From Polyangiaceae bacterium (GTDB lineage: Bacteria > Myxococcota_A > Polyangia > Polyangiales > Polyangiaceae): 49,176 nucleotides of DNA. The position numbers and the translations under genes were made by a program. The DNA lies in the NCBI GenBank assembly GCA_025937835.1, contig JAICQO010000045.1, forward strand, positions 1 through 49,176, given 5' to 3'. The stretch's first letter is position 1. Every line of letters begins with the position of its first letter. This document shows positions 1-49,176 of the stretch, piece after piece. Below the pieces are notes generated by a model that worked only from the letters and a program-made list of their open reading frames with translations, searched no databases and had not been told where the DNA came from.

Positions 1-196
1 CGGCGCATTCGCGTCGATCAAGCTTACAGGGGCGTCGCGTTCTCGTCGATGTCGGCCGAAGGCCATCTTCCCACTCCAAGCGCCGGCTCGTCTCCCGTGA
101 CCGGGTGGTTCTGCGTGTACTCACGTGAGCTCGAGTTCCGCTGTCGGGTTAGACCCCTGGTGACGATTTGGCGCACCCTTCTAGCGATTGTCCCTC

Positions 197-838
197 TCAT
201 CCAGCGTTCGTGTTGCGATCGCGTGCCGCTGCGCGCAGGGCTCGCGAGGCTTCCTTCATGACGCCGATGGCCGAGACGGCGAAAAGGGCAGCGATGCCGG
301 CACCGACGACGATGTCGGGCCACGAAGCTCCAAGCCAGCCCACTGCCAACGCGGCGGCGATCACGGCGCCATTGGCGATGACGTCGTTCCGTGAGCAGAT
401 CCAAGCCGATTGCATGTTGATGTCGTCGTCGCGGTGTCGAAGGAGGAGAACGATACACGCCAAGTTCGCGGCGAGCGCGAGGACGCCGATCCCACCCATA
501 ACGGCCTCGTCGGGGACAACTCCTCGTACGGCTCTCAAGCTTGCCTCCACGAATACCCCAGCCGCGAAGAGCGCCATCAGGCCCCCCTTGAGCAGCGCCA
601 CCCGGGCCTTTTCTAGTGGTCCGCCGGCAGACGCGTAGAGCGTCGCCCCGTACACCATGGCGTCGCCCAGCATGTCGAGCGAATCGCCAAGCAGTGCGGT
701 GGATCGACTCACGAGACCGGTCGCGAGCTCAACGATGAACATGGCGGCGTTGAGCGCGAGCACGATCTCGAGGACGCGCTCCTGCTTGGAGCAGAGCTTC
801 GCCAGCGCCTCGGCCTTATCGTCACAGCAATGCTTCAT
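197..838 (-). CDS. CDF-type cation transporter (small form)
   Basis: A 213-residue polytopic membrane protein that I read as a cation diffusion facilitator-like transporter, exporting a divalent metal across the inner membrane in exchange for protons. About six hydrophobic segments are visible. The metal-site signature in TM2 is GDSLDMLGDA (about residues 51-60), and the TM5 counterpart is SRNDVIANGA, so Asp residues are present but the usual His of the fifth helix is not. It lacks the long cytoplasmic C-terminal domain of ~300-residue CDF proteins. The N-terminus MKHCCDD carries a Cys pair and a His that could bind metal. It lies 95 bp downstream of the cysteine-rich ECF sigma gene on the same strand, which suggests metal-induced co-expression. 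Family call is good; the transported ion is unknown. Confidence 0.82.
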   Translation of the reverse strand: MKHCCDDKAEALAKLCSKQERVLEIVLALNAAMFIVELATGLVSRSTALLGDSLDMLGDAMVYGATLYASAGGPLEKARVALLKGGLMALFAAGVFVEASLRAVRGVVPDEAVMGGIGVLALAANLACIVLLLRHRDDDINMQSAWICSRNDVIANGAVIAAALAVGWLGASWPDIVVGAGIAALFAVSAIGVMKEASRALRAAARDRNTNAG

Positions 839-933
839 GCGGGGTGGTCCTGCCCGGGCTGACCACGAAGCCCCCGCCGTTCTTACACTTGCCAGCGCGA
901 AATCGACGAAAGCCTCAGGAGGCAGTTTTTCGG

Positions 934-1515
934 CTAGCAGCGGCAGTCAAGACAGGACTTCGACGACGTCGTCCCGCAAGATTCGCGGAGCCGCCGTCGC
1001 AGGGCCGATCGAGCGCGGTGAAGCCTCACGGTCGCGTTGTTGACTGTCGTCCCCAGCGATGCAGCGACCTCGGTCAGGCTCTCTTCGCCGACATCCACCC
1101 GACGCAGCACTTCGGCATATGGTTCTGGCAACGTCGCGAGCAACGTCAGGCTGCAGGCGCAGCGCTCGTGCAGCTCCGAAGCCGTCGGCTCCGTCGTCTG
1201 CAATTGCCATTTCTCGCGGACCGCAGCGGCTCGATGATCGGCGAGCGCACGCCGCAGGATCCTGTAGAACCAAGGCACAACCAGACCCGGATCTCGAAGT
1301 TGTTCCATCCTACTTGCTATCCGGACGAAGCACTGATGCAGGATGTCTTCTGCGTCCGCGCTCGGCTGTACCCGGCGCCGAATGAACGCGACGAACTCCG
1401 CCCGGCGCGCGACGAGCGGAGCGACGGGCTCCGGCCGTTTGGCGTCCGCGGCCCGGTGTTGCTCGATGAGAGCGGCGGCCATTTGCTGCGTGCTCGAAGT
1501 GTGACCGGCTTTCAA
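934..1515 (-). CDS. ECF sigma factor with metal-binding cysteines (CorE-like)
   Basis: A 193-residue sigma-70 family protein. Region 2 covers about residues 38-98 (DAEDILHQCFVRI, PWFYRILRRALADH) and region 4 about 125-176 (LPEPYAEVLRRVDV, ATVRLHRARSALRRRL). The linker holds a CxC motif (C119, C121) and the tail after region 4 holds C180, C188, C191 and C193. This pattern is known from the CorE (ECF44) sigma factors of Myxococcus, where the cysteines bind metal and no anti-sigma factor is used. No anti-sigma gene is adjacent; the next gene on the strand is a cation transporter. The start is a TTG just after an in-frame stop; a GGAGGT lies at 1533-1538, rather far upstream, and an ATG at 1482 is the alternative. 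The metal sensed cannot be told from sequence. Confidence 0.85.
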   Translation of the reverse strand: MKAGHTSSTQQMAAALIEQHRAADAKRPEPVAPLVARRAEFVAFIRRRVQPSADAEDILHQCFVRIASRMEQLRDPGLVVPWFYRILRRALADHRAAAVREKWQLQTTEPTASELHERCACSLTLLATLPEPYAEVLRRVDVGEESLTEVAASLGTTVNNATVRLHRARSALRRRLRESCGTTSSKSCLDCRC

Positions 1516-1567
1516 AGACGTTGACGCAGCTTACCTCCGAGCGCGAGCATGAGGTCGGAACATTCAG

Positions 1568-2179
1568 ATGGGTCTTCTGCGGGCGATGGGCCCAACTCTG
1601 ACGGTGGCGCTGGCCGCCGGGGCGTGTCGCCAGAGCGCGACACCGGTCGCGACGCAGAGCGCTGCACCGGTCGCGACGCAGACGTCGGCGCCAGTCGCGG
1701 CGCGGACGCCGGAATCAGCGATTATGCCCTCGGAGCTCGCGAGCCCACCCCCATGCAGGCCAGCGCCGAAGCCCGAGACCAATCACCCCTGCTCGGTTCA
1801 GACGCTCGTGTCGCTGCCGACCGACGGTTCGTTGATCCCGTACGGGGACGGGTCGGAAGGTGAGGTCACGTGGCGCGGCAAGCTCGATCCGGACGACCGC
1901 GACGATCTGATCCTTCTGTTCCACGGCACGGCGGGGAACTGGGGTGAGATTTTGTTCTCGGCATACCTCGGGTGCGGAAACGGTGGGTATGCTCCCGTGT
2001 TTGGACCGGACTATGCGCTCGAGCTGCTTCCGACCGATCCGGAGCCCAGCGGCTATCGGCGGCTACGCGCGGTGAGCCGCAACGCTTCACACGATCACCC
2101 GGGCACGATCACGACCGAGCTTCGGTTCGATGCGAGTGGCTGTTATTCGCCCGTGGCAGGCGCGACCGGCGCCCCCTGA
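1568..2179 (+). CDS. Small putative lipoprotein, function unknown
   Basis: A 203-residue protein that I do not recognise. It starts with a short hydrophobic segment ending in AAGAC (Cys20), a plausible but imperfect lipobox. This is followed by a low-complexity stretch with three degenerate eight-residue repeats of the form xAPVATQx (residues 24-47) and a Pro-rich spacer. The C-terminal ~120 residues look globular (DDLILLFHGTAGNW near residue 111, then YLGCGNGG). The phrase LLFHGTAGN resembles the oxyanion strand of alpha/beta hydrolases, but no GxSxG follows within this short protein. It diverges from the sigma gene with a 52-bp gap and ends 13 bp from the convergent minus-strand operon. Confidence 0.6.
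   Translation: MGLLRAMGPTLTVALAAGACRQSATPVATQSAAPVATQTSAPVAARTPESAIMPSELASPPPCRPAPKPETNHPCSVQTLVSLPTDGSLIPYGDGSEGEVTWRGKLDPDDRDDLILLFHGTAGNWGEILFSAYLGCGNGGYAPVFGPDYALELLPTDPEPSGYRRLRAVSRNASHDHPGTITTELRFDASGCYSPVAGATGAP
1637..1708. repeat. 24-bp degenerate tandem repeat inside a lipoprotein gene
   Basis: Three tandem 24-bp units encode the eight-residue repeats ATPVATQS, AAPVATQT and SAPVAART just after the predicted lipidation site. Each keeps a ccggtcgcgacgcag-like core, with the third copy more diverged. They probably form a flexible spacer between the membrane anchor and the folded domain. Confidence 0.7.
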
Positions 2180-2192
2180 GCTCGCAGAGCGG

Positions 2193-4019
2193 TCAGGGGC
2201 CGGCCGGCGGTGGCCGCGGTGGTCGCGGCGGACGCGGCCGTGGGGGCGCCGGAGGCGGCGGTTCGGGAGGTAAATCGGTCCGATCGAGGGAGAACGAGCT
2301 GCGCGTACGGAGCAACGCGGAGGCGATCGGAGCAGCGAGCGTGAACCGGCGGGGGTTCCGGCCCGGGGTCAACCAATTCGGCCAGTCTCGCAGGTAGTTG
2401 AACGCGTCTCGCACGTTCGCGGGAGCGACGGCGAGGAGCGCGTCGAGCAACGCGGTCTCGTGCGCGTTCGTCCAGGTGCTCGGATCGCCGGTCCACACGA
2501 GAGCGGGGTTGTCCGTCTGCGCCCGGGTGAGCGCGCCACGGAGCCGATCGCCCGCGGCGCGAGCGCTGACCACGTGCGCCGGGGAGCGGATGTGCCAGCG
2601 CAGAAGGCAAGCGACCGCGCACTCCGACGTGAAGACGTCCCCGATCGTCGGGTCGCGTGGCGTACCTCCCGCGACCGGTATCTGCGCCACGCCGGCTCCC
2701 CACCTCGCGCGCAGGATATCGCGCACGCGCGTGCGCGCCATGTGCCACATCCGCCGCCGGTAGCCTTCGATGGTGCGGCCGGCCATCACGAAGCGGTAGT
2801 GCCAGTGCCAGGTCTTGAAGTAGTTGCCCTCGTCCTCCAGGCGCGGGAGGGCCGTGAAGTTGCCGGCCTCGTTTTGCAGCGAAATCCAGGCTGCGAACTT
2901 GTGCTGCGACGAAAACAGGTCGGCTCCGTCGGCGACGCCCGTCGCCGCCCAGTCTTCGTCGATCCTCGCGCCGAAGTTCTCGAACGCTCGAACGAACGCC
3001 GCGTTGTCGGTGTTGGCCAGGTAAGCCAGATAGCCGCAAAGCTCGCCGCGATCGGTGCGCGCGACCCCAGCGTTCACGATCCCGAGCGTCCAGTGACAGG
3101 GCCCGATAGAGACGAAGGCGTTGTCGAAGGAGTTCACGCAGTCGAAGAAGCCGATGCACTCCACTTCACACGCGGAGCGGATCACGCGGTAGCTCGAGAG
3201 CGCAGCGCCGGTTGGAGCGGCGTCGCCCGTGAGCGGCTCTGGCAGGATCTCACCCTCGGCGATCACGTGGTTCGGCGGCTCGGCGCGCGGCCCGCTCTTG
3301 CCCGCGAACGTGGCAAAGTCGCCGATCACCTGCATCGCGTTGGCGTCGAGGCCGGCGGGCAGCACGTAGTAGCCGGTGAAGTCGCGCGCAAAGAAGCGCG
3401 GGGCACGGTTCGGGACGCTGTCGTGTGCCCAGGCGTTGGACGCGACGAGCGCGTCACGTGCCCCGCGCCGCACGCTCCAGGCTTCGATGATCACGGGACA
3501 ACGGAAATTGTTGTCGAGCCAGTGCTCGATGGCGTCGCGCGTCGCCGCGTTGACGACGCCGCTCTTCGGTCCCGTGTACAGCCCGGCAGCGTCGTTGGTG
3601 ACGGCCTCCAGCGAGCTCACGTACACCGACAGGTTGGTAGCCGTGTCCTCGCCGAGCGCGGTCACGAGGTGCGCGCCCTGACGCTGCTCCGCAGGGACTC
3701 CGGCACGCACGCGGGCGACCGTCGCCATCGAGGCATAGATCTGGAACTCGCGAACGGCCCAGAACGTGAGCCGATCGAAGACGCCGCTCGGCGTTCCGAC
3801 GATCGAGAAGCCGAGCGCCCGCAGATCTTCTTGCAACTGGCGGACGTGCTGCGGAACGGCGAGCACGTGGAGACCGGTCGGGCCAACGGGGACGGCGGGC
3901 GCGGGAGCCGGGCAAACCGACGAAGCCGGGTTGTTCGTGCCGCCCCAGATCGGGACCACGCTGGTTGCCGGATCTCCGTCTCGATCGTCGCGTTGCAGGT
4001 CGTGACAGCCGTACCTCAT
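2193..4019 (-). CDS. Peptidoglycan-binding-domain protein, putative lysozyme-like enzyme
   Basis: A 608-residue protein, the last gene of a five-gene minus-strand operon, 13 bp behind the previous gene. The N-terminal region (about 55-100) reads as a peptidoglycan-binding repeat (VRQLQEDLRALGF, then GVFDRLTFWAVREFQ). A central region (about 280-320) has CEVECIGFFDCVNSFDNAF followed by VSIGPCHWTLG. It recalls the glutamate plus 'VSxGxxQWT' arrangement of lysozyme-like cell-wall hydrolases, but this is my inference and the catalytic residue is not certain. Cys residues at 284, 288, 294 and 308 could form disulfides, fitting an exported protein, although no classical signal peptide is visible. 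The C-terminal ~25 residues are almost pure Pro/Arg (PPEPPPPAPPRPRPPRPP). It is likely delivered with its operon partners. Confidence 0.7.
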   Translation of the reverse strand: MRYGCHDLQRDDRDGDPATSVVPIWGGTNNPASSVCPAPAPAVPVGPTGLHVLAVPQHVRQLQEDLRALGFSIVGTPSGVFDRLTFWAVREFQIYASMATVARVRAGVPAEQRQGAHLVTALGEDTATNLSVYVSSLEAVTNDAAGLYTGPKSGVVNAATRDAIEHWLDNNFRCPVIIEAWSVRRGARDALVASNAWAHDSVPNRAPRFFARDFTGYYVLPAGLDANAMQVIGDFATFAGKSGPRAEPPNHVIAEGEILPEPLTGDAAPTGAALSSYRVIRSACEVECIGFFDCVNSFDNAFVSIGPCHWTLGIVNAGVARTDRGELCGYLAYLANTDNAAFVRAFENFGARIDEDWAATGVADGADLFSSQHKFAAWISLQNEAGNFTALPRLEDEGNYFKTWHWHYRFVMAGRTIEGYRRRMWHMARTRVRDILRARWGAGVAQIPVAGGTPRDPTIGDVFTSECAVACLLRWHIRSPAHVVSARAAGDRLRGALTRAQTDNPALVWTGDPSTWTNAHETALLDALLAVAPANVRDAFNYLRDWPNWLTPGRNPRRFTLAAPIASALLRTRSSFSLDRTDLPPEPPPPAPPRPRPPRPPRPPPAGP

Positions 4020-4032
4020 GGCATGGAGCTCC

Positions 4033-4974
4033 TCAGCAGCCGAAGACGTCGGTCAGCTTCTGCTTGGTCGCGTCGCTGATCGTGCCGTCGGCGAGCAGCG
4101 CGTGGCGGTGCTGAAACGAGCGCAACGCCTGCTCGGTCTTCGGCCCCGCATTTCCGTCGATCGCGCCGGGGGCGAACCCCTGCCCGTTCAGGCGCGCCTG
4201 GACGCCGGGCACCGCGTCCACCGGCTGGAGTTTGCCGATCTCGAGCTCCCACTTGTAGCTCCGGCTCGAGGCCTCGAACGGCAGCACCTCGAGCGTCCCT
4301 GTTCCGCTCGTCACCTTCTTCGGCAACACGATCTCGCCGGAGCTCGGGATCACTCCGAAAAAATCCTCGCCGTTCACGGTCAGCTTGTAGCTGCGGTTTG
4401 CCAGCCGAAAATCGTCGTATTGCATGCACACCGCCAGGCGAAGCCGATCGCTCACGTCTGCGGGCACGAGGCGCAGCGGAATATCCAGGACGTCGTCGAT
4501 GGCGAGCGGCGCTTCGGTCGCGCCCGCGATCGCGAGCTCCACGCCGAGCTCGACGAAGCGCGTGTCCTCCGGCACCTTGGGGAGCACGAGCTTCCGCGCC
4601 TTCGCTTCTCCCTTATCGACGAAGCCCGCGCCGTACTTCAAGAGCAGGTGCCGGGCGGGGTCATCGGCTTCTTCCGCAGAGAGGAGCTCGTAGTCCCAAT
4701 CCGCAGGCAGCGTGAGCGACAGCGCGCCCTTGTCGTCCCGCTCGATCTCGCCCTTTACGCGAGCGAGCGCGGCAAACTCCGGTTCACTGACCTTGCGGGC
4801 CAGAGTCAGAAACGCCAGGTGGTACGTCAGCTCGGCGTCGAGCTTTTGTTTGGGTTTCAACTTGCTGTTCGGCGGCCCGAGCGCAGACAGCGCCACCCGA
4901 CAATGATCCGAACCGAGCTCGTCGCGCTCCGAACCGTCGAACAAAGGCTCCATCACCACCCGAACGCCGCGCAT
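4033..4974 (-). CDS. Protein with C-terminal peptidoglycan-binding domain
   Basis: A 313-residue protein. The C-terminus (about 250-311) is a clear peptidoglycan-binding domain of the PG_binding_1 type: VPGVQARLNGQGFAPG, then IDGNAGPKTEQALRSFQ, ending near DATKQKLTDVFGC. Just before it (about 195-245) is a beta-rich module, RSYKLTVNGEDFFGVIPSSG and IVLPKKVTSGTGTLEVLPFE. I know this module-plus-PG-binding arrangement from accessory proteins encoded near VgrG genes of type VI secretion systems. The N-terminal half is unrecognised. No signal peptide is seen. The gene starts 3 bp after the stop of the TPR/propeller lipoprotein gene and runs directly into the next PG-binding gene, so translation is probably coupled. 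Confidence 0.78.
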   Translation of the reverse strand: MRGVRVVMEPLFDGSERDELGSDHCRVALSALGPPNSKLKPKQKLDAELTYHLAFLTLARKVSEPEFAALARVKGEIERDDKGALSLTLPADWDYELLSAEEADDPARHLLLKYGAGFVDKGEAKARKLVLPKVPEDTRFVELGVELAIAGATEAPLAIDDVLDIPLRLVPADVSDRLRLAVCMQYDDFRLANRSYKLTVNGEDFFGVIPSSGEIVLPKKVTSGTGTLEVLPFEASSRSYKWELEIGKLQPVDAVPGVQARLNGQGFAPGAIDGNAGPKTEQALRSFQHRHALLADGTISDATKQKLTDVFGC

Positions 4975-4977
4975 GGC

Positions 4978-7407
4978 TCACCCTCCGTACCATTCACCGT
5001 TGGTCATCCACTGTCGGAGCAGCCCGGGCACGGTCACCGCGTCCCGGCACAACTCGAACGGGAACTGAGCGACGCCAAAGCTGCAGATCGGTAAATCCGC
5101 GGGCTCCGCACCGAGAAACTCGATCGCCCCGGGCGCAGTGACGACGGAGAACGCTTCCCCCGACGGCGCTGGCTCGATCGTCACCACCTGCTTGCCGTCC
5201 GAGCGCCGGTAACCACGGTCGCCGTACCAGACGAGGCCCCGCACAGCATCGCTCGGACCAGGCGACGCGCGGCCCGTCGAGAGCTCCCAGACCCGGCTGC
5301 TCCCATCGTCGAAACCGACGACTGCGTTGCGCCGATCGGTCGAGAATCTCAGCACCTTGGGCCAGGCCCCCGGCGCAGATCTCAGCGCTTGCCGCTCCGC
5401 CAGGCGCTTGGGGTGAGGCTCCCGTGGCGCGAAGTACCAGAGGTTCGTGCCGAGCACCAGCAGCGCGCCCGTCACCGGATCCACCGCCGCGAGCCGGAAA
5501 TCATCCGCCGCGCTCGCGAGGGTGGCCCCCGTCGCTAGCGACACGACCCCGAGCGTCGAAGAGCCGTCGCTCGCGAGCTTGGTCGACACTGCCAGCTTCC
5601 CGTCGGGCGACACCCACGCGACGCGCCCGGAGAGCTCGCGCTCGATCTTGCCACTCTCGAGAGCCACGAGCTGGGAGCGCTCGCCGTGCGCCGCGACGGC
5701 GTGCCCGGGTGACACCGCGAAGGCGCCCTCCAGCGGCAACTTCAGTTTAACTTTCGACAGGATGCGTCCACCCGCGCGCGAAGCGCGGATCAGGTGGCTC
5801 CCACAAGTGAGCAACAACGAATCGTCGTCGTACCACTTGGCGGCTCGACAGTCGCCGCGAACCGGGACCTCGCCCTCGAGTTTTCCGCTCTCCGACACCA
5901 CGAAGACGCGGCGCTCGCTGGTCATCAGCGCGAGCGCGCCGCTCGACGCAGCGGACACGGTGAGCGTGTGCGAAGACGGGCTCTCCATCCGCCGAAGCAG
6001 TTGTCCTGTACCCGTGTCGAACAGCTCGAGCGTCCCAGGAGGAGCGCGGACGACCAACCCGCCGTCCCCGGAGAGCGCGAACGGTTCGACATCCCCACCG
6101 CCCATGCGGAGCTCGCCGGGATCGGTGGCCAGCGGCTGCGCGGTCACGCCACCCCAGCGCCAAACCGTAATCGATGAGCAACGCAAGAGCGCGACCGTGC
6201 TCGCGTCTCGCGACACGGCAGCCCAGCTGATGTCTGCCGAAGGTGGCAGCGACGCCGGACATCCCTCGAGAGGCACGCTTCGAATACGATGTTTGCTCGG
6301 CAGCTCGACGAGCGCGCCTCGATCCCCGAGGTTTACGACGGCCTTCTTGTCGCGCACCGCCACGGCCGGGCCTCCGAGGGCGAGAGGCGCCCGTCGCGTC
6401 GATCGGTCAAAAGCCCATGCCGAGTCCACGGTGGACACGACGGTCCACTGGCCGTCGGGATCGCTCGTGATCGCGACCTCGGCGCCACCCGCACCGGGCA
6501 GCGACAGCAGCGGACCCACGGCCTCTCCCGACGGCGCGCGGACGCCGAATGAAAGCTGGTCGGAGCCCGCGCGGTCCTGGACAAACAGAAGCAGTCGATC
6601 AACCAGGCGCACTGCACGCAGGTTCTCCGGGTACGGCGTTTCGCTGAACGTCGTCGGGTCGAGCGAGCTCGCCGTCGTCGAGGTTGCGACGCCTCCCTCC
6701 GCAATGTCCAGACCATGGCAGCCTCCCGCGAGAGGAAAGCGGAACAGTGGTTCGAGCGTGTTCGCGTCGGTGACACGACCGCGTGCCAGGCAGGACCAGA
6801 GCTCACTATTATCCGCCCCGAACGTGAGCCGGTGGAAATCCACGAATCGCTCGGCCGCGGGCTCGAGTTCGGGCGCGCCGAACGCGAGCAGGGCTTGCTC
6901 GAAGTATGGCTCGGCCGCTTGCATCTGCCCGCGTGAACGCGCGACGAGCCCGGCCTCAGCGAGGACGAACGCTCGACCAGGGTTCGCCGCCAGCAGCCGG
7001 TCGACGGCGCTCTGCGCCTCCTCGGCCCGACCAGCCGCGCGCAGCGCTCGGACGCCCGACAGCTGGCGCCGCAGCGCTGGGGCCGGCAGAGCTGCGCTCA
7101 ACCCGAGCACTTTGCGCTTCTCGTCGAGCGCACTCGAGAGCCGGTCCGCACCAGGGCACGACGCAGCGCGGAGCGCCCGCAACGCCACGAGCGCCCGGCC
7201 ATAGCGCCCGCTCGCGAGCCAGCCCTCGACCGCGCGCTCCGCCACTTTGCATTCCGGCGCGACCGCGCGCCGCGCCACCACCACCGGCTTCGAGGATGTG
7301 GCCGCGACCGGCGAAGTCGCAGTCGCGCGCGGCCCGCAAGCCAGCGCCATTCCGGTCAGCACCGCCGCCGCAGCAGCGGGAAACCGGGGTCGAGCAAGGC
7401 GCGTCAC
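4978..7407 (-). CDS. Lipoprotein with TPR-like and beta-propeller regions
   Basis: An 809-residue predicted lipoprotein: a basic N-terminus, a hydrophobic stretch and lipobox ALAC with Cys24. Residues about 50-200 are alpha-helical TPR-like (RALVALRALRAASCPGADRL; LLAANPGRAFVLAEAGLVAR). The remainder, about 215-770, has repeating WD40/PQQ-like strands (SPDGKLAVSTKLASDGSSTL; FSTDRRNAVVGFDDGSSRVW), consistent with one large propeller. It is the only anchored product of the operon, so it could be a periplasmic or outer-membrane scaffold, or a protective (immunity-like) protein against its hydrolase-like neighbours; both are guesses. The GTG start overlaps the upstream stop by 4 bp (GTGA at 7404-7407), indicating translational coupling. 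Confidence 0.75.
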   Translation of the reverse strand: MTRLARPRFPAAAAAVLTGMALACGPRATATSPVAATSSKPVVVARRAVAPECKVAERAVEGWLASGRYGRALVALRALRAASCPGADRLSSALDEKRKVLGLSAALPAPALRRQLSGVRALRAAGRAEEAQSAVDRLLAANPGRAFVLAEAGLVARSRGQMQAAEPYFEQALLAFGAPELEPAAERFVDFHRLTFGADNSELWSCLARGRVTDANTLEPLFRFPLAGGCHGLDIAEGGVATSTTASSLDPTTFSETPYPENLRAVRLVDRLLLFVQDRAGSDQLSFGVRAPSGEAVGPLLSLPGAGGAEVAITSDPDGQWTVVSTVDSAWAFDRSTRRAPLALGGPAVAVRDKKAVVNLGDRGALVELPSKHRIRSVPLEGCPASLPPSADISWAAVSRDASTVALLRCSSITVWRWGGVTAQPLATDPGELRMGGGDVEPFALSGDGGLVVRAPPGTLELFDTGTGQLLRRMESPSSHTLTVSAASSGALALMTSERRVFVVSESGKLEGEVPVRGDCRAAKWYDDDSLLLTCGSHLIRASRAGGRILSKVKLKLPLEGAFAVSPGHAVAAHGERSQLVALESGKIERELSGRVAWVSPDGKLAVSTKLASDGSSTLGVVSLATGATLASAADDFRLAAVDPVTGALLVLGTNLWYFAPREPHPKRLAERQALRSAPGAWPKVLRFSTDRRNAVVGFDDGSSRVWELSTGRASPGPSDAVRGLVWYGDRGYRRSDGKQVVTIEPAPSGEAFSVVTAPGAIEFLGAEPADLPICSFGVAQFPFELCRDAVTVPGLLRQWMTNGEWYGG

Positions 7408-9173
7408 TTGGGACCGTCCAGCGCGTAGTACTTGAGCTGTGCGTCATCTTGATCGATGGGCAGCGGGGCGAGTTGCGCGCTGGCCTCTCGAAAGTCGAAC
7501 GGGCGCATGCCGATGCGGTGCAACTTGTTGAAGTCGTCCTTCTTCCCCGTGATGCCGTCGGTCCACTTGGAAACGGTCGTATTCCCCTCGATGGTGGTGC
7601 CGAAACGACCCACGAATCGCACCTTACCGTCCAACTTAGAGCCGATGTCTGCAACTCCAAGGCGCGAAGTCCAAGGCGCCCTGGTTCCGTCGATTTTGAC
7701 CTCGCGAGACGCTACCGTCGCGCGGAAGGCCTCGTGCTGTGGGATATCGAGCAACCAGCGAGCCTCGAACTCTTCGAGGTGTGGATGGTCTCGAAGTGAC
7801 CAGAAGTAGCGCGAAATGGCGTAGTTCTTGGAGACGTCGGTTTCCCACATCGGTATCGCCGGCGATGCCACCACTAGACGCGTCTTCAACATGTCCTTCG
7901 AGTTGGGCGTGTTGTCCGGCTCGCGCTTCAAAAGCACGAAGCGCGCGAGCCCGATCGGCCTGGCGCGCTTCATGCGCTCGATCCCTTGCCGCAGCCGCGA
8001 TGCGCGCGGGGGTACCGCCACCTGGGAGATGGGTTTGTCGTTGACGCTGTCGGCCGGGTTGGTGTCGTAGTTGTTGCCGAACGAGAGCCCGCCCGCGCCG
8101 AGGGCCACACCGAGCGGGTTGGTGTGCGCGGGCACCGTTTGCATCGCGCCCGTGTCGATCATCTGCAGCTTGCCCGACTTGAACACGCGCACCACGAACG
8201 CGATGTGCTTCTTGTCCTTGCTCACGTAGTTCGTGCCCGGCACCAGGGATCCGTTGGCGATCGCGGAGGCAGCGTTGAGGTTCCCGGATTTGCCTCGCAT
8301 CTCGGCGCTGGAGCCGGCGCCGATCTTCCAGTTGAGCATGCCGCTGGCGCTGCGCGCGTCGAGCACGCTCGTGGCGGCGTCGTCGAACCCGCGAGTGATC
8401 GCTGCCAGCGTCCCCAGGTGCTGGCACGCGAAGATGATCGGATGACACGGATCGTCATCGTCGATCGCGTGGACGTAGACTTTGCTGTCCGCTGCGGCCA
8501 GATAGTTCGGCCCGGGGCCGGCGTATGGCGTTCCGATCAGCGCCTCCGAAATGAGCTGCGACCAGGCCTCCTCGAGCTCCTCCTGGGTGGTGAGCTCGGA
8601 GACCGGCACTTCGCAGAGCGCGCGGCCGTCCTTCAGGGGAAGACCCGGAATGGCTCTCCACACCGGCCCGAGTCCGCCGCTCAACTGGCGATACACGAAC
8701 TTGAGGACGTCCACCGCCCGCGTCGCCGCATCCGAGCCCTTGGTCACGAACTCCGCTGGCTTGATGTTCGCGTCGTTGATCGACTTGGCAAGCTCCGGAG
8801 CCACCGTCGGCAGTTCGACCTGACTGGCTGCGTTCAGCTGGTTTCCGGCGTCGAACTCCGTCTTCTCTCGATGCGCCGTTCCCGCGGCGTCCTTCCAGTC
8901 GACCGTCACGGCGATCTGACCGAGGAAGATCCGCTGTTCCCAGAGCAGCTCCCAGAAGTCTTTTTCTGCGCCCGGCAGACCTTCGCCGAGCAAGATGAAG
9001 CCGCGCTCCTCGATCACCTTCGGCGGCTTGTTCTTGACCGGAAACCGGTGCTCGACCTTCACCTGCGGCGTATCCGCCGGCGCTCGGCCCGGCTCGAAGC
9101 GCATCTGGACCGAGACCTGATCGAAGCCGTCGCGCGACCGAGAAAACCCGTTGCTGAAAGTGACGTCTGCCAT
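7404..9173 (-). CDS. Unknown protein with a possible NlpC/P60-like cysteine hydrolase core
   Basis: A 589-residue protein without a signal peptide that I cannot assign to a named family. In the middle it has a pattern reminiscent of papain-like cell-wall amidases: a Cys at the start of a helix (PIIFACQHLGTLAAI, Cys250), about 70 residues later VPGTNYVSKDKKHIAFVVRV (His323 leading a beta strand), then a polar residue on the next strand (QMIDTGAM, Asp340). Spacing and the PG-x-x-Y/HIAFVV wording fit NlpC/P60 or CHAP folds, but overall similarity is not demonstrable by eye. The flanking N-terminal (1-200) and C-terminal (390-589) regions are unknown. It sits 4 bp behind the OmpA/PG-binding gene and overlaps the next gene by 4 bp. 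Confidence 0.6.
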   Translation of the reverse strand: MADVTFSNGFSRSRDGFDQVSVQMRFEPGRAPADTPQVKVEHRFPVKNKPPKVIEERGFILLGEGLPGAEKDFWELLWEQRIFLGQIAVTVDWKDAAGTAHREKTEFDAGNQLNAASQVELPTVAPELAKSINDANIKPAEFVTKGSDAATRAVDVLKFVYRQLSGGLGPVWRAIPGLPLKDGRALCEVPVSELTTQEELEEAWSQLISEALIGTPYAGPGPNYLAAADSKVYVHAIDDDDPCHPIIFACQHLGTLAAITRGFDDAATSVLDARSASGMLNWKIGAGSSAEMRGKSGNLNAASAIANGSLVPGTNYVSKDKKHIAFVVRVFKSGKLQMIDTGAMQTVPAHTNPLGVALGAGGLSFGNNYDTNPADSVNDKPISQVAVPPRASRLRQGIERMKRARPIGLARFVLLKREPDNTPNSKDMLKTRLVVASPAIPMWETDVSKNYAISRYFWSLRDHPHLEEFEARWLLDIPQHEAFRATVASREVKIDGTRAPWTSRLGVADIGSKLDGKVRFVGRFGTTIEGNTTVSKWTDGITGKKDDFNKLHRIGMRPFDFREASAQLAPLPIDQDDAQLKYYALDGPK

Positions 9174-9177
9174 GGGA

Positions 9178-12100
9178 TCAGTCGTGGGCGATCACCAGCG
9201 TGAAGTCGCGGAGCACGACGCGTGCCCCGCCGGGCGGTAGCGCGGGAAACGCGACCTTGCCCTCGGCGTCGGTCTCGCCTTCGACGAGGCCCCACGGCGT
9301 GTGCAGCGTGAGCTTGGCGTCTGCCGCGGGCAGCTCAGTGTCGCGGTGCACGAACGTGAGGTCCAGCGAATCCGCGAACTCGAGCTCGTCCGAGCGCGCG
9401 ATGCGGCCGCCGCCGGTGTACACGAAGCGGAACGTGACCTCGGGGAGCTCCTTCACGACGCTCGAATCCGGAGGAGCCGCGTCGGGCGAGAACCAGTCGG
9501 CGAACGCGAAGCTTGCGCCGTCGCCGCCCGCAGTCACCGTGCTCTCGTCGATCAGCACCGGCTCGCTGCCGGGCACGAGGCAGAAGATCTGAAGGTCGAG
9601 CGGCGTTCCAGCGGGCAGCCCCGGCGCGAGCAGCGTCGCTCGTCGCTCCTGGTCCGTGCGCGCGGGCGCGGCGGGGTCCCATCGCGCTGTCCACGGTTTC
9701 GCGCTGACCATCGCACCGAGCGGCGTGCGCTCGTAATGGTTCGGCAGATAGAGCTCACTGGTCTCCGGATCGCTCTCCGCGGCCGCGAGGTCCGGCTCCT
9801 CCCCGGGCTCGAAGAACAGGAGCTCCACTCGCCGGTTGAGCTGGCTCTTGTAGCCGTCCACACCGAGCTCCTCGATCGGAAAGTACTCGCTGAAGCCCAG
9901 GGCCTCCCGCTCTGGATCCACGAACACCAGGCCCTCTCGCAGCTCGGCGAGCCCCTCCTCGTCCTCGCCGAGCTCCTCGCGCAATGCATGCTCGTAGCAA
10001 TCGAACACCGCACCCCAGGTCAGCGGGCCCATATCACCGTCGGGCTCGAGGTCGTCCGCGGTCGCGCCCAGCGCGTCCTTGTTCGCGTTGTACGCGACTT
10101 GGAACCTGCGAACGGGTTCGACTCCGGTCGCTGCGTTGTCGTCGATCTTTCCCGGATCGCAGTCGAACTCGAGCTCGGGGAATGCCCGAGACACCCAGGC
10201 CAGGATCTGCTTGTAGTCGGAGACCTGATGCCGGCCGTCACACAGAGCCTTGAACGCTTCGCGCTGCTCCTCGCCACCGACCAGTAGCGCGAGGGCACAC
10301 CGTGCCCTCTCTTCACTCAGGGTCTGGTTGAAGTCGATCTCGCCCGTGGTATCGCAATGTCCGGCGACGAACACGGACTGGTTCGGATGCTCTTGCAGGA
10401 ACCGCAGCGCCGTGGCGAAGACGCCGACGGAGCTCAGGCTCTCGAGCTTGCCCGAGTCCTGGTTGGGCGCCTCGCCCTCGGGCAGCACGACGGCGCTGTT
10501 CGTGCGGAAGTGCGAGTCCAGGAGCTCGACGAACGTGAGCTTCGGTCCGTTCAGCGGCCCGGCGCGCAGGTCGTGCGTCTGAACGACGCTCTTGCGCCAC
10601 GCGGGATACTGCGTGCTGCCGGCGGGCGAGTTCTCACCCGGCGGCGCGGGCACGATGCCGAACTCGGGGTCGAAGAAGAACAGCTCGACGCGACGATCGC
10701 CCTGGTCCTTCTGCTCGTCCGCCGGCCCGGGATCGAGCACCTCGCCGCTGTCGTCCACCGGGAAGTTCTCGCCGCAGCCGTGCGCGACCGCGTCGACTGC
10801 GATACCGAGCTCCGACGGCGCCGGGCCATCGAGTTCCATGTACTCCGTGATCAACTGGCGGCGCGTCTCGGGGCCAGCCTTGCCGTCAACCTGCAGCCCG
10901 CGCGTGGTCTGGAACCACTTCACCGCGTCCTGCCCCTTCGGCTTGTCGGGGAAGTCCGGCAGCGAGATGAGCATCATGCGATCTTCCGCCCGACCCCAGC
11001 GCTGCTCCTTGGAACCTCCGTCCTCGTAGTATGCGAGCCAGGCGTCGACGTCGTCCTTCAGGAACGCGATCGTCGCCTTGGCGCGTTCGAGAGACAACGG
11101 GTCGTTGATCGACGGCCCTCCGGTCGTGTCCGCGTGGCCGACGACGAGCAGCTTGTCGTCGCGGTGCTCGAGCTGAATGCTGCGCAGGCCGCGCAACCCG
11201 GGCAGCGCCGTTGGCAGCAGAAACACCTTACTCGTGTTGAAGAACAGATGGAGCCGGGCCAGCACCGAGAAGGGCGCGACCCCCAGCATTCGCGTCTCCG
11301 GCGTGCTCGACCCGGCGGGCAGTACGACGAGCTGCGTCTCGTACTCGTCCGTCTGCTGGTCCTTCCCCTCGAAGAACTCGAGGAAGAACTTCAGCGTGTA
11401 GTCGCCGGGGAAGACGTCGTCGTGTTGCAGCCGCCCGGCTGTGTCGGTCTTCCCTTCGAAGGTCTGCGGTCCGTCGATCTGGTAGCGGCGCTCGGAGTGG
11501 CGGATCCGGCCCGTCTTGTCGAGCAACTGCGCGAACAGCCGTCCCAGGGGCGGCTTGATGACGACCACATTCGACACCACGGGCTTCAGCGCGATGCCCC
11601 CGAGATCGGCGCCGTTGAACACGGAATGAGTCGTATTCGGCTCCGTTGGGTTCACCCGCCGGCGCGGCCGCTGCCATCGAGGATCGACGATTCGATCCAG
11701 CGCCGTCGCGTCGATCCGTGTGATCTCACCGCTCGAGCTGGTCGCGTTCTCGACGAGTGCGACACCGGCGGCGTTGCTCGTCTGATCGCTCGCGACAGTT
11801 CCGATCGTCAGCTCGACGGGTAAGCCGTTCAGCGCCGAGCCCGCCTCGTCCACCAACCGAACCTCGAAGAGCGTGGTCGTCGATTCGCGCGCTGGCTTCG
11901 GTAATGGCGGCAGCGCGAGCTCCGGCGCTTCCTCCGGCTCACGGAACGTGAAGAGCGTCTCTCGCTCGACCGAGATCTGCCCGCGCAACGTCGCGAGCTC
12001 CACGCGCCGGAACAGGTCGCCGGCGCCTGCGGTTCCGCGCGACGGCACGACGCTCTCGAAGGCAGCGCCGCCGGACAAGGTATTCTCGAGATCTCGCGCG

Positions 12101-12267
12101 AGCGCTAGTGTTGCCGAATCGCCGGAGTCGAGTCCCCAGCGCAGGGCCCTCAGGAATCGAACCTGGAGCTCTGTGAGCTCCTGGCCTTTCGCGAGGCTAA
12201 AGCGATCGACGCGGACCACCAGCCATTCGGCGGGCGTCCGCAACGAGAACCCACGTTCTCCCACCAC
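9178..12267 (-). CDS. Large protein with two OmpA-like domains, each holding a PG-binding insert
   Basis: A 1029-residue protein, first gene of the five-gene operon (GTG start; exact start uncertain). The order is: unknown N-terminus; two carboxypeptidase-regulatory/Big-like beta modules (about 130-180 and 243-300); OmpA-like domain 1 (about 335-532; LLVVGHADTTGGPSINDPLS and closing DRRVELFFF); OmpA-like domain 2 (about 578-820; VFVAGHCDTTGEIDFNQTLS and closing NRRVELLFF); and a C-terminal beta module (about 965-1027). Within OmpA domain 1 lies a PG-binding helix set (about 446-472, VKWFQTTRGLQVDGKAGPET). A diverged counterpart (about 700-755, VEPVRRFQVAYN ... DMGPLTWGAVF) lies within domain 2. 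OmpA-like and PG-binding domains both bind peptidoglycan. There is no beta barrel and no signal peptide, which argues for secretion by a specialised machine rather than an ordinary outer-membrane porin. Confidence 0.82.
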   Translation of the reverse strand: MVGERGFSLRTPAEWLVVRVDRFSLAKGQELTELQVRFLRALRWGLDSGDSATLALARDLENTLSGGAAFESVVPSRGTAGAGDLFRRVELATLRGQISVERETLFTFREPEEAPELALPPLPKPARESTTTLFEVRLVDEAGSALNGLPVELTIGTVASDQTSNAAGVALVENATSSSGEITRIDATALDRIVDPRWQRPRRRVNPTEPNTTHSVFNGADLGGIALKPVVSNVVVIKPPLGRLFAQLLDKTGRIRHSERRYQIDGPQTFEGKTDTAGRLQHDDVFPGDYTLKFFLEFFEGKDQQTDEYETQLVVLPAGSSTPETRMLGVAPFSVLARLHLFFNTSKVFLLPTALPGLRGLRSIQLEHRDDKLLVVGHADTTGGPSINDPLSLERAKATIAFLKDDVDAWLAYYEDGGSKEQRWGRAEDRMMLISLPDFPDKPKGQDAVKWFQTTRGLQVDGKAGPETRRQLITEYMELDGPAPSELGIAVDAVAHGCGENFPVDDSGEVLDPGPADEQKDQGDRRVELFFFDPEFGIVPAPPGENSPAGSTQYPAWRKSVVQTHDLRAGPLNGPKLTFVELLDSHFRTNSAVVLPEGEAPNQDSGKLESLSSVGVFATALRFLQEHPNQSVFVAGHCDTTGEIDFNQTLSEERARCALALLVGGEEQREAFKALCDGRHQVSDYKQILAWVSRAFPELEFDCDPGKIDDNAATGVEPVRRFQVAYNANKDALGATADDLEPDGDMGPLTWGAVFDCYEHALREELGEDEEGLAELREGLVFVDPEREALGFSEYFPIEELGVDGYKSQLNRRVELLFFEPGEEPDLAAAESDPETSELYLPNHYERTPLGAMVSAKPWTARWDPAAPARTDQERRATLLAPGLPAGTPLDLQIFCLVPGSEPVLIDESTVTAGGDGASFAFADWFSPDAAPPDSSVVKELPEVTFRFVYTGGGRIARSDELEFADSLDLTFVHRDTELPAADAKLTLHTPWGLVEGETDAEGKVAFPALPPGGARVVLRDFTLVIAHD

Positions 12268-12339
12268 GACAGCGTCAGGATACGAGGTTCGAGCACGCTG
12301 TCAACCCTCGGCCGGGGCCTCAGTGGTGCCGTTCGTTGC

Positions 12340-13401
12340 TCACGGCCTTGCCTCCAAGATCATGTTGAAGGGAGTCTGCGCAGCTTTGCGAAGGTTGCGA
12401 AAGCCGCCCTCGGAGATGACTGCCGACAACGCCTTCAGGCCTGCCTGAGCTCCGAGCGCCGCACCGACGGGTTGGTCGAGCGAGGTCGGGACGCAGATCA
12501 TGGTGGAGGCGGCGTAGTAGAGTCGGCTGACGGGGTTGAGGTTGTCGTCGAGTCGGTCACCCGCGGCGGGTTCCACGATCATCCAGGTTCCATCGGGCTT
12601 GAGTGCTTGGCGAACGTGCCGGGCGGCGCCGACGGGATCGCCCATGTCGTGCAAGCAGTCGAAGAACGTGACGAGGTCGAGGTCCTTGCCGGGGAACTCG
12701 CTGGCCAGGGCGACCTCGAAGCGGGTGTTCGCCGTGACGCCGTGCTCGCGGGCATGCGCTCGCGCTTGCTCGACCGAACCAGCGTGGAAGTCGTAGCCGA
12801 TGAAGGTCGAGCGCGGAAATGCCTTGGCCAGGATCACGGTCGAGAAGCCGTGGCCGCAGCCGACATCCGCGACCGTGGCGCCTTGCTCGAGCTTCGCGAC
12901 TACCTGGTCCAGCGCCGGTAGCCAGGACTGGACGAGGTGATTCAGATAACCCGGCCGGAAAAAGCGACCTGCTGCGCAGAAAAGACACTGCGACTGCTCG
13001 CCCCAGCCGACGCCTTTGCCGGAGCGAAAGGCCGGCTCGAGCAACGCCTGGTTCTCCATCATCGTCACCGCCAGATCGAAGCCACCTTGCAGGTAGACCG
13101 GGCTGTCCTGATCTGCGAGCACCATCGCCTGCTCGGGCGGTAAGCTGAACTTGCCCGTCTTGGCGTCGTAGCTCAGATAGCCGGACGCGGCCTGGTGCGA
13201 GAGCCACTCGCGCGCGTAGCGTTCTGCAATGTTCGTCCTAGCCGCCAGCTCCGCCGGTGTCATCGGGCCTTCGGCGTGGAGCGCCTGATACAGGCCCAAA
13301 CGGTCCCCCAGGCGCACGAGCGGGACGCTCAGCGCTCCGCCGAGGTCGCCGAGCAGCTGTCCTACGAATTGATTGAGCTTGGTTTCATCGATGGCTTTCA
13401 T
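12340..13401 (-). CDS. SAM-dependent methyltransferase with N-terminal winged helix
   Basis: A 353-residue class I methyltransferase. The N-terminal ~90 residues form a winged-helix dimerisation region (GLYQALHAEGPMTPAELAAR). The Rossmann core follows with motif I VADVGCGHG (177-185), an acidic loop after strand 2 (FIGYDFHAGS) and the post-motif DLVTFFDCLHDMGDP. This layout matches the Rv2258c-like family of small-molecule methyltransferases. The substrate is unknown. It diverges from an AraC-type regulator across a 172-bp gap, a usual arrangement for local control. It is separated by 72 bp from the peptidoglycan-binding operon transcribed in the same direction. Confidence 0.87.
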   Translation of the reverse strand: MKAIDETKLNQFVGQLLGDLGGALSVPLVRLGDRLGLYQALHAEGPMTPAELAARTNIAERYAREWLSHQAASGYLSYDAKTGKFSLPPEQAMVLADQDSPVYLQGGFDLAVTMMENQALLEPAFRSGKGVGWGEQSQCLFCAAGRFFRPGYLNHLVQSWLPALDQVVAKLEQGATVADVGCGHGFSTVILAKAFPRSTFIGYDFHAGSVEQARAHAREHGVTANTRFEVALASEFPGKDLDLVTFFDCLHDMGDPVGAARHVRQALKPDGTWMIVEPAAGDRLDDNLNPVSRLYYAASTMICVPTSLDQPVGAALGAQAGLKALSAVISEGGFRNLRKAAQTPFNMILEARP

Positions 13402-13573
13402 GTCGTCTCTCCAGGGATTGCAGCGGTCCCTTGCCTTCCAGCGTTGGCACGCTCAAAGTCGGGCGCTCGATGAGCCAGAGCCTGCGCGCAGCGACGGCAC
13501 GATGGTTTGCCGCGCGGCCTGAATTCTTTGCAGGGCCACAGCCAGCGGGACCCTGGGAGAACGGTGGAGAGCG

Positions 13574-14560
13574 GTGATGGATGCTCTATCGGAAGCGCTT
13601 GGCTCGGTGCGCATGACCGGCGCGATTTTCTATCGCGCGGTGTGCACCAGCCCCTGGGCCTTTGCGATACCCCCGCTTCGCGACTATGCGCATCTGCTCT
13701 CGCCGGGAACGGAGCGCCTGGTGAGCTATCACCTGATGACCGAGGGCGACGCGCTCGTGCGTTTCGGCGACGGCGAAGAGGAGCCGATGACGGCGGGCGA
13801 CGTGCTGATCGTTCCCCACGGCGATCCGCATGTGGTCTCGAAAGGTCGAGCGGCCGAGATCGTCGAGACGGGCCCGAACCTGGATCGGTTCCTGGCTGGG
13901 GATCTGTCCACGCTGCAGCTCGGCGGCGGTGGTGAGGCGACGCGCTTCGTCTGCGGTTTCTTCGGCTGCGAACGTCATGCAGACCGTCTGTTCCTCTCGG
14001 GCCTGCCGACTGTCATCAAGATCAGCCTCCGAGACGACGTGGCGGGGCAGTGGCTCGAGCAGTCGATCCGTCACCTGGTGACGGAGGCGGGGAGCGGTCG
14101 GCCGGGGCGGTCCGCGCTCCTGTCGAAGATGGCCGAGGCCCTCTTCATCGAGGCGCTGCGCCGCTACATGGAACGCCTGCCCCCGGAGCAGGTCGGCTGG
14201 CTCGCGGCGGCGCGTGACGAAGTCGTCGGCGCCGCCATCGCGGCGATCCATCGCGCGCCGGCTCGTCAATGGACGCTGGACAGCCTCGCGGCCGAGTCCG
14301 CAACCTCGCGCTCCGTTCTGACCGAACGGTTTGCGCGATTTCTTGGCGAGTCGCCGCTTTCCTATCTGGCGATGTGGCGCATGCAGCTCGCCGCACGCCG
14401 GCTGCAGACGGCGAGGGACAGCGTCCTTCAGGTAGCGCTGGAGGTCGGGTACGAATCGGAGGCCGGGTTCATCCGCGCCTTCAAGCGCGAGTTCGGCCTG
14501 CCGCCGGCGAAGTACCGAAAGGCCGACCCGTCCGCGGCGCAATCGCGTTCATCTGGTTGA
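13574..14560 (+). CDS. AraC-family regulator with cupin N-terminus
   Basis: A 328-residue transcription factor. The N-terminal cupin region (about 1-190; RFGDGEEEPMTAGDVLIVPH, RFVCGFFGCERHADRLF) is of the cupin_6 type. The C-terminal AraC DNA-binding domain (about 225-320) shows two helix-turn-helices: WTLDSLAAESATSRSVLTER and VLQVALEVGYESEAGFIRAF, then FGLPPAKYR. The ATG at 13574 has a GGAGAG about 7 bp upstream; an ATG at 13613 is possible. It diverges from the methyltransferase gene and is its likely regulator. Its last 12 bp overlap the convergent 3' end of the glycosidase gene. Confidence 0.9.
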   Translation: MMDALSEALGSVRMTGAIFYRAVCTSPWAFAIPPLRDYAHLLSPGTERLVSYHLMTEGDALVRFGDGEEEPMTAGDVLIVPHGDPHVVSKGRAAEIVETGPNLDRFLAGDLSTLQLGGGGEATRFVCGFFGCERHADRLFLSGLPTVIKISLRDDVAGQWLEQSIRHLVTEAGSGRPGRSALLSKMAEALFIEALRRYMERLPPEQVGWLAAARDEVVGAAIAAIHRAPARQWTLDSLAAESATSRSVLTERFARFLGESPLSYLAMWRMQLAARRLQTARDSVLQVALEVGYESEAGFIRAFKREFGLPPAKYRKADPSAAQSRSSG

Positions 14561-17074
14561 TGCGAGGCTCGCGCGCCGCCTGCGCCGCAACTGAAGGACG
14601 AACAGCAGCGCAACGCCCGCGAGCGCGGCCGAGCTGTTGCGTTGGCCGGCGACCCTGCAACCGCATCCGGGATCTGCTGACGACCCGTCACTCTGGCTGG
14701 CCGCGCCCGCGACCGGGCTTGGTGAGCCGCCGGGGTTGGCTCCGCCTCCGCGCGCTCCGCTCCCGGCGAGCGCTCCGCTCCCTGTGACTGCTCCGCTACC
14801 TGTGGTTGCGCCGCCCGCGGGGCCACCGCCTTTGCCGGCGGTGCCGACACTCATTCCGCCGCTCGAGGTTCCGGCGTTGTCGCCGGCCGCGCCGCCCACT
14901 CCGCCGCTAGCAACGAGCCCGCCCACACCACCGGTCGCGATCGCGCCGCCTTGCGCGCCCGCAGAGCCGCCCGCGTTCGGCTTCCCGCCGTTCGCGGCAC
15001 CACCCGCGCCACCCGCGCCACCCGCGCCACCCGCGCCGCCCGCGCCGCCCGCACCCGCGGTGCAGTCGCTCCAGATCTCACCGGGCATACCGCCCGCGGC
15101 GCGCGTGGTCCCCTGCTCGCCCGTGAGACGAAAGTAAATGCCGTAACGATCTTCGTAACGCAGGTACTGCGGGGTGAACTTCAAATCGTCTTCATCGGTG
15201 TTTCGCAGCGTAAACTCCAGCTCACCTGGGGTCTGAACCAGGTTCTCGTCGATGTCGGCGACGAAGTCCTCGATGGTCGTGCTGCCGTCTACGGCGATGT
15301 TGTCCTTGATCGTGACTCCAGCCGGGATCGTGGCCTTCGCCGAAGCGAGGTGGCTCGTCGAAACCATCTGCTGGGTTCCGAGCCCGGCGCTCAGCACGAT
15401 CGGGCCGTAGGTGAACGCCACCGCGTTCTGGTTGTCGGGCAATCGTGACACTCCGACCTTCGCGGGCAGCGTCAGCTCTACCGTGTCGCCCGCTTTCCAG
15501 ACGCGCGACACTTCGAAGTACCCGCCCTCGGCCTGCACGCAGCTCGGGGCTCCATTCACGCGGATCGTCGCAACCCGATCGGGCCCGAGCCAGTCCGGCT
15601 TTCGGAAGTGGATGCCGAGCTCGTCCGCGGGGGCTGCGGCGATGCTGAACGTCACCGTCGGTGAACGCGGAATATCCGCCGTCTGCGCGAGCGCGAAGGA
15701 ACGCGTGCTCCAGTCGAGGGTCGAGCTCACGTACAAATTGACGTACAAATTCGTGCCGTCGCGGAAGTAGATGCCGTCGTTGAGCTTCGTGTAGTTCTCC
15801 ATGCCGGTGCCGTTGCAACACCAGAAGGTCTCCGTCTCTTGCCCGAAGAGCTTGAAGTAGCCCGTCCCCATCGGCTTGAAATACGCCGTCATCCCGGTCT
15901 CCGGGTGAATCGCCGACAGGATCTCGTTGTAGAACGCGCGCTCGTAGAAGTCGGCGTACTTCACGTCACCGGTCACCTTGTACAGGTCCCGCGTGAGCTT
16001 CAGCATGTTGTACGCGTTGCAGGTTTCGTTGTTGATGTCGTTGCGCGTGGAGTCGAGCTGACCGGCCGCCCTGAAGTGCTCGTTCTCGCTGTTGCCACCG
16101 GTCACGTAGCTGTGTTCCTGCGTGACCATCGTCCAGAACTGCTCGGCGGCGCGGAAATAGAAGCTCTCCGCCGCTCCGAGCGTCCGGTAACGATTTAGCG
16201 CGCCGACGAACTTGGGGATCTGGGTGTTCGCGTGCAAGCCCGCCAGGACGTCGTTCCCCTGTGAGATCGGCGTGAACAAGCTGTCTTCGTCGAAGGTGTG
16301 CGCGGCGGCCAGGTGGTTCGCATCGTTGGTGAACCGAAAGAGCTCGTACAGGCCGTCGTTCATGCCGCCGTACTCGACGCCGAGCACCCGTGTTCGAAGC
16401 GAGGCGTTCCAGCTCGAGGTCCTTCCGTAGATCCAGTCTCCGAGTGACGCGGCGACGTCGAGCGCCGGCGCACTACCCGTGAGCTCGTGAACGTCGACGA
16501 GGCCGGACAAGAGCTTGTGCATCGTGTACCAGGGCACCCACATGTCGCCGCTGGCCTTGCCCTCGACGACGTCGAAGTGCACCTCGGGCGACGCGAACAG
16601 GTATCCGTTGCCGTTGCGACTCTGGAACGTCTGAAGCTCGACGATCATCGAATCGAGCCTGGTCTTGACCCGCTCGTTCAGCGTGCCGTTCGTGCCGCGG
16701 GTTTGCTTGTAGGCCTGCGCGAGCGCGGTCAGGTAGTGACCGAGCGTGTGACCCCGGAGCAGGCTCCACGCGCCTTCCCAGCCTCCGTACAGGCGCAGAC
16801 CGGTCGCCGTCGAGGGGTCACGCCCCTCGGAAACCGCGCGGAACCCCTCCATCAGACGCGCCGGATCGAGCCGCAAGAGGTAGTCGACATCCACCGTAAA
16901 GAGCTTCTCCAGGTAAGGGTCCGTTACCCGGACGCGTTCCATGTCGAACTCTTGCCGCACCTCGACCGGGGTCTGGCCCGAGGCGACGCCTGGCGCGAGG
17001 ACGGCGCCGAGGGTGAACACGGAAAAGGCCGTGATTTTCCAGCGAATCGCCCCCTGTGTTCGAAGAATGCTCAT
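14549..17074 (-). CDS. Secreted GH127/GH146-type beta-L-arabinofuranosidase with MYXO-CTERM tail
   Basis: An 841-residue secreted glycoside hydrolase of the DUF1680 family. The start at 17074 is chosen because it gives a clean signal peptide (ITAFSVFTLGAVLAPGVASG). The (alpha/alpha)6-barrel spans about 45-500 and a beta domain about 500-660. The metal/catalytic residues of this family are visible: NNETCNAYN (E350, C352) and FWCCNGTGMEN (C419, C420). In characterised relatives a zinc-coordinated Cys is the nucleophile for removing beta-L-arabinofuranose; the CCxGTG wording is closer to GH146. After residue 672 comes a ~120-residue Gly/Ala/Ser linker, then a sorting tail with GCGCRVAG (803-810), a hydrophobic segment and RRRRR. 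The upstream AraC gene is probably its regulator (122-bp gap). Confidence 0.88.
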   Translation of the reverse strand: MSILRTQGAIRWKITAFSVFTLGAVLAPGVASGQTPVEVRQEFDMERVRVTDPYLEKLFTVDVDYLLRLDPARLMEGFRAVSEGRDPSTATGLRLYGGWEGAWSLLRGHTLGHYLTALAQAYKQTRGTNGTLNERVKTRLDSMIVELQTFQSRNGNGYLFASPEVHFDVVEGKASGDMWVPWYTMHKLLSGLVDVHELTGSAPALDVAASLGDWIYGRTSSWNASLRTRVLGVEYGGMNDGLYELFRFTNDANHLAAAHTFDEDSLFTPISQGNDVLAGLHANTQIPKFVGALNRYRTLGAAESFYFRAAEQFWTMVTQEHSYVTGGNSENEHFRAAGQLDSTRNDINNETCNAYNMLKLTRDLYKVTGDVKYADFYERAFYNEILSAIHPETGMTAYFKPMGTGYFKLFGQETETFWCCNGTGMENYTKLNDGIYFRDGTNLYVNLYVSSTLDWSTRSFALAQTADIPRSPTVTFSIAAAPADELGIHFRKPDWLGPDRVATIRVNGAPSCVQAEGGYFEVSRVWKAGDTVELTLPAKVGVSRLPDNQNAVAFTYGPIVLSAGLGTQQMVSTSHLASAKATIPAGVTIKDNIAVDGSTTIEDFVADIDENLVQTPGELEFTLRNTDEDDLKFTPQYLRYEDRYGIYFRLTGEQGTTRAAGGMPGEIWSDCTAGAGGAGGAGGAGGAGGAGGAANGGKPNAGGSAGAQGGAIATGGVGGLVASGGVGGAAGDNAGTSSGGMSVGTAGKGGGPAGGATTGSGAVTGSGALAGSGARGGGANPGGSPSPVAGAASQSDGSSADPGCGCRVAGQRNSSAALAGVALLFVLQLRRRRRASLASTR
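15001..15054. repeat. 9-bp tandem repeat encoding the Gly/Ala linker
   Basis: Six tandem 9-bp units: four identical copies of cacccgcgc, then two variants beginning cgcccgc. They lie inside the glycosidase gene and encode, on the minus strand, repeated Gly-Ala-Gly tripeptides of the linker before the sorting tail. Copy number could change by slippage without breaking the frame, since the unit is three codons. Confidence 0.85.
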
Positions 17075-17196
17075 CGCGCTGACCGTCTCAGCAGGGGCGC
17101 TATCCGCCAAGAGTGGGCGTTCGAACAAGAGAGATCCGATTCCGACCTCGTGCACGAAAGCGGGCTCGCGCAGTCGAAGCGACGCTGCGCCGGCTC

Positions 17197-18123
17197 TCAG
17201 CGCGCGTTCACGAAAGCACGCGCCATCAACGCTCGATACGCGCTCGGCGACACTCCGTGGTGACGCTGGAACACACGCCGGAAGTGCCCGACCGAGTCGT
17301 ATCCGCACGCCGAAGCGATCTCGGCGACCGTGTTGGTCGTGTCGCGCAGCATGATCGCGGCGTCGGTGGCGCGCCGACGCTGGAGGTACTCCGTCAACGT
17401 GACCTGATGCAGGCTGCGAAACACCCGATTCAGGTAGTCCGGGTTGACGCGGAGAGCGCGGGCGATGCGCGCCGTGGACAGCTTTTCCGCCAGGTAGCGT
17501 GTGACGTACGCTTCGGCACGGCCGGCCAGCGCCGCCCCGCGGCTCGGCGGCGACGGCGCCGCGTCGAGGGGCGCCCTCCCAACCTCCCGTAGAATGAGGA
17601 GGAGCAGCAGCGACGCCGACATCGGATCGAGCCGCTCCGCCTGCCGGTCCTCGAGGTAGCGGTGGAAAAACTCGGCCACGCACTCCGGACGCTGCACCTG
17701 CATCACCTGCGGCAACTCGATGCTTGCCGCGCGCCCGGGAGGCCCCTGCGGCACGAAATGAATCCAGTAAAACGACAGTTCGCGCGCGAACGGAGCCGCC
17801 GCGCGATGCCGCCTGCCCGGGAAGAGCACCAGCGCCTGACCCGGCCCAATATCGAAGCGCACGTCCTCCTCCCAGAGGGAGAGCGTGCCCTTTCGCACGA
17901 CGATCAGCTCGTAGCTGTCGAGCACCCGGTCTGGGTGCTCACCTCGGCCGCTGCTGATGAACAACCCGCAAGCGACCACCTCGAGCCCCAGCTCGGGCGC
18001 AACCTTCACCAGGTTCGCCGCGCCTTCGGCGGGACCAGCGGGGCCACCGCGCAGCGGCACCGGCGCGGCCGCGGCTAGCTCTGTGCGGGGGCCCGACGAT
18101 ACGAGGCGAGGAGACGCGGACAT
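17197..18123 (-). CDS. AraC-family transcriptional regulator, sugar-sensor type
   Basis: A 308-residue regulator with an N-terminal AraC-type cupin (about 50-160; YELIVVRKGTLSLWEEDV, DIGPGQALVLFPGRRHRA) and a C-terminal two-HTH domain (about 205-300; LSTARIARALRVNPDYLNRV and VAEIASACGYDSVGHFRRVF, then HGVSPSAYR). The cupin pocket in this subfamily usually binds a sugar. It is the gene directly upstream, on the same strand, of the arabinofuranosidase-like enzyme, so an arabinose-containing glycan product is a reasonable inducer. It diverges from a small membrane-protein gene with a 104-bp gap. Confidence 0.88.
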   Translation of the reverse strand: MSASPRLVSSGPRTELAAAAPVPLRGGPAGPAEGAANLVKVAPELGLEVVACGLFISSGRGEHPDRVLDSYELIVVRKGTLSLWEEDVRFDIGPGQALVLFPGRRHRAAAPFARELSFYWIHFVPQGPPGRAASIELPQVMQVQRPECVAEFFHRYLEDRQAERLDPMSASLLLLLILREVGRAPLDAAPSPPSRGAALAGRAEAYVTRYLAEKLSTARIARALRVNPDYLNRVFRSLHQVTLTEYLQRRRATDAAIMLRDTTNTVAEIASACGYDSVGHFRRVFQRHHGVSPSAYRALMARAFVNAR

Positions 18124-18227
18124 CCGCCTCGCAGTGGCGGCACGCGCCCAGAACCACCATCAAATCGAGCACCACGAGGTCGCCGCTCAGGCGCTCGAGC
18201 GGCACCGTTCTTGCTGAATCGCTGCTC

Positions 18228-18860
18228 ATGCGCGTGGCAGCGGTGGTTTTTGGAATTGCAATCGGCATGTGCGCCGCGCCGCTGGCCTGGAGTCAGGCGG
18301 AGCCACCGAGCGGCGCCGCTTCGGCTCCTGTTGCGCCGGCGATACACCGTGGTGCCGCGGGCACGGCGGTCGGCTCACCCGACGCGGAAAGCGAAGCCGA
18401 GTGGGAGTCGTATGCGCACTGGGTGGTGGCATCGGACTTGACCGCGGTGCTGCTGTTCTTCGGTGCTCTGGAAGGCCCGGGCGAGTTCGGGTATGCCTCA
18501 GCAGCCACGTATCTCGTGGGAAGTCCGGCAGTGCACGTCGCCCATGGTGAAATCGGTAAGGCGGCGCTCAGTCTCGGGCTGCGATTGGGGATTCCCCTCA
18601 CCGCCATGGTCGTCGTGGATGCGCTGAACCAGAGCCCTCACTGCCCCGCCGACGACGCGCAGGAGAATGACGGGTACTGCAAGCCCATCTTCGATCGCAT
18701 GGTGAAGGCGGGCGCGCTTGGAATGCTTCTGGCGATGGTAATTGACCCCGTGTTCCTCGCGCGCAGGCCTGTGCCGAGGAAGGCAGCCTTCACGATCGAG
18801 CCGAGCCTCGGGTGGAACCGGGTGCGCGGGTGGTCACTGGGGTTGCAGGGCACTTTCTGA
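18228..18860 (+). CDS. Exported protein with hydrophobic segments, function unknown
   Basis: A 210-residue protein that I do not recognise. It has a signal peptide (VAAVVFGIAIGMCAAPLAWS) and an Ala/Pro-rich spacer. Three hydrophobic segments follow (SDLTAVLLFFGAL; LRLGIPLTAMVVVDAL; GALGMLLAMVIDPVFLA). A pair of Cys residues (HCPADD..., GYCKP) sits in the loop between the last two. The C-terminus FTIEPSLGWNRVRGWSLGLQ ends like an outer-membrane strand. It ends 8 bp from the convergent nucleotidyltransferase remnant. Confidence 0.6.
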   Translation: MRVAAVVFGIAIGMCAAPLAWSQAEPPSGAASAPVAPAIHRGAAGTAVGSPDAESEAEWESYAHWVVASDLTAVLLFFGALEGPGEFGYASAATYLVGSPAVHVAHGEIGKAALSLGLRLGIPLTAMVVVDALNQSPHCPADDAQENDGYCKPIFDRMVKAGALGMLLAMVIDPVFLARRPVPRKAAFTIEPSLGWNRVRGWSLGLQGTF

Positions 18861-18868
18861 CGCAGAGA

Positions 18869-19011
18869 TCACTCGGACGTCTTGCTGCGCGGCCTCGTGG
18901 CGATCATGCGGAGTTTTTTCGCATCGACCAGATCCTGATCACGTCGATGACGAGGAACTCAACCCCGTGGGCGTTCAACGAGTTGAAGAACTCTTTGAAG
19001 TCCTGGTTCAT
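18869..19011 (-). pseudogene. Nucleotidyltransferase gene collapsed by an internal deletion
   Basis: Reading from an ATG at 19011 gives NQDFKEFFNSLNAHGVEFLV, the typical opening of small AbiEii/DUF6036-like nucleotidyltransferases, whose next residues should be the GGxA...DxD catalytic core. Instead the frame ends after 35 codons (stop 18904-18906). In another frame directly after the break (about 18943-18946) the sequence reads RDQDLVDAKKLR up to a stop at 18869-18871. This matches the conserved GRxxDLADVExL end of the same family. The two ends have evidently been joined by deletion of some 140 codons plus a frame change, so no active enzyme can be made. The start overlaps the end of the small upstream gene by 53 bp. 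Confidence 0.65.
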
Positions 19012-19144
19012 CGTTCGGGAACGCCTCTGCCCGGAGCGCCTCGCCCGCCCTCACGCGCTCGCGGCCCGATAGGGCGAGCCACTGCTCGAGGTCGGCATCA
19101 TCTGCCTGCTCGAACGACTCGAATATTTGGAGAACTCGCTCCAT
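18959..19144 (-). CDS. 61-residue protein, antitoxin-like partner of the decayed nucleotidyltransferase
   Basis: A short acidic helical protein with the wording FESFEQADDADLEQWLALS and RERVRAGEALR. I recognise this pattern (SFEEAExAD...SLSPxERL) from small proteins encoded immediately before AbiEii/DUF6036-like nucleotidyltransferases. The ATG at 19144 is chosen because it gives that conserved opening; a longer reading upstream has no family character. The following enzyme gene is a remnant, so this partner is an orphan. Its toxin/antitoxin role is an inference from gene pairing. Confidence 0.6.
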   Translation of the reverse strand: MERVLQIFESFEQADDADLEQWLALSGRERVRAGEALRAEAFPNDEPGLQRVLQLVERPRG

Positions 19145-19202
19145 AGAACCTGCAGCGTACCACGTAAGCCCGAGCCCGCCCGAACGGCGACCGTTCTGAA
19201 CG

Positions 19203-20783
19203 TCAGGTCTCACCCGGCTGGCCGCCGAGCGGGCCGTCTTTCGGGCCGTCGCTGGCTTGATCTGCCGGCAAGAGCGAGACGATGCGGAATAGGTCATCGC
19301 GCCGATCGAGGCGAGGAGTGACGGTGCCTCCTGAGCGGACGGCGTGCAGGGCGTTCAAATCGACATCGCAGATCAGCACCGTTTCCTCGTTCGAGTCGGC
19401 CTCGGCAGCGATGCCGTCACGCGCGAACGCGAAGTCGGCCGGGGTGAGCACGGCGGCCTGCCCGTAGTTGATGTCGAGGTTGCCCACGTCCGGCAGGTTT
19501 CCGACGTTGCCCGCCATCGCGACGTAGACCTGGTTCTCGACGGCGCGGGCCTGCGCGCAGTAGCGGACGCGCAGGTAGCTCTGTCGCGTGTCGGTGCAGA
19601 ACGGCACGAACAAGATCTCCGCGCCCAGGTCCGCGAGGTACCGCGCAGCTTCAGGGAATTCGATGTCGTAACAGATCAGCACGCCGATGCGCGCCTGCGG
19701 TGCGTCGATCGGCCGCAGCGAGTGGCCGCCGGTGATGCCCCAGGCGTTGCGTTCCCACGGGGTGATGTGGAGCTTCGGTTGCTGAACGATCTGACCGCTC
19801 GGCAAGCACACACAGGCGACGTTCAACAGCCGCTCGCCGTCCATCACCGGGTGGCTGCCGGCGACGATGGTCATCCCATACTTCACCGCCAGGCCGCTCA
19901 TCAGGTCGAAGACCCGATCTTTGTAGCCGGCCAATCGGCGCACGCCTTCTTTGGCGGTCACCGCGTCTTCGGCCGACAGGATCTGCGCGGAGACGAACTC
20001 CGGCAATAGCAGGAAGTCCGCGGAGTAGTCGGCCGCCACGTTGACGAAGTAGCTGACCTGTTGGGCAAAATCCTGAAACCCCGTGACCTTGCGCATCTGG
20101 TACTGCACGCAGGCGATGCGAGCCTTTCGCTCGCCCTGCTTCGGTGCTCGATAGTCGGGGTTGAGCCATTCGAGCAGGCTCGCGTGGTTCTTGCTGCGCG
20201 GATCCGGCAGGTAATTCGGGATCACGCCGCGAAGCACGAAGCCCTCCCTCAGCTGAAAGCTCAGGACCAGGTCGCGAAGCTCCCCGCCCACGACACGCGC
20301 GGCGTACTCCTCGGGCGTCATGCTGGCATGGTCGATGTAGTTCCAGAGCCGACCCCCGACGAGGATCCGTCGCTTGTTGAGCCGCCGACACAGCTGCCGG
20401 CGCGCCTCGTACAGGGCCGCCCCGACGCCTTGCCCGCGCGCAGCCGGATGCACGTACACGTCGGCTCCGTAGAGTGTGTCGGCCTCCGAGTTGTGGTTCG
20501 AGAAATAGCCGCTATCGGTGACACCGGACCAGGTGTGGTGCCGCAGTGGATCTGGGCCCAGGTCCACGATCAACGAAGCCGCGGCGCCGACGATCTGACC
20601 ATCGAGCTCCGCCACGAGTTGCCCCTGAGGGAACACGCGCTGGTGACTGACCAGGTGGCGCTCGCCCCAGACGACGTTCTCCCTCGCCAATACCGGGTAC
20701 GCTGCCACATTCAACTCGACCAGCCGAGCAACGTCCGCCCGGCTCGCCTCGCGCGTCACGATCCGCGGATTCACGCTTCCCAT
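19203..20783 (-). CDS. GNAT acetyltransferase-nitrilase fusion enzyme
   Basis: A 526-residue two-domain protein. Residues about 8-200 are a GNAT N-acetyltransferase (acetyl-CoA loop VHPAARGQGVGAALYEARRQ). Residues about 220-505 are a carbon-nitrogen hydrolase with the full Glu-Lys-Cys triad: LLLPEF (E262), QQPKLHITPWE (K337) and LICYDIEFPE (C371). This bifunctional family is widespread; the substrate is not established here, though a C-N hydrolase acting on an amide plus an acetyltransferase suggests small-amide metabolism. The ATG at 20783 follows a 142-bp intergenic region containing a nested inverted repeat. Confidence 0.92.
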   Translation of the reverse strand: MGSVNPRIVTREASRADVARLVELNVAAYPVLARENVVWGERHLVSHQRVFPQGQLVAELDGQIVGAAASLIVDLGPDPLRHHTWSGVTDSGYFSNHNSEADTLYGADVYVHPAARGQGVGAALYEARRQLCRRLNKRRILVGGRLWNYIDHASMTPEEYAARVVGGELRDLVLSFQLREGFVLRGVIPNYLPDPRSKNHASLLEWLNPDYRAPKQGERKARIACVQYQMRKVTGFQDFAQQVSYFVNVAADYSADFLLLPEFVSAQILSAEDAVTAKEGVRRLAGYKDRVFDLMSGLAVKYGMTIVAGSHPVMDGERLLNVACVCLPSGQIVQQPKLHITPWERNAWGITGGHSLRPIDAPQARIGVLICYDIEFPEAARYLADLGAEILFVPFCTDTRQSYLRVRYCAQARAVENQVYVAMAGNVGNLPDVGNLDINYGQAAVLTPADFAFARDGIAAEADSNEETVLICDVDLNALHAVRSGGTVTPRLDRRDDLFRIVSLLPADQASDGPKDGPLGGQPGET

Positions 20784-20843
20784 CTCCCGACTGTCTCACA
20801 CCGAACGGCCATGCGCACGGCGGTTGCGGCTCGCTGACGCCCG

Positions 20844-20922
20844 AGCGAGGCGAGCACCGCGTTAGAGCTACGGCCGGGCCGTCGAAGCAACCGCGACCGT
20901 AGTGCGCGACCTCGGCCTCGCT
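20844..20922. repeat. Nested intergenic inverted repeat (possible structured RNA or terminator)
   Basis: The gap between the MopE-motif lipoprotein and the GNAT-nitrilase gene holds an outer 11-bp inverted repeat (agcgaggcgag at 20844-20854 against ctcggcctcgct at 20911-20922, one bulged base). Inside it is a second 6-bp pair, ctacgg at 20868-20873 against ccgtag at 20897-20902. There is no T-run, so a simple intrinsic terminator is unlikely. Confidence 0.45.
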
Positions 20923-20925
20923 AGC

Positions 20926-22326
20926 TCACGGTCCTGGGAGCACGTACTTGATCTCGAAACTCTCGCTCGCGACCGGTGTGTAGGTCCAGACGCTCTCCCG
21001 GGTTCCGTCAGCGGCTTCCCGAAAAAGCGTGTCCTTCTCCGGGTAATAGAACGAACCATCCGGAGCGGCAAAATGGCTTTGGTTGAAATTGATGACGGGG
21101 GTCGGGCGCCGGCGGACGAGCACGAACTCGTCCTCGGAACCAACGGCATAGATCAGCATTTCAGGATCGACGTCGCGATCGTGGACAAACACCACGGACG
21201 CAGCTGAGCCGAAGACGTGACCGACGCGAGGATCCGGTACCAGATCCACCGAGTCGAACTCGGTGTGAGGCGAGGCCCGAGAGAGCTCGTTCCCGTCGGC
21301 GTCGTAGAGCACGTAGTCCAAAGCGTGTTTGGGCGGCGAGCCCCAGTCCAGCAGGGCATCGGACTCGCTGACGGTGATGAATCGGCCGTCAGCAAGGGCT
21401 CCAACGAAATGCTTCATGCCCGGAGGACCAATCTCGACGCCATCGCGATAGAGCGGAGTGTTCGAACTACAGCTGTAGTAAGGAGCGCCCTTCGCATCCA
21501 CGGAGAACAGGTCGAAGACCGACGTGGTGCACGGCGGTACGGACACGTTGACGTAAGTTCGGGCCTCCCGATCGTTCCAGAAGAACCCCCGATTGCTGTA
21601 GTAGAGCTGCCCGTCGCCGCCGAAGTGGATGCCGGTAGGACAGGACAGACGGTCGAGCGATTCGCCAGCCTCGGGCCACGCGGGGTAAACATCGAGTCCG
21701 CTGCAACTTCCGGGCTGGCCGCCCGCGACGTAGACGCGGTCCGTGAAGGGTTGAGGGTTTTCGACGTCAGGATCAGGGCAAACGAAGTGGTCGTCGACGA
21801 CTCCGTCGCAGTCGTTGTCGAGCCCGTCACAAACCTCCGCTTCCGGCCGGTCGCAGCCGATCACCTCGGTGTTGAGCGGGATGTTGTTGGCGATGTCCCG
21901 GCCATAGTCGCCACACGTCGCGCACGCCCGCACGCCCGCGCGTATCTGGAAGCGCCTCGCGTCGCAGGTCTCGAAGACGTCCATCAGGCAGTCGACGCAC
22001 GCTTTTTGGTCTTCGGTGAAAGAGCTGGCTTGGGCGCAGTCGTCGGCGACCTTCTGGAGCCGCGCGATGTTTTCTTGTCGCCCAAGAGCCTCGCCAAAGC
22101 AGGCATGGATCTCGTCCAGCACCTCGTAACACAGCCCGTTTGCAGCCGGATGCATGACTCCCGGCCCGTTTTCGCTCCCGCCGGCCCCCGAACCGCCGCT
22201 CTGCTGGACGGCGCTTTCCCCCGCAGCGCTCCCGATGCCTGCGTCGTCGGCGCGAGGCGACTCCCCGCAGGCCGACAACCACGCGCCGCTGGCGCCGAGC
22301 GCCACCGCTGCGAGCTGCCGGTCCAT
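20926..22326 (-). CDS. Lipoprotein with MopE-type metal-binding motif
   Basis: A 466-residue predicted lipoprotein. The start at 22326 is chosen for its signal sequence and lipobox (GAWLSACGES, Cys20). A Gly/Ser spacer follows, then a Cys-rich helical region (about 60-160, with CVDCLMDVFETC and CATCG). The motif EVCDGLDNDCDGVVDD (164-179) is the putative metal-binding motif of MopE-like myxobacterial surface proteins. The C-terminal ~270 residues look like a beta-propeller or similar repeat fold (FGGDGQLYYSNRGFFWND; FAAPDGSFYYPEKDTLF). Its biochemical role is unknown; display on the outer membrane is likely. Confidence 0.75.
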   Translation of the reverse strand: MDRQLAAVALGASGAWLSACGESPRADDAGIGSAAGESAVQQSGGSGAGGSENGPGVMHPAANGLCYEVLDEIHACFGEALGRQENIARLQKVADDCAQASSFTEDQKACVDCLMDVFETCDARRFQIRAGVRACATCGDYGRDIANNIPLNTEVIGCDRPEAEVCDGLDNDCDGVVDDHFVCPDPDVENPQPFTDRVYVAGGQPGSCSGLDVYPAWPEAGESLDRLSCPTGIHFGGDGQLYYSNRGFFWNDREARTYVNVSVPPCTTSVFDLFSVDAKGAPYYSCSSNTPLYRDGVEIGPPGMKHFVGALADGRFITVSESDALLDWGSPPKHALDYVLYDADGNELSRASPHTEFDSVDLVPDPRVGHVFGSAASVVFVHDRDVDPEMLIYAVGSEDEFVLVRRRPTPVINFNQSHFAAPDGSFYYPEKDTLFREAADGTRESVWTYTPVASESFEIKYVLPGP

Positions 22327-22376
22327 CCTTCTCCACTGGGTTCTCGGCCGCGGGCTTGGTGACATCGAACGAGAGC

Positions 22377-22670
22377 CTACCCGCAAGGCGCGCTAGCCGC
22401 GCCCTGATTTTTCTTGTTCGGGTGCCACGGAGTGCCGGGCGCAGTTGAACCTACTGCCTCGTATCCGGCTTGCGCGCCCAGCACCGCTGGCCGGGCAAAA
22501 TAGAGCCAGAACCAGTTGGCACGGAGCTTCTCCTCGCCGGCGTAGGTTACGAAGGAGTTCAAGCCGAACACACACGCCACGAAACAACCCGCCAACAAGA
22601 TCAACAGGACGAGCCGGAGCTCGACGTCGATGTGTCGGGTCCGACCCGTGCTAGCCTGGGGCGTGACCAT
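22377..22670 (-). CDS. Truncated small membrane protein (probable remnant)
   Basis: A 97-codon frame with a transmembrane segment (LRLVLLILLAGCFVACVFGL), then SFVTYAGEEKLRANWFWLYF and ARP. That wording matches small bacterial membrane proteins in which 'SFVxxxGNxxL..SWxWWYxLRP' is followed by another transmembrane helix. Here the second helix is missing and the sequence ends in unrelated, polar residues (HPNKKNQGAASAP), so the gene is probably cut short. Its 5' end abuts, head to head, the start of the MntA-like gene. Confidence 0.4.
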   Translation of the reverse strand: MVTPQASTGRTRHIDVELRLVLLILLAGCFVACVFGLNSFVTYAGEEKLRANWFWLYFARPAVLGAQAGYEAVGSTAPGTPWHPNKKNQGAASAPCG

Positions 22671-23106
22671 CGAGGAGCTGCTGGCTCGACTCCGCACCGC
22701 GCTTTCGGGGCGCTCGGAACTGCGGTTCGCGGTGCTGTTCGGCTCGGCGGTCACGCGCGGTCCCAATTTGGCGCGGGACATCGACGTAGCGGTTTCCTGT
22801 TCGCGGCCACTCGCTCTGCTGGACCGCGCGAGCCTTGCGACGGAGCTCGAGCTGGCTTTGGGTCGCGAGGTCGATGTGGTGGACGTCGATGAGGCTTCGA
22901 CGCTGCTACGCTGGGAAGTGGTCCGGCATGGCCAAACGATCCTTGCGAACGATCCAGAGCACCTGCTTCAGTTCCAGGCGCGGGTGCCGATCGAGCGCGC
23001 CGATCTCGAACCGCATTACTCTCGCGAGAGCGCCGGGCTGCGTCGCGCACTCGAGGAACCCCGATGGTCCGCATCGAACTCGTCCGTGATAAGATCCGGC
23101 GACTGA
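22663..23106 (+). CDS. mntA: MntA-type minimal nucleotidyltransferase (antitoxin)
   Basis: A 147-residue minimal nucleotidyltransferase. The catalytic signature GSx10DxD is complete: FGSAVTRGPNLARDIDVAV (G27, S28, D39, D41). In HEPN/MNT systems this enzyme inactivates the HepT ribonuclease by adding AMP to a Tyr near its active site. The GTG at 22663 is chosen because TIEELLARLR is the usual opening; an upstream ATG at 22630 would add a region without family character. The gene overlaps the following hepT-like gene by about 43 bp. Because that partner is frameshifted, this antitoxin appears to stand alone. Confidence 0.82.
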   Translation: MTIEELLARLRTALSGRSELRFAVLFGSAVTRGPNLARDIDVAVSCSRPLALLDRASLATELELALGREVDVVDVDEASTLLRWEVVRHGQTILANDPEHLLQFQARVPIERADLEPHYSRESAGLRRALEEPRWSASNSSVIRSGD

Positions 23107-23472
23107 GGGAGACGGTCGCCGCGCTTCGCGACGCGCTGCCCTCGAGCCCGCTCGGCCTCTCGCACCGAGATGCTCTCGACCTCGTTTCGTTCCGCGTCTA
23201 TCGGGGACTACAAGAGGCCATCGATAGCGGACGAGGGCTGGGGCCCAGCACCGAGCCTTCGTGACCATTTCACGATCCTCGGCTCGCACAAGGTTCTCGA
23301 GCCAGAGCTCGCAACGGCGCTGGCCGGCGGGGTGAAGGTCAGAAACCTGATTGGGCATGCTTACGCCGACGTGGACGCCGCAAAGCTCCACGAGGCCGCC
23401 ACCGAGCTCGTCGGCGTTCTAGACGCCTTCTGCGCCGAGGTGCTTCGCTACGCCGAAACGCGCACCCGCTGA
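23064..23472 (+). pseudogene. hepT: HepT-like HEPN ribonuclease gene, frameshifted
   Basis: Two adjacent frames together make one HepT (DUF86) protein. The first runs from ATG 23064 through LVSFRVYRGLQEAID and then ends at a stop near 23264. The second continues the family sequence from IADEGWGPAPSLRDHF to VKVRNLIGHAYADVD and the C-terminal helix. The RNxxxH active-site motif and the Tyr that MntA modifies (RNLIGHAY) are intact in the second frame. At the join (about 23220-23230) roughly five residues expected between 'EAID' and 'IADEGWG' are missing, so a deletion not divisible by three broke the gene. A sequencing error cannot be excluded. Confidence 0.75.
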
Positions 23473-23531
23473 GAGGGTCGAGCGGCATCGAAGGGCACCC
23501 GCGTAGCGGTCGCTGTGCTAGTGGCCGGGCT

Positions 23532-25373
23532 ATGCGGATCGTGGGTTTGCTGGCTGCGGGCGCGGTCGGAGCGGTGACGCTCGCGGGGTGCGCCGTAGAT
23601 AAAAACAAGTTCGAGTTCGATGGGCAGGCGGGGGAGAGCGGCGACGGAGCGGGTGGAACGAGCGGTGGACGCGGCTCGAGCAAGGGCGGCGGCGGCTCGG
23701 GTGCAGCGGGATCGGTGTGCGATTCGGCTCCGTGCCTGAACCAAGGGCAATGCACGGACGTCGGCGGAGGGCGCTACCAATGCGCGTGCTCGCCGGGCTA
23801 CGGCGGCGTGCGCTGCGAAATCGACATCGACGACTGCGCGGTGGATCGATGCAAGAACGGAGGGGTGTGCGTGGATCGGGTGAACGACTACGAGTGCCAG
23901 TGCTCGGTCGGCTACGGGGGGAAAGATTGCGAGCTGGCGGATGACGATTGCGCCCGGATGCCGTGCCAGAACGGCGGCGAGTGCGTGGACGGCAACGCTC
24001 GCTACACGTGTGTCTGCCCGGCGGGGTTCTCGGGGCTCGACTGCGAGCGCGCGGTCTCCGGTTGCGCGGACGCTCCGTGCCTGAACGGCGAGTGCAGCGA
24101 GACGGCTGGCGGCTACACGTGCGCGTGCTCGGCAGGCTTCACGGGTAAAAATTGCGAGACCGACATCGACGAGTGCCTGACGCAGCCGTGCCACAACGAC
24201 GCCGCGTGCATCGACGGCGTGAATGGTCGAACGTGTCAGTGCAAGGCGGGATCCGATGGGCCGGACTGCGACGTGGACGTCGACGAGTGCCAGGACAATC
24301 CCTGCCAGAACGGCGGCGAGTGCGAGAATCTCTCGCCGGGGTTCGAGTGCGATTGTCCCCCGGAATGGACGGGTAAAACCTGCGAGCTCGACGTGGACGA
24401 GTGCGCCTCCGCGGGCGCTTGTCCCGCCGGTCGCAGCTGCGTGAACGAGGCCGGGGGGCACGATTGTCCGTGCGCGCCGGGCGGCATCGGTGCGAATTGC
24501 GAGCGCGTCTTCGATGTTTTGCCCCCGGTGGAGCACTACGAGGATTGCTTTGGCTGGGACGTGAACGCCGACGGTTCGGTCGTCGTCGGCGGGTGCAGGC
24601 AGGGCAGCGGCACTGGCCAAGTTGCATACCGCTGGAGCGAAGCGACCGGCATGGAGGCCCTCGAGGGTTTGCGGGAGCCCGCAGCGCGGAGGGTGAGTGA
24701 CGACGGCAACGTCATCGCGGGGGACCACGCCTACATCCAGGGCGCTACCAGCGTGGTATTCCGCTGGACGCGCGCGACGGGCATGGTTGCAATCGATCTA
24801 CGCGCAAACTGCGTGATGAACGCCGACGGCTCGGTGGTAGCCGCCGCCAGCTCACGCTGGACCCCATCCGGCATCCAGGACCTCTCTCCCATCATTCAGG
24901 CGCAGGCCGTGAGCGGTGACGGCAACGTGATCGTCGGATCCGGATCCTCTCAAGAACAGGTTTACCGTTGGACACCGAGCTCGGTCGACGAGCTGCCCGT
25001 GCCGACCGGCGCGCGCTTCGTCTGGGTGTGGGCTATGAGCACGGATGGATCGACGCTCGTCGGCAGAGTGGACATCGGCGACACCACCGGTGGGATCATC
25101 TGGCGCGGCACCGAGCTCGTGCGCAGCAGTGGGCTCCCCGAGCTCTCCGCCATCAGCGGCGACGGCTCGGTCATGATCACCTACCACCCCGTGGGGATCT
25201 GGGATGAAACTCAGGGGTTTCGTGACTTGAAGCAAATGCTGAATGCCCAGGGCGCCGCCATTCCCGAGGCGCAGCTCTTTGCGTCGGCCATCTCCCGCGA
25301 CGGCCGCTATGTCGTCGGCACCATGCAGGTCAAGGGCCAACCGGACCGCGCGTTTCGGGCGAAGCTGCCCTGA
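23532..25373 (+). CDS. Surface lipoprotein with seven EGF-like repeats and a beta-propeller-like domain
   Basis: A 613-residue lipoprotein (signal ending TLAGC, Cys20) with a Gly/Ser stalk. Seven EGF-like repeats follow (about 63-330), each with six Cys in the eukaryotic-type spacing; the first reads CDSAPCLNQGQCTDVGGG and later ones open with DIDEC, DVDEC and DVDEC, the calcium-binding form. Repeat 4 is short (CLNGEC). The C-terminal ~270 residues contain repeated VSDDGNVIAGD, VSGDGNVIVGS and ISRDGRYVVGT phrases, as in HAF-repeat extracellular propellers. Surface adhesion or cell-contact functions are plausible but unproven. The 3' end is 2 bp from the convergent cytochrome gene. Confidence 0.88.
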   Translation: MRIVGLLAAGAVGAVTLAGCAVDKNKFEFDGQAGESGDGAGGTSGGRGSSKGGGGSGAAGSVCDSAPCLNQGQCTDVGGGRYQCACSPGYGGVRCEIDIDDCAVDRCKNGGVCVDRVNDYECQCSVGYGGKDCELADDDCARMPCQNGGECVDGNARYTCVCPAGFSGLDCERAVSGCADAPCLNGECSETAGGYTCACSAGFTGKNCETDIDECLTQPCHNDAACIDGVNGRTCQCKAGSDGPDCDVDVDECQDNPCQNGGECENLSPGFECDCPPEWTGKTCELDVDECASAGACPAGRSCVNEAGGHDCPCAPGGIGANCERVFDVLPPVEHYEDCFGWDVNADGSVVVGGCRQGSGTGQVAYRWSEATGMEALEGLREPAARRVSDDGNVIAGDHAYIQGATSVVFRWTRATGMVAIDLRANCVMNADGSVVAAASSRWTPSGIQDLSPIIQAQAVSGDGNVIVGSGSSQEQVYRWTPSSVDELPVPTGARFVWVWAMSTDGSTLVGRVDIGDTTGGIIWRGTELVRSSGLPELSAISGDGSVMITYHPVGIWDETQGFRDLKQMLNAQGAAIPEAQLFASAISRDGRYVVGTMQVKGQPDRAFRAKLP

Positions 25374-25375
25374 GC

Positions 25376-26671
25376 TCACGGCTTTGCACCCACCAGGGTA
25401 GCGGTCGTTCGACTCGAGATCTCGGCCGTGCGCGCCGGGTCCCCGCTGGGCAGGCGCTCGAGCTTTTCGGGACCGCGCGCGTACGCTTCGTGCAACCAGG
25501 ACTCCCCGTTGCGCTTCAGAACGTCGATGCTCGCGACGGCGCCAGGGGTTCGCGCGCCGAACCAGCGTTCGTCGTCGCTCGCCGACCAGGTCGCGAGCAC
25601 CAGGATCGAACCCGGCGGATAGGGCTCGTTGCTGCGGGTCCGCGCGTGGTTGGCCGCGACGTGGTCGCCCAAGAGCATCGAGAAGGTGGTGCGTTCGGGG
25701 TTCACGCTGAGGCCGAGCACGCGACCCGTGAGCAGATCGAGCCCTTCCGGCAATTCGGCGCTTCGTCGAACCGGCCGTGTGAAGACGGCATCGCTGTCCT
25801 TCAAGGGCGCGTGGCAGCCGACGCACTCCTCCGCAAAGCTCGCGTCCTGGCCATAGGGAGCGAGCTCGTTACCGCGCCAGCGCGCGAAGCCCCAGCCCAG
25901 CGTACCGGCGTAGCGCTCGCGATCTTTGAACATGAGCTCGACCTGCCAGAAGTCCCCGGCGTGCGCGCCGCCGTCGGGATCGGCTACCAACTTCCAGGCC
26001 ACCTTGGCGAGCCCGGCACCGTCCGGCCATGGCGCGATCTCGTTCTCACGAATGGCCTGGATCGCGGCAGCGTTACCGAGGATCGCGCGCACCGTACCGT
26101 TGTCGAAGCGCTCCGAGCCGCTGATCGGCTTCCACGCACCGTAGTCGGCGGGAAAGGCGATCCCGTTGGGCGCCGGAAGCGGCGGGCTCGGTGGGCTCGG
26201 CAGCGGGCTCGTCCCCGCGGGCGGCTTGGGTGCGACGGCGAGCGTGCTCAAATAACCCTTTATAGTGATTATGTCGTCGCCCGAGATCCGCGCTCCCGGA
26301 TGGATCGCCAGGTAGGGCTTCGGGGGCATCGCGCCGAGCAGGACGTGGTTCACGGACTCGAACAGCGCGGCGTTTTGCCTGGCTTGAGGGAGCTTACCGA
26401 TGTCCGAAAAGTTCAGGCGCTTTCTGCCCTCGGTCACGTCGCGGACTACGAGCCAGTAAGCAGGCACGATCCGATCGAACCAGGGCAGACGCGTCTCGTT
26501 CGAATGGCAGTCGTAACAGGCCCGCCGTAGGATCGCCTTCACCTGGGCGGGCGCGGACAGATCTGCGGTGACCGGAGGATGGGGCAGCTCTGGCCGAAAA
26601 AACTGCAAGAGGACGAACACTCCTCCGACCAGGCTCGCGCAATGGAGCAACACCCGACGTGTCTTCGACAT
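25376..26671 (-). CDS. Di-heme protein: haem-binding domain plus cytochrome P460-like domain
   Basis: A 431-residue exported electron-transfer-type protein. The start at 26671 gives an N-terminal membrane/signal segment (LLHCASLVGGVFVLLQFF). Residues about 38-140 form the haem-binding domain (ACYDCHSNET, C52/C55/H56; LPWFDRIVPAYWLVVRD). After a Pro-rich linker (150-170), residues about 172-290 resemble cytochrome P460 (AFPADYGAWKPISGSERFDN; second heme site EECVGCHAP, C283/C286/H287). The C-terminal ~130 residues repeat P460-like strands without a heme site. It is 43 bp downstream of an anti-sigma gene, making a sigma/anti-sigma/cytochrome operon; a redox or small-molecule stress response is a fair guess. 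Confidence 0.82.
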   Translation of the reverse strand: MSKTRRVLLHCASLVGGVFVLLQFFRPELPHPPVTADLSAPAQVKAILRRACYDCHSNETRLPWFDRIVPAYWLVVRDVTEGRKRLNFSDIGKLPQARQNAALFESVNHVLLGAMPPKPYLAIHPGARISGDDIITIKGYLSTLAVAPKPPAGTSPLPSPPSPPLPAPNGIAFPADYGAWKPISGSERFDNGTVRAILGNAAAIQAIRENEIAPWPDGAGLAKVAWKLVADPDGGAHAGDFWQVELMFKDRERYAGTLGWGFARWRGNELAPYGQDASFAEECVGCHAPLKDSDAVFTRPVRRSAELPEGLDLLTGRVLGLSVNPERTTFSMLLGDHVAANHARTRSNEPYPPGSILVLATWSASDDERWFGARTPGAVASIDVLKRNGESWLHEAYARGPEKLERLPSGDPARTAEISSRTTATLVGAKP

Positions 26672-26714
26672 GTTTCGGACTTTCGATTTCGAGAACGCGA
26701 ATGAACGCGCAAAC

Positions 26715-27476
26715 TCAGGTGCTCGGCAGTAGACGCTCGAGAACCTCGGGGCTCGACTCGCCAACCAGCAGCGAGCCGACGCCCCGGCCCAGCCGCCCGA
26801 CGACCACCTGCGAGCCCGCTTGACTCAGGTACACGCCGCTCCGTCCGATCGCTTCGCGCACCAGCGGCTGGCGCAGGAACAGCGCCTCGGAGACGACGAA
26901 CTGCACCAGGATCCGCTCGCGAAAGCGATACGCGATGGCCACCGACGACTCTTCTCGAATCGTCGTCAGCCAAGAGCTCACGAGCGTCACGTCGTCGCTG
27001 CTCAAGTAGGGAACAGGGCGGCCGAGCGCGCCTTCCAGCTCGCTCGGGGCGCGGGGAGCCGGCAGCTCGCGTTCCCGCACGCGTTCGTACTCGCGCAGCG
27101 CTTCGTTCACCATCGGCGGCAGCGCGGCGGTACGAGTTGCGTCCCGTTCGCTCCGTTGCACGAGCCAGAGCGCACCGAAGCCCGCAGCGGCGGCCCAACC
27201 TCCGGCAGCGGCAAGCACCCAGCGCCGCGGCATCCGCGACTTCACGGGCGTGTCCCGCGTTGCTTCGCCGTCCAGGCGCGCAAAGGCGCGCGCGCGCAGC
27301 AGCGGATCCGGCTCCGAGGAACGTAGCTTTGCGAGCTTGCCTTGGACGGCGCCGAGCAGCCGCGACTCGCGCTGGCATTGCTCGCAGCCCTGGACGTGCT
27401 CGCGGATCGCGCGTTCGTCGCTCATCGAGCGCGTGTGCTCGAGGTTCGCCGCGAGCTCTTCGTCACCGGCGCGCAT
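26715..27476 (-). CDS. Membrane anti-sigma factor with zinc-finger N-terminus
   Basis: A 253-residue protein with a zf-HC2-like anti-sigma domain at the N-terminus (HVQGCEQC, H27/C31/C34). One transmembrane helix follows (about 83-105, WVLAAAGGWAAAAGFGALWL) and then a ~150-residue periplasmic domain of unknown fold. It should hold the adjacent ECF sigma factor at the membrane until a periplasmic signal releases it. The ATG at 27476 is preferred; a GTG at 27491 would add five residues. It overlaps the end of the sigma gene by 14 bp, the usual coupling for such pairs. Confidence 0.84.
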   Translation of the reverse strand: MRAGDEELAANLEHTRSMSDERAIREHVQGCEQCQRESRLLGAVQGKLAKLRSSEPDPLLRARAFARLDGEATRDTPVKSRMPRRWVLAAAGGWAAAAGFGALWLVQRSERDATRTAALPPMVNEALREYERVRERELPAPRAPSELEGALGRPVPYLSSDDVTLVSSWLTTIREESSVAIAYRFRERILVQFVVSEALFLRQPLVREAIGRSGVYLSQAGSQVVVGRLGRGVGSLLVGESSPEVLERLLPST

Positions 27477-28056
27477 GTTCGCTCTCCTCACCCGCTTCGG
27501 ACCGTGCCGTCGGGGGCGCGGTCAGGATCACGGCCAGCTGCCGCCGCGCGCGGTGGATCCGGCTCATCACCGTGCCGATCGGCAGCCCGAGCGTGTCCGC
27601 GACTTCGCGGTAGCTCAGCTCTTCGACTTCGTAGAGCTCGAGCGCCAGCGACAACTCTCGGGGCAAACTCTGGAGCGCGGCCCAGACCTCTTCATTCGAG
27701 GCCCGTTCGAGCAGGAGCTCTAGCGAGGTCGGCGAAGAAGAGGCGACGAGCTCCACGAAATGTGGTTCCAGATCGACTACCGGGACCAGCTGTTCCCGGC
27801 GAGCGTTCTTCCGCATGTGCTCTTGAAGGACGCGCAAGCAGATCCGGAACAACCAGGGCCGCACCGCATCCCGATCGCGCAGCGTGTCCCATTCGCGCCA
27901 GGCCTGAAGCACGGCGTCCTGCAAGAGGTCCTCCTCTACCCCGGAGCGGCTCTTGATTCGCCGCGACAGAAAGCCCAGTAGGCGCCCCAACAGCGGACCG
28001 ACCGCGGCCTCGAACTTTCGGCGGTCGGTCGAGCTGGATGGAGAGAGCGAGGACAT
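27463..28056 (-). CDS. ECF RNA polymerase sigma factor
   Basis: A 197-residue sigma factor. Region 2 is at about 25-90 (GVEEDLLQDAVLQAWREWDT, VRPWLFRICLRVLQEH). Region 4 is at about 125-175 (LPRELSLALELYEVEELSYR, GLPIGTVMSRIHRARRQL). The ATG at 28056 places the sigma fold at the usual distance from the N-terminus; the frame stays open upstream but would run into the divergent gene. It overlaps its cognate anti-sigma gene and leads the three-gene operon ending in the cytochrome. The 230-bp gap to the divergent prenyltransferase-like gene must hold both promoters. Confidence 0.9.
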   Translation of the reverse strand: MSSLSPSSSTDRRKFEAAVGPLLGRLLGFLSRRIKSRSGVEEDLLQDAVLQAWREWDTLRDRDAVRPWLFRICLRVLQEHMRKNARREQLVPVVDLEPHFVELVASSSPTSLELLLERASNEEVWAALQSLPRELSLALELYEVEELSYREVADTLGLPIGTVMSRIHRARRQLAVILTAPPTARSEAGEESEHARR

Positions 28057-28286
28057 GAAACGCCGGGGTCGAAGCTCAGATGGGACGAGCCCGTGGATTA
28101 TTCTCGCGAACCGCGCCAGCTCGTCTCGCAATTGCTGGACCTCGCCGCGATCGCCGGGCAAAAGAGCGAGCTCGAACTGCGACGGGCTGGGCCCCAAGGG
28201 GGCTCCGCGCGCCGCCGTGACACTTTTGCGCCGCTCCGTTTCGACCAGGCCACCCGATCGGTTCGGCCGACGGCACTCAGAGGCTG

Positions 28287-29081
28287 ATGTCGGAAACGGC
28301 GGAAGGCGAAGTGCACGATACCGAGGTGTCCGCTGGGAACTCGCCGGGTGCGGCGGCGCCTTTGCGCGTCGCGCTGCTGTTGGCGGCGGAAGATGCGGGG
28401 CAAGTTTATAGCCCAGCTGCGCTATGCGATGCGGTGCTCGAGCTCCAAGCCTCGGGAGTGAAGGAGCTGACCCTTTCGGCGTTCGGCGAGCTCTCGCACT
28501 GGGCGCGAGCGGCGGCACCCTCCGAGGCGCAGCGCTTTGGCGATTTCCTTGCGTATGCCACGCCCTGTCTGGTCGCCGCGGGGATCCGCGTCAGGGCTCT
28601 CGGCAATGTCGACGAGCTGCCGAGCGCGCTCCGCCACGGCCTGGAGCACCTTCTGGAAGCGACCCGCTCGTGCCACGGTATGGCTCTTACGCTCCTGGTG
28701 TCGTACGCGGGGTGTGCCGACGTGATCGAGACGGCACGACACCTGGCCGCGCTGGTTCGGTCCGGGTTGCTGATCCCCGAAGACATCGACGAGCAGCTGT
28801 TTCGCGAGCGCATGCAAGCGGGGAAGGTCTCGGACTTCGACCTGTGCATTTCCCGCGAGGGAGCGATCCTCGCGCACGAGCTATTCCCATTTCAAGGTGC
28901 ACGCGCGGAGTCGTTGGAGATCTCACCGGAACCCGAGCAGCTCGGTGCAGAGCTCGGCCGCGTGCTCGACGAGCGCGCCGCGCGTGATCGCCTGAGCGAG
29001 GCGCCGACCGCGAGCGGGTCCCGCCTTCGCCCGACCCAGTTTCGCGGCGCGCGCCTTTCAGCGAATGGTCGAGGCGCGTGA
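28287..29081 (+). CDS. Degenerate cis-prenyltransferase (UppS-like) homologue
   Basis: A 264-residue protein whose middle aligns by eye with undecaprenyl diphosphate synthase: LTLSAFGELSHW (61-72) for LTLYAFSTENW; GIRVRALGNVDELP (99-112) for GVxLRxIGDxxxLP; LTLLVSYAGCADVIETARHL (134-153) for LTLNxALxYGGRxEIVDAxR; and LIPEDIDEQLF (162-172). Two catalytic parts are lost. The MDGNGRWA loop with the essential Asp is replaced by LLLAAEDAGQ, and the RTSGExRLSNF pyrophosphate-binding loop by ISREGAILAHEL. It is therefore probably a non-catalytic paralogue, perhaps regulating or binding isoprenoid diphosphates. The C-terminus is Arg-rich and unstructured. No linked isoprenoid operon is adjacent. Confidence 0.7.
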   Translation: MSETAEGEVHDTEVSAGNSPGAAAPLRVALLLAAEDAGQVYSPAALCDAVLELQASGVKELTLSAFGELSHWARAAAPSEAQRFGDFLAYATPCLVAAGIRVRALGNVDELPSALRHGLEHLLEATRSCHGMALTLLVSYAGCADVIETARHLAALVRSGLLIPEDIDEQLFRERMQAGKVSDFDLCISREGAILAHELFPFQGARAESLEISPEPEQLGAELGRVLDERAARDRLSEAPTASGSRLRPTQFRGARLSANGRGA

Positions 29082-29141
29082 CCACCCAAATTTCTCCCGA
29101 GGGGCCACTCGATTATCGTGACCACGACGACACCCCCGTGC

Positions 29142-30305
29142 ATGGCGCAAGGCGGACGCTCGGCCCTCCCGAGCGCCATCCTGCTTGCGCTCATCACGAT
29201 GGCCTGTGGCTCCTCGGGAGATTCCGCTCCCGGGCGCTCGTCTCAGCGGCATGGGCCCGCTAGCTCGGGCGGATCGATCACGGAAGACTGGTCCACAGGG
29301 AGCGGCGGAGTCACGGCCTCCGCAACGGGTGGCAGTGCGTCGCCCGCAACGCCGTTCGTCGCGTTGCCGAAGAGCAGCGGCGGCGGTGCCCCGTCGAGCG
29401 GTCGTTCGCCACAGGGAGGCGCAAGAACCAGCGGGGGACGCGGCGGCTCTACCACCGGCGGTGTTACAGCGAGCACTGGCGGCACTTCGGACAACGCCTC
29501 CGGCGGCGTCGCACCAGCGGAGAGCCCAGCACCTGAGGGCACTGCGAAGGGAACTTGCTGCGCGGACGGTGATTGTCTGTGCCATACGGCTCCGCCGAGC
29601 GAGCCGACCGCGAGTGACGGCCCGTACGAAACGTCGACGCAGACGCTCGGCACCGGCACGCTGCATTACCCGACCGACGCCGAGCCGCCGTTCGCGGGGA
29701 TCGCGATCTGCCCCGGATTCTTGAATAGCGGACCGGAGATGGCTCCCTGGGGACGCTTCTACGCTTCGTGGGGCTTCGCCGTGGTGGTGACGAACACCGG
29801 TCCCCTCGACCTGCCGGACCTGCGCGGCAGCAAGTTGGTAGCGGCCATCGACGAGCTCAAAGCAGAGAACGCGGGCAGTGGTCCGCTCGCTGGCAAATTG
29901 GCAGGGCGCTACGGCACGAGCGGCTATTCCATGGGTGGCGGCGGCACGACGCTCGCATCCGCCAAGGACCCGACGTACAGGAGCTCGGTCGGGCTCGCCG
30001 CCTGGGGACCGGACGGCAGCAAAGTGAAAGTGCCGACGCTCTTTCTGTGCAGCGATAGCGACACGGTCGCGGGCTGTGGCTTCTCGCAAACCGCTTACGA
30101 CGCGATGGGGGCGACACCGAAGATGCTGATCGAGATCCCGGGCGCGAACCACTTCGCCTGGTTCGGTCCCGACGCCGCGGGCCGAGGCACGTCCGGAGCG
30201 TACGCGCTGGCGTTTCAGAAAGTGTTTCTCGAGGGGGACGAGCGCTGGCGCCCGCTGTTGCTCGGTCCCGCAACGCAAGGCAGCGTCGTCACGAACATCC
30301 AGTGA
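29142..30305 (+). CDS. Alpha/beta-hydrolase lipoprotein, polyester-hydrolase (cutinase)-like
   Basis: A 387-residue lipoprotein (LALITMACGSS, Cys22) with a ~110-residue Gly/Ser/Thr stalk and then a compact alpha/beta hydrolase (about 165-387). The catalytic triad is visible: GYSMGGGG (S263), CSDSDTVAGC (D307, flanked by C303 and C312 in a likely disulfide) and GANHFAWFG (H337). The GxSMGGGG elbow and ordering resemble bacterial cutinase/PETase-type esterases of the dienelactone-hydrolase family. A cell-surface esterase acting on polyesters, cutin-like or lipid substrates is likely. The ATG at 29142 is chosen for its signal peptide. It is convergent with the next sigma gene, 15 bp apart. Confidence 0.83.
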   Translation: MAQGGRSALPSAILLALITMACGSSGDSAPGRSSQRHGPASSGGSITEDWSTGSGGVTASATGGSASPATPFVALPKSSGGGAPSSGRSPQGGARTSGGRGGSTTGGVTASTGGTSDNASGGVAPAESPAPEGTAKGTCCADGDCLCHTAPPSEPTASDGPYETSTQTLGTGTLHYPTDAEPPFAGIAICPGFLNSGPEMAPWGRFYASWGFAVVVTNTGPLDLPDLRGSKLVAAIDELKAENAGSGPLAGKLAGRYGTSGYSMGGGGTTLASAKDPTYRSSVGLAAWGPDGSKVKVPTLFLCSDSDTVAGCGFSQTAYDAMGATPKMLIEIPGANHFAWFGPDAAGRGTSGAYALAFQKVFLEGDERWRPLLLGPATQGSVVTNIQ

Positions 30306-30320
30306 TCCTTCGGCGCTGAG

Positions 30321-30947
30321 TCATTCGTCGCCAGCGACCCTCAAGCGGCGCGCGGGCGAGGGTTCGTCTCGCTGGAGGTCTCGCCGAAGTGCGCTGCGCC
30401 CGCGGAGCAGCCGATCTTTGACGGTGTTCGGTGAGATCGCGAAGAGCTCGGCGATCTCTTCGATCGAGTACTCGAGACCATGCCGGAGGATCAGCACCGA
30501 GCGCTGCCGCTCCGAGAGCCGATCCAGGCACTCGCAAGCCAGCAGCGAGTGTTCGATGTTTCCGTGCGTGACACCTACCTCCTCGTCGAGAGGCGCACCG
30601 TGTGCGCGCCGCTCCGACGCGGCTGCCCGCAGCGTCGTGCGCACGGTGATGCGATCGGTCCAGCGCTCGAGCGAGCTTTCCCCGCGGTAATTCCGCGCGG
30701 ACTTGAGGACTTCGAGCACGCTGAGCTGGACCGCGTCCTCGGCGTCGTGCTGGTTTCGCAGCAGCGCGCGGCACAAACGTTGAATGCGGCGGAGCAGGCG
30801 GCGTACGAGCGTGCGCTGGGCTTCCGAGTCGCCGGCCGCGACCTGGGCCATGAATCTTACGTCTTCGGCGTTCGAGAGCATGGCGCGGGGTGCTGCGGGC
30901 TGCGCGTCGGTGCCGTCGATCCATGCTGGTGCCGCTAGCCGCGTCAT
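30321..30947 (-). CDS. ECF RNA polymerase sigma factor
   Basis: A ~208-residue sigma factor. Region 2 is QHDAEDAVQLSVLEVLKSAR and SLERWTDRITVRTTLRAA; region 4 is LSERQRSVLILRHGLEYSIE and ISPNTVKDRLLRGRSALRRD. Possible starts are ATG 30947 and ATG 30881 (MLSNAEDVRF, where similarity to the family begins); neither has a strong ribosome-binding site. It diverges from a secreted protein gene that precedes a FecR/zinc-finger protein on the plus strand, which may be its anti-sigma partner although it is 1.4 kb away. Confidence 0.87.
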   Translation of the reverse strand: MTRLAAPAWIDGTDAQPAAPRAMLSNAEDVRFMAQVAAGDSEAQRTLVRRLLRRIQRLCRALLRNQHDAEDAVQLSVLEVLKSARNYRGESSLERWTDRITVRTTLRAAASERRAHGAPLDEEVGVTHGNIEHSLLACECLDRLSERQRSVLILRHGLEYSIEEIAELFAISPNTVKDRLLRGRSALRRDLQRDEPSPARRLRVAGDE

Positions 30948-31115
30948 ACAAGCGCTTTCGTCGGTGGCCGAACGAACGCGAGAACCCGGCTCCGAGCGAC
31001 ACGCGCAGCACGACGGCACCGTTCATGAGTGGCGGGTCGGGGCGACTTCGGGTGGGCAACGCGTCCGGCGACGTTGCTGACGAGCAGAGGGCGCGCGTGG
31101 TACTCATGAAAAGCT

Positions 31116-32213
31116 GTGGGAGTCCGCTCGTCTGTGCTCGGGTGCCTCGCTCGTTTCGTTTCCTCGGCGTCGAGATGGATTTGCTTCTGCGGGCTGCTGA
31201 CCGCTGCGCGGCTGTCTGAGGCTCAACCGGTGAGCGCGCGGCTCGTGCTCACGTACGATCCGAGCTCCGCGGAACAGCGGGAGGCACTGCTGGCCGTACG
31301 TGTGCACCTCAGCGGATCGCCGATCGAGCTCGTGGAACAACCCGTGGATACGGCAGGCGATTTGGCCGATCGACTCGCCGCCGCGGGGACCCTGGCCACA
31401 TCGCACGCAGCGCTCGGGACGTTTTCGATCGAGCAGGCCGCGGACCGTTCGCTCCTCGTGTTCTTCACCGAGCCCGGCGGCAGCGCGACGCTGGTGCGCC
31501 GCCTGCCTGCGTCGGAAGCCGGCAGCCGCGTGGCCATCGAGCAGGCCGCGATCGTGGTGCGGTCGCTGATCGAGGCGCTGCTCGAGGGAGGTCGATTGGG
31601 TATCGTCCCAGAACGAGACCCAGCGCTCGAGGCAACGCCTGCCGGCGCCACCGCAGCCCAGATCGCTCCGCAAGCGCCCGCGCCCCCCGAGGTCGAGGCC
31701 CCTCGAGTATTTCTTCTGCTCGGTTATGCCGGCGCGTACCCGAGCGGCGGTTTGACCTGGCAATCCGGAATGGCGGTGGGCGCACGCTGGCTCGTCCTTC
31801 CGACGGCCTACGTGGGCGCTCGCTACACGCTGTTTCCCGCCGCAAGCCTCGACGCGGGCAGCGCGCGCGTGTCGATCGCGCGCCACCCCGGGGAGCTGGT
31901 GCTCGGCTATGCCGCGGGGACCTCGCTGCTCATGAACTTCGAGCTGTCTGCGATCTTCGAGCACAGCTCGCGGGAGACCGTGGCGACGGATGCTGCGTTC
32001 GCACCGACACGACCGGGGTCACACTGGACCTTCGGCCTCGGTCCTCGCGCAGGAGCGATCCTGGCCCCTTCCCCCGCCCTTCGTCTCGCGGTCCGGGGAG
32101 GCGCAGACTTCCTCATAAGCCAGCCAGAGTATGCGACCGACGAGCGAACGGTGGTGGCTCCTGGTAGAATTCGGCCCCGATTGGACGTGGAGCTGGGGGT
32201 CGGCGTCTGGTGA
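31116..32213 (+). CDS. Secreted protein with possible outer-membrane barrel C-terminus
   Basis: A 365-residue protein that I cannot name. It has an N-terminal hydrophobic signal (ICFCGLLTAARLSEA). A ~130-residue globular domain follows (ARLVLTYDPSSAEQREALLA; ASEAGSRVAIEQAAIVVRSL), then a Pro/Ala linker. The C-terminal ~165 residues have alternating amphipathic beta strands typical of small outer-membrane barrels (MAVGARWLVLPTAYVGARYT; TFGLGPRAGAILAPSPALRL; ending RPRLDVELGVGVW with an aromatic last residue). Proteins of this build commonly accompany sigma/FecR pairs in myxobacteria. The start codon is GTG 31116; an ATG at 31106 is in another frame. Confidence 0.62.
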   Translation: MGVRSSVLGCLARFVSSASRWICFCGLLTAARLSEAQPVSARLVLTYDPSSAEQREALLAVRVHLSGSPIELVEQPVDTAGDLADRLAAAGTLATSHAALGTFSIEQAADRSLLVFFTEPGGSATLVRRLPASEAGSRVAIEQAAIVVRSLIEALLEGGRLGIVPERDPALEATPAGATAAQIAPQAPAPPEVEAPRVFLLLGYAGAYPSGGLTWQSGMAVGARWLVLPTAYVGARYTLFPAASLDAGSARVSIARHPGELVLGYAAGTSLLMNFELSAIFEHSSRETVATDAAFAPTRPGSHWTFGLGPRAGAILAPSPALRLAVRGGADFLISQPEYATDERTVVAPGRIRPRLDVELGVGVW

Positions 32214-32296
32214 ACCGGTACTCACTAGCAGTGATGCGAAGCGAGTCTTTCGGGCGGGTACTTTTAGAACGAATTGATCCGCCTGAAACGCCGGCC

Positions 32297-32330
32297 CGGA
32301 CACACTTGATCTCCGGACACTCGCGGACAC
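32297..32330. repeat. Three direct copies of cggacac upstream of the FecR gene
   Basis: The heptamer cggacac occurs at 32297-32303, 32314-32320 and 32324-32330, within the 162-bp gap before the FecR/TPR gene and ending 45 bp before its ATG. The spacings are 17 and 10 bp. It could be a regulator site or chance in GC-rich DNA. Confidence 0.35.
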
Positions 32331-32375
32331 AAGAATGTTTCGAATTCGAGCACGCCGTCACCGGCCCGGAGCCCG

Positions 32376-33620
32376 ATGAACCCGGATTGCGAACGCTGGG
32401 TGGAGCTTTCGGATCGGCAAGCGATCGGCCAGACGCTGCCGCACGACGCTGAAGAATTCCTGCGGGAGCATGCGCGGGTCTGTCGTCCCTGTGGGCAGCA
32501 CGCCGCGCTTTTTCGGGGTCTTCGCATCTCTGACCAGCCGGAGGGCGTGCCGTCGGAGCGTGAAATCGACGACGTGCTGCTCGGCGTTGCCAGGGCGACC
32601 CGGCGGCAGAGCAACGCGCACCGGCGGCTAGCTGGTGGCGCGGCTGCGCTGGCCCTGGCCGCGGGCTTGGCGCTCTGGATCACCGGGCGCGACGACGCCG
32701 GAGCGGGAGGGGCGCACTCGAGCAGCGCGACCCAGAGCTCCGGAGCGGTTGCGGTGCCCGAGCACAAAGCGTCGAATCCTTCTCCTCCATCAGGGGAAGC
32801 CGGCTGCTCGGAGGTCGTGACGGGTGTCGTGGTCTGCGTGGCGGCGGGGACCTCGATCACGAGCAAAGATCTGGCCTCGAAGGACCGCGTGCTCGGGCTC
32901 GGTGGCGGGCGTGTCGTGGTCTCGCTCGTGCCGCAACCTGCCGGGACGTCCTTCAGCATCGTTACCGAAAAAGGCCGCGTCACCGCGGTCGGCACGGTCT
33001 TCTCGGTCGAGTCCTCGGACGACGGCGCGATCACGGCGCGTGTCGTCGAAGGCAAGGTGGTCGTGCGCGAGAAGGACACCTCCCCGGGTCGCCCGCTGCG
33101 AGCTGGCGAGTCCCTGCGCCTCGGCGAGCTGAAGCCGTCGGCGCTCACCGTCGAAGAGCGTGATCGAGACCTCGAGCTCTTGCCGGCCGAACTGCGGGCC
33201 CCGCTGCGCGAGCCCGCTCCACCGCCCTCCGCGTCGGCGTCCGCACCGAACCCTGAAGGGTTGCTCCAGCAGGCGCTGGCGTTGCGCGCTCGCGGACAAT
33301 TCCGGCGCGCCGCAGAGGTCTACCGCCAGATCCACGAAGCGACCCCCGGCAGCGCCGCCGGGGGCACGGCCCTGGTGTCGCTCGGTGAGCTCTCACTTTC
33401 TTCACTGAAGGACCCGCGCGCCGCGCTCGCCGCGTTCGACTCGTACCTGGCGACGGGTGGTGCCCTGTCGCAAGAAGCGGCGTTCGGCAGGATCCGAGCG
33501 CTGCGCGCGCTCGGGCGCAGCGCGGAGGAACGAACCGCGATCGAACGATTCGTGGCGCGCTACCCGAAGGTCCCCCAAAGCCGCGTCCTTCGCGAGCGGC
33601 TCCACACGCTCGGGAAATGA
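32376..33620 (+). CDS. FecR-domain anti-sigma-like membrane protein with TPR tail
   Basis: A 414-residue protein with, in order: a zf-HC2-like Cys/His stretch (LREHARVCRPCGQH, about 29-42); one transmembrane helix (about 84-104, LAGGAAALALAAGLALWITG); a periplasmic FecR domain (about 150-235, FSIVTEKGRVTAVGTVFSVE); a Pro/Ala linker; and TPR repeats (about 285-410, LALRARGQFRRAAEVYRQIH). FecR proteins relay periplasmic signals to a sigma factor. The nearest sigma gene is the divergent one at 30.3-30.9 kb. Its stop overlaps the next start by 4 bp (ATGA), beginning a three-gene operon. Confidence 0.84.
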   Translation: MNPDCERWVELSDRQAIGQTLPHDAEEFLREHARVCRPCGQHAALFRGLRISDQPEGVPSEREIDDVLLGVARATRRQSNAHRRLAGGAAALALAAGLALWITGRDDAGAGGAHSSSATQSSGAVAVPEHKASNPSPPSGEAGCSEVVTGVVVCVAAGTSITSKDLASKDRVLGLGGGRVVVSLVPQPAGTSFSIVTEKGRVTAVGTVFSVESSDDGAITARVVEGKVVVREKDTSPGRPLRAGESLRLGELKPSALTVEERDRDLELLPAELRAPLREPAPPPSASASAPNPEGLLQQALALRARGQFRRAAEVYRQIHEATPGSAAGGTALVSLGELSLSSLKDPRAALAAFDSYLATGGALSQEAAFGRIRALRALGRSAEERTAIERFVARYPKVPQSRVLRERLHTLGK

Positions 33621-35170
33621 CGGGGCGGCGCGTGGCCATCCCGGCCCTGCTGCTGGGCCTGGGCGCGCTGCGCTGCGGTGTCGAACGAGACATCGTGGCG
33701 CGGCGCCTGTCCGCCGCGGAAACGGGCGGCAGTGACACGGGAGGTCGAATCGAGACCGCGGGCAAGGCGACTCAGGGCGGCGCGGGCGGCGGTGCTCGAA
33801 TCGGCTTTGGCGGCGCACTGTTCGGCGGTGCCCCGGCTCTCGGTCAAGGCGGCGCGGGCGGCCTGATCCAGGGCGGAAGCGACGCGGGCGGCAGCGAGGC
33901 AGCCGGTCGAGGCGGCGCACGCGTCGCGACCTGTGAAGAAGCCGCCTTCGTATCGACCGCGCAGAGCTCCCTGCCCACGCGGGACACCTGCGGCGCGTGG
34001 GCTGCACGCCGCAGCTTCGCCCACGCCCTGTGCGCGTGCACGGAGGTCGATCTGGGGCGCGGACTCGTGACCACGGCCTTCGACTCGTCGGATCCGGAGC
34101 GCGATCTGGAGGGGAGCGCGGCCGTGGGCGTCCTCGGCGATCTGCGTCGGGCGGAGTACTTGCGGCTCGACGGCTCGCTCACGGTTGCCGGCGATCTCAG
34201 CCTGCGCGCGAACGGCAGCGTCGACATCGCCGGTGACCTGCGGCTTGCCGGCTCGCTGACGGCCGCGGGTCCGATCTCGGTCGGTCGTGACGCCTGGTTC
34301 GCCGGAAATACGTCTTCGCTCAGCCTGTTGGAGGTCGAGCGCGACTTGCACACCGCCCCGCGCAGCCGGCTGATGTCGTTCGGTCCGCCGCGCGTCGGCG
34401 GCGAGCGTTTCGAGGAGGCGTTCACGATCGCGCCGCCGTGCGCGTGTGAGCCGAGCGAATTGCTCGACGTGCCCGGGATCGTCAGCGACGGCCTCACGCG
34501 CAACGACAACGCGCGCATCGGGCTCGCTCTCGACGCTCTCGACGCGCTCGACGCGCCCGACCCGGAGAGCCCGACCACCGAGCTGACGCTGTCTTGCGGG
34601 CGCTTTGCTCTCAGCGCCATCAGCGGGACAGCGCCCGTCACGATTCACGTCGAGGGTGCGGCGGCCCTGTTCGTCGACGGAAACGCGGAGCTCGGTCCCG
34701 ATTTCGTCCTCGAGCTCGGGGCCGGCGCGACGCTCGATTGGTTCGTTCGAGGCAGCCTGACGCTCGCGAGAGGTGCTCGGCTCGGTGACGCGCTCAGACC
34801 GGGCGCGCTCCGGCTTTACACGACCGCGCCCTTCGAGCTCGGCATACCGGGCACGGACGAAGTCGCCATGAACCTGTACGCGCCGCTCTCGGAGGTGCAG
34901 GTCGGAAACGCGGGCAACGTCTACGGCGCGCTGTTCGCGGGCAGCGTCACCTCGCCCGGGACCTTGCTCATCGACTACGACGTGTCGGTCTTGGCATCGA
35001 GCCCAGCCTGCGAGTCGTTCACGCCTCCCACCTGCAGCCGCTGCGATGACTGCGCGAGCAGCGCGACCTGTACGCTCGGGAGCTGTGCGCCCTGCACCAC
35101 GGACGCCGACTGCTGCTTTCCGCTCGTGTGCTCGCTCGGGGAGTGCGCCCCGCTGCGCACCGACGATTGA
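33617..35170 (+). CDS. Putative surface lipoprotein with Cys-rich C-terminus
   Basis: A 517-residue predicted lipoprotein (LGLGALRCG, Cys20) with a Gly-rich stalk. The central part is a beta-rich, possibly beta-helical region with repeats (SLTVAGDLSLRANGSVDIAG; DLRLAGSLTAAGPISVGRD). A segment, GNVYGALFAGSVTSPGTLL, is like the DUF7305-type adhesin/pilin-associated proteins. The C-terminal ~55 residues hold many Cys (CSRCDDC, CTLGSCAPC, DADCCFP), a disulfide-rich knob. Function is unknown; a cell-surface structural role is likely. It is translationally coupled to the FecR gene upstream and followed after 5 bp by a membrane-protein gene. Confidence 0.68.
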   Translation: MTGRRVAIPALLLGLGALRCGVERDIVARRLSAAETGGSDTGGRIETAGKATQGGAGGGARIGFGGALFGGAPALGQGGAGGLIQGGSDAGGSEAAGRGGARVATCEEAAFVSTAQSSLPTRDTCGAWAARRSFAHALCACTEVDLGRGLVTTAFDSSDPERDLEGSAAVGVLGDLRRAEYLRLDGSLTVAGDLSLRANGSVDIAGDLRLAGSLTAAGPISVGRDAWFAGNTSSLSLLEVERDLHTAPRSRLMSFGPPRVGGERFEEAFTIAPPCACEPSELLDVPGIVSDGLTRNDNARIGLALDALDALDAPDPESPTTELTLSCGRFALSAISGTAPVTIHVEGAAALFVDGNAELGPDFVLELGAGATLDWFVRGSLTLARGARLGDALRPGALRLYTTAPFELGIPGTDEVAMNLYAPLSEVQVGNAGNVYGALFAGSVTSPGTLLIDYDVSVLASSPACESFTPPTCSRCDDCASSATCTLGSCAPCTTDADCCFPLVCSLGECAPLRTDD

Positions 35171-35175
35171 GGTCC

Positions 35176-37029
35176 ATGTCCATCGCGGGGCTGTCTCGGC
35201 GAGCTGCTCGCTGGCTTTCGAGACGAAAGTACGCCGCCTGCGGGATCGTCGCGCTGGGACTTTTGCTGGCCAGCCCGTCGCTGTGGACGGAACCGGTCGC
35301 CGACGATCTGCTTCACGAGCTGCTCCTCAGGCCGGATCCCGGCGTCCGCGGCCTCGAGCCGAAGACGCTCGACCTGTTTCGATTCGCCAGCGGCGACGCG
35401 ACGAGGGCCCGCGCGCTGATGAACGAAGGGGTCTTCCCCTGGTGGACCGACCCGAGCGTGCGGCTTGCGTTCTTCCGTCCGCTGGCGGGGCTCACTCACT
35501 GGCTGGATTGGCGCTGGCTTGCCGGAAGCGCCTGGTGGATGCACCTCCACAGCCTGGCGTGGTACGGCGCGTTGCTGGGCGCGCTGGCGCTCACTTATCG
35601 CCGGCTCGCTTCGCCGGCGACCGGGCTGCTCGCACTGCTCTTCTACGCGGTGGATGACGCGCATGCGCCCACGGTCGGGTGGATCGCGAATCGCAACGCG
35701 GTTATCGCTCTGCTTTTTTCCGTGCTCGCCCTCGCCGCTCACGCCAGGTGGCGTACCAGCGGAAGAGCCAGGTTTTGCTGGCGCGCGCCGGCCTGGCTCG
35801 GCCTCGGCCTGCTCGCGGGCGAGTCGGGCATCGCGGGCGCGGCTTACCTGCTGGCTTATGCGCTGTTCCTCGAGCGCGGGCCGCTCCGCACGCGGGTGCG
35901 CTCGTTGCTCGGGCCGTTCCTCGTGTTGGTCGCCTGGCGCGTCGTCTACGTTCAGCTCGGCTACGGGACGTCCGGCTCCGGCGTTTATTTCGACCCGGTC
36001 ACCAGCCCGCTCACGTTCCTGCGCACGCTCGCTGAGCGGGTGCCCGTGTTGCTGCTGGCCGCGGTTGCGTTGCCGTGGTCCGACTTCTGGGAGGTGTACT
36101 CGCTCGTCTCGAGTTGGGCTGGGCCCGCTGTGTGGTGTTTCGCGATCGCGGTCTTGGCTGGACTCACGCTGTTGTTGCAGCCGCTGCTCCGCGACAGCGC
36201 CACGGCGCGCTTCTGGGCCGCGGGCACGGTCTTTTCGGCCGTCCCGGCGGCGTCGACCTTTCCGCACGATCGAATGCTGCTCGCCGTGACGGTCGGCTGG
36301 ATGGCCCTGCTCGCAGAGCTGCTGACCACGGCGGTTCGCTCTCGCAGCCGCGAGTTCTGGCTTGCTGCGCTCGTGTTGCTCCACGGCGTCGTCGCACCGC
36401 TGGTGTTGCCGGTTCGAGCTTCGCAGGTCGATCAGCTCGGTCGCTTGCTGTTGCGCTCCACCCGCGAGTTTCCGAACCCGGCTGCGCTCGCCGGCAGCAC
36501 CGTCGTCTTGTTGAATCCGCCCGCCGATCCGTTCGCGGCGTACTTGCCCCTGTACTTCGAAGCGCAGCAGCGCGCTCGACCGCGGCACTTCATGTGGCTG
36601 ACGAGCGGCGTGTCTCCGGTGCAAGTCCGCCGCTCGAACGCGCGAACCCTCGCGGTTCGGCCGGCGGCCGGCTACTTGAGTCACGCGACGCAGCTGATGC
36701 TGCGAAGCTCGAGTCGCCCATTGCCACTCGGCCACACCGTACGTCTCGAGGCCGCGACGTTGGAAGTGACGGCGCTCACCGCCGACGGCAGGCCGGCCGA
36801 GATCCGCGTGACGTTCGCACTGCCGCTCGACGATCCGGCCCTGGTGTTGATGAGCTGGAGCGCTGACCGCTACGTGAAATTCATCCCGCCGCGAGAAGGC
36901 GAGGTGGTCGAGCTACCTGCGATCGATCTCGTAAGACTGCTGCTGACTCGAGCTCAGAGCAGCGACTCGAGGGCCGCCCGTTCGAAGCGCAGCGTGTGGC
37001 CGAGCGCGGGGGGCGCGACGAGCGTGTAG
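35176..37029 (+). CDS. Polytopic membrane protein, GT-C glycosyltransferase-like
   Basis: A 617-residue protein with about ten to twelve transmembrane helices and a C-terminal soluble domain. The start at 35176 follows the previous stop by 5 bp with GAGG before it. An early acidic loop (TEPVADDLLHELL), then FRFASGD, FFRPLAGLTHWLDW and VGWIANRN resemble GT-C-type lipid-linked sugar transferases of the PMT/ArnT kind, but no diagnostic catalytic motif is certain. It is a clear paralogue of the convergent gene ending at 36954 (shared FRFASGD, VGW..RN, SGSG.Y.DP, VV.LNPP.D.FA.Y). Its last ~25 codons continue past the paralogue's end and are antisense to it, suggesting loss of the original stop. 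Confidence 0.72.
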   Translation: MSIAGLSRRAARWLSRRKYAACGIVALGLLLASPSLWTEPVADDLLHELLLRPDPGVRGLEPKTLDLFRFASGDATRARALMNEGVFPWWTDPSVRLAFFRPLAGLTHWLDWRWLAGSAWWMHLHSLAWYGALLGALALTYRRLASPATGLLALLFYAVDDAHAPTVGWIANRNAVIALLFSVLALAAHARWRTSGRARFCWRAPAWLGLGLLAGESGIAGAAYLLAYALFLERGPLRTRVRSLLGPFLVLVAWRVVYVQLGYGTSGSGVYFDPVTSPLTFLRTLAERVPVLLLAAVALPWSDFWEVYSLVSSWAGPAVWCFAIAVLAGLTLLLQPLLRDSATARFWAAGTVFSAVPAASTFPHDRMLLAVTVGWMALLAELLTTAVRSRSREFWLAALVLLHGVVAPLVLPVRASQVDQLGRLLLRSTREFPNPAALAGSTVVLLNPPADPFAAYLPLYFEAQQRARPRHFMWLTSGVSPVQVRRSNARTLAVRPAAGYLSHATQLMLRSSSRPLPLGHTVRLEAATLEVTALTADGRPAEIRVTFALPLDDPALVLMSWSADRYVKFIPPREGEVVELPAIDLVRLLLTRAQSSDSRAARSKRSVWPSAGGATSV

Positions 37030-38651
37030 CGGTCCCCGTGCCAGGCGACGAACACGAGCGATTCGTGCTCGAGCGGCACGCGGAACCGGAATCGGACGAC
37101 CGACGGCCCCTCGAGCTCGGTCTTTTCCAGGATCTGCGCGCTAAACGCCGCGAAATCGAGGACGGGGCGCAGCGACGTTCCGTCGCGCCGGTACAAGCGC
37201 TCGAGCGGCGCCGCCCAGTAGCCGCCCGGCCGCCGGACTTCGAGCGTATCGACGGCGACGCGCGTGATGCTGAACGCGGAGCTCGAGCTCGAGAGCCAAT
37301 ACAGATGGCGGGCCACGCCGGCGCCACGCGCGGCGCGCTCGAGCTGGATGTAGCTCGCGAACAGATCGCGCGGCGGATTCAACACGACGACCGTCCGGCG
37401 CTCGAGCTCGGGAATCGTATCGAAGATGCGCGTGGACTCCGCCGTGCGCTGGCCCAACTTCTGAAATTGTCCGGCGCGCAGCGCAAGCACCGCGGGCGCG
37501 CCCAGCGCGTGCCAGCCCACGAACAGCGCTGCGAGGACCCGAGGAGGGCGCAGGTGGGAGAGGCCGGGCACCAGACGGGACACGAGCGGCGTGACTCCGA
37601 GCAGAACGAGCAACAGCCCGCGATCGTTCGGTGGAGCCGCGCACAGCGGCACCAGCGCGAGCAGCGCGCTCAACGCCCAGAAGCGCGCGAGCGGCTCGCA
37701 ATGCACGGCACGGCGGACCGCAAAGCCGAAGGTCAGCGCCAACAGCGCGGCGAGCACGAGGCTCGCCCGTGCCTGGTCTCTTCCTCCGACGAAGATCAGA
37801 TCCGCCGAGACGGGCCCGACTGCAGCGCCGAGGCCGGACAAGAGCCGCTCCGGGGCCGCAGCCAGCAGCGCCGAGACGTCGTCCAGCGGGTCGAGGTACG
37901 CGCCCGAGCCGCTCGCGCCAAAGCCCGAGGCGAAGTGCAGTCCACGCCAGAGCAGCGTGACGAACGCGACGGGCAGGAGGCTGCGGATGCGCGCGCGTGC
38001 CGGCCGTGGATCGAGCATCCAGGTGTGACAGGCGATGTAAGCGAGCGCGCACAGCGCGAGTTCGCCGGACGCGAGCCCCGCCGCGAACAAGCACAGCGCG
38101 CGCAGGCGACAACCCGAGACCCAGGCCGTGATCGCGCAGATCCCGAAGAAGGTCGCGATCAGCGTGTTCCGACCGCTGAGCCAGCCCACGGCAGGTCCGA
38201 ACGACGGCGAGACAGCGAACAACAGCGTTGCAGCGAAGGCTCGCCATGTGTAGCGGCGCTCCAGGCGGCGATGCAGCCGCGCTGCCACAGCGATCACGAG
38301 GCCGAGCCAGACCAGGCTGTGCGCGTACATGAGCCGCGGCGAGCGCGGCCAGCAGGCAAAGTCGAGGGCGTGGGTCAGCGCGCTCAGCGGGCGCAGGAAT
38401 GCAATGCGGAGCTCGAGCTCGGACCACCACGGCAAGAGCACGCCCCGCTCGATGAGCTCGCGGTTTTGCTGGGCGTCGCCGCTCGCGAAGCGAAACGCCC
38501 CGAACAGTCCCGAATCGAGCCCTGAAAATCGGCCCCCCCGGAGCGCCAGCTCGATCACCGCGTCGTCGAGCACGCGCTCTGGACCGAGCGCCGGCAGACA
38601 CAAGCTCACGCCCACGAAGACGCAAGCCAGAAGCCGCCAGCGAACGGCCAC
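36954..38651 (-). CDS. Polytopic membrane protein, paralogue of the convergent GT-C-like gene
   Basis: A 565-residue multi-pass membrane protein with the same plan as its convergent neighbour: a signal-like first helix, an acidic loop (GPERVLDDAVIELAL), FRFASGD, AFLRPLSALTHALDF, VGWLSGRNTLIA, a SGSGAYLDP loop, and a C-terminal soluble region with VVVLNPPRDLFASYIQL and HESLVFVAWHGDRYTLVAPP. Role unknown; a membrane sugar or lipid transferase is suggested by the fold only. The 3' end overlaps the neighbour by 76 bp. It diverges from the lipocalin-prenyltransferase fusion with a 120-bp gap. Confidence 0.72.
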   Translation of the reverse strand: MAVRWRLLACVFVGVSLCLPALGPERVLDDAVIELALRGGRFSGLDSGLFGAFRFASGDAQQNRELIERGVLLPWWSELELRIAFLRPLSALTHALDFACWPRSPRLMYAHSLVWLGLVIAVAARLHRRLERRYTWRAFAATLLFAVSPSFGPAVGWLSGRNTLIATFFGICAITAWVSGCRLRALCLFAAGLASGELALCALAYIACHTWMLDPRPARARIRSLLPVAFVTLLWRGLHFASGFGASGSGAYLDPLDDVSALLAAAPERLLSGLGAAVGPVSADLIFVGGRDQARASLVLAALLALTFGFAVRRAVHCEPLARFWALSALLALVPLCAAPPNDRGLLLVLLGVTPLVSRLVPGLSHLRPPRVLAALFVGWHALGAPAVLALRAGQFQKLGQRTAESTRIFDTIPELERRTVVVLNPPRDLFASYIQLERAARGAGVARHLYWLSSSSSAFSITRVAVDTLEVRRPGGYWAAPLERLYRRDGTSLRPVLDFAAFSAQILEKTELEGPSVVRFRFRVPLEHESLVFVAWHGDRYTLVAPPALGHTLRFERAALESLL

Positions 38652-38771
38652 GCTTCATCCAGTGCGGGCTCACCAATGGAACGGGTGGGTGCGCGGCGCC
38701 AAACATCTCTGAACCAATGCGCCCGCCCGGACTCGCGCGCATCAGCCACTCACGAAGGTACGGCGGTCAAC

Positions 38772-41090
38772 ATGAAGATTCCGGAGCCTGCCCAGCCCCT
38801 GTCCTCGCGCGTGCCAAAGTCCGGTCCCCGGCTGCACACTGCCGAGCGGCCCCGCACGCATCCGTCGGATTGGCCAGGGCCTGGACCCATCGAGCTCTCC
38901 ATCCAGGACTTGCCGCACGCGTCAGCGACGCTCGAGTGGTGGTATCTGAACTGTCACCTGCGCACGCTGAGCGGGCGCGAGTTTTCGCTGTTTTCTGCGT
39001 TCTTCCGGCAAGCGGCGGCGCTCCGCGCGGACGGAGCGTTCGAGTACGCTCACTCCCTGAGCTGGGCGCTCTGCGAGCCGGAGCGCCGCCGCTACTTCCC
39101 CAATGTCGCGGTCGACTCGCGGGCGCCGGGGCTCGGGCTGAAGAAGCTCGAAAGGCTCGGGCCGGGCGGGGACGATCGGCTGAGCCGCGCGCTCTCCGAG
39201 GTGCTCGAGCGCGGCCGAATCCCCGCGCCCACGCGAATCTTCGAGGGCGACGCCCGCGTCGAGAATCAAAAGCTCGATCTCGGCTACGGCCGCGACCGCC
39301 TCAGCAAGACGGCCTCTGGAGCGTATCGCGTGGAGCTCCACGACGAGCGAAACCAGCTCAGCTGCAAGCTGCTGTTCACTCCGCGGAAGCCTGCCCTCCG
39401 TCAGGGCGACGACGGGTTGATCCACGGCGTGGCCGACGAGCTGATGTTCTACTACTTCATCCCGCGCTGTGAAGTGACGGGCACGATCACGCTCGCGGGC
39501 GAGACCGAAGCCGTGGTCGACGGCTCGGGCTGGTACGACCACGAATTCGGGGCCCCGCCCGCGGAGACGGCGAGTGCGCCGGCAGCCGCCGAGACGTCGT
39601 GGCGCTGGACCTCGATCCAGCTGGATGACGGGACCGACGTCAGCGTGTTTCTGATCGCACGGCGCTCGACGGGGGAGGTGCTCGACAACTGGACGGTGGT
39701 GAGCCGCCCCGACGGCAGCTCGCGAACCGTTCGTGGCGCGCGGCTCGAGACGCTCGCGACCTGGCAAAGCCTGCGCTCTTTCGTGGAATACCCAACGAGC
39801 CTTCGCCTGATCGTCCCGGACCTAGGTCTCGAGCTCGAGCTCGTTGCGAGCTTCGAGGACCAAGAAGTGCTGACGGTCATCTCGGATCCCGGCTTCTGGG
39901 AAGGGCGCGTGGAAGCGCGCGGGCGGCTGAACGGCCGTCGCGTGAGCGGTCGCGGCTGGCTCGAGTGCAAGGGCTTCCGCTTCGCGAACGTCGGCGCCTT
40001 CTTCGAAGCCGTCGGCAAGCAAGTGCGGGGACGCCTGGCGGAAGTCTTGCCGAAGGCTCCCGACAAACCGCGCCTGGGCGGGCTGTTGGTGCGTGGAGAC
40101 CGCGCGTCGAGCGGGGTCGAGCGCTACGCGGACGGAGTGCCCCCGAGCGCGCTCGTGCGCTCCCTGGTCGAACCGATCCGCGAGATCGCCGACCGCGGCG
40201 GCAAGGGCTGGCGCTCCTATGCGGCGCTCGCGTGCATCGACGTGGTCGGCGGCGACTCACGAAAGTTCGGGCACTGGCTGGCGATGCCGGAGCTCTTGCA
40301 CGTCGGCTCGCTGATCGTGGACGACGTCGAGGACGCCTCCGACGTTCGCCGCGGTGGACCGACCTGCCACCGCATCCACGGGCAGAATCTGGCGATCAAC
40401 GCCGGCACCGCGGCCTATTTCCTGGCAGAACCGCCGATCTGGGACGACGACCTGCCGCTCGAGGTCAAGCTTCGGGTCTATCGATTGTACTTCGACGCGC
40501 TGCGCGCCGGACACGCGGGGCAAGCGCTCGATTTGCTGGGCCTGGAGGACGAAGCAGCCAAGGCCGTCGAGAGCGGTGACGCAACCGAGCTCGAGCGCCG
40601 GGTGCTCGCGATCCACCGGCTCAAGACGGCAGCGCCGGCTGCGATGATGGCGCGGGTCGGCGCGCTGCTCGGCGGCGGGAGCGATGCGCAGGTCGAGGCG
40701 CTCGGCGACTTCTTCGAGGCGATCGGGCTCGCGTTCCAGATCGTCGACGACGTGCTGAACCTGCGCGGCTTCGAGAACGGCCTGAAACAACGCGGCGAGG
40801 ACATCCGGCAAGGCAAGATCACCTTGCCCATCGCGTGCGCGCTCGGCCGCGCTCCCGTCGTGATGCGGCGCTGGCTCTGGCGCATCCTGCGTTCTCGACC
40901 CAGTCGAGAGAGCACCGTCGAAAACGTGATCCGCCTGCTCGAGAGCCTGGGTGCCCTCGACGACTGCATGCGGCTCGCTCGTGACAACGTGGAGGAGGCG
41001 TGGCGAAAACTCGATCCAGTGCTCGAAGACTCACAGGTCAAGCTGATGTTCCGCGCGTTCTCGTGGTTCGTTCTCGAGCGGCACTACTGA
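38772..41090 (+). CDS. Fusion of CrtC/AttH-like lipocalin domain and polyprenyl diphosphate synthase
   Basis: A 772-residue two-domain protein; ATG 38772 is preferred because upstream codons are low-complexity. Residues about 45-400 form a double-lipocalin domain of the carotenoid hydratase (CrtC)/AttH family: LEWWYLNCHL (EWWY at 55-58) and DGSGWYDHEFG (WYDHEFG at 254-260). Residues about 455-765 are an all-alpha trans-prenyltransferase: GGKGWRSYAAL (476-486), first Asp-rich motif DDVEDASDVRRGG (517-529), second FQIVDDVLNLRGF (655-667) and RGEDIRQGKITLP (674-686). The first DDxxD is intact; in the second the last Asp is Asn. Members of the lipocalin family hydrate or cyclise isoprenoids, so one chain could make and then modify a prenyl diphosphate-derived terpenoid. 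No signal peptide is seen. Confidence 0.85.
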   Translation: MKIPEPAQPLSSRVPKSGPRLHTAERPRTHPSDWPGPGPIELSIQDLPHASATLEWWYLNCHLRTLSGREFSLFSAFFRQAAALRADGAFEYAHSLSWALCEPERRRYFPNVAVDSRAPGLGLKKLERLGPGGDDRLSRALSEVLERGRIPAPTRIFEGDARVENQKLDLGYGRDRLSKTASGAYRVELHDERNQLSCKLLFTPRKPALRQGDDGLIHGVADELMFYYFIPRCEVTGTITLAGETEAVVDGSGWYDHEFGAPPAETASAPAAAETSWRWTSIQLDDGTDVSVFLIARRSTGEVLDNWTVVSRPDGSSRTVRGARLETLATWQSLRSFVEYPTSLRLIVPDLGLELELVASFEDQEVLTVISDPGFWEGRVEARGRLNGRRVSGRGWLECKGFRFANVGAFFEAVGKQVRGRLAEVLPKAPDKPRLGGLLVRGDRASSGVERYADGVPPSALVRSLVEPIREIADRGGKGWRSYAALACIDVVGGDSRKFGHWLAMPELLHVGSLIVDDVEDASDVRRGGPTCHRIHGQNLAINAGTAAYFLAEPPIWDDDLPLEVKLRVYRLYFDALRAGHAGQALDLLGLEDEAAKAVESGDATELERRVLAIHRLKTAAPAAMMARVGALLGGGSDAQVEALGDFFEAIGLAFQIVDDVLNLRGFENGLKQRGEDIRQGKITLPIACALGRAPVVMRRWLWRILRSRPSRESTVENVIRLLESLGALDDCMRLARDNVEEAWRKLDPVLEDSQVKLMFRAFSWFVLERHY

Positions 41091-41713
41091 GGCTGCTGGC
41101 GCTCCTCGCTTGCGCGACCGCGGCCTGCGGCGCCGATCCGGCACCACCGACTATCGTCGCAGGCTCGGCGAGCGGCGGCGCGAGTGCCGGCGGCGGAACG
41201 ACCCCGGTGCTCCCGGCCATCCCCCCGATGGCCACCAGCTCGGGCGGAGTCGGCGAGCCCGCGACTAGCCCGGCGGGCGGCAGCGCGGCGCACTCCGGCG
41301 AAAGCGCTGCGCACCACGCGAGCGGCGGCAACGCCGCGGGAAGCTCGGGCTCGACCCTCGACTTCGAGCAGCGCTGCCACGCTGGCGCAACCGACGAGTG
41401 CGCCCACTGCGTTTGCCGGGAGTGTGCGGCCGAGGCCGAGGCCTGCGAGCTGCGAGACGGCTGCTCGGCGATCGCGGCGTGCGTGCTCCAAACCGGCTGC
41501 GCGGGTACAGCCTGTTTCTGCGGGACCGCGGACACCTTGCGCTGTTTATCCGGCGCAGCGAACGGCCCGTGCAAAGAGGTGATCTTGAGCGCGCCCGGCG
41601 GGCGCTCGCCGACGCTCGACAACACCAGCGCAGGCCCCGCAGCGGACGCCGCCGTGGCGCTCGGAGCGTGCACCGAGCCACCCTCGGGCGTCTGCGCCCC
41701 CAAGTGCTCGTGA
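41063..41713 (+). CDS. Small Cys-rich lipoprotein, function unknown
   Basis: A ~216-residue predicted lipoprotein (LLALLACATAACG). A Gly/Ala/Ser-rich stalk follows, then a compact domain with about 14 Cys: RCHAGATDECAHCVCRECAA, ELRDGCSAIAACVLQTGC, ACFCGTADTLRC. The Cys pattern is common in myxobacterial exported proteins of unknown function. The GTG at 41063 gives the best signal peptide and overlaps the end of the prenyltransferase fusion by 28 bp, so the two are probably co-translated; an ATG at 41000 would add an unlikely extension. It is convergent with the methyltransferase gene, 10 bp apart. Confidence 0.65.
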   Translation: MVRSRAALLRLLALLACATAACGADPAPPTIVAGSASGGASAGGGTTPVLPAIPPMATSSGGVGEPATSPAGGSAAHSGESAAHHASGGNAAGSSGSTLDFEQRCHAGATDECAHCVCRECAAEAEACELRDGCSAIAACVLQTGCAGTACFCGTADTLRCLSGAANGPCKEVILSAPGGRSPTLDNTSAGPAADAAVALGACTEPPSGVCAPKCS

Positions 41714-41723
41714 CTCGTCCGCC

Positions 41724-42596
41724 TCAAGCCTTGCGGAAGACCAGCGTGATGTCCGTGCTCCGCGACAGGAACGAGCCGAACAAGCCGTAAAACAGCGCCA
41801 GCGGCAGCCGCGCGAGGAGCTTCCCGATCCGCACTGGCTCGATCAGCGCGTCGAGCGTGTCATCCGTGAGGGTGAGGTAGAAGCGGTAGAAGCGCTCGTT
41901 CAGGCACGGCAGGCGGGTGTTCGCGTACATCGTCGAGTACACGCGCTCGAGCCGCCAGCCAAGGCGCTCTCCCGCCGCGATCAACGCGCCGCGCGACAGG
42001 ATGTGCCGGTGATACGGCAGGTGCAGCGTGTGCGCGTAGGCTTCGGGCTCACTCAGATCGATCGCGCTTGCGTCCGGTGTGCCGATCACGATCGCGCCTC
42101 GTGGCGCCGTCAGCGCGTCGAACTGGGCGAGCAGCGCGAGCGGCGAATCGACGTGCTCGAGGCAGTCCTGCGAGACCACGCAGTCGTAGCGACGCTTCAA
42201 GGCGGCTCCGTCCGCGAAGCTCGCCGAATAGGGATCATAGCCCTCGGAGCGCGAGTAGCCGGACCCTCGCAGGAACCGCACGAATGCGCCCTCCCCGCAG
42301 CCGAAATCGAGCACGCGGTGGTCCCGTTCCAGCCCCGCGCCGCGGAGCCGGCGAAGCTGATTGGCGTAGAGCGCGCGCAGTCGAAAGTCCGGCGGCAGAG
42401 CGTGAAATGGATACCGCTCGTAGTAGCGCGCGAGCTGAACGGGCTCCGACGCGTGCAGGCTTGCGCAGGCGCGGCAGCGCCACACCGAGAAGCATTCGCT
42501 GCGAAAGGCGCGGACGTTGGAGCGCACGCTGGCGCGCTCCGCCCCCTCCTGCGTGCTCTGGCCGCACACCGCGCAGGCGTTCTCGGAATCAAGCAT
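41724..42596 (-). CDS. SAM-dependent methyltransferase with N-terminal zinc ribbon
   Basis: A 290-residue class I methyltransferase. The N-terminus carries two Cys pairs (CAVC at 8-11; WRCRACASLH, about 39-48), probably a zinc ribbon. The Rossmann core has motif I VLDFGCGEGAFVRFL (about 94-108) and CLEHVDSP later. This layout is frequent in enzymes of surface-polysaccharide and natural-product loci. It is the last gene of a four-gene minus-strand operon and its start overlaps the preceding propeller gene's end by 8 bp. Substrate unknown. Confidence 0.83.
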   Translation of the reverse strand: MLDSENACAVCGQSTQEGAERASVRSNVRAFRSECFSVWRCRACASLHASEPVQLARYYERYPFHALPPDFRLRALYANQLRRLRGAGLERDHRVLDFGCGEGAFVRFLRGSGYSRSEGYDPYSASFADGAALKRRYDCVVSQDCLEHVDSPLALLAQFDALTAPRGAIVIGTPDASAIDLSEPEAYAHTLHLPYHRHILSRGALIAAGERLGWRLERVYSTMYANTRLPCLNERFYRFYLTLTDDTLDALIEPVRIGKLLARLPLALFYGLFGSFLSRSTDITLVFRKA

Positions 42597-43866
42597 GCCG
42601 CTTCCGCCGGTGGGCGCCCCACAGCACGACCAGCGCCGTGCACGCGAGCTCTAAAATACCAGGCTGCTTCGACGCGCCGATCCTGCACCCGCTGGCGCGA
42701 TCGCCGCCTGCCTCCGGCGCCTCGGCCGCGGCGCCCGGAGCGGTGGACGGGGGAGCGGCGCCCGGGACGAGCTGCTCCAGGCTCCAGTCCTCGAAGGCCA
42801 ATGCGCAGCTCGCGCCCTCGTCGCTCGTTTTGGGGCACGTCGCGCGCGCGGTGACCTCTGGAAAGCGCAGGAACCACCGGAATGTCGTGCCGGCGTCCGG
42901 GGAGACCAACACACCGAGCTCGAGAGAGCTCAGCGCGCAGGCGTAGAGCTGGCCGCCGTGTACGGCGAGACAGCTGATCCGCGTGAGGGCGGCGTTCTCC
43001 AGCGGCTCGAAGGTCGCCCCGCGGTCCCGAGACCGATACAAACCGGTTGCGCTACCCGCCCAGGCTTCGCCCGCGTCACCGAACGCGAGCGTGATGGGCC
43101 CCTGCGCCGTCAGTGCGGCTCGAAACGTCGCTCCGGCGTCTTCGCTGAGCAAGAGCCGCTCGGGCGCAATGCCGTCACGGCTCTCGGTGCGCACGAACAA
43201 CCGCGCCGGGTTGCTGGCGTCGACGGCGAGCACGTACGTGCGGAGCTCCGTGGCGTCGAGCTCGAGCACGCGCTCGGTGAAGTGGCGCCCGCCGTCTCGA
43301 GACACGAGCACGTGGCCAATCGACTGGCTTCCCTCGGTCGTGTTGGTCGAGACGTACACGCGCTCTGGATCCGACGGCGCCGTCACGAGCGCAGTCGGCG
43401 CCGTACCCACGGGCGCAAGGCGCTCGAAGCTCGCTCCGCCGTCGGCGCTCTCGAACAAGCCTCCGTCGGAGCCGTCGAGGGGCAAAAGCAGCGCGCGCAC
43501 CAGGCCGTCGGCGCCGCGCACGACGTCCACCGGGCTCACCTCGGCAGGTCCGACGGCGTCGAAGTCACACAGCGCTGCGTCCGAGCGCAACAGCCCGCCT
43601 GCGTACGTGCCCACCAGCAAACCGCCGCCGCCGAGCTCCGCCACGGGCACCTTCTCGGCCAGGCTGGCTCGAAATGCGTCGTTGCAGACGAGCCGAAACC
43701 CCTGTTCGCGGCTGCCGACAATCAGGCCACGGTTCGTTCGAATCATCGAACGCTCGCCCGCGGGCGTGACGTGAAAACCGATGCCCGTCGCGTAGGGCGG
43801 CGCGTGTGCCCGCGCGTCCACGGAGCTCAGCGCGAACAGGGCGAGGAACAGCGCCGTGCGCGGCAT
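42589..43866 (-). CDS. Exported BNR/Asp-box beta-propeller protein with MYXO-CTERM-like tail
   Basis: A 425-residue exported protein (signal ALFLALFALSSVDARA). At least five Asp-box turns are visible (SADGGASFE, SRDGGRHFT, SEDAGATFR, SRDRGATFE, SPDAGTTFR), defining a sialidase-type/VPS10-like propeller. No sialidase catalytic Arg/Tyr set is evident, so it is probably a binding module. The C-terminus has an Ala/Pro linker, GCRIGAS, a hydrophobic segment and HRRKRHA, which is MYXO-CTERM-like and predicts surface sorting. It lies 16 bp downstream of the copper-monooxygenase-like gene. Confidence 0.82.
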   Translation of the reverse strand: MPRTALFLALFALSSVDARAHAPPYATGIGFHVTPAGERSMIRTNRGLIVGSREQGFRLVCNDAFRASLAEKVPVAELGGGGLLVGTYAGGLLRSDAALCDFDAVGPAEVSPVDVVRGADGLVRALLLPLDGSDGGLFESADGGASFERLAPVGTAPTALVTAPSDPERVYVSTNTTEGSQSIGHVLVSRDGGRHFTERVLELDATELRTYVLAVDASNPARLFVRTESRDGIAPERLLLSEDAGATFRAALTAQGPITLAFGDAGEAWAGSATGLYRSRDRGATFEPLENAALTRISCLAVHGGQLYACALSSLELGVLVSPDAGTTFRWFLRFPEVTARATCPKTSDEGASCALAFEDWSLEQLVPGAAPPSTAPGAAAEAPEAGGDRASGCRIGASKQPGILELACTALVVLWGAHRRKRHA

Positions 43867-43882
43867 GTTTCCGCCGGAGGCC

Positions 43883-45313
43883 TCAAAACCCCGTGCAGTC
43901 GTACTTGCGCAGCAGCTGCAGGAGCTGACTCAGTTGCCCCGCCGGATAGGCAATCACGAAATTATAACACATCTCCTCGTTCGTCCCCTGACCGAACGGC
44001 GTGGGCTTCGCAAAGGTGCAGGTCGTCGTGAGCGTGTCACCCGGCTGAATCACCGCGGGCGTGTCGTAGGAAATCTGCGTGTTGAAGTCGAACGGCTCGT
44101 CGAGCAGCACCTCCGTTCCGCCGCCCTTGCGGTTGATGACGGTCTTCATGTGCCGCCCCTGCAAATGCATGTGCGGGCTCGACGAGAGGATCGTGACGGG
44201 TTCGGTGTTGATCGGCGTGCACGTGCCCGTTGCGTTCAGCTTGTTCAAGCTCTGAGTCCCGAGCCAGTGCACGGCCGCCTCTTTCGGGCGAAACTTTTCG
44301 GTGACACAGAGCTCGACACCGCTCGCGTCGAGCTGACCCGCGCCGACGCTGTTGTTGTAGTGAAGCTCGAGCGTGAACCCGCCGGCCTCGGTGCGCAGCC
44401 CGACGTCGTCCGGCAAGTCGAGCCCTTTGCTGCCCGGCGCCCAGCCCGTGATGAAGGCGGCGTCCGGATGCAAGCCTGCGCAGGCGGCCGTGGCGCCGTC
44501 CCGCACGTCTGCCGTGCGATTGTAGAGGATCCAATGGTGCAGCACGCGCGAGTTGTCGATGATCGGTTTTGCCGACACGACCTGCACCTTCTTGTCGCCC
44601 CAAGGAGGGACGTAGTCGAAGCACTGATACAGATCGGGAGATTGAGGGACCTCGAACTTGGCACCGGCGGCCGATTGACGTGCCTTCAGGGTGTAACAGG
44701 TCACGTCGGGCGGCAGCTCTTTCGTCGATCCTGGCTCCGTCGTGCCCGGCGGAGGGTCGGTGACGGCGCAGGTACCCGCCGGGGCGCCTGCGTCGATCCA
44801 CGACTTCAGAGTCGCCACCTCGGCATCGGTGAGCCGCGCGTTCGGCGGCGGCGGCATCGGCAGCGCGTTATCGGCGACCCGAGCCAGCACTCGCTGCCCG
44901 AACTTGCCGAAGTCCGCCGCCGTCGCGAGCGCCATCGGCGCACCGAACTGTGTCGGGCTCGAATGACACGTGCCGCAGCCCTTGCCCACGATTTCCTGAA
45001 CCTCGCACGGCAAGTCTACCTTGCCGGGGGCGCTGGGCGCGGTCGCAGTGCCGGCTCCGCCGCCCGAACCGCCCGCCTGGAGCGTGCCGCCGAAGGTCGG
45101 TGGCGGTTGAGCCGAGCTCCCGCCCGTCACGTTCGGAAGTCCCGACATGGCTCCAGCCGTTGGCACCGCGCTGAACGCGCCGCCGGTTCCTGACGACACA
45201 GATACCGGCGTTCCACCCGCCGGGGTTGCAGCGAGCGGGGTCTCTTGCCCGGGAGTCCGCGCGTCTGCGCAGCCGAGCGCCACCATTGCAAACAATCCGT
45301 GAATTCCTCGCAT
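43883..45313 (-). CDS. Cytochrome c / PHM-type copper monooxygenase-like lipoprotein
   Basis: A 476-residue lipoprotein (MVALGCAD, Cys15; start chosen for this signal). After a Gly/Thr stalk, a c-type heme site appears at 113-117 (GCGTCHSSP) with MPPPPNA near 153-159 as a possible Met-ligand loop. The C-terminal ~270 residues match copper type II, ascorbate-dependent monooxygenases. All six ligand types occur in order: RVLHHWILY (H259, H260) and LELHYNN (H318) for CuA; SSPHMHLQGRH (H381, H383) and EEMCYNF (M448) for CuB. These enzymes hydroxylate C-H bonds; the fused heme may supply electrons. It is encoded 13 bp after a VWA lipoprotein gene. Confidence 0.84.
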   Translation of the reverse strand: MRGIHGLFAMVALGCADARTPGQETPLAATPAGGTPVSVSSGTGGAFSAVPTAGAMSGLPNVTGGSSAQPPPTFGGTLQAGGSGGGAGTATAPSAPGKVDLPCEVQEIVGKGCGTCHSSPTQFGAPMALATAADFGKFGQRVLARVADNALPMPPPPNARLTDAEVATLKSWIDAGAPAGTCAVTDPPPGTTEPGSTKELPPDVTCYTLKARQSAAGAKFEVPQSPDLYQCFDYVPPWGDKKVQVVSAKPIIDNSRVLHHWILYNRTADVRDGATAACAGLHPDAAFITGWAPGSKGLDLPDDVGLRTEAGGFTLELHYNNSVGAGQLDASGVELCVTEKFRPKEAAVHWLGTQSLNKLNATGTCTPINTEPVTILSSSPHMHLQGRHMKTVINRKGGGTEVLLDEPFDFNTQISYDTPAVIQPGDTLTTTCTFAKPTPFGQGTNEEMCYNFVIAYPAGQLSQLLQLLRKYDCTGF

Positions 45314-45326
45314 CGCTCGTCTCCAT

Positions 45327-46595
45327 TCAGCGCAGCGGCTGCACGACGGTCTTGCAGCCGTACTCGACCTGGATGCTTCCGCCTTCGAGCGACGAACACG
45401 TCGTCGGGCAGAGCTTGATCGTCGTCGGTGACGCGGGGTCATCGTAGTACCAGCCTCCGTCCGCGCTGCAGCCGGTGTCCGCGCCGTCGTGCGTCTTCGC
45501 CACGAGCACAGAGCTGGTCGCGCCGGTCGGCGTGTACTTCACGTTCACCTTGTCGGGATCGATCTTTCCCTGGTCCCCTTGCGCGGGGATCAGGAAGTCA
45601 CAGGGCACGGACACGTTGCGGATCCGCGCGAGCGCGTCCGCGAACGCCGTCGCCGCGTTGGCGTCCTCGACGAGAAATGCCTGACCGGTACCACCCGCGC
45701 GCGCGACCAGGTGCAGGCTGTCGAGCGATCGGCCAACTCCGATCACGAACGTCTGGATGCCGACCGCGAGCCCGGCGGCTGCGACCGTTGCCACGTCTTG
45801 CGGCGTATTCCCGGTGCAGCCGAAGGGCTCGCCGTCCGTAGCTAGGACCATCACCGGCTTGCGCTCCGGATGCGCAGTGGCCCAGGTGCTGAGGTACTGA
45901 AGAGCGCCTTCGAGCGCGGGTCGCGTCGGCGTTCCGCCGTTCAGTTGCCGCGCGAGCAGGTCGCTCGCCAGCGCTGCCACGTTCGACGGAAGCGAGAACG
46001 GGATGGTCGGCTTCGAGTAGTCGGTCACTTCGCACGAAGCGAGCGTCGGTGAGAGCGGCACGCAGATGCCGAGCAGACACAGACACAGCGGATCCCCCAT
46101 CACGCAGGTCCCCGCGTCGACGTACGGCAGGTAGCCGAGCGCCACGCCGAGATCGGCGTTCTTCGGATCTCGCAGGAACTGAACGAGCGCTCCCGAGACC
46201 GCGCTCCAACGCGTCCCGCCCTGCACGATGTCGGCCATCGAGCTCGACGAATCCACGAGAAAGTACATGTCGACGGGCACGCGCTCACCTTCTCGGCCCT
46301 CCGCGCTACACGTCATGTTCGGTTGCCCGCCGCCACCGCCGCTGCCGGCGATATTGATGACGGGACCCGTCGGTGTGACGACCGCGGGAGCTGCCACGGC
46401 GGGCCCGGCAGCACTACCCCCCGCGCCGACGCCGGAAGTCGGCGAACTGGCGCGCCCGCCCACGGAGCTCACCTCCGAGGCGCCTGCTCTTCCCGGCGGC
46501 GCGTCCGCCGCCGCGCAGGTCGCCGTACCGAAAGCGAGCAGCACGCCTGCCGTTCCCAGGCCAAAGCGAACGATAGGATTTTGCTCGAACAACAC
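45327..46595 (-). CDS. VWA-domain lipoprotein
   Basis: A 422-residue predicted lipoprotein (AFGTATCAA, Cys27). A Gly/Ala/Pro stalk leads to a von Willebrand A domain (about 107-330). The metal-ion-dependent adhesion site is visible: FLVDSSSSM (D115-S-S-S), then GGTPTRPAL and VLATDGEPFGC. Four Cys around TCVMGDPLCLCLLGIC suggest disulfides, and a Cys-rich C-terminus follows (CPTTCSSLEGG). It is the first gene of the minus-strand operon with the copper monooxygenase-like, propeller and methyltransferase genes, and may be an adhesion or assembly partner of that enzyme at the surface. Confidence 0.84.
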   Translation of the reverse strand: MLFEQNPIVRFGLGTAGVLLAFGTATCAAADAPPGRAGASEVSSVGGRASSPTSGVGAGGSAAGPAVAAPAVVTPTGPVINIAGSGGGGGQPNMTCSAEGREGERVPVDMYFLVDSSSSMADIVQGGTRWSAVSGALVQFLRDPKNADLGVALGYLPYVDAGTCVMGDPLCLCLLGICVPLSPTLASCEVTDYSKPTIPFSLPSNVAALASDLLARQLNGGTPTRPALEGALQYLSTWATAHPERKPVMVLATDGEPFGCTGNTPQDVATVAAAGLAVGIQTFVIGVGRSLDSLHLVARAGGTGQAFLVEDANAATAFADALARIRNVSVPCDFLIPAQGDQGKIDPDKVNVKYTPTGATSSVLVAKTHDGADTGCSADGGWYYDDPASPTTIKLCPTTCSSLEGGSIQVEYGCKTVVQPLR

Positions 46596-46745
46596 GACCT
46601 CCTACGCCGCGCCCAGAGCCTTTGCGCAGTGCCCGCAGGCGAGCACGAGCGCGGCGACTTTCGCGAGCTTCGTCTCACGAGTCTGCGATTCTCTGTCTGA
46701 GCGCGATTGTTGGTAGGGTGTGCGGCGGGGACGTGGACGGGTGGG

Positions 46746-46788
46746 TGCGGGTCTAGCTTCTCGAGCGCATCGCCTTCGCCCACCCGCA
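46746..46788. repeat. Inverted repeat in the 5' leader of a hydrolase gene
   Basis: tgcgggt at 46746-46752 pairs exactly with acccgca at 46782-46788 across a 29-base loop, ending 28 bp before the start codon at 46817. A G-rich run just upstream (46727-46751, four G-tracts) overlaps the left arm. This could be a leader structure; there is no proof. Confidence 0.3.
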
Positions 46789-46816
46789 GTCGAGCTTCGA
46801 GACCACTCTCTCAGTC

Positions 46817-47926
46817 ATGCTCGCCGCCAGAGCCAAAGTTCGGCGCTGCGTCTGTCTGTTGTCGGCCGTGGGCATGGGTTGTTCCGCGAGTGGCACCGAC
46901 GACGGCACGAGCACCGGGATCGGCAGCGTCGGAAGTTTCGGAAGCGCCACGAGCACTGGCGGCATCGCGAGCCCACCGAGCAGCGGCGGTACGGGAATCA
47001 GCGTGAGCCCGGGTTCCGGTGGCCAGGCGAGTGGTGGGTACCCGACGAGCTCTGGCGGCAGACTCACCGGCGGTGCAGCGCAGACCGGTGGCGCAGGCCG
47101 CGGCGGCACGTCCACGCTGAGCGGAGGCTCATCGCAGTCCGGAGAGGTACCGCCGCCGTCCTCGTCGTCGGCGTCCGACCCAGTCATTCCGCCCGTCTCC
47201 GGCGACTGCCCCGCCTTCGGGAGCTCCACCATCAGCTTCATGGGGCTGTCGGGAATACGCATCGTCGCAGGAGCCAAACCGCCCGACGCGACCGCACCGA
47301 TGCTCTTTTACTGGCACGGCACCGGAGGTGTCTCGAGCGAGTTCGAGCGCATGGCCGTCGCCGTCGCAGAAGGAATCAAGGCGCAGAACGGCGTGCTCGT
47401 ATCGTTCCAGAACACCACGGCCGGAGACCTCTATTCGGGAACGCTCATCTTTGGCGAGTCCGATCTGAAAATCGTGGACCAACTCGTGGCGTGTGCGGTG
47501 CGCGACGCCAACGTGGACCCGCGCCGCATCTACACGACCGGCTGCAGCGCGGGCGGGCTCTTCGCCACCGCGATGGCCGCGCTCCGGTCCAACTACGTCG
47601 CCGCCGCCGCGCCGAACTCGGGCGGCTACGTGATCAAACCGCCCTTTCAGAACGACCACACGCCGCCGCTGATGACCATTCACGGCGCGCCCGGCGCGGA
47701 CGTCGTGATCGTCGACTTCTCGCAGACGAGCGCCAGTGCGGACCAATACTTCAAGTCGCGCGGTGGGTTCGTGATCAACTGCAACACCGGAGGCGGGCAC
47801 TGCGGCGGCGGACCGCTTGCTTCCGACATCTGGGCTTTCTTTCAGGCGCACCCCTTCGGTGTCAGCCCCGAGCCGTGGAGCTCTGGCTTGCCGGCGGGCT
47901 TCCCCGATCACTGCTCAATCCAGTGA
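46817..47926 (+). CDS. Alpha/beta-hydrolase (esterase/depolymerase-like) lipoprotein
   Basis: A 369-residue lipoprotein (SAVGMGCSA, Cys22) with a ~100-residue Gly/Ser/Thr stalk and a hydrolase domain (about 130-369) of the polyhydroxybutyrate-depolymerase/feruloyl-esterase type. It shows an oxyanion strand MLFYWHGTGG, the nucleophile elbow TTGCSAGGLFA (S244), an acid candidate in HGAPGADVVIVDFS (D295 or D300) and GGGHCGGG (H328), with Cys nearby for disulfides. A surface esterase on plant-wall or polyester substrates is likely. It ends 1 bp before the next, related gene and diverges from the VWA gene across about 220 bp. Confidence 0.8.
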   Translation: MLAARAKVRRCVCLLSAVGMGCSASGTDDGTSTGIGSVGSFGSATSTGGIASPPSSGGTGISVSPGSGGQASGGYPTSSGGRLTGGAAQTGGAGRGGTSTLSGGSSQSGEVPPPSSSSASDPVIPPVSGDCPAFGSSTISFMGLSGIRIVAGAKPPDATAPMLFYWHGTGGVSSEFERMAVAVAEGIKAQNGVLVSFQNTTAGDLYSGTLIFGESDLKIVDQLVACAVRDANVDPRRIYTTGCSAGGLFATAMAALRSNYVAAAAPNSGGYVIKPPFQNDHTPPLMTIHGAPGADVVIVDFSQTSASADQYFKSRGGFVINCNTGGGHCGGGPLASDIWAFFQAHPFGVSPEPWSSGLPAGFPDHCSIQ

Positions 47927-47927
47927 A

Positions 47928-49145
47928 ATGATGCACTCTCGAGCCTCTGTGTACCTCTTGCTGCTGGGTTGGCCCACGCTCGCCGATTGTTCGGGCCACG
48001 AGCCACCACGCGAGCTGTTCGCCGGGAGCCCGGCAACCGGCGGCAGGTCCGACGCAATCTCGCCTGCAGCGGACGGAGCGAACGGCTCCGCCGTCGTGGA
48101 TGACACCGGTGGCACGTCATCCCCCGGGAATGTGACAGCAACCGGAGGAACGAGCGGAGTGGTGACGTCCGAGTCGGGCGGCGTGGCCGGAGCGGGCATG
48201 GCTGCAACCGGGGGCGACGTCGGAGCCGCCGGCACCGCGGAAACGCCGGAGCCGGGCGCGGGCACCGCGGGACAAGCGAGCGGCGGAGGCGGAGGTGAAG
48301 GCTCAGGCCAGGCTCCATTCGCGGCTGGGACGTGCGAGGAGCTCCCGGCACCGAGCGACTACGGCGCGCCCGGACCCTTCGCAGACGCGAAAATGTTTAC
48401 GGGAGCCGGTCCCAGAAGCGACTACACGCTGTTTCGTCCAGACGCTTCGCTCGGCATGGGCGGCTTCAAACATCCCATCGTCACCTGGGGGAACGGCATC
48501 GCCACGACGCCCGACGTGTACGCGAAGACGCTGACCTTCATCGCCACGCACGGCTTCGTGATCATCGCATGCAACGCCACGCAAGCGGAGCGCGCGTGTG
48601 TCTCGGCGGGCCTCGACTGGTTGATTTCTCAGAATGAATCGGGCCCCCTAGCGGGAAAACTCGACGTGTCCCGCGAGCTCGCTGTCGGCTACTCCTGGGG
48701 TGGCGGCGCCGTGATCGACGTGTCCGACCGCCCCAACATCAAGGCCACCGTGTCACTCCACGGTATGCCCCCGCGCGAGACCAACGCCTTCGAGGCGATG
48801 CATGCGCCGCTCTTGCTGTTCACCTCGACGGGCGACACGTTCGTCTCCGCTTCCGGATACGTCACCCCGAACTACGAGCAATCCACGGTGCAAACCTTCT
48901 ACGCCACGCTCGACGACCCCACCGCCGGGCACCTCTACGTGGCGGACGAAGGCGCCGCGGTGTGCCTTGGAGCGGCCCTCGGCCTCGGCACCTGCGGCGA
49001 CGCGCTGGCAGAGCGCGCCCCAACCGTCGCCTGGCTCCGCTACTGGGGGTGCAACGATCAAAAGGCCAAGGCCTTCTTCTTCGGTGACGATTGCGTGCTC
49101 TGCCGGAGCCCCTGGACGGATCCCCGGCGAAAAGCCTGGAAATGA
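47928..49145 (+). CDS. Alpha/beta-hydrolase lipoprotein
   Basis: A 405-residue lipoprotein (LLLLGWPTLADCSG, Cys21) with a long Gly/Ala/Thr stalk and a C-terminal hydrolase (about 140-405). The nucleophile elbow is AVGYSWGGGAVID. The acid candidate is FTSTGDTFVS and the His candidate DPTAGHLYVAD; two Cys (ACVSAGLD and AVCLGAALGL) may pair. It resembles the lipoprotein hydrolase at 29.1-30.3 kb in order of motifs. Tandem ATG codons at 47928 and 47931 follow the previous stop by 1-4 bp, indicating translational coupling with the preceding hydrolase gene. Confidence 0.8.
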   Translation: MMHSRASVYLLLLGWPTLADCSGHEPPRELFAGSPATGGRSDAISPAADGANGSAVVDDTGGTSSPGNVTATGGTSGVVTSESGGVAGAGMAATGGDVGAAGTAETPEPGAGTAGQASGGGGGEGSGQAPFAAGTCEELPAPSDYGAPGPFADAKMFTGAGPRSDYTLFRPDASLGMGGFKHPIVTWGNGIATTPDVYAKTLTFIATHGFVIIACNATQAERACVSAGLDWLISQNESGPLAGKLDVSRELAVGYSWGGGAVIDVSDRPNIKATVSLHGMPPRETNAFEAMHAPLLLFTSTGDTFVSASGYVTPNYEQSTVQTFYATLDDPTAGHLYVADEGAAVCLGAALGLGTCGDALAERAPTVAWLRYWGCNDQKAKAFFFGDDCVLCRSPWTDPRRKAWK

Positions 49146-49176
49146 CCGACCGCTGTTCTCAGGGGCGGCACGCGCC

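Follow-up and report, generated by a model that had tools for sequence, protein, structure and literature searches.

The gene between positions 38,772 and 41,090 of the window (the whole stretch of DNA that was analysed, 49,176 nucleotides of a Polyangiaceae genome) encodes a barrel of the AttH/CrtC lipocalin type joined to a trans-prenyltransferase, and this fusion is a real single chain that is conserved across phyla. Both domains belong to known families; the lipocalin is a different and unexpected partner for a chain-making enzyme. The preferred reading, to which about an even chance is given, is that the protein is a bifunctional terpenoid enzyme, whose synthase would build a polyprenyl diphosphate and whose barrel would protonate and hydrate the far end of that chain. 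The fusion and its parts are arranged as follows:

38772..41090, + strand: fused AttH/CrtC-type lipocalin and trans-prenyl diphosphate synthase, 772 amino acids, stop included
38919..39977, + strand: double-lipocalin domain, residues about 50-402 (Pfam, sequence profile, fold and conservation)
39978..40088, + strand: helical stretch between the domains, residues about 403-439 (secondary structure of the model)
40089..41087, + strand: trans-prenyl diphosphate synthase domain, residues about 440-772 (Pfam, fold and conservation)

The first-pass annotation had read this region as one uninterrupted chain carrying the signatures of both families, and this is borne out by a frame (38772-41090, +) free of internal stops across all 772 residues and by matches of both halves above the curated Pfam cut-offs. 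The barrel is matched by CrtC (PF07143, 6e-18, 66.5 bits against a cut-off of 22.5) and, at residues 273-401, by Lipocalin_9 (PF17186, 4e-18, 66.3 bits against 26.2), while residues 464-722 are matched by polyprenyl_synt (PF00348, 1.1e-45, 156.3 bits against 27). The whole-chain structure model (mean pLDDT 88.8, pTM 0.88) agrees with this layout, with mostly strands from about residue 54 to 400, forming the N-terminal barrel, and helices from 407 to 768, forming the synthase. The barrel holds the motifs EWWY (55-58), WYDHEFG (254-260) and WxW (W277/W279), and the synthase holds GGKGWR (476-481), DDVED (517-521), DDVLN (659-663), Y549-F550 and H581. An alignment of 48 fusions contains 43 invariant columns, of which the barrel contributes 5 and the synthase 38, so this set of motifs lies far beyond chance (alignment A1 comprises 46 of the 48 fusions, with L084 and L085 omitted). 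An alternative in-frame ATG at 38676 would give the fusion 32 extra residues, and because its homologues mostly begin aligning at about residue 27-34 of the window protein, the choice between the two start codons is unsettled. No classical terpene cyclase domain was found in the protein with Pfam and NCBIfam profiles, and its assignment as a family 2 encapsulin cargo polyprenyl transferase (NF041169) was rejected at 131 bits against a cut-off of 450. Around the gene no promoter-like sites were found and five terminator-like ones, against 1.7 expected, several of which fall inside genes.

The same join is found in independent assemblies, including a one-contig genome of 10.3 Mb and a two-contig genome of 11 Mb, which disposes of an assembly join between two separate genes; with this, and with the PF07143 match, neither of the outcomes named in the first-pass annotation as fatal to its proposal (halves always separate and joined here by assembly, or an N-terminal part matching no lipocalin/CrtC profile) has come about. 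When the whole protein was searched against a phylum sample of 377 Myxococcota genomes, matches at E <= 1e-30 were obtained in 45, the own genome included. In 42 of these 45 one place runs from query residue 61 or before to residue 769 or beyond, and identity across these near-full-length matches, the own genome excepted, is 38-53%. In three genomes (G092, G121 and G261) the match is divided between two contigs, at contig ends by coordinates, and in two of the 42 (G254 and G185) a single stop interrupts the match close to its N-terminal end, the frames still spanning residues 32-772 and 28-772, respectively. Loci L053 and L075 were omitted as contigs of L007 and L006, and L031 was merged with L054.

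Outside this sample, a search of the genome_contigs collection returned five fusion loci, two in myxobacterial bins (contigs that, judged by length, are those of G004 and G020) and three, at 39-40% identity, in Flavobacterium species. The fusion is rare in Flavobacteriaceae, where it occurs in one of 249 sampled genomes, namely the one on which the sample was centred. Among plasmids, 186 records match part of the fusion; a single place spans 80% or more of the query in three of them, those of Tolypothrix PCC 7601 and 7712 (34.9% identity) and of Streptomyces canus (31.6%). None of the 14 matching records of a phage collection covers 80% of the query, and the best five of these 14 match the synthase half only. 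When the synthase domain alone was searched against 144 genomes of the order, 16 places had E values of 1.8e-59 or better, every one within an open frame of at least 654 residues (with this G+C, long frames arise often, and their length alone is no proof of fusion), and the next synthases appeared only at 5.5e-29; among the places newly met in this search, L140 was inspected.

Regarding the barrel, its earlier description as CrtC/AttH stands at the level of the superfamily, on profiles and fold, and does not extend to CrtC proper: judging from its sequence, the fusion barrel is on the side of AttH and kievitone hydratase, and not a carotenoid CrtC. A lipocalin profile (alignment A7, 30 of the 48 fusions, with motif-altered rows and near copies omitted) found two credible relatives among solved chains, NE1406 (2ich, 1e-32) and kievitone hydratase (7a0q, 4.6e-15), and the WYDRQWG and WTW of the latter align onto WYDHEFG and WxW of the fusion. 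Fold comparison with the fusion barrel gave Z 36.7 for 2ich (2.8 A, 309 residues, 24% identity) and Z 32.0 for 7a0q (3.0 A, 299 residues, 17% identity). The CrtC reference set consisted of six proteins annotated as carotenoid hydratases and encoded at crtD-crtC loci on plasmids, without R. gelatinosus CrtC itself. All six read HxWxxxAP...YxDxN...WxW, and their spacing, H-x-W-(24)-Y-x-D-(14)-W-x-W, matches H239/W241/Y266/D268/W283/W285 of R. gelatinosus in the numbering of PMC4717167 and PMC12402844. With respect to these six proteins, the fusion retains equivalents of D268, W283 and W285, but not of H239, W241 and Y266; the position of Y266 is occupied by W254, and HxW is absent from residues 215-240 in all 48 fusion rows. 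Comparison of the fusions with CrtC by hhalign reached a probability of just 0.4 on a scale of 0-100 (E 0.13), with the same motif paired.

In a quick, midpoint-rooted tree of 28 of the 48 fusions, the six CrtCs and 30 stand-alone Myxococcota AttH proteins, all six CrtCs are set apart by a fully supported branch, as are all 30 AttH proteins, the fusions being placed between them (2 label changes) and a single fusion clade not being established. An identity as carotenoid CrtC proper was consequently discarded, since three of four essential residues are absent, the two are separate in the tree and the profile comparison is weak. Several of the stand-alone Myxococcota AttH proteins look like lipoproteins by eye. 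In the genome of the window, which is 95.8% complete, the fused chain was the only match found for PF07143.

According to the preferred reading, the C-terminal domain would condense isopentenyl diphosphate with an allylic starter to give an all-trans polyprenyl diphosphate, most likely C20, and the N-terminal double lipocalin would accept that chain by its far (omega) end. D256 would then protonate the terminal trisubstituted double bond, W277 and W279 together with other aromatics would stabilise the resulting tertiary cation, and its quenching by water would yield a prenyl diphosphate or prenol hydroxylated at the omega position. With both domains in one chain, the product of the synthase would stay near the second site, and in some lineages the hydroxylated chain might next be glycosylated, sulfated and exported. 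Substrate, chain length, hydration and the order of the steps are the inferred parts of this scheme, which builds on an observed single chain with identified domains, conserved motifs, recurrence and kinship to a proven prenyl hydratase. In favour of it, D256, W277 and W279 are each kept in 46 of the 48 fusions, the first of them matching the proposed proton donor of CrtC, W254 is kept in 47, and the best solved relatives of the barrel include an enzyme that hydrates a prenyl tail; against it count the replacement of the H239, W241 and Y266 equivalents, the weak profile comparison with CrtC, the altered barrels of some relatives and the low conversion of geranylgeraniol (4%) by RgCrtC. No clear biosynthetic cluster was seen around the fusion among 18 window proteins scanned with Pfam.

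A different fate of the same cation has to be considered, in which D256 protonates the omega double bond and an internal double bond traps the charge, making the barrel a cyclase that releases a cyclic terpenyl diphosphate. Its first step would be identical to that of hydration, in the mode of class II terpene cyclases, and in the excerpted text of PMC4717167 the acid of CrtC is likened to D376 of squalene-hopene cyclase. Ring and rearrangement chemistry is also described for related folds, as the CrtC-domain enzymes PenF and AsqC carry out epoxide rearrangements (PMC6013536, in part) and the ring-forming Diels-Alderase CghA has an AttH-like fold (PMC8159843, in part). However, no same-fold cyclase of acyclic polyprenyl diphosphates appears among the literature matches listed, and the nearest solved enzyme with a known function is a hydratase. 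A paper on a terpene Diels-Alderase (PMC9095873) names lipocalin solely in its reference list. The water quench is ranked above ring closure, cyclisation by the barrel being considered unlikely.

Lipocalin folds bind hydrophobic ligands, and the barrel could also be a non-catalytic carrier or scaffold which passes the hydrophobic chain from the synthase to a later enzyme. In support of this role, motifs have been lost in some relatives while the chain stays fused: L043 (G286) has lost the acid motif and L042 (G370) keeps Tyr-Asp and has lost WxW, both with intact synthase motifs, while L086 (N. stercoris) and L140 keep the synthase motifs behind an N-terminal part that lacks the WYD motif and has no Pfam match to CrtC or Lipocalin_9. 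Together with the S. canus fusion, where Glu replaces D256, these four altered barrels suggest that the domain can persist without the proposed protonation and hydration chemistry. Nevertheless, an acid of no evident need to a pure carrier would not be expected to recur, with W277 and W279, as widely as it does, and a carrier function for the window protein is deemed quite improbable. As to their whereabouts, the altered form of L086 (11374-13323) is encoded on a Nitrosomonas plasmid typed as conjugative, and that of L140 (1498-3423) in a myxobacterium.

The synthase half is conserved more strictly. Both Asp-rich motifs of trans-prenyl diphosphate synthases are present in the window fusion; D517, D518, D521, D659, D660 and H581 are found in 48 of 48 fusions, and Y549 and F550 in 47. 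The suggestion that DDVLN may alter chain length is weakened: N663 is the rule of the family (N in 46 of the 48, D in two) and human and yeast GGPP synthases also carry DDxxN, so that no unusual length is expected from this motif by itself. In yeast GGPP synthase (Bts1) a Tyr-Phe pair and a His lie at the floor of the chain pocket, and given that Y549, F550 and H581 resemble these residues, the product of the fusion synthase would most likely be C20.

In a quick, midpoint-rooted synthase tree containing 28 of the 48 fusions plus L086 and L140, a group with support 89 unites these 30 fused or degenerate-fused rows with two Streptomyces synthases that stand alone, and adjoining that group (support 99) are five synthases, including the one linked to lycopene cyclase in the genome of the window. 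The deep fusion branches are poorly resolved; the pattern is compatible with a single ancient fusion that later spread horizontally, and does not prove it. One of the stand-alone synthases of the fusion clade (L087, on a Streptomyces plasmid) adjoins an ABC transporter permease/ATPase pair, and so does the fusion on the S. canus plasmid (L085).

Three genes lie close to the fusion in the window:

36954..38651, - strand: membrane protein, read divergently from the fusion, of a family that has members near it in 10 of the 46 loci
35128..37029, + strand: second member of the same membrane-protein family, adjoining the first
41724..42596, - strand: class I SAM methyltransferase (Pfam Methyltransf_23, 4.8e-22)

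Methyltransferases related to the last of these adjoin the fusion in three other loci (L040, L054 and L065). The membrane proteins, whose motifs look GT-C-like by eye, are unproven as GT-C glycosyltransferases: none of seven members has a Pfam match above the cut-off (the best, in one member, being DUF2878 at 0.004), and there is no sequence match in the PDB. At 10 kb from the fusion, a divergent cis-prenyltransferase homologue (28287-29078, +, PF01255 8.6e-13) does not show the MDGNGRWA start motif of the L040 cis-prenyltransferase and is possibly a pseudo-enzyme; a strong second cis-prenyltransferase match occurs at C5 of the same genome. The window also encodes a PET-hydrolase-like protein (29118-30302, +, PF12740 5.1e-40), and elsewhere in the genome (L003) a lycopene cyclase (PF05834, 1.1e-68) is encoded in a frame beside a GGPP-synthase-like one.

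The commonest neighbour of the fusion is a family of about 200 residues found beside it in 18 of 46 loci, in 15 of these 18 as the next gene on the same strand:

L058 10651-11355 and L071 11455-12078: examples of the H-NOX-like family of about 200 amino acids, present at 16 other loci

Pfam and NCBIfam gave nothing better than 0.016 for this family, in single members, and its assignment as DUF2378 is unsupported by both. The structure modelled for it (pLDDT 94.9) is similar to H-NOX domains (TM about 0.5-0.6, best E 4.4e-5), and an H-NOX-like fold is hence predicted; a haem sensor was rejected, since no column is all His in 16 members and YxSxR occurs in none (alignments A3 and A6, two short members of the 18 omitted). 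A profile of these 16 members has strong matches (E <= 1e-25) in 30 of the 377 genomes, 28 of which hold the fusion; this equals 28 of 45 fusion genomes against 2 of 332 fusion-free ones, in figures that come from a profile built on fusion neighbours, from related genomes and from eight first-look candidates scored per genome. Among the 12 strong-match genomes outside the 18 with adjacent genes, ten hold the fusion. The H-NOX-fold protein thus appears to track the fusion across genomes, with 17 of the 45 fusion genomes lacking a strong match and that of the window showing a weak one (8e-6), remote from the fusion.

In two lineages the chain is longer, with a sulfotransferase, a GT28/EryCIII-like glycosyltransferase, the lipocalin and the prenyl synthase following one another in frame:

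L040 (G120) 6075-10604: four-part protein of 1509 amino acids, in a myxobacterial relative of the host of the window
L084 12727-17256: four-part protein of 1509 amino acids, on a Tolypothrix plasmid, annotated as one CDS

The Tolypothrix gene adjoins devC and genes for an ABC ATPase and a membrane fusion protein (DevBCA-type exporter genes), and cysC is 11.5 kb away from it; DevBCA is described as an exporter of glycolipids. In G120 a sulfatase lies upstream of the gene; downstream are a methyltransferase and one of the three cis-prenyltransferases that this genome has. In addition, the fusion of G250 is flanked by a GT28-type glycosyltransferase and an epimerase, one per side, and G052 has a GT4-type enzyme near the fusion, with relatives in two sister loci. 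As these sugar genes were picked from many mostly non-sugar neighbours, a link with glycosylation is suggested rather than shown; Pfam was run on a selection from the 169 called neighbours, and no operon common to all fusion loci was found. A bolder proposal, doubtful at present, is that these proteins form a family of terpenoid synthases complete in themselves, the newly built polyprenyl diphosphate being converted to a cyclic or hydroxylated terpenyl diphosphate by a lipocalin barrel and not by a helical cyclase; in some bacteria, fused glycosyl- and sulfotransferases would extend this to a single protein that makes a sulfated terpene glycoside for export.

The same genes bear on the least probable of the readings, in which both domains are active and the substrate that the barrel hydrates or rearranges is some other prenylated molecule (a prenyl lipid, a glycolipid or a carotenoid end) after transfer of the chain: the sugar- and sulfate-transferring domains fused in two lineages, the GGPP-synthase-like gene adjoining a lycopene cyclase gene in a host that may make carotenoids, and the activity of CrtC on lycopene and neurosporene and of kievitone hydratase on a prenylated isoflavanone (PMC6013536, in part) speak for it, whereas the selected neighbours scanned with Pfam include neither an aromatic prenyltransferase nor a clear carotenoid gene, with the caveat of an Amino_oxidase-family flavoprotein, possibly desaturase-like, two genes from L042.

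Neither the lipocalin-synthase fusion, nor its spread and four-part form, is described among the open-licence literature matches listed, and the fusion may represent a short path to modified terpenes that has yet to be described. As the mining of terpenoid pathways usually relies on classical cyclases, its products could be overlooked. It is widespread in Myxococcota, a poorly studied group, and occurs as well in genera of which strains have been cultured (Flavobacterium, Tolypothrix and Streptomyces). If the bifunctional reading is true, a prenyl-hydratase barrel would be tied directly to chain synthesis and could open a way to omega-hydroxylated or cyclised prenyl diphosphates that needs no cofactor.

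Among known systems, carotenoid 1,2-hydratase CrtC of the R. gelatinosus type belongs to the same superfamily and shares with the fusion the acid Asp and the WxW pair, but it differs in the three changed residues described above, forms a separate clade and has no synthase. D268 of CrtC is the proposed proton donor and its alanine mutant is inactive (PMC4717167), and CrtC converts some C20 geranylgeraniol (PMC6013536). More than 20 C12-C20 terpenes are hydrated at their terminal double bond by a single CrtC, with a conversion of just 4% for geranylgeraniol by RgCrtC and with m/z 59 and less m/z 69 as the marks of hydrated tails (PMC12402844). Kievitone hydratase (NhKHS, 7a0q/7a0t) adds water to the prenylated isoflavanone kievitone (PMC6013536, in part), and the fusion barrel has both the WYD...WxW motif and the double-lipocalin fold of this type of prenyl hydratase; unlike the fusion, it is a fungal stand-alone enzyme without a synthase domain. 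NE1406, the closest solved lipocalin, has the EWWY and WxDxE motifs in common with the window protein and was deposited as a putative AttH, standing alone where the window barrel is fused. As for the synthase half, it shares its full fold with the short-chain trans-prenyl diphosphate synthase 1wy0 (Z 37.5), which, like the lycopene-cyclase-linked synthase of the own genome (32% identity to the fusion synthase), has both Asp-rich motifs but no lipocalin; the domain is also matched by 8v0f, a PDB chain of 959 residues named copalyl diphosphate synthase. A chain maker and a chain modifier are likewise found in one polypeptide in the fungal terpene synthase-prenyltransferase chimeras, where the partner is a helical terpene cyclase, whereas in the fusion reported here it is an N-terminal beta-barrel lipocalin.
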